A stretch of DNA of 64,000 bases. Source: Brachionus manjavacas. Lineage: Eukaryota; Rotifera; Eurotatoria; Ploima; Brachionidae. Each line of letters opens with the position of its first letter. The stretch's first letter is position 1. This document shows positions 1-64,000 of the stretch, piece after piece. The DNA is taken from the NCBI GenBank assembly GCA_019054805.1, contig JAHQIY010000003.1, forward strand, positions 1,550,001 through 1,614,000. Reading direction: 5' to 3'. A program made the translations under genes and the position numbers. The notes beneath the pieces were generated by a model. It was given only the letters and a program-made list of their open reading frames with translations, did no database searches and had not been told where the DNA came from.

Positions 1-1197
1 ATTTAAAATATTGAAAGCTCTAATTTACAAGATCCTTGAAATTATAGACCAATTAGTATAACAAGTTTTTTAAGAAAGTTACTGGAACATATGGTTTATT
101 CTGGATTTTACAATTTTTTGGAACAAAATTCACTCCTTATCCAGGAGCAATCTGGATTTAGGAAACACCGGCAAACATCAGATAATCTTTTCTTTTTAAT
201 TCAAAAAATTGTGGAATCACTTAATAGAAAAAAAAAAAGTTGTGGCCTGTTTTGTGATATTAGAAATAATGACACTCTCTGCTTTTCTCAGATGATCTAG
301 TTACATTCTTCATTTATAACAAAAAGGGGAACCTAAAAAATAAGATAAATAATTACACCAACGAACTAGAACAATGGTTTATAAAATGGAAAATGAAGAT
401 ATCAGTTGAAAAGTCGTGTTCAATAGTTTTTTCAAGATGCAAAAAAGAGAGTGATAATCTAAACTTAAAAATTAATGGAAACAGAATAATGAGCCAAAAA
501 GAAATCAAGTTTCTTGGTATAAAATTTGATTCTTAGTTAAATTTTTAGTATATTAGTAGACGAAATTAAAGAACGTTGCAATAAAAGGCTAAATATTATT
601 AAAATATTGTCAAACAAAAAATGGGGTCTTAATCAAACACTAGGAAATTAAAATAATTCACTTTTTGGATCAATTTTAGACTATTCTTTTCCTTGCTTGA
701 ATTCATTTTCAGAAAATAATATCAAAAAACTAAAATAAATTCAGAATACAGCAGTCAGATCTATCCTTTAGTTAAAATTGAATACTCCTTCTAACATGGT
801 GCAACATGAAGCTTTTAATAAACTAAATTTACTAACAGTCTCGAATCGTCTTTTTGAGTTGAGTGAGAAATATGTTGGGACAGGACTAAGTCATTCTATT
901 CCATTGGTTGAAAGACTGGTGAAAGAATACAAAGAAGGTTTCGAATCAAGATAAATTGAATACCCAATTCCATTGTGTAATTGCTACCTTAATATTTCCT
1001 CCTTTTTTCCTGAAACCTGAACTATGTAAACATGTGCCACATGTAACAATCTATCTCTTCTTAACTTTTATTTTTTTATTTTTTAGCTTATTTACTCTAT
1101 TTTGATTTTTTTTATCTCATTTTATTAACCTTAATTTTGATTTTGATTTTTTTAAAATTATTCTGAAGGAGCCCTAGCTCGATAAAGCTAGGGTGGA
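1..1197 (+). mobile_element. LINE family A, degraded copy (RT to 3' end)
   Basis: Non-LTR retrotransposon remnant. From about 25 to 270 the translation gives the reverse transcriptase N-terminal part (an NYRPIS-like start, then QEQSGFRKHRQTSDNLFFLI). A deletion then removes the middle of the palm, because reading resumes at about 285 with an FADDLVTFF-type catalytic block in another frame. Positions 340-960 encode the thumb and C-terminal part with many stops. The 3' end at 1172-1193 is a perfect 8-bp stem (CCCTAGCT/AGCTAGGG), probably the hairpin recognised by the element's own enzyme. Other copies of the same family lie at 11.5-12.2, 15.4, 20.4-21.6, 24.1 and 60.7 kb. The left end is cut by the window edge. 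Confidence 0.85.
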
Positions 1198-1200
1198 TTA

Positions 1201-1929
1201 TCCAAAAAATAAATGACAATTAATTGTCAAAGTCAAATTTTTAATAATTGTCAATTTTATCTGTTTTGAGACTTCATGGATAAATTCTTCGGTGAATGGT
1301 TGTTTTGATGGTCCATCGTAGTTTAAACATAACATGTGCAAGCACATCATAGGAATTAAACAACATGTTAATTTGCAGAATTTCCAAAAGAAGCCTGGTT
1401 AATAGGACTTAGTCAAATTGCGAGCGTTGCCAGACCACGAAATATGTCAAAAGCGTTGAAAAAATAAGAAGCTAAAACCTTTCTATATTTAAAATCTTTT
1501 TTTATATTTTCTTTTAAAAAATATTACATTGATAAATATTTTTTTAAAAAAATAAAAAATAATTGACAAAACATTTATTTAAATGACGTTTTTTTTTCAA
1601 ATTGACCCAAGTATAACTGACGAATTATCTATTTTTATTTAATAAATATTTCTTTTTTAATTGACTTTTGACATTTATTTTAATTAACAAAATATGATTT
1701 TGTCTATTGATTTTATTTAGTATTTTTTATATAAAATCACAAGCATCGTAAATAAAGCAAATCTTTATTTTTCTTCCCTTAATGGCAATAATCGGAGTTT
1801 TTTTAAAAGTCATAAAGTCAAAGTCAAATTTTTTTAAAAGTCTTTGGACTTGACTTAAATTATTTTTTTCAGGAAATTGACTGAAAATGAAAATGTATTC
1901 AAATTTAAAAGTTTAAAAATCCCTTTTTA
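1201..1929. other. AT-rich intergenic stretch, no gene seen
   Basis: No coding sequence or RNA gene is recognisable. At about 1800-1860 there is a short stretch of the dispersed 'AAGTC...GGACTTGACTT' repeat found in several other places in the window. It lies downstream of the minus-strand protease homologue. Confidence 0.5.
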
Positions 1930-4900
1930 TTAAAAGACTTTTAAATGACTTTTTTCACTGACTTTAGCGCAAAATGAACCAGTCTCTTTATTGTCTAAAC
2001 ACCTACCTGAAATAGTACTTGGTTTTTCAATTGACATTAGATATCCAGAAGGTGCTTTTTGTTTTAAATCTTGCTCGTTTCTTTTAAGAATTGAGAAGAA
2101 ATTAGAAACTAATGAACCAATTTCTGACTCAGAATTTAAATAAGCTAGTACAGTTGCATCAAAAAAAATAATTCCAATTTCACTTAAAAAAAAACAACTA
2201 AAATTCAATTATTTAAATCTAAATTTTTTTACTCATAAGCTGAATAGTTTGATAAGGGAATTAAGGTGTTTAGCAAAGATTCCAACTCAGTTAGGTCTGT
2301 GTCACCTACAATTATGGATCTTAAACCACCGGTAGGAGCAAGTTTTATAATTTTTTTAATTAAAATAGAAAACTCGGTCTCATTGATTGCTGCTGAAGAA
2401 AATGTTCCAGTTGAATATTTATTTGGATTTTCAGATGGCGACTCACTCTGAGGAGATTCCATTGTATTTGGTAATCCAGTGCGTTGTGATGGAATTTCAC
2501 TAAATAATGTTGAAAATTCTTTGTTCATTGATGAATTTGTTTGAGTTGAAGATGGTTCAGAAGGCTTTGCTGTTGTTGGTGAAAATGATATTGTTTCTGT
2601 TTGTTATAATAAATAAAAATCTAAAATTCAATTGAAATAGAATAAAAATGATACTTTGAATGTAGCTTAAAATCCAGTCAATATAAAAGCTAATTTCTAC
2701 GAAAATACCTCCATCGTCGCATCCAGTCTTATCTAAATCATTACCATTTGTCCAGCTAGAAATGCCAGCCAACTGCCATTTTCCACTAACATTAACAACT
2801 AAAGGTCCTCCTGAATCTGCAGTGCAAATACTTTTGCCATTTCCACCAGCACACACATTAATTGAAGAATTAAATACTGAAACTCCAAGATTTTTGTATC
2901 TCTCTTCACACATGGAATCATTCAAAATTTTCGATTGCATTTCCATTAGGATATTGGATGTCTTCCCTTGGAATTCTAAGTATCCCCATCCAGTTGCCCA
3001 GCTCATTTGATCAGAAAAATCATAATTTTGACTTGGTAGACAAATAGGCAAAATTTGATCTGTGTATTCCACTGGAGACTACAAAGTTAATTGAAATAAT
3101 GTTATTTAAGGCAAATTTATTTCCTAAACAAATTTCATTTTCCATTAGAGGAATTAGGTGGTAGGTTTAACAAATAAAATGTCAAGTGAATTCAGAAAGT
3201 CAACATCAGATAATTATACCACTTTAAAGCTATTTTTTTGAATAAAGGTAAAATCATTTTCATTATTGTATTTTAAAAAAATTATAGAAATAACATTGAA
3301 AAAATGCGATGTTTTAAATTTTTTTTCAGTTTCAAAAAAAAAATAATTTTAAGTTGAAATTGAAAGCATTTTCATAATTGAAATTAAACTCTTTGGTTAA
3401 ATAGAATGAATTAAATTTTTGTTTGGAAATTTGAAAAAAATATTGAAAATTCTTTTTTAACTTTTAAACAATTCTTTATTTATTTTTTCCCGAGCAAATG
3501 CTTCTTCAGAATATAAACACATGAAAAAACTAAAAATAAAGTTAAATAAAATAAAATAAAAAAAAATGAATAAAAAGAAAAAAAAAAGATAAATAATTGA
3601 TTCAGGTTAAAGTTGATATTCAATCGTTGAAATACTGGATCTAGTCGGTTAGGTGAACCATAGTTCACTTATTATCCGAATAATATTTTTGTTCTCAGGT
3701 TTTGTGAACTATTGGTTCACCCGATTTTTTTGCTCAAAATAGAATTAGGGTGAACAATTTTTTGATTATGTGAACTAATTAAGTAAAGCTTTTTAATAAA
3801 ATTCCTAATTCTCGAAACTGATATAAAAATAAACAATAAAAGTTAATAATTTTTTGGGTCCTTTTTAATATGCAGGAGTTTTAGAAATAGCTTAGCATTT
3901 GCTCTGTTCTGGTTGACTTGGTATTATCCTTTCAACAGTCCAAATACCCAAATGCGCTCTCTACTTAAATCTTTGCCTTTAAATACAAAAAATAAAAATT
4001 AAAGAAAATTAAAATTAATTTTTCACCATTCAAGTGTTTGAATTTGCGGAACATAGATTCATCTTTTTCGCAAATTGTACATACTCCGCCCGACTTTATA
4101 TTAATTATTTTTAAAGTATTTCAAAAGTAATTATTTTTTTTCTATATGGTAACACAGCCCAAATGTATTTAATGTAAATTCGGTGACGTAATTTGAAAAA
4201 CCGAAATATATCAGTCGTTTTATTTTGTTTTTTAAACAATCCACATATTCTTATAGATCTTGAAGAGAGGAATCCAAATATATATATTAAATATTTTTTA
4301 AAAATTTTTAAACCTTTTTTTCTAAATTCAAAGTTTTTTTTCGGCTTATTCGGTAGAATTTTTCAAATTAGTAATTATGTTTGACAATTTTTGATCATTT
4401 TTTATGAAAAATTTAAAATTTTGTTTCTCCTTTTTTTACAAGAATAATTTGATTTTATTTGATAAAAATATTCGTTCTGTATTATCAAAAATCGTCAATA
4501 TATCATAAAATGAATCAGAACAAACAAAAAGAAGTTAAAAAAAAAAGTATTCGATGGAAGATCTTGATAACGCAAAAAAAGATTTTTTTGAAAATTATAC
4601 AAGCTTCAAAATTATACAACATTCCGAGACAGATCTCTTTAACTAATCTTTTTAACTAAAAAAAAATCAAATATAAAATTTATTTTTGAGTTAGTTAATA
4701 ATTCGTTTAAATTTTTTTCTAAATAGTAATGTTTTAGCGTATATTTAAAAGAATAATAGAAAAGAATATTTTAAATATTTATATTTTTAAAAATAACAAA
4801 AAAACCTTTTTTATTTCTTATTGGGCTAATTGGGTGAATTCGGTGAATATTCTGGAAAAGAGGTTAGTTTTGGGGCAAAATATATATGGTTTTCGGGGTA

Positions 4901-7900
4901 TTTCGGTTAACCCAATTATCCCTATTAGCCCTAAAATAATTAACCGCAGGAGGTAAATGGGTGAGTCAAAAAAATAGGTCTAATTCGGTGACAATTTTTG
5001 GAGTTTTCGAACAAAATGGAATCGTTTTATGCAATAAAAAAAATAGGTCACCCGGTTAGGCTCATTTACCATAATATTTTTAATATTTCATTTAGCTCTT
5101 TTCTAAATAGATTAAAAAATTTCAAAATAGGTGAACAATTTTAGGATAAGGTGAACTAATAGTCCATAAAACCGGAGAACAAGAATTGTTCCAGTAACAG
5201 GTGAACCATAGTTTACCTAAGCGGCTAGACCCGAAAAACTATATTTTCCTCTTATAAAATTTTGACTTTAGTGATAATTTACTTTCATTTGGTGCATTTT
5301 AACAAATAATTAATTTCTGAAAAATGGAAAACAGAGCGTAGATAGTTTTTCAAACTACAAATATTATCTTTAAGGATCATAATATCACAAACCCAAAGTA
5401 AAAAATTTATAAAAAAAATCCGAGTTTTTCATGATTGCAAAATTAACTTAAAATTATTTGAAACATCGCACTTTTTCAAGGTTATTTCAACATTGGATAC
5501 ATTTTGTAATTCAAAATAAAAAAATTTAAATCAACCTTTATTTTTATTATTTTTAATACCAAAAATTGATCATAAACTGTAAATTTAATTTATTTAAATA
5601 ATTCTGGTGATGTAAATTCATTTTTGAAATTTTAAAACTAAATTTAAATATTTGTTACTTTGATTTCGCACTAGAAAAGATAAAATAAAAATTAGAAAAA
5701 AAATTTCTCCTTATTTTACATAAATTGTTTTTTCAATTCTAGTTATTGTGCCTTAGATTATGTTTTTTACAATTGTGTTTATTTATTTATTTACTTTGAG
5801 AATTTTCAAAATGACCTCTTGATTTTTTATTCATTTTTTTTCGAAAGGCCATAATAAGGTAATCCAAAAGACTCTTTCCATTTCCATCGCCTTATCTTAT
5901 CACTGAGAAGAATGTTTGCATGCATGTAAATTTTAATTGCCAAAATATGTAAATAAGTTAGTAAAGTTAAAAAATGCTTAATTCACAACATGGTAAATTC
6001 TGAAAAACTAATGTGACTATTGTAATTATAATGTGATTAATTTGAAGTATCCCTTTACTTTCTAAATTTATTCCAATTTCAGTTGTGAGTATTTTTTTAA
6101 GAATTTTCTTGCCATAAAAATAGATCCGAAGCCAAATAGAATAACAAATAAATGAACAGAACATTTATTTCTTTCGAATTTTCGTTTCCGTTTCAAAAAA
6201 TAATTTTAACTTAATTTATGTCTATCCAGATATTGGTTTACCAAAATTTACAAAAGTGTTTACGAAAGCAGTCAATAACCAACATCACTAGTCCATGACT
6301 CTCAATTACTAATTATTTATAAAGCTTACATGTTTTAATTGGGAAAGCTTGTTTTTATTTTTTAAATCGAGATTTAGAGTTAAAGTCTCTTTTTGTATAA
6401 GGTGGGGCTTTAAAATAAACAAATCGAATGCCTAATATTCTGTCTTTACTACAGCTGGACTTAGAAGCAATTATCAGAGAAAATACTCGATGGACCTATA
6501 TATCGACTCTGAGCCTATCCCTTTAGAGCCTACTTAAATTCTTCGGTATCAAACTTGACCCAAAACTAAATTTTGCAGACCAGTTTAAGGAGATTGTTAA
6601 AAGCGTCTTCTAAAATTAACATTTTGAGAAAAATAAAGGGTTTAAAATGGAGTATCTCGATTTCTATTAACAAAACGCTGCACAAATCTTTGATAAGATC
6701 CCTATTTGATTACTGCTCCGTTATTCTAAAATTTGGCACTCAAAAAATTAAAAAAGATCTGCAAATTTTTCAAAACAAAATTCTACGAATTATTAAATTT
6801 TTCCCACTTAAAACAAGTGTCGACACAATCCACAAAAGGGTTAACATAAATAGAAAAAAATGATGAGAGAACAAATTCACTTTTCAATAAATTTCTTAAA
6901 TTGAGATCTAGTCACGCATTAATTGCCGAAGCCTTAAACAGGTTCCAAACACCATCGGGAAGCGTACTTGAAATTTTTTAATCCTTAAACACCCTAACTT
7001 TATTTAATCAAAAATTTAGTTATAAGAGGGCTGAAAAGAGGGATTAAACCGCTCGAAACTGTCCTGGAGTCCAACTCCTAAATTATTTTTCAGATCAATA
7101 AATAAATAAATAAAGCTTACATGTTTAAATTGGGAAAGCTGTTTTTTTTTTAAAATAGAGATCTAGAATCCCTTTTAATTTATTTTTTAAAAGTGCCACA
7201 TAATTAAACACTTCAAAATGTTAAAAATTTAAAATTGCTTTTTATATTGTAAACCTGCTTAATTATATTATAAGTTAATTTGGTGAAAACTTTTGGATCC
7301 TTCAAATATCTCGATACCTGTAAAATAAAAGTATGTAAACCCCGTATTATTTTTGTAGATCTTTTCAAGCTCTATCTAGTTACGAATCGTCCGAACCCGG
7401 AAATTTCTCAGCTGATTAGAAATCGGTCTCAAAAGGGTAATTAGTGAGATAACTTGAATTTTAGTCAAATTAGAAATTTGAACAACGCTGATTTAAGCAT
7501 GAATTAGCTTCAAATTCTGATCCCCATTTTAGCTTTTTGGTTTTCAAACATGACCATGATAATTAAAATTTTTTTTTATTGAGGAATGTTTTTTTTTCAT
7601 CGAACTGGCTAATTATGTAAAAAAGGGGGTAAGTATGGTTAATTTGGTTACACCATCTGTCCCTCAAATTCTCTAATCTGTTAAAATTCGTTGTTTTTTG
7701 AAGTAAATAAATATTTTTTTTTAAAAATGAGCTTTTATATGCACTTGGGTTATTTGGTGAATTTTAGGCTAATGTTGTGAGAAAACGGGGTAATCTGACT
7801 CATTTTCGGGGTAGTAGACCGGTTTACTAAACAAGTTAAAATACAGTCCTGTATAATGAACATAATCATAATCTGATAGTCATGTGCAAATAAAAAAAAA

Positions 7901-8488
7901 GTCTATTGTATTTTTTTAAAAAAATTAATACATCATTTACAAATTAAAATGACTGGTAAAATTTCAATTTGCCTATTATAAAATACAATTTTTAAACATT
8001 CAAAAAAAATTATAAAATTTCATAGATTTTATCAATTTTAAAATTATAAGTTAGCTTACACTTAATTTTAACAATGCAATATTGTTATTGTTCTCTTCTG
8101 TGTATTGCGGATGAACAATAAATTCTGTCAAAGTTCTTTTAATGGAATAAGATTCAGGTTCTGATCGATTGTGTAAGCCAAAAAACAAAATATAAGACGA
8201 TAAGCTTATATCCTCAAAGAAACATTCAGCAGAAGTAATAACCCATTCATTGTCGATGAGAGTGCCTCCGCATACATAAAAGGTTCTTATATATAAGGCA
8301 ACTTGCCAACCCCAATCTTCTGGAACTGCTTGTTGACCACCTGCAATTTTATTGAGTCTCTCTCTTCTTATATCATCAATTCTTCTTCCACATTCAGGAG
8401 GATTAGTGAAGGATGATTGGCATCGTCTATCAATCGCTAAAGCAAATAATATAAGAATGGCTTGAAGAATATAAGGAATCAATTTCAT
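1930..8488 (-). CDS. Secreted chymotrypsin-fold serine protease homologue, catalytic His and Asp lost (4 exons)
   Basis: Exons on the minus strand: 8488-8060, 3078-2655, 2596-2233 and 2182-1930. All junctions are GT-AG and in phase, giving about 489 residues. Met at 8488 is chosen because a hydrophobic signal peptide (MKLIPYILQAILILFALA) starts there; an in-frame Met lies 18 codons upstream. The activation site is NKIAGG at about 46-51. The catalytic His block reads WVITSAECF, so His is Glu at residue 88. The Asp block reads NNNIALLKLS, so Asp is Asn at 136. The Ser block reads CTADSGGPL with Ser 232 kept and the oxyanion Gly replaced by Ala. The protease domain ends near 284 (WILSYIQ). A Ser/Thr/Pro-rich linker and a C-terminal region of about 150 residues with no known match follow. 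Known family: serine protease homologues act as inactive cofactors or binding proteins; that role here is inference. Intron 1 is 4981 bases and full of repeats, the other two are 58 and 50. Confidence 0.85.
3637..5232. mobile_element. 1.6-kb non-autonomous element with ~100-bp imperfect terminal inverted repeats
   Basis: The left end (3637 onward: GGATCTAGTCGGTTAGGTGA...) and the reverse complement of the right end (from 5232: GGGTCTAGCCGCTTAGGTAA...) stay similar for about 100 bases, including shared GTTCTC.GGTTTT and TGTTCACC-type blocks. No transposase reading frame is visible inside; the interior is AT-rich with repeated GGTGAA and GGGTGAATTCGG motifs at 4820-5010. It sits in intron 1 of the protease homologue. 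A target-site duplication was not resolved, so the superfamily is unknown. Confidence 0.6.
6420..7115 (+). mobile_element. LINE family C remnant (RT C-terminal part and 3' end)
   Basis: The translation in shifting frames gives FFGIKLDPKLNFADQFKEI, then SLIRSLFDYCSVILKFGTQ, then QNKILRIIKFFPLKTSVDTI, which is typical sequence downstream of the LINE reverse transcriptase palm. It ends in an AATAAATAAATAAA tail. The same family lies on the minus strand at 32.1-33.2 kb and its duplicate at 41.5-42.6 kb. It lies inside intron 1 of the protease homologue. Confidence 0.75.
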
Positions 8489-8542
8489 ATCAAAAATTTT
8501 AAAACCGAATAAAATCTTTCTTTTTAAAAATGCTTGATTCAA

Positions 8543-9055
8543 GTATTAAATTATAAATAATTCAGGCGTAAATTCTGAATTTAATTACATTTTGTTAAAT
8601 ACGATTAAATATAAAATTTTCTTGTTAAAATTTCTTTCTATTATCTAAACATTGAAAAACTATGGGTAAAAATTATCAAAAATTAATTAAAATTCTCACT
8701 AAAATTTTGCTAGAAATCTTGATTTTTTTCGAAGAATAAATTTGGGATAGAATAATTTTTTAGACAAAATTATTAGCGTCTCTTTACCCTGGATAGATTC
8801 ATGTGTCCTAATATTGTTTTTGTCGCCAACATTAAAAAATACATGACTAAGATCAATTTAAAAAAAAAGAGGGGATCAGTTATTTTTGAATAGACTTTGG
8901 TAATTAGTCTTTAAACATTCGAAAAACAGAAAAACTTTGAAGCTATAATAATAATAGTACAAGTACAAGTTTTAACTTGTTATAATATGAGTCAGATGAC
9001 CACTATTTTCAGCTATCTTTTAAATAGATTTTCTTTATATCAAAAAGATTTTTAA
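8543..9055. other. AT-rich stretch upstream of the protease homologue, no gene seen
   Basis: No ORF or RNA gene is recognisable. The promoter of the minus-strand protease homologue should lie at its left edge; a weak TATA-like run (TTTATAATTT on the minus strand near 8550-8560) is present but not convincing. Confidence 0.4.
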
Positions 9056-9059
9056 AAGT

Positions 9060-9330
9060 TGTTTGTTGGCCCAGCTTTGTCCGTTTGAGTTGGTAAATTG
9101 TTCCAATTAGGTACAATACGATTCACAAAAAAGATATGCCTCTGACCACAATTAACGGGTGTAGAATAAAAATGGCACAAAATTAATTTTTTTAATAAAA
9201 AATTTTCTATTTCTTCCAACTTTGAGTCCATATTGCTCAGGCAAGTGCGAATTTTGTTTTCGAGTTGCTTAAGATTTTTTGCCTTCCAATTACCCTCATA
9301 AACTTAAGCCTTCATAATTTTGGTTACTTT
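9060..9330 (-). mobile_element. LINE remnant, C-terminal coding piece
   Basis: On the minus strand the piece around 9065-9150 reads GQRHIFFVNRIVPNWNNLPT, the conserved 'FF.NRvV..WN.LP' block near the C-terminus of many LINE polyproteins. Flanking sequence is too decayed to place in a family. Confidence 0.65.
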
Positions 9331-9747
9331 ATACAAAGCTGTACAAATTATTTTTGATGGTTCGTTCATTTTTTACTAACAACTTGTCTAAAATTCAACA
9401 TTATGATATAATTTTTATTTTTTTTAAAGCTAGGATCAGTCTGATTTTAAATTTTTAATAAATTGGCAAAGGTCTTGTCCACTCTTATAGCTAAACTTTT
9501 TTGCCATTTTTTATTCTGCACCTTTTAGTTGTTAATTGCCTTTCAATTCTTTTATTGTGACCTCTAACATTTGAAGCATTTATAAAATGTAGAAAAAGTA
9601 AATGTCGAAAAAAATATAGAAAATAAAAAACATCTATTTGAAAGGAATAAAAATATAAACAAACATCTTGCTTATTTTAATGAAAAACTCTTAAGTAAAT
9701 AATTGGTTTTGTGATGGCACTTTCGATATTAGCCCTACGTTGTTTAA

Positions 9748-10326
9748 CACTAGAAGCACCAAAACGAGTCAAAATGACTTGTTTTAATAAAATCTAATGG
9801 ATAAAAATGGATAATAATTTTTTATTTGGATAAATCTATTCAAAACTTAATTTTATTTGAGTAAAAATAAAAATTTGGCTAAAAAAAAGTATCTTGCAAA
9901 AATTTTATCTTCTACTGAATTCATTTCTTTTTGAACCAATTTTTCGTCTTTCACGTAAAATACGCAAACTTTAATTTTTGCATTTTTTAAATTTGCTTAT
10001 CTTCGTTCAAGTATTAGGATTTAAGTCAGTTTTTAAAGATTTGTATACTTTTTATAAATATTTTATGACTCATCCATTGATTTTGTAGATAAATTCAAAA
10101 TTTTAATTAAAAAACGAGTCAAAATGACTCTTTTTGGTGCTTCTAATAGTATATACTTGATTTTGTACAGAGGAAATTTTTTTTTTATTAAAATTTTTGT
10201 TAATTTAGAAAGTTATTCTTATTTTTATGCTGAAAAAAAAAATTGTGCTCAAATAGCAAAAATTGACTAAAATTTTGCGGCCAAAAATCGAAAAAGAGTC
10301 ATTTTGACTCGTTGGTGCTTCTAGTG
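9748..10326. mobile_element. piggyBac-like MITE with TTAA target site
   Basis: The ends are CACTAGAAGCACC...ACGAGTCAAAATGACT and its reverse complement, each flanked outside by TTAA (9744-9747 and 10327-10330), the target hallmark of piggyBac elements. There is no transposase ORF. A third copy of the terminal motif (ACGAGTCAAAATGACTC...GGTGCTTCTA) lies inside at about 10114-10146. Each terminal motif also holds a small palindrome around GAGTCAAAATGACTC. It is inserted just downstream of a minus-strand LINE remnant. Confidence 0.75.
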
Positions 10327-10379
10327 TTAAACAAGTTTATTCAATACACATTAAGATATCGGACTCGGCGTTAGTCTAT

Positions 10380-11250
10380 TGTTTATTGCCAAATAAAAAC
10401 TTTTAAAAACATGTTTAATTTTATCAAGAGTAAAATAAGCAAAATGCCTGACTCAATGAACATGGATTTTGAATTAGCAGCAATAAATGCAGCTGTAGCA
10501 GTATTTATGAATGCTTTTTTTATTCTACGTTTAATAAAATTCTATATTTTTTTCTACATTTTGATTATCCCCCTTGAAGCACTTCTCTTCTTTAGTGTTG
10601 TTAGACCAATCTTCCCCAATCTTGTTTCATAGTCAGCATTTTTTAAAACTTGGTATCAATTTAGTTGCCTTACGCTGCTCATTTTCAAGCAATTTTTCTT
10701 TTCTTCCTGTTTGGGTTCCAGACCGGTGCAGCATATTCAAGATGGGATCTTACGAATGTTGTGTAAAGAGGTTTGAAAGGAGTGTCATTCCAAAAAGTTA
10801 ATGTTCTTTTTAGCATAGCAAGTATAGCATTAGCTTTAGACATAGCTTGATTATTCTTCTTAAGGTCTTCCGATTAATAAAGTCATCGCATCGGTTCCTA
10901 ATAGTTGATGTAATATTTGGAACCGTTTCAGTGTCCATTGGAATTGACGCTTGAATATCTCAATTAATTTACATTTTCCGCTCTTTTACCCAAGCAACTA
11001 GCAAATCGATATCTTTTTGAACATTTTCAATATCTATTCTTTTTTTAACTTGTGCTATTAACTTGCTATGATCTGCAAATTGCTTAAGCAGGTGTTAAAC
11101 AACCTCAGGCAAATCATTGATATTTATTATAAATAGTAACGGTTCAAGAACCGACTCTTGAGGAACCCCTTTTGGAACTTGAGTCCAGTCTGATATCCAT
11201 TGTTCTAAAAATACTCTTTGTCTCCAAGTTCTTTCAGTTTATTGGAATGA
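10380..11250 (-). mobile_element. LINE remnant with degenerate RT active site
   Basis: On the minus strand, from high to low coordinates, the broken translation gives VPQESVLEPLLFIININDLP, then QFADHSKLIAQVKKRI (the catalytic FADD became FADH), then RKATKLIPSFKNADYETRL, then a C-terminal tail near 10.4 kb. Stops and frame shifts are frequent. This is a single decayed LINE that differs from families A and B. Confidence 0.75.
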
Positions 11251-11522
11251 TCCACCTAACCTGTAGTTGAAGATGTGCTATTGTTATTGATTTTACCAGC
11301 CTCATCGGTAATTGAATTGCTATTCAATTAGTCTTTTTAACATGAGCCTACACTTATTTGCGAAGCAGTCCTTCTTCTTACAAATAAAATTTTCCGTAGC
11401 TATGTCTTAAGAAGATAATTATAAACTACAGATAGTTAAAAAATTGACTACAGATAGTTAATTATATGAGCCTTAGTCGGAGCGCTACGCTTCGGAGCAC
11501 TTCAAACCAATTATTATTTATT
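11251..11522. other. Gap between LINE remnants
   Basis: No gene. It holds a short direct repeat (CTACAGATAGTTAA twice, about 11427-11461) and a GC-rich hairpin-like stretch at about 11475-11500 (GGAGCGCTACGCTTCGGAGC) resembling the 3' hairpins of other LINE tails in this window. Confidence 0.4.
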
Positions 11523-12223
11523 TAATTTTTTGTTTTCTGTACCGAGCTAGGAATCCTTCAGAATAAATTCAAAAATTCAAAAAAAAATAAAAATAAAATT
11601 AAAGTTAAGAAGACATAGATTGATACATGTGGCACATGTTTACATAGTTCAGGCTTCAGGAAAAAAGGAGGAAATAGTAAGGTAGCAATTACACAATGGA
11701 ATTGGGTACTCAATTTATCTCGATTCGAAACCTGCTTTGTATTCCTCCAATAGTATGACAATCAATGGAATAGAATGTCGCAATCCTGTCTTGACATATC
11801 TCTCACTCAACTCAAAAAGCCGATTCGAGACTGTTAGTAATTTAAGTTTATTAAAAACTTCATGATGCACGATGTTGGAGAGAGTATCATATTTTAACTC
11901 AAGGATAGATCTGAGTGCTGTATTCTGAACTGCTTGTAGTTTTTTGATATTATTTTCTGAAAATGAATTCAAGCATTTTTTATTTGACAATATCTTAATA
12001 ATATTTAGCTTTTTGTTGCAGCGTTCTTTAATTTCGTCTAATAATATATTAAAATCTAACTTAGAATCAAATTTTTTACCAAGAAACTTGATTTTTTTTT
12101 GGCTCAGTATTCTGTTTCCATAAATTTTTAAGTTGAGATTATCAGTCTATTTTTTGTACCTAGAGAAGACTACTGAACACGACTTTTCAACTGATATCTT
12201 CATTTTCCACTTAATTAGCCATT
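11523..12223 (-). mobile_element. LINE family A, second copy, 3' portion
   Basis: On the minus strand it encodes the same C-terminal region as the first copy (NSFSENNIKKLQAVQNTALR, then VSNRLFELSERYV). It is interrupted at about 12224 by a TIR element, and the family A sequence resumes at about 15367. The tail with the CTAGCT hairpin half is near 11543. Confidence 0.85.
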
Positions 12224-15200
12224 CCCAAGATTAAAATTACGCTAAATATTACGCGTAAAAACAAGTGTAGAATTGAGTAAATCAAAGCATAAAATCGCGT
12301 TTATTAACTAACTTTCGGTGTCATAGGATCTTTCATTTAGACGCGTTTAAGCACACTGCATCAAAATGCATAAAAACGTTTCATTTTTTACTTAAAATAA
12401 ACTAATAAATCCCCGTTATATCGAGATTATAAAAAAATATTATTTTGCATATTAATAAAAAATTAATAAAAAAGGTATGAATGTTTCAAGAGTGGACAGC
12501 GTACAAGCCCATCTAACTACAGGCCTATCTCTTTAACTTCGGTACCCTGCAATATTATGGAAAGATTAATAAAAAGAGTTATGGTCGACTTTTTAGATAA
12601 AAACAAATTAATTTCGAACTTTCAACATGGGTTTGTAAAGTTTAAATCTTGCGTAACAAACCTACTAGAATCTCTTGATGTTATCACGGAAACTCTCAAC
12701 AGAGGCTTTGCTATTGATGTAGTCTTTCTTGACCTAATGAAAGCCTTTGATATGGTCCCTCACAAAGAAATGATCGTCAAGCTAAAGGCTTATGGCTTTC
12801 AGGGTCGTTTATTAAAATGGCTTGAATCCTTTCTAAATAAAAGAAGGCAAAGGGTTGTCATAGGTGATTCGATCTCAAAATGGAAGGAAGTATTGAGCGG
12901 AGTACCCCAGGGCTCTGTACTTGGGCCTTTGCTTTTTATAATATTCATAAATGACATGCCTGACTGTTTAAGTCATCTGTGCAGGCTCTTTGCTGATGAT
13001 ATTAAACTTATTGCGATCATAAAAAATTGTAAGGATCAAGATCATTTACAAGAGGATTTAATTAAAATTCTTAAATGGACGATCGATTGGAAAATGAAAT
13101 TTAACTACAGCAAGTGTATAACAATGCATATTGGTAATGCTAAGATTCATCAAAACAGAAACTACAGTTTTCAAGATGATAATGATAATCAAACACACAC
13201 AATAATTAATACGCAAAATGAGAAAGATCTCAGTATTACCATAAACAACAAGCTTAAATGGGATGATCATATTAAGAATATAGTTCTGAGAGCGAACTTA
13301 ATGCTGGGAAAATTGAAACGAACTTTACTAATTGGAATGTTCAAACATTTAAGATCCTCTACATAACTCACGTTCGACCGCTCTTAGAATATGCAGTTGT
13401 TGCGTGGAACTCTTGTAAAAGGCAAGACATTAAATTGTTAGAAAAGGTTCAACGGAGAGCAACAAAAAGTATTCCACAATTAAGAAATAAAAGTTATAAA
13501 GAGCATTTGGAAATATTAAAACTAACAACTCTCGAAGAGAGGAGAAAAAGAGGTGACTTGATACAACTTTACAAGTTTAAAAATAATTTTAACCGCATCA
13601 TATGGTATCATCCGATTTGTTATACACTAGCTTCTAACTCAACTAGCCCTGCAGGATCAACAAGGTCGGGACAAAAACTCTATCGACAACTAGTCAAAAA
13701 CTGTTGTGCTAGGCACAATTTTTTTTCCAATCGAACTGCAACTTCTTGGAATGAATTACCAAGTGAGGTTACGGATGCACGAACAATTAATTCATTCAAA
13801 AATCAATATGATAAACTGAGACTTAAAAATTCTTTATGTGCCGGATTTCGAAGCGAACTTATCTGTCATAGCTCGGTCCATGATGTACCTGGCTCCGCGA
13901 GTATTTAACTCGTCACAGATTAATTAATAATAATAAATAATGTAACTATGTTGGCGAATTTATTATGAAAAAATAAAATAACAGATACAAAAAAATAAAA
14001 ATTAAATAAAGAAATAGATTATAAAAACAAAATACAGCAAGAGATATTTTTTTAAATTAAAAGTTGAATTAATTAATTAATGTCAAGTCAAACAAAAATA
14101 AAAAAATGGTGATTATAAATTGGTTGCCCTAGAAGATTAAAGCCTGATTAACAAAAAAATTCACAAAACTATTAACAAATTGAACGATTCTTGATATCAT
14201 ACTGACTTCCATTGTAATGCTTTTGTTTGTGATGCTGTTGAATATTCTTGTTTATTTGTTTCTGAGTCAGCTGGCTAATCGTAGTTTGGTTTTAACCGAA
14301 TTTTTGTACAAGATTGATCTAATAAAAAAAATTTAAATAAAAGTTGAATTGTGGAAAAGTTAAAAATGAATATTAAAAATGTTAAAAAAATGAATATTGA
14401 CATGTCGCTATCGAATTATATTAAAATTTAACGGTAATTTTCAACTTTAAATTTTATGTTAGTTGATTGATTAATGTTATAAAAAGGGAATGTTAGTTTT
14501 AATTGGTAGCTTAACATGTCAATACATGAGAAGTTTTAATCAAAAAATCAATTTCCATTTAACTTATATCAACTATCAGGGATTGTCTTTTTAATTGGAT
14601 GTATCAGCATTCTCAATGAAAACTTTAATCCATTCATATTATTTTCCCATTCATGAAGAACTTTTAACATCCTACATATAATTATAAAAAATTAAAAACG
14701 CTTAAAGAGATCAACTCTAACCGGATACCTCCACTATGTATTTTTTTGCCAGTAAAATACCATATTCGCCAGTCTATTAAAAAATTGTCAGATTAAAACT
14801 GAATTTTCTTTTATGAATCTTTTATCAAATAATAAATCTAGAGAAATCTTTAATTTTGTTTTATTTTTTGTTAATTTACTATGAATAAAAAAAAGCATCA
14901 TTTCAATAATTCTTAAAATATTATTTAAATCACTAAAAACCATTCATGAACACGATTGTTTTTTTTGAAAAAACAATCACGTCACAATATCAATCAAAAA
15001 ATCAATCTTTCATTATTTTTTACTGAAAAATATTGAGCTCTCATTTTAGTGCGTTAATACACATAACTCCACTTTTCTCTAAAAAACAAAGAAGAGGACG
15101 ATGCGTTAATACACAAATTATTTTAAAATCTAATAATATAATTTTTAAAAATATTTTTTTATGCTTTCAAAAATAATAAGATATTTTAAATTTTTTATGA

Positions 15201-15366
15201 AATCAACTTTTTTGATTATTTATTTATACCATTAATTTTATAAAATCTTAAAAACACGTTAAAAACGCTGTTTAGTTAAAGATTATTACGCGTTTTTGCA
15301 TAAAAACAGACGTTTATTTGTAGATGCGTTTTTTTGCGTCAAATTTTGCGTTATTTAAAACCCGGG
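12224..15366. mobile_element. 3.1-kb TIR element inserted in LINE A, carrying a nested LINE
   Basis: The family A LINE is broken exactly between 12223 and 15367. The inserted segment begins CCCAAGATTAAAATTACGC and, as reverse complement, ends CCCGGGTTTTAAATAACGC. The two ends match at about 29 of 40 positions, so they look like imperfect terminal inverted repeats. Inside are the family B LINE (12480-13945) and about 1.4 kb of AT-rich sequence with repeated GCGTTAATACACA (near 15050 and 15103) and ACGCGTTTTTGCATAAAAAC. No transposase is seen for the outer element. The exact target duplication could not be resolved. Confidence 0.55.
12480..13945 (+). mobile_element. LINE family B, nearly complete RT domain with one frame break
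   Basis: The reading frame is open from about 12482 (SPSNYRPISLTSVPCNIMER) to 13366 and shows the RT blocks in order: AFDMVPHKE near 12745, GVPQGSVLGPLLFIIFINDM near 12900-12955 and the catalytic RLFADDIKLI near 12985-13010. A +1 shift at about 13340 moves the frame (ILYITHVRPLLEYAVVAWN), and the downstream frame runs to the stop at 13908 (LEKVQRRATKSIPQLRNKSY, FFSNRTATSWNELPS). The 3' tail is AATAATAATAAATAA near 13925-13940. The endonuclease domain is missing (5' truncation). The gene order and motifs fit a Jockey/CR1-like LINE. Confidence 0.9.
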
Positions 15367-15450
15367 TTTTTCTAGTTTGTTGGTGTATTTATTTATCTTA
15401 TTTTCTAGGTTCCCCTTTTTGTTATAAATGAAGAATGTAACTATTGTAGT
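15367..15450 (-). mobile_element. LINE family A, right-hand remainder
   Basis: Continuation of the interrupted family A copy at 11523-12223. The sequence matches the LINE region just upstream of the split (TTGTTGGTGTATTTATTTAT, then the segment antisense to an FADDLVTFF-type block). Confidence 0.75.
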
Positions 15451-16142
15451 TGCCTCCATCCAAATTTATCTTAACAAAACATTCACTTTTTAACTTAAGA
15501 ACTTGCTGATTTAGTAAATATGTGAAAATTAAAGTTGTAATAATTTTAAAATTTGAATTAATGACTAGAAAAATTTTTTAAATATTTTAAAATAAAAAAT
15601 TGTCTTAATCTTGATGACTCGACGTTCCGAGATTCCAAAGTCAATTTTTTTTCCGGTGTTAAAAATTATTCAAATAGATCTTCCTATTTTTCCATGAAGA
15701 GTAATCATTCAGAAATTATTCACGTTCAATAAATGTGAAGGGACAAATGAAATTTCTTCCGTTCCAGGAAATGATAATTTTGCGGCCTCAGGTGGCTATT
15801 ATGGAAGCCAAGCGAGTGTTGGACTTAAAAAAAAAAGTCTTTGGCTTGGAATTTTGAAAAATAAACTTCAGACTTGGACTTTAATTTGGACTTTTAAACA
15901 ATTCTGAAATCAATTTCTAAGTAAAATTAAAAAAAAATAATTTTGTTAATTAAAAAATTGGGGGTCAGTTTTTTAATGTTTTTTTCCTACCTCTCTCTTT
16001 TTTAATTAAATATATTCAAAATAAAAAGATTTAATTAGAAATGAAGCTAAAATAAATTTGACAATCTTTAATTTAAGTTTATAATGCACAGTTTTTTTCT
16101 ATCTTTTAATAAAAAATTTTAATTTTTTTCATTAAAAAAAAA
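15451..16142. repeat. AT-rich intergenic with a dispersed repeat copy
   Basis: At 15740-15900 there is a sequence (AAATTTCTTCCGTTCCAGG..., GCGGCC, CAAGCGAGTGTTGGACTT) that matches, in reverse, about 57550-57720. It is followed by a run rich in GGACTT. No gene is seen up to the SNAPC1 start. Confidence 0.5.
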
Positions 16143-17434
16143 ATGCAAAATTCATCTGAATCAGAAAGAGATTTTAATCATTTTTTCAGACAAGACATTT
16201 TAAAGCTACTGAACAATTTCTACCAGCTAAAATCATTCCGCTATGAACAATTTTTGACAGTATGGAACGAAATGAAGTTTTACCAGCTTTTTTGGTAACA
16301 AATTCTGACCCGTTTAACATTTACACATCCCTAAAGCATTAAATAAAAGGATACCGAGATTTTTTCCCTTCGACTACAGATATGTACCTTTTTTTGCGAT
16401 CAAGTGTATTTTTGTTCTATCTTTTTTTTCAGTATATGAAAGACTTACTCAAAACTGGGGTGAGTGAAATGTAATTAAGTCACCTTAGCTAATTAATTGG
16501 TTCTAGAGCGAATATTTGTACGATGAGGAGCTTTATCCAGAAGTGAGAACCGGGGCCTTATATGTCATTTATGCCATCTACTTTAATCAATCGAATAGAC
16601 CAAGAACAAAGGTAAAAAAAACAAAAAGAAATAAAATTTTATTTAAAACAATTTAAAGGTTCCGGTTTCTACAGAGCAGTGGATCCAAATTTTAAAATTT
16701 GTCGATTTCCTAAATCAAGCCGAGCATGTTGACGCTGAATATGTCTTTCGGCATCTTCTCCACTCGGATGCATTTGAATTTTGTTCCTTTTTTGAAATAA
16801 AAAATGTAAATCTAATTTAAAATAAATATTGCTTATTTTTTGTTTAAAGAGAAGCATAATGACTTATAAAATTGGTAGCCGGAATTTGAGGGCGACTGGC
16901 GATGAATCTCTCATAGAGCACGAGTTCAGCATGGCTGATTTTAAAGATTTTGTTCTAAATGATGAGCTAAATGAAGTAAGGAATTTTATTTTTAGTTTAT
17001 GACTAATTGATTCTGTCAGCAAATGGGTACGATACATGAAGCTTATCTTCAATGCAAAGAAGACCTGGCCAAATTAAACAGTTCGTCTTTTGCCAGTTCG
17101 TATATCAACCAGAATTTTGGAGAAATTATTGGGTAGGTAAATAGAAAGCTTAATAGAGTATTAAATTTTAAAATAGAGAAGATTTGATAAGTCAACTTGA
17201 AGAATCTGGAGACAATGATGGTCGCAAGGCAAAATTTTGATGATAAATAAAGCAAGAATTGGATAATTTTTTTTATAGGAAACAGTTTATGAAAAAATTA
17301 AGAGAAAATTGTCTGAGAATATGGAGCACGATGATGTTCCGAAGACAAGTAAGACAAAAACAAAGCCAAAAATGACGTCAAGAATAAAGCGACATTTGGA
17401 TAATTTAATGGATGATAAAAATGAAAAAAATTAA
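16143..17434 (+). CDS. SNAPC1: snRNA-activating protein complex subunit 1 (SNAP43), 9 exons
   Basis: SNAPC1 is a core subunit of SNAPc, which binds the proximal sequence element of snRNA promoters for RNA polymerases II and III. Exons: 16143-16294, 16350-16383, 16433-16459, 16507-16611, 16659-16805, 16850-16975, 17020-17132, 17177-17228 and 17279-17434. All phases agree and give 303 residues. Matches to the family: RYEQFLTVWNEMKFYQLF near the start, EVRTGALYVIYAIYFNQ, QWIQILKFVDFLNQAEH and AEYVFRHLLHSDAFEF. The C-terminus is Lys-rich (KTSKTKTKPKMTSRIKRH). Exon 2 is a 34-base micro-exon; skipping it brings in a stop, and with it the spacing to the next conserved block is close to that of the human protein. 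Introns are 44-55 bases. The last intron has a GC donor (AAG|GCAAAA). The splice model is by eye, so individual boundaries may move. Confidence 0.87.
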
Positions 17435-17860
17435 AACAGAAGCTTGTATATTTAAAATTTGATTTGAATAAGCCAAAAAAATTTTCTTAATAAAAGAAAA
17501 AAAATTTATTTTTAACTTTTATTAAAAATCATAAAAAATTAAAAGAAATAATTTGCTGGCATCTAAATTAAAGTTAAATAAAGCGAAAGTTTAAGTTCGT
17601 TTTTATCAATTTTCGAATCTACAAATTTAAATAAATTTTCCCAAAGATAAAAATAAAATTAATCAATTATTCAAATAATTCTATTATAAAATAAAATTAT
17701 AAATCAAATTTAATGCAATGAACCTCAATTATTTATCTTTTTATAATTTTTAAGAAAAAAAAAATCAGAAAGAGCTCTAGCTTTTTAGGATAACATATAA
17801 ATAAGAGAAAATTTAATTTAATTTCAAAATATTTTCCAATACACTTATACATACAACTTA
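17435..17860. other. 3' flank of SNAPC1, AT-rich
   Basis: AATAAA-type signals occur just after the stop (an AATAAAAG run near 17489-17500). Nothing else is recognisable. Confidence 0.4.
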
Positions 17861-17869
17861 CAACTTTAG

Positions 17870-18115
17870 AAGACATAACAAATGTATAGTTAGGGAAGAT
17901 GTGAAAAATTGTATACAACGATATCATTTCTTAACAAACCGAGTAGTTAGTGTTTGGAATAGACTTCCTCAATACATCATCAATTCTGAATCAATTAGTA
18001 ACTTCAAAATTAACTTGGACATATGGCTATTGAAACAGTCTTATTTACTGCCGTAGCTTCGAAGAAGCTTAACCCGAAAGGGTCGCAGGATTTACTACTA
18101 ATAATACTACTAAGG
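17870..18115 (+). mobile_element. LINE 3' end with terminal hairpins
   Basis: The translation of about 17895-18055 reads FLTNRVVSVWNRLPQYIINS then SISNFKINLDIWLLKQSYLL, the C-terminal end of a LINE polyprotein. The stop is followed by two small hairpins (GCTTCGAAGAAGC and CCCGAAAGGG, 18055-18082) and a TACTACTAATAATACTAC tail. The same 3' end occurs inverted at about 26597-26710 inside COQ8 intron 3. Confidence 0.8.
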
Positions 18116-18391
18116 TTCGCGCGTAACGAAACTACAGCACTATCTGAATTTTAGCAAACCGGCTTTAAAATATTAATCTGCATACTTGAAAACCTTGAAA
18201 AAATGATTTTTTAGGTATTGTCAAAAAAAATATTTTGATCCCACTCTCTTCAAAGATAAAAAATAAACAAAATTTAGTTACCTTTGAGCTAAAATTTGTC
18301 ATGTTCTAATAGACATAACCTTATTAATATATAAACTGAAAGCACAGAGTCTCATTTACAAAATGGTGTATTAATTTAATCTATCATTATA

Positions 18392-18909
18392 CAGTAATGC
18401 TTTGTCCCCTAATGCATTGCACTTTAAACCAGAATTCTGGATTTTAATGCATGCATTTAACCCACTTTTTTTTCCAGATACGCTGCGACTAAAAATGCTG
18501 CAGTTAATGTCAAAATTTTGGTATAAATACCGCATTAAATATCTAAAAAATAATAAAAATATATTTTTCTATTTTTTCAATTGTTTCAAAATTTGAAACA
18601 CAAAAAATGTTCTTCGGACATAATGCATGCATGTTTTGAAAATAAAGTTAAAATTTTGAGTTTTAATGCTTATGAATAAAGCTGCTAATGCTCAGTCAGA
18701 AGTCGAAAATGAAAGTCCCGAAACAGCAGCAAATGTAGAACCAACCAGAAAAGGCCGTGGTGGTCGCAAAAAGGGAAGCAAGAATAAAAAAACTCTAGAA
18801 AAAGAAGCACGTGAGAGAGAAGCTAGCGAGAGAAAATAATAAAATTTCATTTTTTTTAAAATCCAGAATTCTGAAAATAAATGCCGCATTAGGGGGCAAG
18901 GCATTACGG
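18392..18909. mobile_element. Tc1/mariner-type MITE with TA target site
   Basis: The left end CAGTAATGCTTTGTCCCCTA and the reverse complement of the right end, CCGTAATGCCTTGCCCCCTA, form inverted repeats of about 58 bases that include CCAGAATTCTGGATTTTAA. Both ends are flanked by TA. The 518-bp element encodes no transposase but carries a 57-codon ORF (18666-18839) and ATGCATGCAT motifs. Confidence 0.75.
18666..18839 (+). CDS. Small AT-hook-like ORF inside a MITE
   Basis: A 57-codon frame from ATG at 18666 to TAA at 18837-18839. The N-terminal half is Ala/Glu/Ser-rich. The middle reads RKGRGGRKKGSKNKK, like an AT-hook or nuclear basic patch, followed by charged EKEARERE. It fills about a third of the host MITE. 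It could be a captured piece of a cellular chromatin gene or a remnant of a lost transposase. No intron or promoter was found, so expression is unproven. Confidence 0.4.
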   Translation: MLMNKAANAQSEVENESPETAANVEPTRKGRGGRKKGSKNKKTLEKEAREREASERK

Positions 18910-18911
18910 TA

Positions 18912-19275
18912 CCAATAGATCGATATTTTGGCAAAAAATGGTATTTTTCACTATTTTTGTATCTAGTCCGCGGTTTCCCCCCGACCCCTACTTTTTTATA
19001 CAGATTCTGAAACTAGAGAAAATTCTGAACAAATTGTTGGGACCACTTTTTTTATTTATTGAATTTGAAGCCAAAATAAACTTGAATCAAATGAGTCTGA
19101 AACTAATTTTTGAAAAAACATAATTTTTTATTACGTGAAAGTCAGAATTAAATTTTAAATTAGTAAACTTGTATTTTTAAAATTTAATTTAATAAAGAAA
19201 TAGAAATTTTTTAATGTTCTGCAGTTTTTGCTTTGGATTTTCCAGAAAAATATGTTTTTAAAACTGCTGCATAAT
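18912..19275. other. AT-rich stretch, no gene seen
   Basis: Short frames exist here but none has recognisable content. A C/T-rich patch (GCGGTTTCCCCCCGACCCC, near 18970) is unusual for this AT-rich region. Confidence 0.35.
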
Positions 19276-19279
19276 TTGC

Positions 19280-19730
19280 ACACAAAACCCTCAAAATTCT
19301 TAACATTGAATTAAACAGCCTTGTTAGACAAATGTTTAAACTAAAATCTAATTGTCACATGTCTGGGATTCTAAAAGTTCTTAGACTTTTTAAAATTGAG
19401 CAACTTTATCTTTTTTCCAAGATGTCTTTCATCAGTTCTATTGGGTTCAATCATTTGTCATCAAAATTATTCAAGTCTTTATGCTATAAAATTTATAACA
19501 ATTTTCATTGATCTCCCTTTTCCTCTAGAAATGATCTCAAGCGATTGTTACAGTTTACTAAAAAAAATCTTGACTCAGTAATAAAGAGTATTAGTCAGCT
19601 GAAGTTGGATCTTAACCGGCACTTTTTTATTCGTGACGGCATCTCGGACTCTAAAGAGCTTTGTTTGAATAACTTAAGATTCAAATCTTATAAAAACCTT
19701 CTAAATGAATTAATAAAACCAAAATAAATC
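19280..19730 (+). mobile_element. LINE remnant, C-terminal domain
   Basis: One frame reads LNSLVRQMFKLKSNCHMSGI then LRLFKIEQLYLFSKMSFISS, then after a stop LKRLLQFTKKNLDSVIKSIS and a C-terminal tail ending at 19727. The 'RqmFkLk...HmSgIL..L.lf.ieqLylfskm' pattern is common downstream of the RT domain in some animal LINEs. No catalytic block is present. Confidence 0.55.
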
Positions 19731-19839
19731 AGTTAACTTCTTCTGGTCCAGACGAGGTTTTATCAACAACTGTATCTTTTCCTTTTCCGAACTACGCTCA
19801 ACAGCATGTTGTTATATTATAAAATGCTATATAAGCTTA

Positions 19840-20240
19840 TTGATACATGGATGAGAGGCCATGTCTTGTGAAAAAAGGACTTATGCCAGGCCTCAAAACT
19901 CTTATTTGACCTGGGCATATCTTTAAGCACTCTTTGTTGAAGACACCAGAGTTTAATTGGAAAAAGTGGAACTTCACGTAATTTTGGATTATCAGGATTT
20001 GGTAAACCAACGTAATATTTCTCAAATATTCAGACACTTTATTGAATTCTACTGGGTCATTTGTCTTTAATACATTGAAAACATAATTAATATCTTTAAC
20101 TGGACAAAACAGCAACACTTATAAATATCGATAAAATTTTCTAAAATTTTCGTCTTCAGAAAACTTCTTTTTTAAGTCACTATCTTCCACTTTTTTCCAA
20201 ATATTTAGAGTAAAATGAAAAAAGCATTCAGACGAGGCAA
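19840..20240 (-). mobile_element. MULE-type transposase remnant (C-terminal part)
   Basis: The minus-strand translation in shifting frames gives CFFHFTLNIWKKVEDSDLKK, SEDENFRKFYRYL, LLFCPVKDINYVFNVL and YVGLPNPDNPK. This order (CxFHf...W+kv..., then a YvG.p.....p region) is typical of FLYWCH/MULE transposases. Frame breaks show it is dead. Confidence 0.5.
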
Positions 20241-20384
20241 ATTTTATTTAATTGAATTAGAGATTTCTTTTTAAAAATCCGATAAAATGAATTTCGGATG
20301 TTTTGTCACATTTTTTACTATAAATTTAAAGACTCGAATGCGTAAATACAAGCTAAGTTTTTGTTGTTAATGATTACGTTATTA

Positions 20385-20840
20385 TTTATTTATTTATTTG
20401 TTTTCTGTACTGAGCTAGAGCAGGAAAAAAAGTAGAAATAGTAAGGTAGCAATTACACAATTGAGTTGGGTATTCAATATATCTTGATTCGAAACCTTCT
20501 TTGTATTCTTTCACCAGTCTTTCGACCAATGGAATAGAATGACTCAGTCCTGTCCCAACATATTTCTCACTCAACTCAAAAAGACGATTCGAGACTGTTG
20601 GTAATTTTAGTTTATTAAAAGCTTCATGTTGCACGATGTTGGAGGGAGTATCATATTTTAACTTAAGGATAGATCTTACTGCTGTATTTTGAATTGCTTG
20701 TAGTTTTTTGATATTATTTTCTGAAAATGAATTCAAGCAAGGAAAAGAATAGTCTAAAATCGATCCGACTAAAGATTTATATGAATTTCCTAGTGTGTTT
20801 TGATTGAGACCCCATTTTTTGTTGTGCATAAAGATCTTAA
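20385..20840 (-). mobile_element. LINE family A, third copy, C-terminal part
   Basis: A minus-strand frame of 147 codons (20829-20386) is open across NSFSENNIKKLQAIQNTAVR and VSNRLFELSEKYVGTG, so this is the best-kept piece of family A in the window. The rest of the copy continues at 21411-21640 beyond a MITE. Confidence 0.85.
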
Positions 20841-21390
20841 GTAGGGTTGGTCGAGCGGTTTGAACAAACCGGTTTCAAACCGGTTTCTGGTCAAATTGGT
20901 TCGATTCTTCAAACGGGTTTTTGAAACCAATTTTTTTTCAGACCGGTTTTTGAAACCAGTTTTTTATTGGAACCAGTTTTTGAAACCGGTTTATTTTACA
21001 AACCGGTTTTTTAAACTGTTTTATTAATTTAAATGGAACTGTTTATACTTTTTCAATTATTTAAAAGATCAATATTAAATTTTTTTTCAAAAAGCTTCTA
21101 AAGATTAAAAAAAATCATACCATAAAGAAAATATCAAATTAAAAAACAAAAAATTTTGAAAAATAAATATTTTTTACATTAAATTACTAAAAAAGAATCA
21201 AAATAATGTAAATAAGCTAAAAAAATTAAAGTTGAAATTAAATTTAACAAGATAGTTTTAAAATACCGGTCTGAAAAAAAAACTGGTTTCAAAAACCGGT
21301 TTGAAAAAAAAACTGATTTCAAAAACCGGTTTGAAAAAAAAACTGGTTTCAAAAATTTGGTTCGGTTTGGAACCGGTCGACCAACCCTAC
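20841..21390. mobile_element. MITE with internally repeated ACCGGTTT motif
   Basis: The ends are GTAGGGTTGGTCGAGCGGTT and, as reverse complement of the right end, GTAGGGTTGGTCGACCGGTT. Next to both ends are several copies of an AAACCGGTTT/ACTGGTTTCAAAA motif in opposite orientation, three of them almost perfect at 21262-21350. The middle is plain AT-rich. There is no ORF. The TAGGG terminus would suit a hAT-type MITE, but an 8-bp target duplication was not seen. Confidence 0.65.
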
Positions 21391-21410
21391 TGGGCCCTTA
21401 AAAATTTTAA

Positions 21411-21640
21411 GGCGAACACGACTTTTCAACTGATATCTTCATTTTACATTTAATAAGCCATTGTTCTAATTCGTTGGTGCATTTATTGCTCTGATTTTCT
21501 AGGTTCCTCTTTTTGTTGTTAATGAAGAATGTAACTAGATCATCTGCGAAAAGCAGAGAGTATTCGTTATTTGTTTTGTTTCTTTTTGGGATGTCATTAA
21601 TATAAATGATGACAAATAAATTAACTGACTGAAAAAACAA
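21411..21640 (-). mobile_element. LINE family A, third copy, RT catalytic part
   Basis: The minus-strand frame reads FVIIYINDIPKRNKTNNEYS followed by LLFADDLVTFFINNKKRNLE and EQWLIKCKMKISVEKSC. The catalytic FADD is intact. About 160 bases of the LINE are missing between this piece and the one at 20385-20840. Confidence 0.85.
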
Positions 21641-22915
21641 TTATTTGAGTGACAAAAATAATTTTTTGACTAATTAATTATTTTAACAACAAATTAATGA
21701 TTTTGAGGTCACAATAAAAATCAAAATCTTGAACTAAAATCAGAAGGAAGCTCCAGACGATTATGACAAACCGTTTTGTCCAATTCTCATCATCAAGCTA
21801 GAGTCAACTATGAGCAAACGTCACAATTTGAGTTCATTCCTTACAATCTTAGAGAATTAAATTACTAAATAGCTTTTCTTATTTTTTTCCTTATTCACTC
21901 CTTGTGAAGCATAGGGTCATTACTTTTGATTTCCACTCAAGTCGAACTAAATAGCTTAATTAGAACTAAAATAAAATAAAAATTAATAAAATTTTGTCAG
22001 TGCAAAATTATTAAATAGTCATCTCAATATATAAACATTTTTCAGTCGTTTAGTTTTTTTGTCAGAATAATTAGTTTTTTATTGTCAGCTAAAATAGATT
22101 AAATTATTCACCACTTTTAGTTATTTTTGTCATCTTATAAAAATTAAATTTGTCACCCCTAAAAAATTTAAGCCATTTTAAACTATCTTTTTGATCTTAA
22201 AATTTAATCTGAAACATTTTAAATATTAATTTAACAAATTTTAAAAAATTTCAAAATATAAATTGATATTTAATTTAAACTCCAGATAAGAATTCATATA
22301 ATTTTTTTTTAATTAAAGATTAAGCTTATTTTTTTAAGTAAAGTTCAGTCTTTTACTATTTAAAAATTGATAAAAAATACTTTTTTTTAATCAAATAAAA
22401 TATATTGAAAAAATGCATTACATTTTCTAATGTTAAGGATAGAAGTACTGATTTGGGTTTACGTAAAATTATGTAAATTTACGTAAAAATTGGTAAAAGT
22501 GAAAAGGCCAAAAAAAAGCTCAATTTTTTAAATTTTTATTATTTTTTAATAAATTTTTAAAAAGTAGTTTCTAATTATTTTATTATATTACGTAAATTTA
22601 TTTAAAAAAAGGTAAAAATTGGTAAAAAAAAGTATTTTTTGAAAGAAAATTTAGAAATTTTTAATTTTCCTAATAAACTAGCAGTCCGACCATCCGCCAT
22701 TTTTTCTAACACTATATGAATTACCTTTAAAACAAGAAATAACACAAATTTAATCTATTGAATTTTAAGAATTATTTACTTTTTTGATCGACCAAGCGTA
22801 CTATTACGTGTAAATAAATAAGTATAAAGACAAAGTGGCAAGAAAAATGATCGGATTCATTTTTTTACTCTTTTTTTAAAATATCAATAAAGGAATATTA
22901 ATTTTTTCATTAAAA
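21641..22915. other. AT-rich stretch without genes
   Basis: No ORF or RNA gene is recognisable. Around 22455-22640 an ACGTAAATTTACGT-like palindrome and repeated 'TTACGTAAA...GGTAAAAATTGGTAAAA' phrases occur twice, which may be a small inverted repeat. Confidence 0.4.
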
Positions 22916-22919
22916 CTTT

Positions 22920-23249
22920 TCACATGTCAACTTGAATTTTGTTTTGACTTTAATTTTTTAAAACTACTTCTCTGCTTCAATATAAAGTGTCATGTCTTAA
23001 AAAAAGACTTTCACTTGATTGATGCATTCTTCATCAAAGTAGTGATAGATATTTTTAAGATACATACTTCTTTAAATTAAGTATTAAAACTTGTAATGTA
23101 AATAAATGGAATTTGAATAAAAATTTTTATTTTCATTAAGTTTTGGTGTAAAATGAGTATTTTTTATCAACTTTTTTTTCTCAATTTTTTATTTTAATTT
23201 AAAAAAAAAAAGTAAAAATTGAAATAAAAGAAAAAATTGTTTTTTGAAT
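22920..23249. repeat. 5S upstream flank repeat, copy 1
   Basis: This segment (ACTACTTCTCTGCTTCAATA..., GATGCATTC...AAGTAGTGATAGA, then TTAAGTATTAAAACTTGTAA and GAAATAAAAG) matches 62983-63495 in the same order. In both places a 5S gene follows on the plus strand. Copy 2 carries about 220 extra bases near 63130-63357 and about 100 extra bases before the 5S gene. Confidence 0.75.
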
Positions 23250-23367
23250 GTCTAGGACCATATCACGTTGAATGCACCGGTTCTCGTCCGATCACCGAAG
23301 TTAAGCAACGTCGAGCCCGGTTAGTACTTGGATGGGTGACCGCCTGGGAATACCGGGTGTTCTAGAC
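23250..23367 (+). rRNA. 5S ribosomal RNA gene
   Basis: A 118-base gene from GTCTAGGACC to GGTGTTCTAGAC. The two ends pair to form helix I. The internal control region is complete (GTTAAGCAACGTCGAGC, then GGTTAGTACTTGGATGGGTG and CTGGGAATACCGGG). A T-rich stretch (CCTTTTATTTTT) after the end can serve as RNA polymerase III terminator. The 20 bases upstream (AAAAAATTGTTTTTTGAAT) resemble those of the other 5S genes here (AAAAAAATTGTAGTTTGAAT), so they may help initiation. Confidence 0.97.
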
Positions 23368-23374
23368 ATACCTT

Positions 23375-23745
23375 TTATTTTTACTAATTTAATTAATTAT
23401 TGATTTTAAAATATTCAGAGCAGTTTAATCCGAAAACCATAATTAAAAATTGTATCAGAATTAACTGTTAAAATTATTAAATTTTTACCCCAATTTTATT
23501 GATATTTAGATTTGCCATATTTCAGAATTCTCTTAAAATTTTAGCACAAAAGTTTTCATAATTCTTCTTCAGTATCCAAAATTTTTAAGTTTGGACTTGG
23601 ACTTTAAAAAAAAAATAAGAGCCTCTGGCTCGTCTTTTGAACTCGAGACTAGTGAATTTTAAAAAACTCCTGTTTGATCTCCGATTTTAATGAAGACCAC
23701 CAGTTACAAATTTTCTTATTCAAAATGAGTTTTTTATGGGCTTGG
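23375..23745. other. Gap downstream of the 5S gene
   Basis: No gene. The dispersed GGACTTGGACTT repeat occurs at about 23590-23610. Confidence 0.4.
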
Positions 23746-23749
23746 TTCT

Positions 23750-23860
23750 TTATAATAATAATAATAATAATAATAGTAAGCTACGGCAAGCAAGCTTGCG
23801 TAGGCGGTTTACTAGGAGATCGCCTATGGTAGCACACTACGCAATAAAAGGAAAATTACA
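23750..23860 (-). mobile_element. Retroelement 3' end with (TAA)n tail
   Basis: A (TAA)n microsatellite at 23754-23775 is followed by GTAAGCTACGGCAAGCAAGC and GGAGATCGCCTATGGTAGC. The same sequence lies at 45345-45436 in the other orientation. On the minus strand the (TTA)n run would be the 3' tail of a SINE or truncated LINE with a GC-rich hairpin end. Confidence 0.55.
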
Positions 23861-24120
23861 GAAATAAGAGAAACTGATAAGATTTTGAAATCTAATAGAC
23901 ACAATTTATATAGAAATTTTTTTCATAGAATTGACATATAGAAAAAAGATCGATTTTTCATCGAAATTTTACATAAAGAATAAAAAAAATGACGAAATGT
24001 AATAAGGGAATTTTTTTTGTTGAAAAAAAAGAGAATAATCTTCATAGAAAATTCATTTAGAAATATTTTCTCTCATTTTTAATTATTTTCTTCTTAAAAT
24101 TTTATAAGCGCCATTTTTTA

Positions 24121-24230
24121 ATTTCAAGATACAAAAAAGTGAGTGATAATCTAAACTTAAAAATTTATGAATATTGAGCCAAAAAGAAATTTTTTGGTAT
24201 AAAATTTAATTCTAAGCTTAATTGAAAAAT
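24121..24230 (+). mobile_element. LINE family A, short fragment
   Basis: It matches the family A stretch at about 440-530 of the window (AGTGAGTGATAATCTAAACT, then GAGCCAAAAAGAAAT and TTGGTATAAAATTT) with small deletions. Confidence 0.75.
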
Positions 24231-24525
24231 AAAATCTGGGTTTATTTGGGTCCTCGGGGACTAGATACAAAAAAACGTGTTAAATTTGGGCTTTTTTTGA
24301 AAAAATTTCCAAGATAAATTTATTTTGGATGATAAAAATATCATTTTCTAGTTGAAAATTTTTCGCTCTTTCAGGTCATATGTGATTTTTAGATGTTTTA
24401 TATACTTTTGGTCAAGATAAATGCATCTAACCATTTTATACTTTAGCAAATTAATAAAACCTTTGAGGCCATCTAGGCGAAAAAACTTTTTTTTCGACTT
24501 CCCAAAAATTGGTATTTTTTTAATA

Positions 24526-24664
24526 CAGTACATCCTAAAACTAACTTCAACGATTTCTTTCCTTTCCTCTTCCTTTCCTCTTCCTTATAAGTGAGGAAGA
24601 AGAGAGGAAGAGGAAAGGAAGAGGAGAGGAAAGAAATCGATGAAGTTAGTTTTAGGATGTACTG
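24526..24664. mobile_element. 139-bp near-perfect palindromic MITE, TA-flanked
   Basis: The left half begins CAGTACATCCTAAAACTAAC and the right half ends with the exact reverse complement, leaving a loop of about 10 bases (TTATAAGTGA) near 24586-24595. Both ends are flanked by TA, as for Tc1/mariner-type insertion. The stem includes a pyrimidine-only run on one arm (CTTTCC/CTCTTCC repeats) and purines on the other. Confidence 0.8.
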
Positions 24665-24996
24665 TATATTGGGTTTCCACATAGGTCGAAATCGAATCCT
24701 AAGATAGCGTGGACATTTTGTATTTCCTGAACCTAAATTTAAATAAGAAAATTAAATCTTTTATGATTTTTTGACCATAAATTAACAGTGTCAAATTGCT
24801 TTATCCAAACTAAAAGTTAAAATTATTTTGAAACCAAAAAAATTCAAAATTAATTCTAGATACGAAAATTATATAATTTGAGAAAAATTTCAATTTTATG
24901 TAATCTAAAGCACATGAACAAACCCTAAACTCCAATGTTGTAATATTATCCAAAATCAAATCTCTTCAAATAAACAAAATAAAATCGAACTGAAGT
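24665..24996. other. Upstream region of COQ8
   Basis: AT-rich; no TATA box or initiator stands out. The gene's promoter should lie here, just right of the palindromic MITE. Confidence 0.35.
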
Positions 24997-27900
24997 ATGT
25001 CTAATCGTCTAAACGATCTACAAGGTCTGGTCAACGGCATGAACCTTTGCCTGAAATCGCTGTGCAAAATTCAGTCGCAAAAGACCGATCTTTACTTTCG
25101 CTCATTTGTCCAAAAGGATCTCGAAAGCCTGAAGTATTCGCTCGAGAGCCAACTTTCCCAAACACTATCTCGTTCACCCATTGAAAATATAAACCAAATG
25201 GGCCGCAAGGCCAACTCTTTTTTCACTCAAACACAAACTCTTCTCAAGTCCGGTGCCTTCTCTGCCTCCGGTCTGTTCAACTCGAAACGCTCTTTCCACT
25301 CTTCAATACTATTCAAGAAATACAACAAAAACTGCCACTACTTGACAACTAAATCCTATGCCACCACAGCGGACATAGTTGACAAAAGTGTCGAAGACAA
25401 AAATAAAATTAAAAAAAATTTCACCGTTCCTAAATTTAAAAATAAAGTAATTTAAATTTTTTTTTTTATTTTTTTATTTTTTTATTTTAGTTGAGTGACC
25501 AAGCTAAAGAGAGCAAAGTGCCTAGTTCTCGTATTGAGCGTCTAGTGAACTTTGGCAATCTGGCCGCAGGACTGAGCGCGGGCGCCTTGTCCGAAGTGGC
25601 GCGCAGAACACTGGGCCCGAAAAAATCTCAACAAGATGAATACAATTCAATATTGAGCTCGTCCAAGTCAGTTTTTCTCACCGAAGACAACATAAAAAGA
25701 ATAGTTGACACATTGTGTAAAGTGAGAGGCGCTGCATTGAAGCTTGGTCAAATGCTGTCCATTCAGGACGAATCTCTCTTGAGCCCCACTTTGCAGAAAA
25801 TATTCGACCGGGTTCGTCAGTCAGCTGATTTTATGCCTTTTTCGCAGACAGAAAAGGTTCTGATCAAAGAATGGGGCGCCAATTATTTGGATAAATTTGA
25901 GCATTTTGATAGAACGCCATTCGCTGCGGCCAGCATTGGCCAGGTGCACTGGGCAGTCTTGAAGGAAACAGGTGAAAGAGTGGCCATCAAAATTCAGTAT
26001 CCTGGCGTGGCTCAATCAATAACCAGCGACATAGACAATTTAATGTCCATCTTGAATGTTTCGAACCTTCTTCCGAAGGGCATGTATGCCGAGAGCGCTG
26101 TGAATGTAATGAAAAGAGAATTGCTGGATGAGTGTGACTACATCAGAGAGGCGCAGTTTTACAAGGAATTTGGTGAGCTTTTGAAAGCAGATGATGTTTT
26201 TGTTGTTCCAAAGGTCTACATGCAGCTGACCACTCCCAATATTTTGGTCACTGAGCTTATTGATGGCGAGCCGTTTGACAAATGTGTCGATTTACCGCAG
26301 CAAGAAAGAGACCTTGTACATTTGAATTTTACAAAAAAAAATTTAAGTTATTTTATTTTTTGCTTTAGATCAGCAGAAACATGCTAAGACTGTGTTTAAA
26401 CGAGCTTTTTGTTTACTTTAAAATGCAAACGGATCCCAACTGGTCAAATTTTTTCTACAATAAAGAAAATAAAAAGGTATTTGTTATTATTAATTATCCT
26501 TCTTCTTCTATGAAAAATTAAAGCTATGATGAATTTTTAACTTTCAATTATAAGGATTTTAATTTTTGTTAGATTATAAATATAATTTAAATATCTGTAA
26601 TGCCGAGTAGTAGTAAATACTGAGACCCTATCAGGTCAAGCTTCTTCGAAGTTATGGCTGTAAATTAAACTGATTCTTTAGCCATTTGTCCTGGCTAATT
26701 TTTAAGCTTTTAATGACAACAAATTATTTTCGTAATAATAATAATTAAATTCGTAGCAAAAATAATTTATTAGTAAAAGTAGCAAAGTAAATTTATCAGT
26801 AGTAAAAAAAGATAAGAAAGTTAAATAATTAGATCAAATATTTATTAATAAAAAAAAATCATATATTACTTAGAAATGTTTTTTAGTGTTATTTTATGGA
26901 TTTTTTCTAAGATGGCCTCTTTTTCTCGGAGCTAAACCTGAAGATGTTGTTGATTGTACAATAGTTTGAATGCCATTATAGAAACTTTCGGCTTGATCTT
27001 GATCATTATCATTTTCATTTGTAAGCAGATTTTGTTTTTGGTATGTGAACGTGCTCTTCTTCTTCAAAAAAAATAGATGCACACGAATTTGTATTCGGTT
27101 TGAATGTATAAAGTATTTAATCACAACTTGAACATTTTAAAAATTCTTTATCTCCTATTTTCGATTTTGTTTTTTATTGCTGCCAAAAATTAGCCTTCAA
27201 ATTTTTTTTAAATCAAATCAAGGGCTTGTGTGTAAGTTTCAAAGTTAGCATGATGATAATTAACTCCACTTGTTTTTCTTTCTTTTTTAACGGGAGTTTC
27301 ATCTATTTCGGTATCATATTCGGTGTCCTCTTCATTTCTTTGTGTCACGAGTATTGATGTAGATGAAGATTTGGTTTCACTCATTTTTAGTTTCTTAATT
27401 TTCAGATTTGTATATTTTAATTTCAAAATTTTTGTAGATTATATACATTAAAAAGTGATAATTGAGTAGTTATCAATCAAAAATTAAATTAACAATTTTT
27501 CTCTTACTTTCTTATTTAATCTAATACGTCTAATATTTTCTACGATTTGAAGTCACTGCTTCAAATATCACAAAGAAACTTTTGGTTTTCTATTCTATTC
27601 CATGCATGAACTTGCTCTTCTTTCTACCAGATTTTCAATGTCAAAGACTTCAATCTGTTTTTTCTTCTGTTCTATCTGTTCTATAAATAACTATAGATTT
27701 TCTTCTATTTTTTTTTTTATGCAAAACTAATTTTATTTTTACTTTACTTCTCCTGATGAAGGTTAATTTGAATTAAATAAATAAATCTGTTTTTTATACG
27801 CTTTGTTTCTATTTTAAGAAACAAATTTCGTAGCTTTGCGAATTGTTTCAGCTTTCTCATAATCAGACTTGAGAATTGGAGACAAAACAGACACAGCAAA

Positions 27901-29314
27901 TCTTTGTTGTAGCAGTGTGTATGTGTAATTCTTTTTACTTTATTTTTTCTTAGTTTTTTTATTAGATTTTTTCTTTTTCTTTTCTTTATAATTGTAAAAT
28001 ATTTTACAATACTTTTCCTTTTGGGGGTTAATTTTAATCAAATAAATGAATATAGCAGTGTTGTTCAAAAGACATTTGTTCAAAGTAAATTTTTTTCAAA
28101 TATTTAATTATTTAATTAATTATTTTATTAAAATTATTTTATTATTTTATTTTATTAAAAATTATTTTATTTAATTTGTTTAAAAAATTTAATTATTTTT
28201 AGGAAAAGTGCAACTTGCACTTTCAAGATCTGAGATCTTCAGCTTAAAAATTCAATAAACTCTAAAACAGCATCTTGAAATATATTAAAAGCACTGTAGT
28301 TTTAGTGGTCAATACTCAATTCTATTTTCTCCTTTACTTGGCTTTTAATAAATGATCATTAAAATTATTGAACATTTGAGGAATTTTAATTTAAAAAATG
28401 TTGAATTTTTATTTTTAGAATCTATTTAGATTAATAAAAGTGGTCATCCGTCTTTAAATGGTCCTTTTTTAGATTGATTCACAAATTAGCATCTTTAAAT
28501 TTTACCAAATTTTCGTTTTTATTTTTCTTTGAAATTTAAAATAATCCGATTCTTTTTGTTTTACAGAAAATCACCGCAAATGTTGAAAAAATGTCTTTAT
28601 ATTTGAAGTATTTTAAGAAAGAAAATGCCATAATTATTAATTTTAATTTAGAAAAATTTTATTAAAAAATATTTTAAAATTCTAAAATTGTCAATAAATT
28701 TTGCTGAAAAATATTTCATAGCGATAAAACGATATTTTTTTGTTGAGTGAAAGACCTGTGTGCAACAATGAATGCTAAAAATTTAGGCTTTTCGGCCTTT
28801 GCATTTAATGTTTATTTATAAAAAAATCTTCATACGACTTTTGTCTAATTAAAAAAAAATGATACTAAAAAAATATTATTTTAAGATCTATTTGTTGGAT
28901 TTTGGAGCTAGTAGAACTTATTCGAAATTGTTTGTTGATAAATATATTCGAATAATAAAAGCAGCGGCAGATAACGACCGTCAAGGAGTGCTAGAATGGA
29001 GCAGAGATTTGAAATTTTTGACTGGCTATGAGACAAAAACAATGGAAGAGGCGCACATAGATGCAGTGTTGATTCTTGGCGAGGCATTTGCCAAAGATGA
29101 AGTGTTCGACTTTGGAAAACAAAACACAACCAAGCGAATAAATGATCTAGTACCAGTAATGCTACAGCATAGACTAACTCCTCCGCCCGAGGAGACTTAT
29201 TCACTTCATCGTAAAATGTCGGGTGCGTTTCTTCTCTGCGCCAAATTAAAATCCAAAATAAAATGCAAAGATTTATTTGATGAAGTATGGAAAAATTATA
29301 AATTTTCCTCATAG
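24997..29314 (+). CDS. COQ8: Atypical mitochondrial kinase COQ8 (ADCK3/ABC1 family), 4 exons
   Basis: COQ8 is a UbiB-family atypical kinase/ATPase needed for coenzyme Q synthesis in the mitochondrial matrix-side membrane complex. Exons 24997-25446, 25491-26315, 26369-26476 and 28886-29314, all phase 0, give 603 residues, close to human COQ8A. The N-terminal 150 residues are poorly conserved and likely hold the targeting signal. The KxGQ motif is KLGQ at 234-237, the Ala-rich loop AAAS at 295-298, the ATP-site Lys in VAIK near 317, the catalytic TDPNWSNFF near 446-454 and DFG at 466-468. The C-terminus has [17 protein letters not shown]. Introns 1 and 2 are 44 and 53 bases; intron 3 is 2.4 kb and filled with repeats. 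A 9.4-kb tandem duplication begins inside exon 3, but this copy is complete. Confidence 0.95.
26597..26710 (-). mobile_element. LINE 3' end in COQ8 intron 3
   Basis: The minus strand reads [12 protein letters not shown] then a stop, followed by the GCTTCGAAGAAGC-type hairpin and a TTTACTACTACT tail, as in the copy at 17870-18115. Confidence 0.7.
26894..27384 (-). CDS. Uncharacterised minus-strand ORFs within COQ8 intron 3 (unit 1)
   Basis: Two short frames. The first (27384-27208, 58 codons) is acidic and then basic: [15 protein letters not shown]..., [18 protein letters not shown]. The second (about 27124-26894) ends [15 protein letters not shown], which resembles a decayed AT-hook. They could be exons of one gene, but no clear splice pair joins them. 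A transposon origin is possible. I do not recognise the family. Confidence 0.25.
27783..27900 (-). mobile_element. LINE tail fragment
   Basis: It matches 29409-29526 in the same unit; the minus strand reads [20 protein letters not shown], part of the C-terminal LINE region. It is adjacent to an AATAAATAAAT tail. Confidence 0.65.
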
Positions 29315-29408
29315 TGTCAATTTATCTAGTTTTTTTTATTTATTAATTTTTATTTTTGATACTAAATAAAATTAAAAAAGATTAGAAGTTAAATGTAAAA
29401 GTTAATAA

Positions 29409-29970
29409 CTTCAATCTGTTTTTTATACGGTTTGTTTCTATTTTAAGAAACAAATTTCGTAGCTTTGCGAATTCTTTTAGCTTTCTCATAATCAGACTTG
29501 AGCATTGGAGACCAAACAGACACAGCCAATTTTAAAAGGTGACGAACAGAAGTTAAATACAGAGATCTATTAAATTTACATCAAGACGAGCGAATGATTT
29601 TCTGATGCGATTTAACATTTTATTCTTTGTTTGTAGCCACTATCACTTAATTTTCCCATTTCAGATTTGAATTCAAAATAACTTCAGGATCTCTTTCTGT
29701 TACCGACGTTAATAACTGTTTACCATTAATAAAATAAGGGAATTCTGTGTTTTTATGACCACAATGCATAACCACAAATTTTGAAGTGTTGAATAGAACA
29801 AGAAAATCTTGAGTCCTCCTCATAATTATATCTAAATTTGATTTTAGTTTCACTGCGCTTATTTTTGATACCTTTGCGAGAATATTTTAGTATCACCTGC
29901 ATACATTTTGACAAAATTCTCTATTTCTTTTGGTAGATCATCGATACACAAAAAAAAACAATAGTGAACC
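29409..29970 (-). mobile_element. LINE remnant, RT end and C-terminal part (unit 1)
   Basis: From high to low coordinates the minus strand gives a decayed catalytic block (FVKMYAGDTKIFSQ), then LDIIMRRTQDFLVLFNTSKF, HCGHKNTEFPYFINGKQL, VILNSNLKWEN, and finally [20 protein letters not shown]. It lies just downstream of the COQ8 stop in opposite orientation. Confidence 0.8.
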
Positions 29971-30130
29971 ATTCATTGATCCTTGTGATAAAATGATTTT
30001 TATTACAGTTTATTTTCATTTTATTACTTATTTGGAATTTAATAATTGAATTTTTTTTGCATTTAATTTTGAATGCTGAATATTCAAAATAAATTTTACA
30101 AAAGAACATTTAATGCATTTAAATAATGAT

Positions 30131-30206
30131 AGTGGAGAAGATAGTGTAGCGTGTAATCGACAGCATATTGCGACTGAGAATCCCGGTTCGAATCCTAGCA
30201 AATATT
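30131..30206 (+). other. Degenerate tRNA-like sequence with a perfect B box (unit 1)
   Basis: GGTTCGAATCC at about 30182-30192 is a perfect polymerase III B box, and GATAGTGTAGCGTG upstream is a weak A-box candidate. The T-stem is only partly paired and no acceptor stem closes, so this is a tRNA pseudogene or the head of a tRNA-derived SINE. Confidence 0.4.
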
Positions 30207-32110
30207 AATAAAATAACAAATTATGGATTTGAGCTAGTGCTTTCAGTGTTGTACTTCTACTTGCCATCTGGTTTGAGTTTATCGCAAAATCATTTCTCTA
30301 GATGGTTGACCATTCATATAAAAAATTGGAACCTAGTATTAGAACAGCGATTATCTTCCTTTCGGAGCTAGTTTTTGATATCAAATTCAATTTATTTGAA
30401 ATTTATTGACACGTGCGGGTTTTAAATTGTTAATTCAATTCAGTTTTGTTTAGCAGCAAAAATGTGTAAATTATTAAGTTGAGTAAAGCCATTTTGTTAC
30501 CTTTGATCATTTTAAAAAGAAGATTATGAATATGTACAAACAAACAAGAGTTACGAATTTTTAACTAGAATTAATATTTTTATCTTTTGCATTTGATAAT
30601 TCGATCTTAAATTTTATTGCCTCGGTTCGGACGGACATCAAAAATAACTAACCAAAATTTGTTTAAAACTTTTAGATGTATCGTTAAATCTGTAAAACTC
30701 TATCCCTTCTCTTTTTTTTCTTTCTTATCGATTCTAAAAATTTTTATAAATTTTTAATTTATTTATATATTTGAATACAATTTGAATTCAAATTTGAGAA
30801 AATTTTTTCGGATCTTTCTCTCAATGATGGCATTTGCGTGCTTAGCTCTAAGTTGTGAAATTCGCTTGATATTCCTAACGCGTGGTTCTCTTATAAAACT
30901 TTTACCGATACGTTTTTAATCTCTATATAAATTAAAAGGTACTGATTGATTCAAAGATTTTTGAATCTAAGCTAACTGGAGTTATTCCTTCTTGTTTAAA
31001 TTAACAGTGAAAAGCTGCTTACCGTTTAAGTGAGTTTACTTATCTTTCTTTAGTGATCCCAAAAGTTTATTGGAAATTTGTAAAATTATTGAAAATATTT
31101 AAATTTCGATACTTTGTCAGTTTCAAATACTTAAGTTATAATTTTGACTTTCTTGAACTTGTTAATCTGTCTTCTGTAATTATTTTAAAAAATTTTTTAA
31201 AATAGAATGATGATTCTTATAACCGATTAAGATTCCAAAAATTTTTCTATACCAAAATCGTTAATTTAAAGAGCATTTGCAATAGTCAAAATAGCTTCTG
31301 ATGTAAATTTAATTTCAAAAAATTAATAATTATGCTATCGCTCTTACAAATTGACATGTTATTTGCTACCAATTTTTGCAATGTTAAAACTCGTCTCGGC
31401 TTGGAAGGACCAATTATAAAACAACCCACATCGAGGCATTAGTTTCATTTAAATTGGTGACATTCAACTTTCTTCCATCGAAACAGTAATTTATAGAGGG
31501 CTAAATCATAAAGTTTGACGTTTGATAGAGAAGTAAACTGTACATTAGAATTTTATTTGTTTCCTATAAGACTGCAAAATCTGAGAATTTTTTCCATCTT
31601 CAATTTTTGGCTTATATATTAAATTTCTACAGATATCTAATCCTTAATTTCTAATCCTTAATTGAGATTTTCTGGATTCTGTAACTGAACTAAGTAAAAT
31701 TTTTAACTTTCAACAACATATCACAACACAAATTTTATTAAGAAAGATTCAAAATTTTGAAAAAGATTATTTTTCTTGTTTTTCCGATAATGAAACTATT
31801 TGCGATATTACATTTTTTTCATGTCAGTTTATCCAAGCTAAATCTTATTTAGGCCAACATATGTAGACAAATGGTGAAAAATAAGAATTGGCTTATGGTT
31901 ACAATTTTAACAAAGAGAAAGGAAAATTACTTTTTTGTAAAATTTAATCAAGATTCAGGAACTCGGTTAAATATCGAACCTAAATTAACTATCTTCTTGG
32001 TCAAAATTGTTCAAAATCAATTTTTTCATGGTATTGTACTTCTATAAGTCCTAATCGTTATGTTGGCTGTTGTTCAAACGTCGCAAGTATTATTAATTGT
32101 CTTTATTGAA
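30207..32110. other. AT-rich stretch, no gene seen (unit 1)
   Basis: Some short open frames occur, but none shows a recognisable motif, and their codon usage does not stand out. The duplicate lies at 39633-41535. Confidence 0.4.
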
Positions 32111-32112
32111 TT

Positions 32113-33180
32113 TTATTTCGTAGAATAAGTCAATCGGTGTTTGAATCTTTTGGTATCTGAGTGGGAAACAGTTTGCACGTATGCGTGAATTTCTTTGGCT
32201 ATAAATTCTTTTTTTAATTTACTTCCTATGAATTTGACAAACAAGTGATTTGCCCTTTCTTCAATTGTGTCAAGCTTGAGTACTTTGTGTATTGTGCGTA
32301 CTGAAGTCTTTAGCGGAAAAAATTTAATTATTTTTAAGATCCTGTTTTGGATTTTCTGAAGATTTTTCTTAATTCTTTCAGTACCCACATTGATTATGAC
32401 AAAACAGTAATCCATAAGAGATCTAATTAAAGTTTTATATAATTGTATGTTTAAAGATAGGGACTTGGCCCATTTAAAATTTCTTATTCATCTTAGCAGG
32501 TTTGTTTTAGGAATGAGCTTTCTTTCTAATTGGTTTTCGCAACATCACTAAAATAAATAATGAATAGAGTTGGTTAGAGACAGCTTCCTTGTGAAACTCC
32601 ACAGTTTATTGGTTTTTCTATTGAAACACATTCCTTATAATCCACTTGAAATGTCCTATTACTTAGGAAGTTATTTACTCAATAAGCACCGGTTAAGACC
32701 AAGGTTTTCTAGTTTTTCAATGATCCTAAAGTGCGAGACCTTATCAAATGCCTTTTCTAAATCAAAAAATACGGCTCCTGTTAGTTAATTGTTATTAAAT
32801 CCCTCACAAACTGATTGGGTTATATTCAGAATATGCTCTTGTGTGGAGCGCTTTTTTCTAATACCTGCCTGGCATTTAGGAAGCACCTGATTCTTTTCGG
32901 CCCATTTTTGTATCTTTTGGTTTAATACTTTTCTAATAATTTTCATAAGAAGCATAAAAGTAAGATTGGTCTTTATGAGCCTCGATCTTCTGGTGGCTCT
33001 CCTATCTTTAAAATTACTATTACTCTGGCTTGTTTCCATTCTTTTGGTAAATGACCTAATTTGATCGAGTAGTTGAATACCTATTGTTTTAATTATTTTC
33101 ATTTTTCCAAATGAAACTCTATTTGAAAATTGGAAGAAGTTTTTTTTATCAAAACCAATTATTAAACAAAACAAATAAAT
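32113..33180 (-). mobile_element. LINE family C remnant (unit 1)
   Basis: Minus strand from high to low: RSFTKRMETSQ and IIRKVLNQKIQKWAEKNQVL (RT N-terminal part), then LEKAFDKVS near 32730, a broken palm, then MDYCFVIINVGTERIKKNLQ and IKFFPLKTSVRTIHKVLKLD. The last block is shared with 6420-7115. Several stops and frame shifts. Confidence 0.8.
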
Positions 33181-33463
33181 AAGAAGGAGCTAGTTGTTTT
33201 GTTCGAGATTGAGTGATGTACATTTCTTTCATAAAACCAGCCAGTAATAAAAATTGTGACTTTAGAAAACAGTGCTGTTTTTACACATTAGAATTGAAAC
33301 TTTTATTTCGTCAGAAAATATTTGCTAAAGAGTGTTTTTTCGACCAAACTTCAAAAAGCTATTTATGAGACTTCAGCACGATTTTTTTATAGACAAGATT
33401 TATGTTGAAATTTCAATGAGAAACTATTCTTAAATGATTAATCCGAAATCATTCAAATAAAGA

Positions 33464-33840
33464 TTACAACATCTTGAATCTTCTGCTATATAAATGTTCT
33501 TGATAATTGATGCATATTTTATCGCATAAGCTGAAATAAAGTATAATTTTCGACTTTAATAAGACATTACAAAAAAAAACATTTTTTTTGTTTAAACCGT
33601 TTTTTGTTAGATCTACAAATATTTCGCCGTCTTCAACAAATCTATTAATTAACAACATAATCACTTCCACATCACGATCTGATCTACCGAATCTCTTATT
33701 GTTACTCGAACTTTCGTCGATATCAATTTCGGATTTTTGCGATTTAACCTTTACATAGCGATGTGCCTTTAGACGGCATAATTTGCATCTGTATATATAC
33801 ATTTTGCATATATACGCATACACCTTTTTGTGCCATAATG
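33464..33840 (-). pseudogene. FLYWCH-like finger remnant (unit 1)
   Basis: A minus-strand frame contains KMYIYRCKLCRLKAHRYVKV, which fits the C-terminal half of a FLYWCH-type zinc finger, often fused to MULE transposases. It is followed by an acidic linker and DVEVIMLLINRFVEDGEIF. Copy 2 (42979-43262) is shortened by a frame shift in an A run. The identification is weak. Confidence 0.25.
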
Positions 33841-33849
33841 TAGAATTTA

Positions 33850-35535
33850 TTTAACGCTGCTTCTGCAACATTTTCTCTTGAAATCTAACTCAATGGACTA
33901 ACTCGATCACCTCATCTGTTGCAAAAAATACACTATACAGTGATTATACTAACCAAGTTTGTTGTCTTCCTTCAATTTTTTTACTTTTACTAAATCTTAT
34001 TCAAAAAATTAGGTGCTTAATATTTATTTGAAGGGAAGACCTAGATTTCAAAAAACTGCCGATTTAATACTATTTTCTAAAGTCTTTCAAAAATTAAAAA
34101 AAAAACATTTCTCTTTTTAACTATTCTTCTTACGATTCTTGGACTTCTCTATACGTACCGATACGAACACGCCATTAATTCAATAGGAGTTTAGAAAGTA
34201 AACGAAAAAAAAAAAACTATTTCATTTGCTTGCGGCTATTTCATTTGACGCCATAAATGTCTCCTCCAATTTGCCATCACCATATTTTATTTATCCATTT
34301 AAGCTTTATCACTTAAAATTTTCTTTATTGAATATCTTTAATGTTATTTTCCTTAACATAACTTACATTAAAAGTTTTGCTCCTGAGCCGATTAATTTTG
34401 CTGCTGAAACTAAACCTTTTTTCAATATTTTATGTCTCAAATAAACTGAACTGATCCAATTTATTCAACTGATACTTTACAAAGACTAAAAAGTTCTGGT
34501 AATGATGGTAAAAAATCATAAATTGTCTTCAGATTCCAAAAAAAAACATTTTTGAAGAAAATGAAATTCAAATGAATTATGATTTAGACTCATTGCAAAT
34601 ATTTCAAATAACAAATTGATTTAATGTAACAGGTCATAAAGCCGATTCTTTTGCTGAAATTCAAGTTAATCAAAATAAAGTGCTGGAAAATAAGCGAATT
34701 CGGATTTGATAGAAATAGAGATGAAGACTTTTGATCTTAGTAAAATTGTAAAATAGTAAAAAAAGACATTTTAAATTTTGTAAGCCCGAGTCAATTGGTG
34801 ATTTATTCAGAATACAGAACGATTCAGCAAGCATTGTCATATGAAGATTTTTACATGTAATTTTTGACATAGAAATTTTTTAATTTATTATATATGAATG
34901 CAAAATGTTTAGGGTTTTTTATGAGTAGAAAAATAATTGGATTTAAGTTTTTATTGAACATGTTTATACAGCCATTTAAAAAAAATTTTTAAGTAAAATC
35001 CTTGATAAGTAATAAAATTAAAAAGCTTAATTGATTAATTGATTGAAATTTCAAATGAACAGGCGTGCTTATTTACCAATTAAAACTGATATTCTTTTTT
35101 AATAACATTAATCAACTAACATATAATAGAATGCTAAATCTGTCCGCAAAATCTTTATATGTATCTTATACAAATTAAATCGATTCTTTAGATTCGTGTG
35201 ATCCATTCGAGGTATTTTCAAAATGGATATTTTTAAGTACAAAAGAACTTAAAAACTAGTGATATTCAAATAACTACAAAAAAATTTAATGGACTTTTTT
35301 TTTTATTTTTATTAGTATTTTAATAAATAAACTAAACAATATCCAAAAAACTAATTGATTTAAGAAAATATAAACATTTCACTTAAATCAATTTTATTTT
35401 ATTTTAAATTATTAGGTATCATTTATAAACAAGGCATTGTTTTGATTTATGATTTTAGGATGCAATTTTTCTTTTAATATTTTAATCTAATGGTAAATTC
35501 AAAAAATTCAAATAAAAAGCTCTAGTTTAAAAGTT
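33850..35535. other. AT-rich stretch, no gene seen (unit 1)
   Basis: No recognisable gene; short frames only. Confidence 0.4.
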
Positions 35536-35539
35536 AAAA

Positions 35540-35760
35540 GTTTACCAGAATAACTGGAACACAATAGACATAACAACTAGAAGCACAGTCAACACGAATA
35601 AATTTAAAAATCGAATTGATAAACTTCTCGGGTATAGTAAAGCTGCATATGAAAACTGGACGTAGGCTGTTAAAGCAGATCGTCTACTGACTATTCTGCT
35701 CGGGATCCTCGATCCCCAACAGCTTGTTTACTACTACTACTACTACTAATCCAGTTCAAG
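35540..35760 (+). mobile_element. LINE 3' end with (TAC)n tail (unit 1)
   Basis: The plus strand reads NWNTIDITTRSTVNTNKFKN followed by RIDKLLGYSKAAYENWT, the usual LINE C-terminal block. It then has GGGATCCTCGATCCCC (a small hairpin) and ends in ACTACTACTACTACTACT. It lies almost at the end of the duplicated unit. Confidence 0.75.
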
Positions 35761-36028
35761 AACCGATACGACGTCTTGTATCCAAACTACCGTTCCATAG
35801 GAACCACAAACAATTTTATTATTGTGTTTAAACGAGCTTTTTGTTTACTTTAAAATGCAAACGGATCCCAACTGGTCAAATTTTTTCTACAATAAAGAAA
35901 ATAAAAAGGTATTTGTTATTATTAATTATCCTTCTTCTTCTATGAAAAATTAAAGCTATGATGAATTTTTAACTTTCAATTATAAGGATTTTAATTTTTG
36001 TTAGATTATAAATATAATTTAAATATCT

Positions 36029-36142
36029 GTAATGCCGAGTAGTAGTAAATACTGAGACCCTATCAGGTCAAGCTTCTTCGAAGTTATGGCTGTAAATTAA
36101 ACTGATTCTTTAGCCATTTGTCCTGGCTAATTTTTAAGCTTT
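36029..36142 (-). mobile_element. LINE 3' end (unit 2)
   Basis: Duplicate of 26597-26710. Confidence 0.7.
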
Positions 36143-36325
36143 TAATGACAACAAATTATTTTCGTAATAATAATAATTAAATTCGTAGCAAAAATAATTT
36201 ATTAGTAAAAGTAGCAAAGTAAATTTATCAGTAGTAAAAAAAGATAAGAAAGTTAAATAATTAGATCAAATATTTATTAATAAAAAAAAATCATATATTA
36301 CTTAGAAATGTTTTTTAGTGTTATT

Positions 36326-36817
36326 TTATGGATTTTTTCTAAGATGGCCTCTTTTTCTCGGAGCTAAACCTGAAGATGTTGTTGATTGTACAATAGTTTG
36401 AATGCCATTATAGAAACTTTCGGCTTGATCTTGATCATTATCATTTTCATTTGTAAGCAGATTTTGTTTTTGGTATGTGAACGTGCTCTTCTTCTTCAAA
36501 AAAAATAGATGCACACGAATTTGTATTCGGTTTGAATGTATAAAGTATTTAATCACAACTTGAACATTTTAAAAATTCTTTATCTCCTATTTTCGATTTT
36601 GTTTTTTATTGCTGCCAAAAATTAGCCTTCAAATTTTTTTTTAAATCAAATCAAGGGCTTGTGTGTAAGTTTCAAAGTTAGCATGATGATAATTAACTCC
36701 ACTTGTTTTTCTTTCTTTTTTAACGGGAGTTTCATCTATTTCGGTATCATATTCGGTGTCCTCTTCATTTCTTTGTGTCACGAGTATTGATGTAGATGAA
36801 GATTTGGTTTCACTCAT
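36326..36817 (-). CDS. Uncharacterised minus-strand ORFs (unit 2)
   Basis: Duplicate of 26894-27384; both short frames are unchanged in protein sequence. Family not recognised. Confidence 0.25.
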
Positions 36818-38835
36818 TTTTAGTTTCTTAATTTTCAGATTTGTATATTTTAATTTCAAAATTTTTGTAGATTATATACATTAAAAAGTGATAATTGAGT
36901 AGTTATCAATCAAAAATTAAATTAACAATTTTTCTCTTACTTTCTTATTTAATCTAATACGTCTAATATTTTCTACGATTTGAAGTCACTGCTTCAAATA
37001 TCACAAAGAAACTTTTGGTTTTCTATTCTATTCCATGCATGAACTTGCTCTTCTTTCTACCAGATTTTCAATGTCAAAGACTTCAATCTGTTTTTTCTTC
37101 TGTTCTATCTGTTCTATAAATAACTATAGATTTTCTTCTATTTTTTTTTATGCAAAACTAATTTTATTTTTACTTTACTTCTCCTGATGAAGGTTAATTT
37201 GAATTAAATAAATAAATCTGTTTTTTATACGCTTTGTTTCTATTTTAAGAAACAAATTTCGTAGCTTTGCGAATTGTTTCAGCTTTCTCATAATCAGACT
37301 TGAGAATTGGAGACAAAACAGACACAGCAAATCTTTGTTGTAGCAGTGTGTATGTGTAATTCTTTTTACTTTATTTTTTCTTAGTTTTTTTATTAGATTT
37401 TTTCTTTTTCTTTTCTTTATAATTGTAAAATATTTTACAATACTTTTCCTTTTGGGGGTTAATTTTAATCAAATAAATGAATATAGCAGTGTTGTTCAAA
37501 AGACATTTGTTCAAAGTAAATTTTTTTCAAATATTTAATTATTTAATTAATTATTTTATTAAAATTATTTTATTATTTTATTTTATTAAAAATTATTTTA
37601 TTTAATTTGTTTAAAAAATTTAATTATTTTTAGGAAAAGTGCAACTTGCACTTTCAAGATCTGAGATCTTCAGCTTAAAAATTCAATAAACTCTAAAACA
37701 GCATCTTGAAATATATTAAAAGCACTGTAGTTTTAGTGGTCAATACTCAATTCTATTTTCTCCTTTACTTGGCTTTTAATAAATGATCATTAAAATTATT
37801 GAACATTTGAGGAATTTTAATTTAAAAAATGTTGAATTTTTATTTTTAGAATCTATTTAGATTAATAAAAGTGGTCATCCGTCTTTAAATGGTCCTTTTT
37901 TAGATTGATTCACAAATTAGCATCTTTAAATTTTACCAAATTTTCGTTTTTATTTTTCTTTGAAATTTAAAATAATCCGATTCTTTTTGTTTTACAGAAA
38001 ATCACCGCAAATGTTGAAAAAATGTCTTTATATTTGAAGTATTTTAAGAAAGAAAATGCCATAATTATTAATTTTAATTTAGAAAAATTTTATTAAAAAA
38101 TATTTTAAAATTCTAAAATTGTCAATAAATTTTGCTGAAAAATATTTCATAGCGATAAAACGATATTTTTTGTTGAGTGAAAGACCTGTGTGCAACAATG
38201 AATGCTAAAAATTTAGGCTTTTCGGCCTTTGCATTTAATGTTTATTTATAAAAAAATCTTCATACGACTTTTGTCTAATTAAAAAAAATGATACTAAAAA
38301 ATATTATTTTAAGATCTATTTGTTGGATTTTGGAGCTAGTAGAACTTATTCGAAATTGTTTGTTGATAAATATATTCGAATAATAAAAGCAGCGGCAGAT
38401 AACGACCGTCAAGGAGTGCTAGAATGGAGCAGAGATTTGAAATTTTTGACTGGCTATGAGACAAAAACAATGGAAGAGGCGCACATAGATGCAGTGTTGA
38501 TTCTTGGCGAGGCATTTGCCAAAGATGAAGTGTTCGACTTTGGAAAACAAAACACAACCAAGCGAATAAATGATCTAGTACCAGTAATGCTACAGCATAG
38601 ACTAACTCCTCCGCCCGAGGAGACTTATTCACTTCATCGTAAAATGTCGGGTGCGTTTCTTCTCTGCGCCAAATTAAAATCCAAAATAAAATGCAAAGAT
38701 TTATTTGATGAAGTATGGAAAAATTATAAATTTTCATCATAGTGTCAATTTATCTAGTTTTTTTATTTATTAATTTTTATTTTTGATACTAAATAAAATT
38801 AAAAAAGATTAGAAGTTAAATGTAAAAGTTAATAA

Positions 38836-39397
38836 CTTCAATCTGTTTTTTATACGGTTTGTTTCTATTTTAAGAAACAAATTTCGTAGCTTTGCGAATT
38901 CTTTTAGCTTTCTCATAATCAGACTTGAGCATTGGAGACCAAACAGACACAGCCAATTTTAAAAGGTGACGAACAGAAGTTAAATACAGAGATCTATTAA
39001 ATTTACATCAAGACGAGCGAATGATTTTCTGATGCGATTTAACATTTTATTCTTTGTTTGTAGCCACTATCACTTAATTTTCCCATTTCAGATTTGAATT
39101 CAAAATAACTTCAGGATCTCTTTCTGTTACCGACGTTAATAACTGTTTACCATTAATAAAATAAGGGAATTCTGTGTTTTTATGACCACAATGCATAACC
39201 ACAAATTTTGAAGTGTTGAATAGAACAAGAAAATCTTGAGTCCTCCTCATAATTATATCTAAATTTGATTTTAGTTTCACTGCGCTTATTTTTGATACCT
39301 TTGCGAGAATATTTTAGTATCACCTGCATACATTTTGACAAAATTCTCTATTTCTTTTGGTAGATCATCGATACACAAAAAAAAACAATAGTGAACC
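38836..39397 (-). mobile_element. LINE remnant (unit 2)
   Basis: Duplicate of 29409-29970, with the same RT-end and C-terminal pieces. Confidence 0.8.
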
Positions 39398-39557
39398 ATT
39401 CATTGATCCTTGTGATAAAATGATTTTTATTACAGTTTATTTTCATTTTATTACTTATTTGGAATTTAATAATTGAATTTTTTTTGCATTTAATTTTGAA
39501 TGCTGAATATTCAAAATAAATTTTACAAAAGAACATTTAATGCATTTAAATAATGAT

Positions 39558-39633
39558 AGTGGAGAAGATAGTGTAGCGTGTAATCGACAGCATATTGCGA
39601 CTGAGAATCCCGGTTCGAATCCTAGCAAATATT
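39558..39633 (+). other. Degenerate tRNA-like sequence (unit 2)
   Basis: Duplicate of 30131-30206 with the same perfect B box. Confidence 0.4.
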
Positions 39634-41536
39634 AATAAAATAACAAATTATGGATTTGAGCTAGTGCTTTCAGTGTTGTACTTCTACTTGCCATCTGGTT
39701 TGAGTTTATCGCAAAATCATTTCTCTAGATGGTTGACCATTCATATAAAAAATTGGAACCTAGTATTAGAACAGCGATTATCTTCCTTTCGGAGCTAGTT
39801 TTTGATATCAAATTCAATTTATTTGAAATTTATTGACACGTGCGGGTTTTAAATTGTTAATTCAATTCAGTTTTGTTTAGCAGCAAAAATGTGTAAATTA
39901 TTAAGTTGAGTAAAGCCATTTTGTTACCTTTGATCATTTTAAAAGAAGATTATGAATATGTACAAACAAACAAGAGTTACGAATTTTTAACTAGAATTAA
40001 TATTTTTATCTTTTGCATTTGATAATTCGATCTTAAATTTTATTGCCTCGGTTCGGACGGACATCAAAAATAACTAACCAAAATTTGTTTAAAACTTTTA
40101 GATGTATCGTTAAATCTGTAAAACTCTATCCCTTCTCTTTTTTTTCTTTCTTATCGATTCTAAAAATTTTTATAAATTTTTAATTTATTTATATATTTGA
40201 ATACAATTTGAATTCAAATTTGAGAAAATTTTTCGGATCTTTCTCTCAATGATGGCATTTGCGTGCTTAGCTCTAAGTTGTGAAATTCGCTTGATATTCC
40301 TAACGCGTGGTTCTCTTATAAAACTTTTACCGATACGTTTTTAATCTCTATATAAATTAAAAGGTACTGATTGATTCAAAGATTTTTGAATCTAAGCTAA
40401 CTGGAGTTATTCCTTCTTGTTTAAATTAACAGTGAAAAGCTGCTTACCGTTTAAGTGAGTTTACTTATCTTTCTTTAGTGATCCCAAAAGTTTATTGAAA
40501 ATTTGTAAAATTATTGAAAATATTTAAATTTCGATACTTTGTCAGTTTCAAATACTTAAGTTATAATTTTGACTTTCTTGAACTTGTTAATCTGTCTTCT
40601 GTAATTATTTTAAAAAATTTTTTAAAATAGAATGATGATTCTTATAACCGATTAAGATTCCAAAAATTTTTCTATACCAAAATCGTTAATTTAAAGAGCA
40701 TTTGCAATAGTCAAAATAGCTTCTGATGTAAATTTAATTTCAAAAAATTAATAATTATGCTATCGCTCTTACAAATTGACATGTTATTTGCTACCAATTT
40801 TTGCAATGTTAAAACTCGTCTCGGCTTGGAAGGACCAATTATAAAACAACCCACATCGAGGCATTAGTTTCATTTAAATTGGTGACATTCAACTTTCTTC
40901 CATCGAAACAGTAATTTATAGAGGGCTAAATCATAAAGTTTGACGTTTGATAGAGAAGTAAACTGTACATTAGAATTTTATTTGTTTCCTATAAGACTGC
41001 AAAATCTGAGAATTTTTTCCATCTTCAATTTTTGGCTTATATATTAAATTTCTACAGATATCTAATCCTTAATTTCTAATCCTTAATTGAGATTTTCTGG
41101 ATTCTGTAACTGAACTAAGTAAAATTTTTAACTTTCAACAACATATCACAACACAAATTTTATTAAGAAAGATTCAAAATTTTGAAAAAGATTATTTTTC
41201 TTGTTTTTCCGATAATGAAACTATTTGCGATATTACATTTTTTTCATGTCAGTTTATCCAAGCTAAATCTTATTTAGGCCAACATATGTAGACAAATGGT
41301 GAAAAATAAGAATTGGCTTATGGTTACAATTTTAACAAAGAGAAAGGAAAATTACTTTTTGTAAAATTTAATCAAGATTCAGGAACTCGGTTAAATATCG
41401 AACCTAAATTAACTATCTTCTTGGTCAAAATTGTTCAAAATCAATTTTTTCATGGTATTGTACTTCTATAAGTCCTAATCGTTATGTTGGCTGTTGTTCA
41501 AACGTCGCAAGTATTATTAATTGTCTTTATTGAATT

Positions 41537-42603
41537 TTATTTCGTAGAATAAGTCAATCGGTGTTTGAATCTTTTGGTATCTGAGTGGGAAACAGTTTGC
41601 ACGTATGCGTGAATTTCTTTGGCTATAAATTCTTTTTTTAATTTACTTCCTATGAATTTGACAAACAAGTGATTTGCCCTTTCTTCAATTGTGTCAAGCT
41701 TGAGTACTTTGTGTATTGTGCGTACTGAAGTCTTTAGCGGAAAAAATTTAATTATTTTTAAGATCCTGTTTTGGATTTTCTGAAGATTTTTCTTAATTCT
41801 TTCAGTACCCACATTGATTATGACAAAACAGTAATCCATAAGAGATCTAATTAAAGTTTTATATAATTGTATGTTTAAAGATAGGGACTTGGCCCATTTA
41901 AAATTTCTTATTCATCTTAGCAGGTTTGTTTTAGGAATGAGCTTTCTTTCTAATTGGTTTTCGCAACATCACTAAAATAAATAATGAATAGAGTTGGTTA
42001 GAGACAGCTTCCTTGTGAAACTCCACAGTTTATTGGTTTTTCTATTGAAACACATTCCTTATAATCCACTTGAAATGTCCTATTACTTAGGAAGTTATTT
42101 ACTCAATAAGCACCGGTTAAGACCAAGGTTTTCTAGTTTTTCAATGATCCTAAAGTGCGAGACCTTATCAAATGCCTTTTCTAAATCAAAAATACGGCTC
42201 CTGTTAGTTAATTGTTATTAAATCCCTCACAAACTGATTGGGTTATATTCAGAATATGCTCTTGTGTGGAGCGCTTTTTTCTAATACCTGCCTGGCATTT
42301 AGGAAGCACCTGATTCTTTTCGGCCCATTTTTGTATCTTTTGGTTTAATACTTTTCTAATAATTTTCATAAGAAGCATAAAAGTAAGATTGGTCTTTATG
42401 AGCCTCGATCTTCTGGTGGCTCTCCTATCTTTAAAATTACTATTACTCTGGCTTGTTTCCATTCTTTTGGTAAATGACCTAATTTGATCGAGTAGTTGAA
42501 TACCTATTGTTTTAATTATTTTCATTTTTCCAAATGAAACTCTATTTGAAAATTGGAAGAAGTTTTTTTTATCAAAACCAATTATTAAACAAAACAAATA
42601 AAT
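41537..42603 (-). mobile_element. LINE family C remnant (unit 2)
   Basis: Duplicate of 32113-33180; an A-run length change near 42190 alters the frame relative to unit 1. Confidence 0.8.
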
Positions 42604-42978
42604 AAGAAGGAGCTAGTTGTTTTGTTCGAGATTGAGTGATGTACATTTCTTTCATAAAACCAGCCAGTAATAAAAATTGTGACTTTAGAAAACAGTGCTG
42701 TTTTTACACATTAGAATTGAAACTTTTATTTCGTCAGAAAATATTTGCTAAAGAGTGTTTTTTCGACCAAACTTCAAAAAGCTATTTATGAGACTTCAGC
42801 ACGATTTTTTTATAGACAAGATTTATGTTGAAATTTCAATGAGAAACTATTCTTAAATGATTAATCCGAAATCATTCAAATAAAGATTACAACATCTTGA
42901 ATCTTCTGCTATATAAATGTTCTTGATAATTGATGCATATTTTATCGCATAAGCTGAAATAAAGTATAATTTTCGACT

Positions 42979-43262
42979 TTAATAAGACATTACAAAAAAA
43001 ACATTTTTTTTGTTTAAACCGTTTTTTGTTAGATCTACAAATATTTCGCCGTCTTCAACAAATCTATTAATTAACAACATAATCACTTCCACATCACGAT
43101 CTGATCTACCGAATCTCTTATTGTTACTCGAACTTTCGTCGATATCAATTTCGGATTTTTGCGATTTAACCTTTACATAGCGATGTGCCTTTAGACGGCA
43201 TAATTTGCATCTGTATATATACATTTTGCATATATACGCATACACCTTTTTGTGCCATAATG
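42979..43262 (-). pseudogene. FLYWCH-like finger remnant (unit 2)
   Basis: Duplicate of 33464-33840, cut short by a homopolymer difference near 42993. Confidence 0.25.
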
Positions 43263-43264
43263 TA

Positions 43265-44960
43265 GAATTTATTTAACGCTGCTTCTGCAACATTTTCTCT
43301 TGAAATCTAACTCAATGGACTAACTCGATCACCTCATCTGTTGCAAAAAATACACTATACAGTGATTATACTAACCAAGTTTGTTGTCTTCCTTCAATTT
43401 TTTTTACTTTTACTAAATCTTATTCAAAAAATTAGGTGCTTAATATTTATTTGAAGGGAAGACCTAGATTTCAAAAAACTGCCGATTTAATACTATTTTC
43501 TAAAGTCTTTCAAAAATTAAAAAAAAAAACATTTCTCTTTTTAACTATTCTTCTTACGATTCTTGGACTTCTCTATACGTACCGATACGAACACGCCATT
43601 AATTCAATAGGAGTTTAGAAAGTAAACGAAAAAAAAAAAACTATTTCATTTGCTTGCGGCTATTTCATTTGACGCCATAAATGTCTCCTCCAATTTGCCA
43701 TCACCATATTTTATTTATCCATTTAAGCTTTATCACTTAAAATTTTCTTTATTGAATATCTTTAATGTTATTTTCCTTAACATAACTTACATTAAAAGTT
43801 TTGCTCCTGAGCCGATTAATTTTGCTGCTGAAACTAAACCTTTTTTCAATATTTTATGTCTCAAATAAACTGAACTGATCCAATTTATTCAACTGATACT
43901 TTACAAAGACTAAAAGTTCTGGTAATGATGGTAAAAAATCATAAATTGTCTTCAGATTCCAAAAAAAAACATTTTTGAAGAAAATGAAATTCAAATGAAT
44001 TATGATTTAGACTCATTGCAAATATTTCAAATAACAAATTGATTTAATGTAACAGGTCATAAAGCCGATTCTTTTGCTGAAATTCAAGTTAATCAAAATA
44101 AAGTGCTGGAAAATAAGCGAATTCGGATTTGATAGAAATAGAGATGAAGACTTTTGATCTTAGTAAAATTGTAAAATAGTAAAAAAAGACATTTTAAATT
44201 TTGTAAGCCCGAGTCAATTGGTGATTTATTCAGAATACAGAACGATTCAGCAAGCATTGTCATATGAAGATTTTTACATGTAATTTTTGACATAGAAATT
44301 TTTTAATTTATTATATATGAATGCAAAATGTTTAGGGTTTTTTATGAGTAGAAAAATAATTGGATTTAAGTTTTTATTGAACATGTTTATACAGCCATTT
44401 AAAAAAAATTTTTAAGTAAAATCCTTGATAAGTAATAAAATTAAAAAGCTTAATTGATTAATTGATTGAAATTTCAAATGAACAGGCGTGCTTATTTACC
44501 AATTAAAACTGATATTCTTTTTTAATAACATTAATCAACTAACATATAATAGAATGCTAAATCTGTCCGCAAAATCTTTATATGTATCTTATACAAATTA
44601 AATCGATTCTTTAGATTCGTGTGATCCATTCGAGGTATTTTCAAAATGGATATTTTTAAGTACAAAAGAACTTAAAAACTAGTGATATTCAAATAACTAC
44701 AAAAAAATTTAATGGACTTTTTTTTTTATTTTTATTAGTATTTTAATAAATAAACTAAACAATATCCAAAAAACTAATTGATTTAAGAAAATATAAACAT
44801 TTCACTTAAATCAATTTTATTTTATTTTAAATTATTAGGTATCATTTATAAACAAGGCATTGTTTTGATTTATGATTTTAGGATGCAATTTTTCTTTTAA
44901 TATTTTAATCTAATGGTAAATTCAAAAAATTCAAATAAAAAGCTCTAGTTTAAAAGTTAA
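43265..44960. other. AT-rich stretch, no gene seen (unit 2)
   Basis: Duplicate of 33850-35535. Confidence 0.4.
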
Positions 44961-44962
44961 AA

Positions 44963-45182
44963 GTTTACCAGAATAACTGGAACACAATAGACATAACAAC
45001 TAGAAGCACAGTCAACACGAATAAATTTAAAAATCGAATTGATAAACTTCTCGGGTATAGTAAAGCTGCATATGAAAACTGGACGTAGGCTGTTAAAGCA
45101 GATCGTCTACTGACTATTCTGCTCGGGATCCTCGATCCCCAACAGCTTGTTTACTACTACTACTACTACTAATCCAGTTCAA
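44963..45182 (+). mobile_element. LINE 3' end with (TAC)n tail (unit 2)
   Basis: Duplicate of 35540-35760. Confidence 0.75.
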
Positions 45183-45344
45183 GAACCGATACGACGTCTT
45201 GTATCCAAACTACCGTTCCATAGGAACCACAAACAATTTTATTATTTTTTCGTTCTATTTTTTTATTCTTGCAAAAATTATTATTAAACTTTTTTTTAAC
45301 CCTAAAATTTTTATTGTTTATTTCTATCAGTGTTTATCTCATTA

Positions 45345-45436
45345 TGTGCAATGAGCTACCATAGGCGACCTCTCATGTAGGACGCCTCCGCAAGCTTGTC
45401 TTGCTGTAGCTTTATTATAATAATAATAATAATAAG
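45345..45436 (+). mobile_element. Retroelement 3' end with (TAA)n tail
   Basis: ATGAGCTACCATAGGCGACC, CGCCTCCGCAAGCTTG and GCTGTAGC are followed by (TAA)n at 45417-45435. It is the same sequence as 23750-23860 in the opposite orientation. A Gypsy fragment starts directly after the tail. Confidence 0.55.
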
Positions 45437-45439
45437 ATT

Positions 45440-46860
45440 TAAATTTAAGTGTCTACATTCATAAGAAAAAAAATTATGGCTGAACCACTTTGGAGACTGA
45501 CAAAGAGCGGCGTAAAATGGCAGTGGGGAGAAATTGAACAGAGTGCGTTTGAAGATATAAAGCAAGCAATATCAACTAAATGCAAAGGCTTCTTCAAAAA
45601 AGATTGGGACACGTCATTGACGGTGGACGCAAGCCCGGTTGGATTGGGAGCAGTGCTCCATCAAGTCAACCCATATAATCCAAAAGAACGACAAATAGTG
45701 AGCTGCATCTCTCGAATGTTAACAGATGTAGAACGCAGGTGTAGTCAATGTGCAAAGGAAGCCCTTGGGTTAGTTTGGTCGTGCGAACGACTTTGGTTGT
45801 ATCTTCTCGGAAGACCATTCACAATAGAAACAGACAACCGAGCTGTCAAGATGATTTTTACCAACACAAAATCAAGACCACCTGCCAGAATAGAACGGCT
45901 AGCATTACGCCTGTCTCAATTTGACTTCAATGTCATCACATTCACCGCTGAGAATGTGATGCGAAAATTGAAGAGGGTGCTAAGCTATAGCAAAGCTAGA
46001 AAAGCAAAATCCTGACACAGTGCTGAATGAATTTTTATCCAGCTACCACGACACGCCACATAGCGCTACAGGGATTGCACCCAATATGCTTCTCTTCGGC
46101 TACGCCAGGACATCAGGATTTCCGATCATAGACTCAAATTATGATGATCGACAAAAATGCCATCGCATGACTCAAGAGCAGCACAAGAAGTACGCTGAAC
46201 AAATGAAGCGGCAGTTCGATATGAAAATGAAGCAAAAGAATGCACGATCCAAATGGGTGACATTGTCTTTTGCAGACAAAGCGCCTCGAGCAAAAGTGAT
46301 TCTGCCAGGGACCCACATCCTTTTACAGTGACCAGTGTGAAGGGTTCAATGATTGAGGCTACTAGATGCTACCCACAGATTCGAAAGGTGGCCAGGAACT
46401 CCAGTTTCTTTAAATTATACAGAGAGTGGAATATCTCAGATGAAAACACCACAAACACAATTCCAGCCACTTCAACTACCGCAAGAGAGTCAACGTCACG
46501 CCGAACTCAGACAAGCTCAGCAGAACGAGAAAGAAAAGGAGTCTTGACTACCCGTAGTCAACAGTGTTCAGCACTAAATATGGAACTCGAAGAGTCAGGA
46601 GCGGAGGCAACTGAACCAGCAAGCTCCACCAATACAGCACCAGAGACCAGAAAAAAGTCCATGGAAGCTAGCAAAATGGTAGCACGCCCGGTCGGTCGAC
46701 CAACGTCTGAAGAGTCACACAAAATACAAATGGAACGGCAAGCTGCACAAGCGATCCAAATTGAGCTTAACTCACCAGCAAGAAGATCCTCAAGGCCAGC
46801 AAGAAAGGCAGCACCAGAGAATAACCATCTCTCTTCTGAAAGGGGGGGAGATAATGTGTA
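45440..46860 (+). mobile_element. Ty3/Gypsy retrotransposon, truncated and internally deleted
   Basis: The first frame (to 46015) opens with the end of the reverse transcriptase (AEPLWRLTKSGVKWQWGE) and a complete-looking RNase H: SLTVDASPVGLGAVLHQV, KEALGLVWSCERLWLYL and TIETDNRAVKMIF carry the acidic residues. After ITFTAENVMRKLKRV the sequence jumps to the late integrase region (46020: LNEFLSSYHDTPHSATGIAP), so the zinc finger and DDE core are lost. A frame break near 46260 leads to an integrase tail (DPHPFTVTSVKGSMIEATR) and a basic, Ser/Ala-rich end to 46861. GC content is clearly higher than the surroundings. A polypurine tract (GAAAGGGGGGGAGA, 46838-46851) stands just before the LTR. 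Confidence 0.88.
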
Positions 46861-47265
46861 GCGACAAGTTGGATATGACACCCAACTTTCGGCTTACCCA
46901 TTGTGACTGTGGTGTCACCAGCAAATAAGCAAACTTTCACTTGCTATACTTTGATTTTATATTTATCAATTATAAGTTACAAAGAAATTCTTAGAAGATT
47001 GAACTAAGCTAATCGCTTGTTTACTTGTTTTGTTTTCTAAGCTTAAAGATCTTTCTTTCCTTTACCACTTTCTATTTTAAACTTTACTTAACCACGGTCT
47101 AGAACGGCCGTTTTCCAAAGATTTATTTATTTAGATAAAATAAAAAAGAAACCAAAAAATACGTTGTCCTTTTCACTTATAACAAACTTAATATAGTCGA
47201 TTATTAAATTCGTTCATTCCTTACTTAACTTTTGTTCTTAAATAATTTGTCCGAATATTGCTTCA
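46855..47265 (+). repeat. Probable 3' LTR of the Gypsy element (right end uncertain)
   Basis: It begins TGTGTAGCGACAAGTTGG right after the polypurine tract, as an LTR should (TG start). The right end is not fixed, because no 5' LTR is present for comparison. An AACGGCCGTT palindrome lies inside at 47103-47112. Confidence 0.5.
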
Positions 47266-47371
47266 TTAAAGCAAAAAAAGTCATTCATATTTTAAAATGC
47301 AAAATAAAAATTATTAACAAGCAAATGTTGAATTTTTTTCAATTTAAATAAAAAAATATTCAATTTTTAAA

Positions 47372-48551
47372 ATGTTTAAACTAAAAAAACAAATCAAAGA
47401 GATCAGTAATAGAAAGAAAAAAAAGAAACCAAAACGTCAAATGGAAAAGAAAAAGTTCAAAAAAATCTTAGGTTCCCGATCTTATCTGCAAAGTAAATAA
47501 AAAATTAATAATTACTTTTTTACAATACTTTATTTTAATAATAAAATGAGCTTTACAAGGTGCTCAGTTGGACTGCACCATTGAAAAAACAAGCAAAAAT
47601 GGCATTCATTTGAGTAAAACAAACGATTTGTATGGATATGTGCACAGCAATCATGTGCCGAGCTCAAAGCGATCTTGCTTAGTCAAAAAAAAAGACAAAG
47701 AAGAGAATGAATTTTTCAATAATAGTGAAACTATAACTTTTATATATCCATACTCAAAAATAATCTACATGAGCTTATTGCCGCATTTAATAGACTCAAC
47801 TAAAGTGGCCAAAATTGCTCGTTTGTTCCTAAAAGAGGACGGTCTGAGACTTGGCAATGTAATTGAAAGTGCAACTGTCTACTCTCATACACATAAGGGT
47901 TTATTTTTAAAATTTAACACTGCCGATTCTAAACAAGTAATGGGGTTTGTGCCTAAAAAGCATTTATTTGAAAAAAATGATAAAATTGGCGACGATGAAG
48001 TGGATGACGATGAAGATGCGTCCGAGGAAAAACTCAAAAGGCTTAAAAAAGATGTTAAAAATTTATCACGTGAAGATTTAGAGGACAGCTTTCCACCAAA
48101 TAGCACAGTTAAGGCCAGAATATTTGACTATAGTTTAATCGAGGACATGATTTTACTGTTATGTAGACCAAGTGTTCTAGAATCCAAGGACTTGACATTT
48201 AATGAACTTGCAGTGGGACAAACTGTTAGTGCAACTGTAAAAAAGATAAATTCACAAAATGGTGGAGTGATTGTTAAGTTCATTAGTGGCTTTATCCCCA
48301 AAATTCACACCGGAGATATACCATTAAGAGAAGCTATGCTGAGTAAAAAAATGAGCCTTTTTTACAGCCTTATTTTGAAAAAAATGACACACTCGAAAGC
48401 CCGATTACCTATTTTGAGCAAAATAATAATTTTATTTATTATGAAGTTCCGTATGAATTGAAATATAAAGACTGCAATAATGATTGCATCGAGCTGCAGC
48501 CACAATTGCATGCAGAGATTTTGGCTTTGTGCAAGAGGAAATCCTTGAAAG
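47372..48551 (+). pseudogene. RRP5/PDCD11 fragment (S1 RNA-binding repeats)
   Basis: RRP5 is a large S1-repeat protein for pre-rRNA processing. Here a possible first exon (47372-47492, very Lys-rich) joins in phase over a 58-base GT-AG intron to 47551. From there one frame runs to 48461 and matches internal S1 repeats: SLLPHLIDSTKVAKI, NVIESATVYSHTHKGLFLKF, an acidic DDEVDDDEDASEE insert, TVKARIFDYSLIEDMILLL and AVGQTVSATVKKINSQNGGV. The last part after REAMLSKK is out of frame; one more A in the seven-A run at 48345-48351 would continue the frame through YFEQNNNFIYYEVPYELKYK to about 48551. The family protein is several times longer, with further S1 repeats and C-terminal HAT repeats, none of which occur nearby. 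So this is a fragment, perhaps captured or left by deletion. Confidence 0.6.
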
Positions 48552-48559
48552 TATTTTTA

Positions 48560-49146
48560 AAGCTTATTTCAATTTTCTTATTATGTTAACATTTTTGAAT
48601 TAAAAAATTCTTTTTATCTAATTCTATTTAAATTTGTTTTTAAATGGGAATTCTTTTTTTTTAAGTATTATTTAAAAATTCGTATTATTATTTGTAGTAT
48701 TCTTGATTTGGTGCAAAATAAAATATTTACTTATTAGGCTAAAATAGTTTATTTAGAATCTATTAACTAGAAAACGGCCGTTCTGAGCCAAAAATAAATT
48801 ATTAGTAAAATATTAAATTGGAAAGAAGAAGAGATGAAAAAAGCGAGAGAATAAAATAGAGCTAATAATAGAAATACATAATCTTACCCTTTATTTTACT
48901 TATTAATATAATATAAAAAATTAAACTAATTTAAATTATCAATAATTTTTGTGGCATGCGATTACCTTTGTTTTTTATACATTTAGGAAGTTACTTTCCT
49001 AAATAAAAATAATAAATTAAAAAATTAAATTAATAATAAGTTAAAAATTCAAATTTTACAAATTAACTTATCATTTTAATTATGTAACTTTTTCCTTATT
49101 AGAAAAAGTTTTTCTTAAAAAAATGGAAAGTTAGTTCCTTAGTTCC
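48560..49146. other. AT-rich stretch between RRP5 fragment and hAT element
   Basis: No gene. It contains AAAACGGCCGTTCT at 48772-48785, an inverted copy of the motif at 47101-47114. Confidence 0.4.
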
Positions 49147-51335
49147 TTGGATGAGCCATCAAATGCTCAACTTTTAAATGTGAATCAGCAGGTCCCATTA
49201 ATAAGAAATAACCGTAAAAGCTTTTCAAAATCTTCTATCATTTGGGAACATTGCTACAAGAAGCTAATAAATGGAAAGGAATATTTGCAATGCTCACACT
49301 GCAGTTCATTTTATCTATGGCTTGGTTCAACATCAAATATTAAAGATCACCTTAGAAATAATCATAATCTAGGTGAAGACTCGATTTCTGAGGAAAAAAA
49401 AGAAGAAGATTCTGAAAACGAAGCTGAACCGAATACCAAAAAAATGAAGTGTAATACAAAAACGGACAATAAGCTTTTAAAATTTGTATTAAGTGCAAGC
49501 CTTCCTTTTCGTATATTTGAAAATAGAGAGCTTACTGATTTTGTCCATGAGTTGGACAATAAACACTCAATTCCGAAGCGAAAAAAATTATCTGGCAATA
49601 TCTTAAATGAAGAATTTAAAAGAACAGTAATCAAGATTAAATCTTGTTTGGCAAAAGCTTCGTCAATTTCAATAACTTTAGATCTTTGGACTTCAATCCA
49701 GAACTATTCTTATGTGGGTACTTGTCATTGTTTAGATGAAAGAATGACTTTATCATCATACACGCTTGCTGTTCGGCATCTTTCAGGAACTCATTCAGGC
49801 GAAGCCATTAAAGAAAATCTTATAATGGTTTTAAACGAATATAATATATTTGATAAAATAGTAGGAATTGTAACTGACAACTGTTCAAACATGATCAATT
49901 TATCATCACTTCTCAATTCGGATGTTCATCCAGAACCAAGAACATCTTTAACACAGATGCGAAAAAAAGTTAACCAATTTAGCTGTTGTGCGCAATATTG
50001 AATTTGATACTACAGAGAATGTCAAAATTTTCAAACGAGGAGGAAAAAATCTTTTCTATGTTTTTTTTTAATTTTGAATATTTTTTATTTTTATTGTTAA
50101 TTTGAATAAGCAAATATAGTGGCTAAATTAATACTGATATTAAATTTCCCAAACTTAATTTATTAATAATAAATACCTTTGCATTTATTTATAGTAAATC
50201 TATTTTATGATTAAGTCAGCTTAACAAAAATATATTTATAACTTTAAGTTATAAAATAAAAATTTTTAAGGAATTTGAGACTGATAATAGGGGAGATGAA
50301 AATTTTATATCTGATATCGAAGCCGAAAGTATGCAAAATTATGCAAGTCTCATTGAAAAATGTAGAAAAAAGTCAGTGTTTTTCAACAATCAACTAAGTT
50401 AAGTGAATACCTGTCTGAAGCTGAGAAATTACTTAATATTGAGCAGCATAAATTGATACAAGATGTAAAAACAAGATGGAACTCAACTTATTTGATGATT
50501 GAACGCTTATATGAACAATTAGATGCAATTAATCACGCTTCAACTCAATCTGACATTCGTCGTAAATATGAAGATTTGTCGATCAGTGAATTTGATAAAG
50601 ACAACATTATGGAAATTATCCAGGTATTTGAGCCTTTTTATAATGCAACTCTTGAGATATCTGGATGTAAATATTTGACAATTTCTATTGTAATTCCTAC
50701 TTTTGGCTGTTTGCAGGCTAGTTTATTAGTTGATCCAAATGATTCTTTAATTGTCCGAGTCCTAAAGAAAGTTTTAAACTATTGAACAAATATGTATACT
50801 GACAAAAACGGAATATTTACTAAAAAAATTTTGAAAGCAGCAACTTTTCTTGATGTTAGAACTAAACTATTCGGGAGATTTTCTGACGAGATTCGAAAAG
50901 AGTTTTTAAAAGAAGCTAAGAACACCATAAAACCAACATCTCCGAATTTACAACTGAACAAAAACAAGTTCTAAAGATAGTAAATTTAAGCAATATACCT
51001 GATTCCTTAAATACATTCGAAGCATCTCAACAAAAAAAGTTCCCACTCTACAAGAAAATCTACACTCCAATTATTTGATTTTAATAAAGATATAAATAAT
51101 AGCAAAACAGCTGCGAGACTAAATATAATCGATAGAGAAATTTATAAATATAATTCAGAGTCTTCTAAAAATATAGAACCATTATCTTTTAGAAATATGA
51201 ACCAAGAAACCTATCCAATTCTTTTTAACGTTGTTAAATCGATTTTCTGCATCCCAGCTACTTCAGTACCGTCCGAATAACTTTTTTCTGCCACAGGCTA
51301 TACAGCCTGGGAAAGAAGAAATAAATTATCAAAAT
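49147..51335 (+). mobile_element. hAT transposase gene, broken
   Basis: The first frame (to 50001) has a BED-type zinc finger (WEHCYKKL, CSHCSSFYLWLG, IKDHLRNNHNL), an acidic linker, then the start of the hAT catalytic fold (ISITLDLWTSIQNYSYVGT and IVGIVTDNCSNM). About 280 bases of AT-rich sequence interrupt it. A second frame near 50400-50785 reads LIQDVKTRWNSTYLMIERLY, the conserved TRWNSTY block. A third frame follows (AATFLDVRTKLFGRFSDE), and near 51200-51335 the C-terminal dimerisation region appears (YPILFNVVKSIFCIPATSVP) with a stop inside PSE*LFSATG. Several stops and gaps mark it as inactive. Confidence 0.9.
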
Positions 51336-51600
51336 GATGGTTGTTTAAGAAAATTTATAAAAAATTATTTAAGAATTTTTTTTTAAATATTTTAATTTGT
51401 TTAAAATTTTTAATTTTTATAATTTTAATCTTGTTTTATATTAAGAATAAAATTTTTTTTTAAATAAATCGTTAAATTAAAATATTTGCTTTTATTTTGA
51501 AATTTAAATATCTTTATTAATTTTAAAAAACATGCTTTGCTAATTCCTAATTTTTCATTACGAGACATATTAGAAACTTTACAGTCAACTAGAAAAATAC

Positions 51601-51716
51601 AATCGGTTTTTAAATCGATTTAATAATCGGCTAAAAAAAATTAATCGATTTAATAATCGACTAAAAATAATTAATCGATTTAATAATCGACTAGAAAAAA
51701 ATAATCGATTTATTAA
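51601..51716. repeat. Short tandem repeat, ~32-bp unit, 3-4 copies
   Basis: Units of the form TTAATCGATTTAATAATCGA plus CTAAAAATAA repeat three to four times with small differences. Each unit holds ATCGAT palindromes. It lies between the hAT element and the ATP synthase beta fragment. Confidence 0.8.
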
Positions 51717-51750
51717 ATTTGTTTATCGAATGGAGTCGATTGCCAACACT

Positions 51751-51950
51751 AGCGTGGATTGGTGCGTATGCGTCATTTGTGATCGGACCAAGCTCATCAA
51801 TTGGCTCGCCAATCACGTTCATGATACGACCCAAAGTGGCCGGACCGACTGGAATTCGGATCGGCGAACCAGTGTCTGCACAATTTTGACCACTGACTAA
51901 ACCCTCAGTACCGTCCATGGCAATTGTTCTCACTGTGTTATCTCCTTTAT
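51751..51950 (-). pseudogene. ATP synthase subunit beta, isolated exon-sized fragment
   Basis: On the minus strand the translation reads [20 protein letters not shown] then [20 protein letters not shown] and [12 protein letters not shown], ending APIHA. This is the region before the P-loop in mitochondrial F1 beta. An AG acceptor (TATAAAG|GA) is possible at the start and a GT donor just after APIHA. No other part of this gene (P-loop, N- or C-terminus) is seen on either side, so it is either one exon of a gene with very long introns or, more likely, a stranded fragment. The protein sequence is well conserved, so the loss is recent or the exon is still selected. Confidence 0.75.
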
Positions 51951-51954
51951 AAAT

Positions 51955-53365
51955 AAAGTGTCTTTTATTACAAATTTTTTTTTTCTTTTTTTTTGTTATT
52001 TGGTAGAGTTAAGGATTAATGTATTATTGATTTGTGATATTTTAAAGTGGAAAAAAATCATTCTGGATTTTGATTATAGAATTTTTGGTGAGAGTAATGT
52101 GCCTTTTCTATAATTGTTAAAATTTAAATTTTTTAAATTTGATTGCATTTAAACCTTCACATCTTTACTTTGCTTTTAAATTTGTCTTTAAAATTTTCAA
52201 ATAAGGATCAATCAATTAAAGATCAATTGAAAGAAAAAAAAATTAAAACTCATACCAAAAATATTAGACATCTAATGTTTAGTTACGAAAGGTTAAAAAA
52301 TTACAATTTTAAATATATTTTGATGAGATTTTATTTAATTTAGTTTTGATCATTTGATCATGATCATGAAATTCAAGTTGCCGAAATTTTGGTGATTTAT
52401 ATAACTTTGGTTGATAATTAATTAAAATAATGGTAAAATAAAAAATCAAAAAAAATCTAAAAAGACTAGAAATAAATACTTCAAAAAGCTTTACAACTTT
52501 TTTCATAAAAAATTGGTAATATAGATCGGTCGATCGATTTTCAATTTAATACTTATTTGGAATTTATATTTAAATTAAACTTTGTACCCTAGGTAGAAAC
52601 TCTTTTTTTTAAAACAATTTCAAAATAAAATTTACAAAAATGCGTTAAAACGGCAAATTGAAGTTTGAGATCAAAATAAAAGATCAAAATATAAATTGTA
52701 ATATTTTTTTTTAATAAAAGAGAAGAAATAAACTTTTCCAAAGCAATTACTTGACATGTCATGTCAAGTTTATTTTCATTTTTAAAATTTTAAAATGTCC
52801 CTTATGAACGAAATCTAATAATGAAAACTTACTTTTAAAGACAATTTGATAATGAGCCATTATTAGACATAACATTTCAAGTAATGTTTAGTATTTATTT
52901 CTTAAAAATTATCAAAATCATTAGACTAATTAAGTTTTAAAATTTAAAATGATCGTTTTGATCTTAAAATTTGATTTGAAGCTTCAATTTGACGTTAATA
53001 CATTTAAATCTAAAAATCGAATTTATTAATGAATTTAGAAGTTTTTTTTTAATTATTTCAATTTTTTTATCCATATAACAGGTTAGCATGCTATATTAAA
53101 ATTTTTATAAATGACTCAGAGAGTAATTTTGATAAATTAAGATAAGTCTTTGAATTCATCACCAAAAAAATCTTTAAACTATTTTTGTTTGTTTGTAATA
53201 AAATATGCAACAAATAAATTTAGCTGAAATATTTGACAGAAATAGTCCAAGGCGTAAAGAAAAATTATTTCTTCTCTGAATTTCCTATTGTCTGGGCTAA
53301 ATTTAACAATGCCATATTAGAAAAAAAATATTTAAATTGTATAATTAAAATACAATCATTATGGA
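51955..53365. other. AT-rich stretch without genes
   Basis: No gene recognised. ACTTGACATGTCATGTCAAGT (about 52749-52768) is a perfect palindrome, and a degenerate copy (TTTCAAGTAATG) lies near 52877-52888; this could be the edge of a small MITE. Confidence 0.4.
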
Positions 53366-53369
53366 ATAA

Positions 53370-53790
53370 CCATGTCAAATGGGTTAGATGTAACCTGCGG
53401 AGTTTTTAAGGTTCAGTATTGGGACCATGTTTATTTTTAATATCATAAATGACCTTTCGACTTGTTTAGTTAATAAATGTGAGAAATATGCCGATGATAC
53501 TAAAGTTTTGCCTGTAATTAAAAGTTTACAAGACAATCTTGTACTTCAAAAAGATATAGACTTTATTTCAAGTTGGTCAATTTCTTGATCTTTGGATTTA
53601 AATATCCAAAAATGCAGTGTAATGCATGTTGGCTCAAAAAATCCAAAAAATTTATCTAAAACAAATCTTGAAAAAATCTAGGTGTTTATATTCAAAACGA
53701 CCTGAAATGGACTTACCAAGTAAAATATTGCACCAGTCGTGGAAACCGTATTTTGTGTATGATTGCTTAGAGTTTCAGAAATTTAAACAC
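53370..53790 (+). mobile_element. LINE remnant (family D), RT palm piece
   Basis: With frame shifts it reads GSVLGPCLF, INDLSTCLVNKCEKYADDTK, DIDFISSWSIS, LNIQKCSVMHVGSKNPKNL and GVYIQNDLKWTYQVKYCTSR. The catalytic block is YADDTK. It is cut at about 53800 by the family E LINE. Confidence 0.8.
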
Positions 53791-53802
53791 TAATTCATTT
53801 AA

Positions 53803-55660
53803 GAAAATTTTGAAAAACTATTTAACGAAAGGAATCTTGAAAGTAGAAATAACAATATAAATGATGTATTAAATAAAGTCCGAAAATATGAAAGAGAAAT
53901 TAATGAATCGCTAAAGACAGACCTCATTAAAGTTGAGAGACAGACAATTAGACGGATTCTAGAAGAGCTCCCAAACGGCAAATCAGTTGGATTTGGAGAC
54001 TTGTACAATGAGTTGTTTAAATATGGATGTTTAGACGAATTGACTGAAATACTAGCTATAGTCATTGAAACAATGATTAAGTTTAACGAAATCCCTTTTT
54101 TTTTTAATGTAGGTAAAAAAGTCCCGATATTAAAGAAGGATGAAGGTCCTACAAATGATATCAACAACCTCAGACCAATAACAATATCAGATACATTTAG
54201 CAATGTGTTTGAAAAGTACATCCTGCATAGATTGAATGAAACTTATCATGATCCACAAACACAATTTGGCTTTAAAACAAAGAGTTCGACTAACCATGGT
54301 ATTTACACTTTATCAGAAACTATTCAACACTATAAAACTAGAAAAAAGAAATTATTTATTTGTGCAATTGATGCTAGCAAAGCGTTTGATAAAGTCACAC
54401 GAGAAATTATGATGGAAAAATTAATAGGTAAAGTAGAACCAGAAATATGGAGAAAACTCAAAAATTATTATCAAAACTCATTAGTGTTTGTTCAAAAAAA
54501 AGATGAAATATCTTCAATGTTTAAAACCACGGTAGGAGTGATGGAGTGAAGCAAGGTGGCCCACTCTCGCCAAAGCTATTCTCAATTAATGTAGAAGAAC
54601 TAATAGAAGAAATAATTAACACAAATTTAATATCAGAAATTGATGGTATAAAAACTGGTGTATTAATGTACGCAGACGACCTATTAATCATGACTGACTG
54701 TACAAAAAAAATGAAAAAATCCTTAGATTGTGCGAGGACTATGGGTTAAAAACCGAAATTAAATTTAACCCATCTAAAACTCAAATTATGCGAATAAACG
54801 GCTCAAAGAAAGACGAAGTAAAGCTTGAACTATGTGGTGAGGAAACTGAGTGGGTGAAAAAAATGAAATACTTAGGAGTCTGGATTGATGGAAAGTGTTA
54901 CAGTAAAGAACATCTAAGAGAAAGAAGACTGAGCACATGGAGAGCTTTTTACCTCCTAAAAAATAATCTAGACATATATAGTAACCAAATTAGCCCGTTT
55001 TTAAAAGCACACCTTTTTAAAACCTATATTAGACCTATAACCTATTACGGACTAGAAAACTGCAAAATTAGCAAATGCGAAATGAGGAAACTACAAACTA
55101 TGGAAGGCTTAATGATTAAACAAACCCTGTCACTCGAAAAGAGATCTCGAACTACTAACCTATTGTATGCATTAAACATAGAACCCGTTGACTCAAAAAT
55201 ACAGAAATTGAAACTTAACTTTAGGAAAAGAATAATTGAAAATGATTATACGGAAAAAGTTTTTCGAAAGAAAGAACTAAAGGTAAATGATGAAAGCGCG
55301 TTCATCAAAGAGCTTAGAGAAATTCTTGGATCAAGTGACCAAATTACCAAAGAAAATCATATAAAAAAAGAAAGAGAATTAAAAACAGAAGATTTTGAAA
55401 AGAGCAAAAATGGAATTTGCGATTCAATTAAATATTGCCTTCAAAACTTAAAAGAAAGAAAAGAAGAGTTTAAACTATTAGTAAAGGCGTACTTACCTCG
55501 AACTGAACCAAATGCAGAATTCGTTTAAAAATTGGAACAACTCGGATTGATGCTGAATACAACGCTGCTCAACTGTTCTTCGTTCAACTGTTTGACAGTT
55601 AAATTGTGCTGTGATCGTGTTTGATTGCTCAACCCTATCTCAAAAAGATAAATAAAATTT
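53803..55660 (+). mobile_element. LINE family E, nearly intact RT with two frame lesions
   Basis: The frame is open from 53803 (EKLFNERNLES..., then RRILEELPNGKSVGFGDLYN) to about 54545, with PITISDTFSNVFEKYILHRL and CAIDASKAFDKVT. A frame change at about 54532-54550 comes from an imperfect 8-bp tandem copy (GGAGTGAT/GGAGTGAA). It continues with KQGGPLSPKLFSINVEELIE and the catalytic LMYADDLLIMTDC. A second frame change lies in an A run near 54703-54720. The last frame (to 55528) reads YGLKTEIKFNPSKTQIM, MKYLGVWIDGK, AHLFKTYIRPITYYGLENCK and a long charged C-terminus. The 3' untranslated part ends near 55660 in GATAAATAAAATTTC. The YADD and PNGKSVG motifs set it apart from the FADD families A-C. 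The endonuclease domain is absent. Confidence 0.9.
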
Positions 55661-55664
55661 CAAA

Positions 55665-55920
55665 AATAATTACCTAAAACATTTGAACAAGGTTTTATTT
55701 ATTTTTGTGTTAATCTCAATCTTTGAATATTTAATTTAAAATTAAATCTTTTGTGGTATTTATGTAAAAAATGAAAATCTATTTTAATTTTTTAATTTCT
55801 TAAACATAATTGTAAATTTAAAAAAGGGAAAACAAAGAGTACATAACTACCTTCCTTTATATTCAATTTTATGTTATTTTTTACATCGCCGAATCTGTCG
55901 TAATTTTATGAATAAATAAT
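55665..55920. other. AT-rich gap
   Basis: Nothing recognisable; it ends in a (TAA)n run at about 55915-55935. Confidence 0.35.
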
Positions 55921-55934
55921 AATAATAATAATAA

Positions 55935-56070
55935 ATTCATTGGAAATGCTTTATACAGCATTGGTTAGACCTTATTTAGAGTTTGCCATTAGCTCATGGT
56001 GTACATTTCTTGAAATCCAACTGTTAAAATTATTTTCAGATATGAATCTATCAATTTTGAAAATGAATTA
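55935..56070 (+). mobile_element. LINE fragment
   Basis: It reads LEMLYTALVRPYLEFAISSW, the conserved 'LYtalVRP.LEyA...W' block downstream of the RT domain. It stops at the pogo TIR (56072). Confidence 0.65.
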
Positions 56071-56071
56071 C

Positions 56072-56565
56072 AGTCAACCCTCGTAAATTCGGACAAGTTA
56101 ATTTTTAAGATATTCGGCCGAATTAGCGATTCTCCGAGAAATCGTTATCTCGGAAAATTGTAATTTTAACAGAAAGTTCGGATTGAAGAAAAAAGTTCTA
56201 TAAAAATTTTTTTATTGATAAACATAACAAAAAAACAAGTCTAATTAAATGTATAATTGGATATATTATTTACGAATAAAATTATCAAGTGTTGATTGTT
56301 TTTCTTCTAATTTATAAAACCTTAGTTTATTTGTCAAATTAGTAGCAGTAGCAGTGTATTTTTCGCGATCTCTAATTATGTCACTCATTGTTGACTTGCT
56401 TATAATTACGTTGAACTCTTTGATGAACTTTAATATCAATTTCGTTTGAGGAATTTTAACAAAATTATTCGTATTAGAATTATAATAATTGCATATCTCT
56501 GTCTTTTGATCGAGAGATAGCTCTACTTTTTTTCTATTATTATTATCAGCTGTTACTTCTTTCAT
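56072..56565 (-). mobile_element. pogo/Tigger element, internally deleted (DNA-binding part and one TIR)
   Basis: A minus-strand frame of 99 codons (56565-56266) reads KKVELSLDQKTEICNYYNSN then EFNVIISKSTMSDIIRDREK, a CENP-B/pogo-type N-terminal helix-turn-helix. The catalytic DDE part is missing. At 56072 the sequence CAGTCAACCCTCGTAAATTC follows TA and matches the Tigger TIR pattern, with a second TIR-like CGGCCGAATTAGCGATTCTC further in. The other TIR was not found to the right of 56565. Confidence 0.75.
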
Positions 56566-56705
56566 TTTTTAGAAAACAATCAATTGAGAGAAGAAAAGGA
56601 GAAAAGCAGTATTTACTACTATTACTACCACTGCTACTAATATACTTAAAATCACCCTAACATTAGAAATTATCAATAAGTTGCTAAATGTTTATTAAAA
56701 GTTTT

Positions 56706-57161
56706 TTAGCCCAAAGGTTTGCGAAATGATAAAATGAGGAAATCTTGACATTGCGTTGGTAACTTATCAACATTCCATATTTCAAAAGACAGTCCTTGGT
56801 GCTCAAGAGTTAATTGATCTTTTAACTCAAATGCATCTAAATAACGTGGATATATTTGACTTGGATAAGTTGTTGTTTCTTTAAGTTGATTTAAACTACA
56901 AGTTAATTGTAGCCAAAGATCTGTCACTTCATTCCATTGATTTTTTAAGTTTTCATTTTCTATATTAGCTAAATTTGTAACTGATTTTTCGATTAATGTG
57001 TCGACAACATTTTCAAAGCTTTTCAATTTTTCAACTAATTCATTGTCTTTGCTTTTTAAAGCTTTCAATTTGTTGACCAGGACCATTTGAGAGATCGGAA
57101 AAAAACTTGAGGATACAAGCACCACAACTAATTGAAGAGCAAATATAAATTTGAGAACCAT
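56706..57161 (-). CDS. Small secreted protein, family unknown (single exon)
   Basis: A 151-codon frame from ATG at 57161. The first 20 or so residues (MVLKFIFALQLVVVLVSSS) form a clear signal peptide. The mature part is rich in Lys, Leu and Glu and likely helical (LVNKLKALKSKDNELVEKLK, then LIEKSVTNLANIENENLKNQ). Two Cys remain, in QLTCSLNQ and PTQCQDF, and could form a disulfide. I do not recognise the family. A TATA-like TATAAAT lies about 45 bases upstream on the minus strand (57204-57213), consistent with a short leader. No internal stops or repeats are present, so it looks like a live gene. Confidence 0.65.
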   Translation of the reverse strand: MVLKFIFALQLVVVLVSSSFFPISQMVLVNKLKALKSKDNELVEKLKSFENVVDTLIEKSVTNLANIENENLKNQWNEVTDLWLQLTCSLNQLKETTTYPSQIYPRYLDAFELKDQLTLEHQGLSFEIWNVDKLPTQCQDFLILSFRKPLG

Positions 57162-57203
57162 GTTTTTTTTATAAGAAAATTAAAATAAAAATGTAAAAAA
57201 ACG

Positions 57204-57213
57204 AGCAATTTAT
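57204..57213 (-). promoter_or_regulatory. Candidate TATA box for the small secreted protein gene
   Basis: Minus strand reads CTATAAATTG. It sits about 45 bases before the ATG, which would leave a leader of about 15-20 bases if transcription starts 25-30 bases downstream. In such AT-rich DNA a chance match is possible. Confidence 0.35.
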
Positions 57214-57219
57214 AGATAG

Positions 57220-58315
57220 ATCACCCATGTTTTAAAAATGTGATTAAAAGGGATTGTCGTTTAAGTAAATATTGTAAGTTTGGGTTGAAACTTGATCAAT
57301 TTACTTATATATCATTTCATAATTCCTTTCTTTAATTGATGTTCAAGGATTACATGAAAATAATTGAGTGATAAATTTGAAAGCAATTTAGAAAAGATAA
57401 CGATATCAAAAAATATTACAGCTTAAATATACCTTTGTCATTCTGGACTAGGAAAAATCGAAAAAAACTGTTACCAAATTTCATTTACATTAAATTTACA
57501 TTAATCTATTTTGATAGAAATTTTTTCAATTTAACATTCAAAGGCCCAGGATTTTTTTCGATCTTTTTTGATTCTTCTTTTGTTTTTTACTCAACACATT
57601 TAAACAGAATTGTTTAAGTCCCAAAATAATGTCCAAGTCTGGACATTTTTTAACTTATTTTCAAAAGTTCAGCACTTGCTTGGCCGCGAAAATAACTATC
57701 TGAAACGGCAGAAATTTAATTTGTCTTTGTTTCTGACTGATGGATTCTCGATGCTATTCATTTGAATCAGTTTATTTTAAAAAATAAAAATTAATCAAAA
57801 TAAAAATTAGAGAAATCTAAAAATTTTTTAATTTTTTTTGTAAATTTGAATATCAAAAGAGAGAGTGTCATTAAAAGACCTCATATCAGTATTCACAGCT
57901 TTGTCATATTGAATCTTAGATTCTTGGTCAATTAATTCAGTTTTGTTATTTTATTTGTTTAAAATTAACTTAAAAATAATAATTTCGGTTACTAAAGTTT
58001 TTAACCAAAATAAAAAGCCCATACTTTGACTTTTTTTTTAAATTTAAGTCTTTGACTCATATTTTTTAAAAAGTAAAAAAAAAGTCCGGTCTTGAGACTT
58101 TTGACTTTTAGAAACCCTGCATTTTTGACAATTTCATTATTGTTAAAAAATATTTTTATTTTTCTGTAAAAAAAATTTATGCGGTAGGGCTTAGATGAGA
58201 TTTTGGACCGATCATGTAACTTTTTAATCTAAAACGATTCTTCATCTTTTAAATGAAAAGATACATTATTTAAAATTTAAACTTGCAAAATTTACTAATG
58301 AAAATTTTAAAGGAA
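57220..58315. repeat. AT-rich stretch with dispersed repeat copies
   Basis: 57550-57720 matches 15740-15900 in reverse (shared GCGGCCAAGCAAGTGCTGAA type block on the minus strand). GGACTT/AAGTCC phrases recur at 57620-57645 and 58015-58120. No gene is seen. Confidence 0.5.
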
Positions 58316-58317
58316 AA

Positions 58318-58410
58318 ATAATAATAATAATAAAAGGCTACAGCAGAACACCCGCGGAGCGAAACTAGATATAGTTTCGCAATGGAAGCTATCTTTCTGC
58401 GAAAAGAAAA
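58318..58410 (-). mobile_element. Retroelement 3' end with (TAA)n tail
   Basis: (TAA)n at 58319-58333 is followed by GGCTACAGCAGAACACCCGC and a GAAACTAGATATAGTTTC hairpin. The layout resembles 23750-23860, but the hairpin sequence differs. Confidence 0.45.
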
Positions 58411-58519
58411 TTATTATTCATTTAATATGCAATCCAGTCTAGTTCATATATTTACAATTTATTTATTTGTTTTTAATTTTTTGCTTGTTCTTTTCAAATT
58501 TTTCGACTACCGAATTTCG

Positions 58520-59514
58520 TAATCAAATAATTCAATCAAATTCAAGGGAAGATAGGTAAATAAATTAGTAAAGTGTTTCTTGATTTCCGTTTCTATCCAG
58601 GTGTCGGTCAATTTGGCATTTTAAGCTGTTTAAGGGCTAGGCACTGATAATTTCAGAGGGTAACTCGTTCGAATTCTATACATTTAGAGAAGAAATTTTC
58701 ACGTTGCTTAATGTTTGCAGGTTGTTTAATAAACCTTTGTTTGTGTCCTCGTATACCACTTGCTGGGTCGTCAGTTGTCAGTGATTTACATTTGAGTGTA
58801 TGCCATGTTTCAAAGCCACACTCTTTAATACATTTAAAAAATTCTATTAGGTCTTTTATTTCAGGTCTCTGCTCTAGGAAAATTAATTCGAGTTACTCTA
58901 ATCTTTCTTCATAATATAAATGCCTAATCTCAGGCAAAAATTTTGCTGCTCTGCTTAATATTTTTTTTAGTTTTCTATGTCTTTTTTTGAAAATTGACTC
59001 CAAGCAGCAGCGTACCCCCAGATGCGGCCTAAGTTGCATAAAGCTGCCTAAATGTTTTAATTGTCCAGTATTTGAAAACTAATTTAAGTTGCTTAAGTTA
59101 AGAATAATTTTTGTTTAGTTTGCCGCATCAGATGCTTGGTGGTTCCATTTTTAGATCGCTTTTTAAGTAAATTCAAAGGTAAAGCTCAACATCTGTTTGT
59201 TGCATTTCTGAATTCTCCATGTGTAAATTTATTTCTTGGAAGTGTTAGTTCTTGAAGAACATAAATTTACATTTTTCTTTATTGAAACTCATCTGCCATA
59301 ATTTGCCCAAGCAAAGAGTCTGTTTATACAACTTTAGGTCCAACTTTAGGTTGAGCACGTCTTTTCTGTTTCTTATATAGGTTAGCACTTTGGTGTCATC
59401 TGCAAAAAGCTTAACTAAGCTGTAAACTATTTCTGGCATGTTATTTATGAGTATGACTAAAAGTAGTGGGCCGAATTTAAACACTTTTCGCCTAGAACAA
59501 CTCTTTTGTTCCAT
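58520..59514 (-). mobile_element. LINE family F remnant (RT palm to C-terminus)
   Basis: Minus strand from high to low: FGPLLLVILINNMPEIVYSL, KLFADDTKVLTYIRNRKDVL, LGKLWQMSFNKEKCKFMFF, then in broken frames AKFLPEIRHLYYEERLE, LIFLEQRPEIKDLIEFFK and ETWHTLKCKSLTTDDPASG. The catalytic FADD is kept but many stops follow. Confidence 0.85.
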
Positions 59515-59660
59515 TTAAAAAGTCAGAAAGCCAATTTAGAAGGGTACCTCTGAAATTATTAGCTACAAATTTCTTGTTGTTATTTTAAAGAATTTTTTTT
59601 AATTTTTCTAGATAATGTCCTGTATTGGAAAGATACGTATTATTATGATATGATGTCCAG

Positions 59661-60003
59661 CTATCTTTTGTTAAACCTATTAAATGAATGATTTTTCAAA
59701 AGTTCATTCTTTCGAATTGAATAAACATCATTCATTGTTGAATTTATTCGTACCTTAGTAGAAATTACAAAGTCCTTGTTAAGCATGCGATAAAAATGTA
59801 TGAAATATTTGTTTGTAAGTATAGTAAATAAAAAAATTATAAAATTGACCACATTGACCATAGATTTCCCTTTTTTAAATTCGATACGCTCCATTTTATT
59901 CATAATCTTAAACATCTGGATCAGATCTCCTTGCGATCTTTTCGAAATCAAGTCTGTCAGACCGATTTCACGTAATAGTATCGGATAACCCAGATACTTT
60001 GAA
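59661..60003 (-). mobile_element. LINE C-terminal fragment
   Basis: The minus strand reads LGYPILLREIGLTDLISKRS then QGDLIQMFKIMNKMERIEFK, the 'RR.rGDLIqmfKim' block of LINE polyproteins, and ends NELLKNHSFNRFNKR. It is a separate insertion from 58520-59514, because its order relative to that RT piece is reversed. Confidence 0.75.
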
Positions 60004-60242
60004 TTTACTTAGTTTCTCTGCAAAAATTTTATGCATGCAGAATTATACAAAATGCTGGATTAAGATGAAAATATGTCTTTGCATTTTTTTAATTAAAATT
60101 ATTAACAACCTTTTTTTAATTAAGGAACAATCTTTTTTTAAAAAGAGTCCTGTAAATTTAATAGTGTCCCATGATTAAATGTGTTAAACAAATGTTTAAA
60201 CCTGTTAGCTAGCAGAAATAAAATAATGAACTTGAAGTTAAA

Positions 60243-60729
60243 ATTAAATTATTTATTATTAAAGATCAAGCAATAATAATTAAAGCCTAGGTCATCATAT
60301 TAAATCAACTCTAGTCTAGGGTATCGAAATTTTTTCTTTTATTACCATCTTTAATTTGTTCTTGAAAAATAAGTAATTTAATGTGAAAAAAATATTATGT
60401 GGATTTTGATTCAAATTACACTAAAAAATTATAGAAATTAATAAAATGTCAATTTAATTTCTGAAAATTTCTGAAATTGTGATTTTATGATAAAAAATGA
60501 AGGCCTAGAACACCCGGTATTCCCAGGCGGTCACCCATCCAAGTACTAACCGGGCTCGACGTTGCTTAACTTCGGTGATCGGACGAGAACCGGTGCATTC
60601 AACGTGATATGGTCCTAGACATTCAAACTACAATTTTTTTACTTACTTTAATGTTTACTTAGTTGATTCTTTAATCTAAATAATGATATGACAATCCTAT
60701 CAATACTATGCACCAAGAGGCTTTCAATA
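60243..60729. repeat. Inverted repeat, left arm (with 5S gene)
   Basis: Reverse complement of 63510-64000. The differences I see are homopolymer lengths (for example six versus nine T beside the 5S gene, and seven versus eight in a second run). The inner end lies within a family A LINE scrap that continues past the arm to 60782. The outer end is set only by the window edge on the other side, so the arms may be longer. Confidence 0.93.
60503..60620 (-). rRNA. 5S ribosomal RNA gene
   Basis: 118 bases on the minus strand, with the same internal sequence as the gene at 23250 and a compensated end (TTCTAGGC instead of TTCTAGAC, still pairing with GTCTAGGAC). A T run follows (CTTCATTTTTT on the minus strand) as terminator. 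It faces outward from the inverted repeat. Confidence 0.97.
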
Positions 60730-60782
60730 AACTTAAGCTACTAACAGTCTCAAATCGACTTTTTGAGTTGAGTGAGAGAAAT
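60712..60782 (+). mobile_element. LINE family A scrap across the inverted repeat boundary
   Basis: GCACCAAGAGGCTTTCAATA, AACTTAAGCTACTAACAGTC and GACTTTTTGAGTTGAGTGAG match the family A C-terminal region. The arm of the inverted repeat ends inside it at 60729. Confidence 0.75.
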
Positions 60783-61025
60783 AAAAAAAAAATGCTTCAG
60801 ACCAATTTTTTGGTTAAAATGGTTTACCAATATTAAAAATTATCAAAAGTTAATTTAAACCTTTTTTTGCAGAACAAATCTTTTTAATTTTAAAAAAATT
60901 TAATTAAAAGATAAAAAAGTTAAAACAATTGAAGAGTTTACCAAAATATTTCTTTTTTAAAAAAAATGAAATTTAATTAATTAATAAAATTTTTTATTCA
61001 TTATTTAAATTCACATCTTTTTTAC

Positions 61026-62570
61026 TTAAAAAAAAGAGTAATCGTTAATTAAATGAGCGTTAAATTCTTTATCAATAAAAACAATTTTGCCGCTTTTCAA
61101 AATTTTTGTATATATTTCATTTTTTAAATCAATTTGCTTGACCAAATTTAGATTTCGCTCATTCCAAACTTTGATCTCTCCACTCATGTCTTTGCTTACT
61201 AAATATCCGTTTTTACATGATAAAACTGAAATAATAGAAGAACGATAACACTTTTTTCTTTTAATTATTGTTAAATTCAAGTTCCAAATCAATAATTCAC
61301 CTTGTTCTGATGAATTAGTAGCAAATCTGTTTCTTTTCAATTTCTCAAGTATTATCATTTGTGGTCGGAAAATTTTTTCTACATTCACTTTTTTTTCAAC
61401 ACTCAAATCAAATGTATTCAAATAGAGATATTTGTTTGACTTCCATGTATACATAATGTAATTATCAAAAAATAACGAATCTAGAATATTATCAAAAGAA
61501 TCTAGACAATATTGGTTGATAATTTTCCCATTTAAATAATTGAAAATTGTCAAAAAAAAGTCATCCGTTAAAAAAAAGATTTTATCATCAACCAAATCTA
61601 CCTTAGAAAAGCTTTTTTTAATTAATTTATAATGGTTTAAACAAACGCCATCTAGATAAATTTTAACATTAAATTCATTGTCTATTGTGATTATTTCATC
61701 AGTATCCTCTTTATTAAAAATATATTTGATTAAATTATTGCCAGCTATTTCTTTTATTGGGCCACTTTCAGGATCACAAATAACCAAATTTGATGGTTTG
61801 GAAAAAGATGCGGAAACTATTTGGCCATTACTTAATTCCTTAAATTTTGCTAGTCCAAACTTACAGATAAAGTTAGATTGATCATCAGATTTACTTTTAT
61901 CATTTTCCATTTGAATATCATTTTGGTTAAAAGAACCAAAGAATTCTGAAATGTCCAAATCTGGTTCTTTTTCACTTAGATGAAAATTCAAATTTTGAAA
62001 ATTTTCCATTTGTTGCAAATTTTGATTAAGATTATTTGTCTTCAAATCTGTCAAAAATTCATTCAGAGAATTGAAATTGTTTGGATCAATTTGTATTTTA
62101 TTTTTGATCTCATCGCGGATTTTTTTGGTATCAATTTGTTCCAAGTCTTGTTTAATGGTATCTGCAAATTTTAGTTCATGTTCTTCAACTTGGCTCCTCA
62201 ATGACTCATAATAATCATCAATTATTTTGGTAAAATGGACCTTTAATGTTTCTCTCTTAAGATCGATTTTACTAGTCACGCTTGACAAACAGTCTTTTAA
62301 GTAGGATCCAATGTCTTGTTTGATTGAATCCACATGGTCACACAAATTTAAAATAGTCTGCTTTTTTTCATTGAAAACAATTTGGTTTAATTTTTTCTCA
62401 TTCTTTTTAATGTGAAAACAATTGTCTTTATCGATTAGATGGTCTTTGCAAATAAAGCACTCAAAAGAGTTCGCCTGAGAATTTATGTGCTCGTAGCATA
62501 CCAAATAGCCACTCGGAAGATTGAAAAGAAACAAGTCATCTTGGTTACAGCTGCAATGTTCACAAATCAT
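61026..62570 (-). CDS. Cys/His-finger, coiled-coil, beta-propeller-like protein (single exon)
   Basis: An intact 514-codon frame from ATG at 62570. Residues 1-55 are rich in paired Cys/His (C3, C6, C8, C25, H28, C38, C41, H44, C51, H53), like a degenerate RING or B-box finger. Residues about 60-200 are helical with heptad-like spacing (CDHVDSIKQDIGSYLKDCLS, LRSQVEEHELKFADTIKQDL). Residues about 235-510 show repeating short beta-strand blades with WD-like ends (GELLIWNLNLTIIK, GEIKVWNERNLNLVKQIDL), so a WD40/NHL-type propeller is likely. The layout is TRIM-like; a role as a ubiquitin ligase or scaffold is inference. The gene fills the spacer of the inverted repeat. No introns and no frame breaks. 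Confidence 0.8.
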   Translation of the reverse strand: MICEHCSCNQDDLFLFNLPSGYLVCYEHINSQANSFECFICKDHLIDKDNCFHIKKNEKKLNQIVFNEKKQTILNLCDHVDSIKQDIGSYLKDCLSSVTSKIDLKRETLKVHFTKIIDDYYESLRSQVEEHELKFADTIKQDLEQIDTKKIRDEIKNKIQIDPNNFNSLNEFLTDLKTNNLNQNLQQMENFQNLNFHLSEKEPDLDISEFFGSFNQNDIQMENDKSKSDDQSNFICKFGLAKFKELSNGQIVSASFSKPSNLVICDPESGPIKEIAGNNLIKYIFNKEDTDEIITIDNEFNVKIYLDGVCLNHYKLIKKSFSKVDLVDDKIFFLTDDFFLTIFNYLNGKIINQYCLDSFDNILDSLFFDNYIMYTWKSNKYLYLNTFDLSVEKKVNVEKIFRPQMIILEKLKRNRFATNSSEQGELLIWNLNLTIIKRKKCYRSSIISVLSCKNGYLVSKDMSGEIKVWNERNLNLVKQIDLKNEIYTKILKSGKIVFIDKEFNAHLINDYSFF

Positions 62571-62982
62571 TTTTTGTTGAAAATAATTAAAAGATAAAAA
62601 CTAAGATTTTCTTGAAAATTTATTTTTAAATTTTATTTTTAAAATTTTTTTTTATAATATAGTAAATCAAATTCAAAAGAGGATTTCAACAAGAATGGTT
62701 TGAGCAATTTTTCAAAAAAAAAATTTGTGGCTGCACTACTAAAAATTAAAAGATGAAAAACTTCTTTGTTTTCAATTCGGATTGATTTAATAAGAGGATT
62801 CTTTTTTAATAATTTTCAATTTAACACCAAAGTTGTTTAAAAGTCCGGACTAGCACTTTTTTTAAAAAAAATAATGAATAGATAATGAATAAGTCTTTTT
62901 TAAGTCGGGACTTGGACTTGACTTGTGACTTTTAACCAGCTCTGTTTAGCACTAAATTTCCTTTAATTTATTTTATATCGAA
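62571..62982. other. Upstream region of the propeller gene
   Basis: AT-rich; it holds the promoter of the minus-strand gene, though no box is clear. The dispersed AAGTCGGGACTTGGACTTGA repeat lies at about 62840-62945. Confidence 0.4.
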
Positions 62983-63495
62983 ATTTATTTTGAAAAAAAA
63001 TAATAAAGTTGCAGAATTTAATTGACTTTAATTCAAAAAAATACTTCTCGGCTTCAATTCAAAGTGTCAAGTCTCAGAAAAGGTCTTTCACTTACAACTG
63101 ATGCATTCGTCATCTAAGTAGTGATAGAAATTAAAGAAAAATTTTTTTTTCTACTCGTTAGATTTTTAGACCGATCCAATCAAGCAAATTAACCAGATTA
63201 ATCAAGCTTCATACAGATCCAAATCAGGGTATCTCATATTTTTTTTTTTTTTTACTCCGATCTGGTGGTATTACCCATTCCTTTTCTATTTGCTAAGCCT
63301 TCCCACTACTGTGTTAAGAGAAAAGTCACTTCCAGCTCTGCCTTCATCACAAATACATACTTTTTTAAATTAAGTATTAAAACTTGTAATGTAAATAAAT
63401 GGAATTTGAATGAAAATTTTTATTTTCATTAAGTTTTGATGTAAAATGAGTATTTTATATTTTAATTAAAAAAAAAGTAAAAATTGAAATAAAAG
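62983..63495. repeat. 5S upstream flank repeat, copy 2
   Basis: It matches 22920-23230 in order, with about 220 inserted bases at 63130-63357 (GATCCAATCAAGCAAATTAA..., poly-T, TCTGGTGGTATTACCCATTC). The inverted repeat arm begins 15 bases after it. Confidence 0.75.
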
Positions 63496-63509
63496 AATTA
63501 TTTAAAGAA

Positions 63510-64000
63510 TATTGAAAGCCTCTTGGTGCATAGTATTGATAGGATTGTCATATCATTATTTAGATTAAAGAATCAACTAAGTAAACATTAAAGTAAGTAA
63601 AAAAATTGTAGTTTGAATGTCTAGGACCATATCACGTTGAATGCACCGGTTCTCGTCCGATCACCGAAGTTAAGCAACGTCGAGCCCGGTTAGTACTTGG
63701 ATGGGTGACCGCCTGGGAATACCGGGTGTTCTAGGCCTTCATTTTTTTTTATCATAAAATCACAATTTCAGAAATTTTCAGAAATTAAATTGACATTTTA
63801 TTAATTTCTATAATTTTTTAGTGTAATTTGAATCAAAATCCACATAATATTTTTTTTCACATTAAATTACTTATTTTTCAAGAACAAATTAAAGATGGTA
63901 ATAAAAGAAAAAATTTCGATACCCTAGACTAGAGTTGATTTAATATGATGACCTAGGCTTTAATTATTATTGCTTGATCTTTAATAATAAATAATTTAAT
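63510..64000. repeat. Inverted repeat, right arm (with 5S gene)
   Basis: Reverse complement of 60243-60729. It reaches the end of the window, so its outer boundary is unknown. Confidence 0.93.
63619..63736 (+). rRNA. 5S ribosomal RNA gene
   Basis: 118 bases, the same sequence as the gene at 60503-60620, in the opposite orientation. A run of nine T (63742-63750) follows and can end transcription. Confidence 0.97.

Follow-up and report, generated by a model that had tools for sequence, protein, structure and literature searches.

Why should two 5S rRNA genes that point away from each other, one on either side of a single WD-repeat gene, lie in arms of the same sequence? The arms, A and B, come from the rotifer Brachionus manjavacas and were met in the window, the whole 64,000-nucleotide stretch of DNA that was analysed, whose sequence is AT-rich. 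Coordinates without a prefix are window positions and those prefixed C3: or C15: are contig coordinates (Table 1). Within the window, 60243-60729 aligns in inverted orientation with 63510-64000 with no mismatches and two gap openings (E printed as 0.0), a match far beyond chance. Arm B ends 127 bp beyond the window end at 64000, and the adjoining contig sequence past 64000 does mirror that below 60243, a continuation that had been suggested as a check and that runs to 64127 and 60116. Compared over their full lengths, the arms show no substitutions and four gap bases. The repeat is separately bounded, with differing sequence at both sides, and by reading both arms end in TTAATTAA.

Alignment and Rfam together confirm the initial sequence-only reading of a real inverted repeat with a whole 5S gene in each arm: against an Rfam cut-off of 38 bits the genes score far higher, and A, B and a third gene of the window, E, all cover model positions 1-120 of 120. 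The T-runs that follow the genes would fit transcription by RNA polymerase III. An Rfam scan of 58000-64000 with E up to 1, run to find any small RNA upstream of these genes, gave just the two 5S genes.

Table 1. Features of the locus; positions refer to the window unless prefixed.
Feature	Position	Strand	Remarks
5S rRNA gene E	23250-23368	+	Rfam, 113.2 bits; upstream is the native state used for polarising
Left palindrome arm, in-window part	58190-64000		continues to C3:1619344; right arm to 1629107
Dispersed repeat	58318-59576		73-78% in best copies on other contigs
Left arm A	60116-60729 (614 bp)	-	5S gene; ~490 bp from gene start through downstream, plus 104 bp upstream
5S rRNA gene A	60502-60620	-	Rfam RF00001, 113 bits; whole; outward (leftward)
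Dispersed-repeat fragment, possibly non-LTR retrotransposon	60709-60782		spans inner end of arm A
514-codon gene	61026-62570	-	open frame; Cys/His-rich N-terminus, helical part, WD-type beta-propeller
Native upstream of 5S gene B	63000-63497	+	common to C, partly to E and F
Dispersed repeat in native upstream	63142-63352		inserted at B and C; E and F lack it
Junction, native upstream/A-type patch	63498-63509 (12 bases)	+	by reading
Right arm B	63510-64127 (C3:1613510-1614127; 618 bp)	+	window holds only 63510-64000
5S rRNA gene B	63619-63737	+	Rfam RF00001, 113 bits; whole; outward (rightward)

The A/B block makes up the outer part of an arm in a larger palindrome, in line with the earlier suggestion of one flank of such a structure: further downstream the entire block recurs in mirror image. 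The palindrome pairs C3:1610116-1619344 with 1628584-1619454, and gapped extension takes it to 1608190 and 1629107. Its arms, of ~11.2 and ~9.7 kb, are near-identical and inverted around a short unique spacer of 109 bp (C3:1619345-1619453), and its centre thus lies outside the window. The arms duplicate the 514-codon gene together with CDC5L, for which the best match is chain 5mqf_L, from human. They also provide mirror copies of the two 5S genes in the right palindrome arm, C and D (113 bits each), of which D is the twin of A.

The four copies allow the history of the smaller repeat to be read. Across the 490 bp of the 5S gene and its downstream sequence, each of the six pairs among A-D differs by 0-2 substitutions, and in the 104 bp upstream there are no differences among A, B and D. 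The upstream sequence of C, by contrast, resembles that of E and F, two other 5S genes, and is therefore of the native type. E shares this native upstream with B as well; the 3' end of the native stretch at 63000-63497 is a remnant of 5S-proximal upstream sequence that is still in B, and the native piece kept there is also present in C, E and F. Since A, B and D share their upstream, C is native and B retains a native remnant, A (or D) would have overwritten B. Moreover, the dispersed repeat at 60709-60782 runs through the inner end of A but stops in B. This element has 85-87% matches at window positions 800-868, 11796-11869 and 20565-20633; a frame adjoining another copy gave RVT_1 at E 3.4e-6 and 27.3 bits, below the cut-off of 29.6, and a 209-codon frame inside a copy matched no Pfam family.

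We infer that B was the recipient, and A or its twin D the donor, of a gene-conversion-like event whose direction can be polarised. One tract shows what identifies conversion between 5S genes, namely a donor, a recipient and unconverted outgroup copies (C, E and F), and it is the one event polarised (n=1). The divergence between copies points the same way: A and D differ at 1 of 593 positions in the 5S arm and at 5 of 296 in the flanks (Fisher p 0.017), B and C differ at 1 of 490 and 5 of 497, respectively (p 0.22, not significant alone), and with the two pairs pooled the arms are closer than the flanks at p 0.006. We consider it likely that the 5S pair around the WD-repeat gene, within a palindrome arm, owes its sameness to copying between scattered 5S genes. 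In such an event the inverted 5S copies would pair through homology, and a break in or beside B would be repaired with A (or D) as template. Copying would span the 5S gene and its upstream sequence and run out into the adjoining repeat, after which the copied tract would be reconnected with the upstream sequence that B already had, perhaps through end joining, with 12 bases at the joint.

The sequence-only reading had left it open whether the arms were young or gene-converted, and of these conversion is the better account. A simple recent inverted duplication, in which A was copied whole into B or the reverse and identity reflects youth, would explain the absence of substitutions over 614-618 bp. 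It is nonetheless improbable, since native upstream sequence persists in B outside the patch. Judging by the mirror copies, the locus had an inverted 5S pair with this same gene and downstream sequence before B acquired its A-type patch, and a single insertion would not give C a near-identical 5S gene and downstream sequence yet a different upstream.

About as unlikely is an assembly artefact, in which a false palindrome arose when the assembly linked two haplotypes, or a fold-back read, in inverted order. Two reports warn that a palindrome seen in an assembly may result from faulty scaffolding (PMC7953838, PMC5916493). With ends and centre set aside, the palindrome arms differ in length at 16 points, 9 of them by a single base and 14 by 1-3 bases, and the three that were inspected all lie in homopolymers, as sequencing error would give. 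In each palindrome arm a frameshift affects one of the two genes, CDC5L in the left and the 514-codon gene in the right, in both cases by a single-base homopolymer difference; these frameshifts may be sequencing errors. Against an error in the palindrome itself, it is embedded in a 9.76-Mb contig, its 5.2-kb outer flanks show no match between the two sides, and its spacer occurred once in the search, with no second source found. Substitutions, moreover, separate the arms, and around the 58318-59576 area the right arm lacks two pieces of ~0.3 and ~1.1 kb. The A/B repeat is likewise bounded on both sides by different sequence, which speaks against a fold-back, and a search for a third copy of CDC5L, a possible left-over haplotype, found none.

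The substitutions between the palindrome arms are unevenly placed. Of the 49 observed, 9 belong to the non-palindromic centre and 6 to the 5S patch. Without these, 34 background substitutions are left; the outer 4.9 kb holds 31 of them and the inner 4.3 kb holds 3 (p 1.5e-6), with a break point picked after the data were seen and a gradient that coding sequence confounds in part. With the two reading frames set aside, the counts are 24 outer and 1 inner (p 1e-4). Some of the differences counted between copies may be allelic or due to assembly error, and so may not separate true paralogues. Conversion from arm to arm may have kept the inner palindrome alike.

The remaining reading concerns the gene between the arms. 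The 514-codon WD-repeat gene belongs to a dispersed family, and at eight fetched loci of its relatives outside the palindrome (~1.5 kb taken on each side) a 5S gene was found at one, C3:3991511-3993037, which has in common with the palindrome the 5S gene alone. No transposase is encoded or recognisable between A and B, where the WD-repeat gene is the only frame of at least 100 codons. The arm was searched for in the whole 114-Mb genome, with 40 of 127 candidates scored; this search and that for the arm's outer end were DNA searches that skip very common words. The outer end was found at four places, all at this locus, and among the 53 arm matches listed just the four palindrome copies extend beyond the 5S gene and its near flanks. 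Neither the same ends nor the same block, the mark of a composite transposon, appeared at more than one unrelated site in the whole-genome search. The composite mobile unit first envisaged, with 5S-gene ends and the 514-codon gene as cargo, is thus almost certainly not what lies here: its arm-gene-arm layout, the TTAATTAA at both arm ends and the one relative near a 5S gene are set against an outer end confined to this locus, diverse near flanks at other 5S genes, seven of eight relatives' loci without a 5S gene, the lack of any second frame of that size and the fact that TTAATTAA is its own mirror image, so that it will necessarily appear on either side wherever an end is shared.

Many 5S genes are scattered through this genome, singly or loosely clustered, in both orientations. 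Of our 5S lists, one comes from 47 of 1341 candidates scored and the other from the 40 of 127 in the arm search. Joining the 47-candidate list with 15 further places from the arm search gave 62 places and 45 neighbouring 5S pairs, which look randomly oriented: 22 same, 11 outward and 12 inward (22, 9 and 11 without the palindrome's own three; 16, 8 and 8 among the 32 pairs of the 47-candidate list alone). A further 26 5S loci, all on C3 and C15 and chosen as closest to the window's arm, were compared with each other, and 30 pairs of places share at least 240 bp at at least 90% identity, ~120 bp of each shared stretch being the 5S gene; the limit of 240 bp was fixed after a first look at 180 bp, and the 26 are what is left of 30 5S loci once the four palindrome loci are set aside. 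Of these pairs 19 are inverted and 11 direct, and in 24 a 5S gene is present on both sides. C15 holds another outward-facing 5S inverted repeat, in which the frames between the arms do not exceed 105 codons. Some groups of 5S genes share flanks, mostly within one cluster, and in 30 loci there are 44 distinct pairs of flanks (70 bases upstream, 40 downstream). A 5S-derived SINE (SINE3-like) would show, at many sites, a common body and tail behind its 5S head; with that many distinct flank pairs and no one shared body, such an element was rejected. Similar copying is probably what maintains the likeness of 5S genes in other parts of the genome.

Comparable systems are known in other animals. In the available portion of PMC1803023, long inverted repeats of paralogous pairs are described in Caenorhabditis (e.g. 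the HSP16 locus), with spacers of 126 and 414 bp in two, and gene conversion is proposed to keep their arms alike. The likeness lies in convergent or divergent gene pairs, near-perfect inverted repeats and short spacers; here, by contrast, there are 5S genes in the arms, a smaller inverted repeat nested in each arm and one polarised conversion-like event. In European pike (PMC5437419) and Tribolium (PMC11202950), some 5S genes are dispersed or in inverted blocks and are homogenised, and in Tribolium freemani such genes are linked to a transposon (PMC11202950). As far as the accessible text of these papers goes, most 5S genes there lie in tandem arrays, whereas the ones seen in this genome are scattered or form loose clusters, in either orientation. 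Palindromes have been reported in Adineta vaga, a bdelloid rotifer, and in other parthenogens, and discussed as a substrate for gene conversion (PMC7953838, PMC5916493). These share with our locus inverted homologous blocks on one scaffold; in the excerpts of those reports they are collinear multi-gene blocks in scaffolded assemblies, some of them suspected to be false, and the C3 palindrome, with its ~10-kb arms and 109-bp spacer inside a 9.76-Mb contig, is unlike them. The triplication route proposed for palindromes with long inverted junctions is possible for the birth of the C3 palindrome, though neither a triplication nor an origin is shown here. Among the rotifer and Brachionus literature matches listed (titles and abstract starts), none dealt with 5S gene organisation, nor did any match listed describe 5S genes in such palindromes, which is no proof of absence.

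The A/B case is a legible example of known processes: one 5S gene that would have overwritten another in inverted orientation, with the donor, the recipient, both tract ends and an untouched control within 20 kb. Cases of this sort show a way for scattered, non-array 5S genes to remain identical, and for unique DNA beside them to be swept along in the copying. More speculatively, and we regard this as possible but doubtful, scattered 5S genes may serve time and again as islands of homology, with copying that repeatedly spills over into single-copy flanks and seeds the many short inverted and direct repeats around these genes. If so, 5S genes would be a source of structural change and not passive members of a homogenised family.

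At the right end of the window, positions 60243-60729 recur in inverted orientation at 63510-64000 with no mismatches and two gap openings, and, as the sequence-only reading had described, each arm holds a whole, outward-pointing 5S rRNA gene (113 bits each) and a 514-codon open frame lies between them. We found that the right arm extends beyond the window; once the adjoining contig sequence is included, the full-length arms (614 and 618 bp) differ by no substitutions and four gap bases. The further suggestion that this block belongs to a larger palindrome is borne out, as the block is mirrored again downstream on the same contig, JAHQIY010000003.1 (C3), of which the window covers positions 1550001-1614000, in an inverted match of about 99% that picks up again past gaps to reach C3 positions 1608190 and 1629107. 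The palindrome arms are about 11.2 and 9.7 kb and the 109-bp spacer occurs once in the genome by search. With the block mirrored, the palindrome contains four 5S genes (A and B on the left, C mirroring B and D mirroring A on the right), and both the 514-codon gene and CDC5L are present in it twice, the CDC5L copies being convergent. The intact right-arm CDC5L frame matches residues 1-782 of 783 of the 'Cell division cycle 5-like protein' chain 5mqf_L, and a search with the first 362 residues of CDC5L returned no third copy; its only other hits, at two places, had 33-37% identity.

Features of the palindrome, the rest of the window and a second inverted repeat on contig C15
Feature	Position	Strand	Source or remark
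5S gene A	C3:1610502-1610620 (window 60502-60620)	-	genome 5S search
5S gene B	C3:1613619-1613737 (window 63619-63737)	+	genome 5S search
5S gene C	C3:1625089-1625207	-	genome 5S search; mirrors B
5S gene D	C3:1628101-1628219	+	genome 5S search; mirrors A
Small arm A, full length	window 60116-60729
Small arm B, full length	C3:1613510-1614127
514-codon open frame	window 61026-62570	-
CDC5L, left copy	C3:1615898-1618236
CDC5L, right copy	C3:1620557-1622908
Main palindrome match	C3:1610116-1619344 and 1628584-1619454
Palindrome spacer	C3:1619345-1619453
C15 inverted repeat	C15:1613191-1614345 and 1618191-1619233
Direct repeat	window 26391-35823 and 35823-45246
ABC1-type kinase frame	window 25491-26387
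RNase H frame	window 45449-46015
Imperfect hairpin	window 24523-24667

Two papers warn that an assembled palindrome may be spurious (PMC7953838, PMC5916493). One copy of each gene, the 514-codon gene and CDC5L (the left copy, which is split), is broken by a one-base homopolymer difference that may be a sequencing error and that would fit a misassembly. However, the palindrome lies inside a 9.76-Mb contig with unlike flanks, the 5.2-kb outer flanks giving no match to each other, and its arms differ both by substitutions and by two pieces of about 0.3 and 1.1 kb, in a dispersed-repeat area, that the right arm lacks. An assembly error is accordingly unlikely.

Over a 490-bp stretch that comprises the 5S gene and its downstream sequence, each of the six pairs among A, B, C and D differs by zero to two substitutions. 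In the 104 bp upstream of the gene, A, B and D are identical and C differs; the upstream sequence of C is also found, with small differences, at the nearby 5S genes E (window 23250) and F (C3:1507986). A dispersed-repeat fragment (window 60709-60782), which matches other copies within the window, spans the inner end of A unbroken, and only its first 20-odd bases are present in B. Outside the patch shared with A and D, B, by reading, retains the upstream sequence native to C, E and F, including part of the segment that usually adjoins the 5S gene; the order is native-upstream remnant, 12-base junction, A-type patch. The break of the repeat in B and the native upstream remaining there indicate that B was formerly C-like and was overwritten from A or D. 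Substitutions are also sparser in the small arms than in the sequence beside them: A and D differ by 1 substitution in 593 in the arms versus 5 in 296 in neighbouring sequence (p 0.017), B and C by 1 in 490 versus 5 in 497 (p 0.22), and pooled the two comparisons give p 0.006.

In the mechanism we propose, inverted 5S genes would pair through homology, a break at B would be repaired with A (or D) as source, copying would extend beyond the 5S gene into the flank of A, and the copied end would be rejoined to the original upstream sequence of B. Homogenisation may also have affected the inner part of the palindrome. Excluding nine substitutions in the centre and six in the 5S patch, the outer 4.9 kb carries 31 of the 34 background substitutions between the palindrome arms and the inner 4.3 kb carries three, a break point chosen post hoc; outside both reading frames the same post hoc division gives 24 outer and one inner. 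No substitution occurs in the final 2.8 kb next to the spacer. This case is weakened by the choice of break point after the data were seen and by the CDC5L coding sequence within the substitution-free 2.8 kb.

Across the assembly (114.17 Mb, 61 contigs) we obtained 47 5S genes, all over the family cut-off and the best 47 of 1341 first-look candidates, or 62 places once arm-search matches are added. Among the 45 neighbouring pairs of these places less than 25 kb apart, 22 have the same orientation, 11 are outward and 12 inward (22, 9 and 11 without the palindrome's own three pairs), as expected at random, although missed 5S genes could alter the pairs. The arrangement seen here is for the most part not special in this genome. 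The 26 further 5S loci most similar to the window's arm, which all lie on C3 and contig C15, contain 30 pairs of places with at least 240 bp in common at 90% identity or more; 11 pairs are direct and 19 inverted, and in 24 pairs both members include a 5S gene. These include a further outward inverted repeat on C15, which has two 5S genes per arm, matches in pieces of 133-400 bp at 94-100% and has no frame above 105 codons between its arms. The composite mobile unit that had been proposed is rejected, as a whole-genome search places the arm's outer end at four places, all at this locus, the sequences immediately beside other 5S genes are varied, with 44 distinct flank pairs across 30 loci, and the sole frame of at least 100 codons between the arms is the WD-repeat-type 514-codon gene.

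Relatives of this gene are mainly grouped on contigs C19 and C1; the 58 listed matches (from the best 84 of 125 candidates scored) also count the query gene and three fragments of its mirrored copy. Seven of the eight fetched relative loci outside the palindrome lack a 5S gene in the roughly 1.5 kb on either side; the eighth (C3:3991511-3993037) sits within a 5S cluster, with a 5S gene about 1 kb away, and has only the 5S gene in common with the palindrome, so that the results, despite this one case of nearness, do not support an association of the gene family with 5S genes. The product has a Cys/His-rich N-terminus, and its predicted structure combines a long helical part with a beta-propeller (mean pLDDT 70, pTM 0.50; confidence low in the first 50 residues and in 190-230). 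The top Foldseek rows include Fbw7, Cdh1, WDR61, PRL1, BamB and designed propellers. A WD40 match is found in three of six family members, and the window's own member gives only weak matches to related propeller families, under their cut-offs. Since no RING or B-box family is among the rows shown, the likeness to TRIM proteins is only a resemblance.

Elsewhere in the window, an abutting 9.4-kb direct repeat (two mismatches, 14 gap openings) reflects a tandem duplication of very recent date or else a duplication introduced by the assembly. A frame with an ABC1-type kinase domain (PF03109, E 3.7e-48) directly precedes it, and a frame with retrotransposon-type RNase H (PF17917, E 1.7e-23) lies right next to its right end. 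An imperfect hairpin of about 146 bp has one pyrimidine-rich and one purine-rich side.

What the sequence-only reading observed thus holds, and its interpretation does so in part: the larger palindrome stands, gene conversion is the favoured explanation of the near-identity, and the composite mobile unit is not supported. The closest published parallel that we found is the inverted gene pairs of Caenorhabditis, for which gene conversion is proposed to maintain the likeness (PMC1803023). The locus is a new, unusually legible case of known processes.
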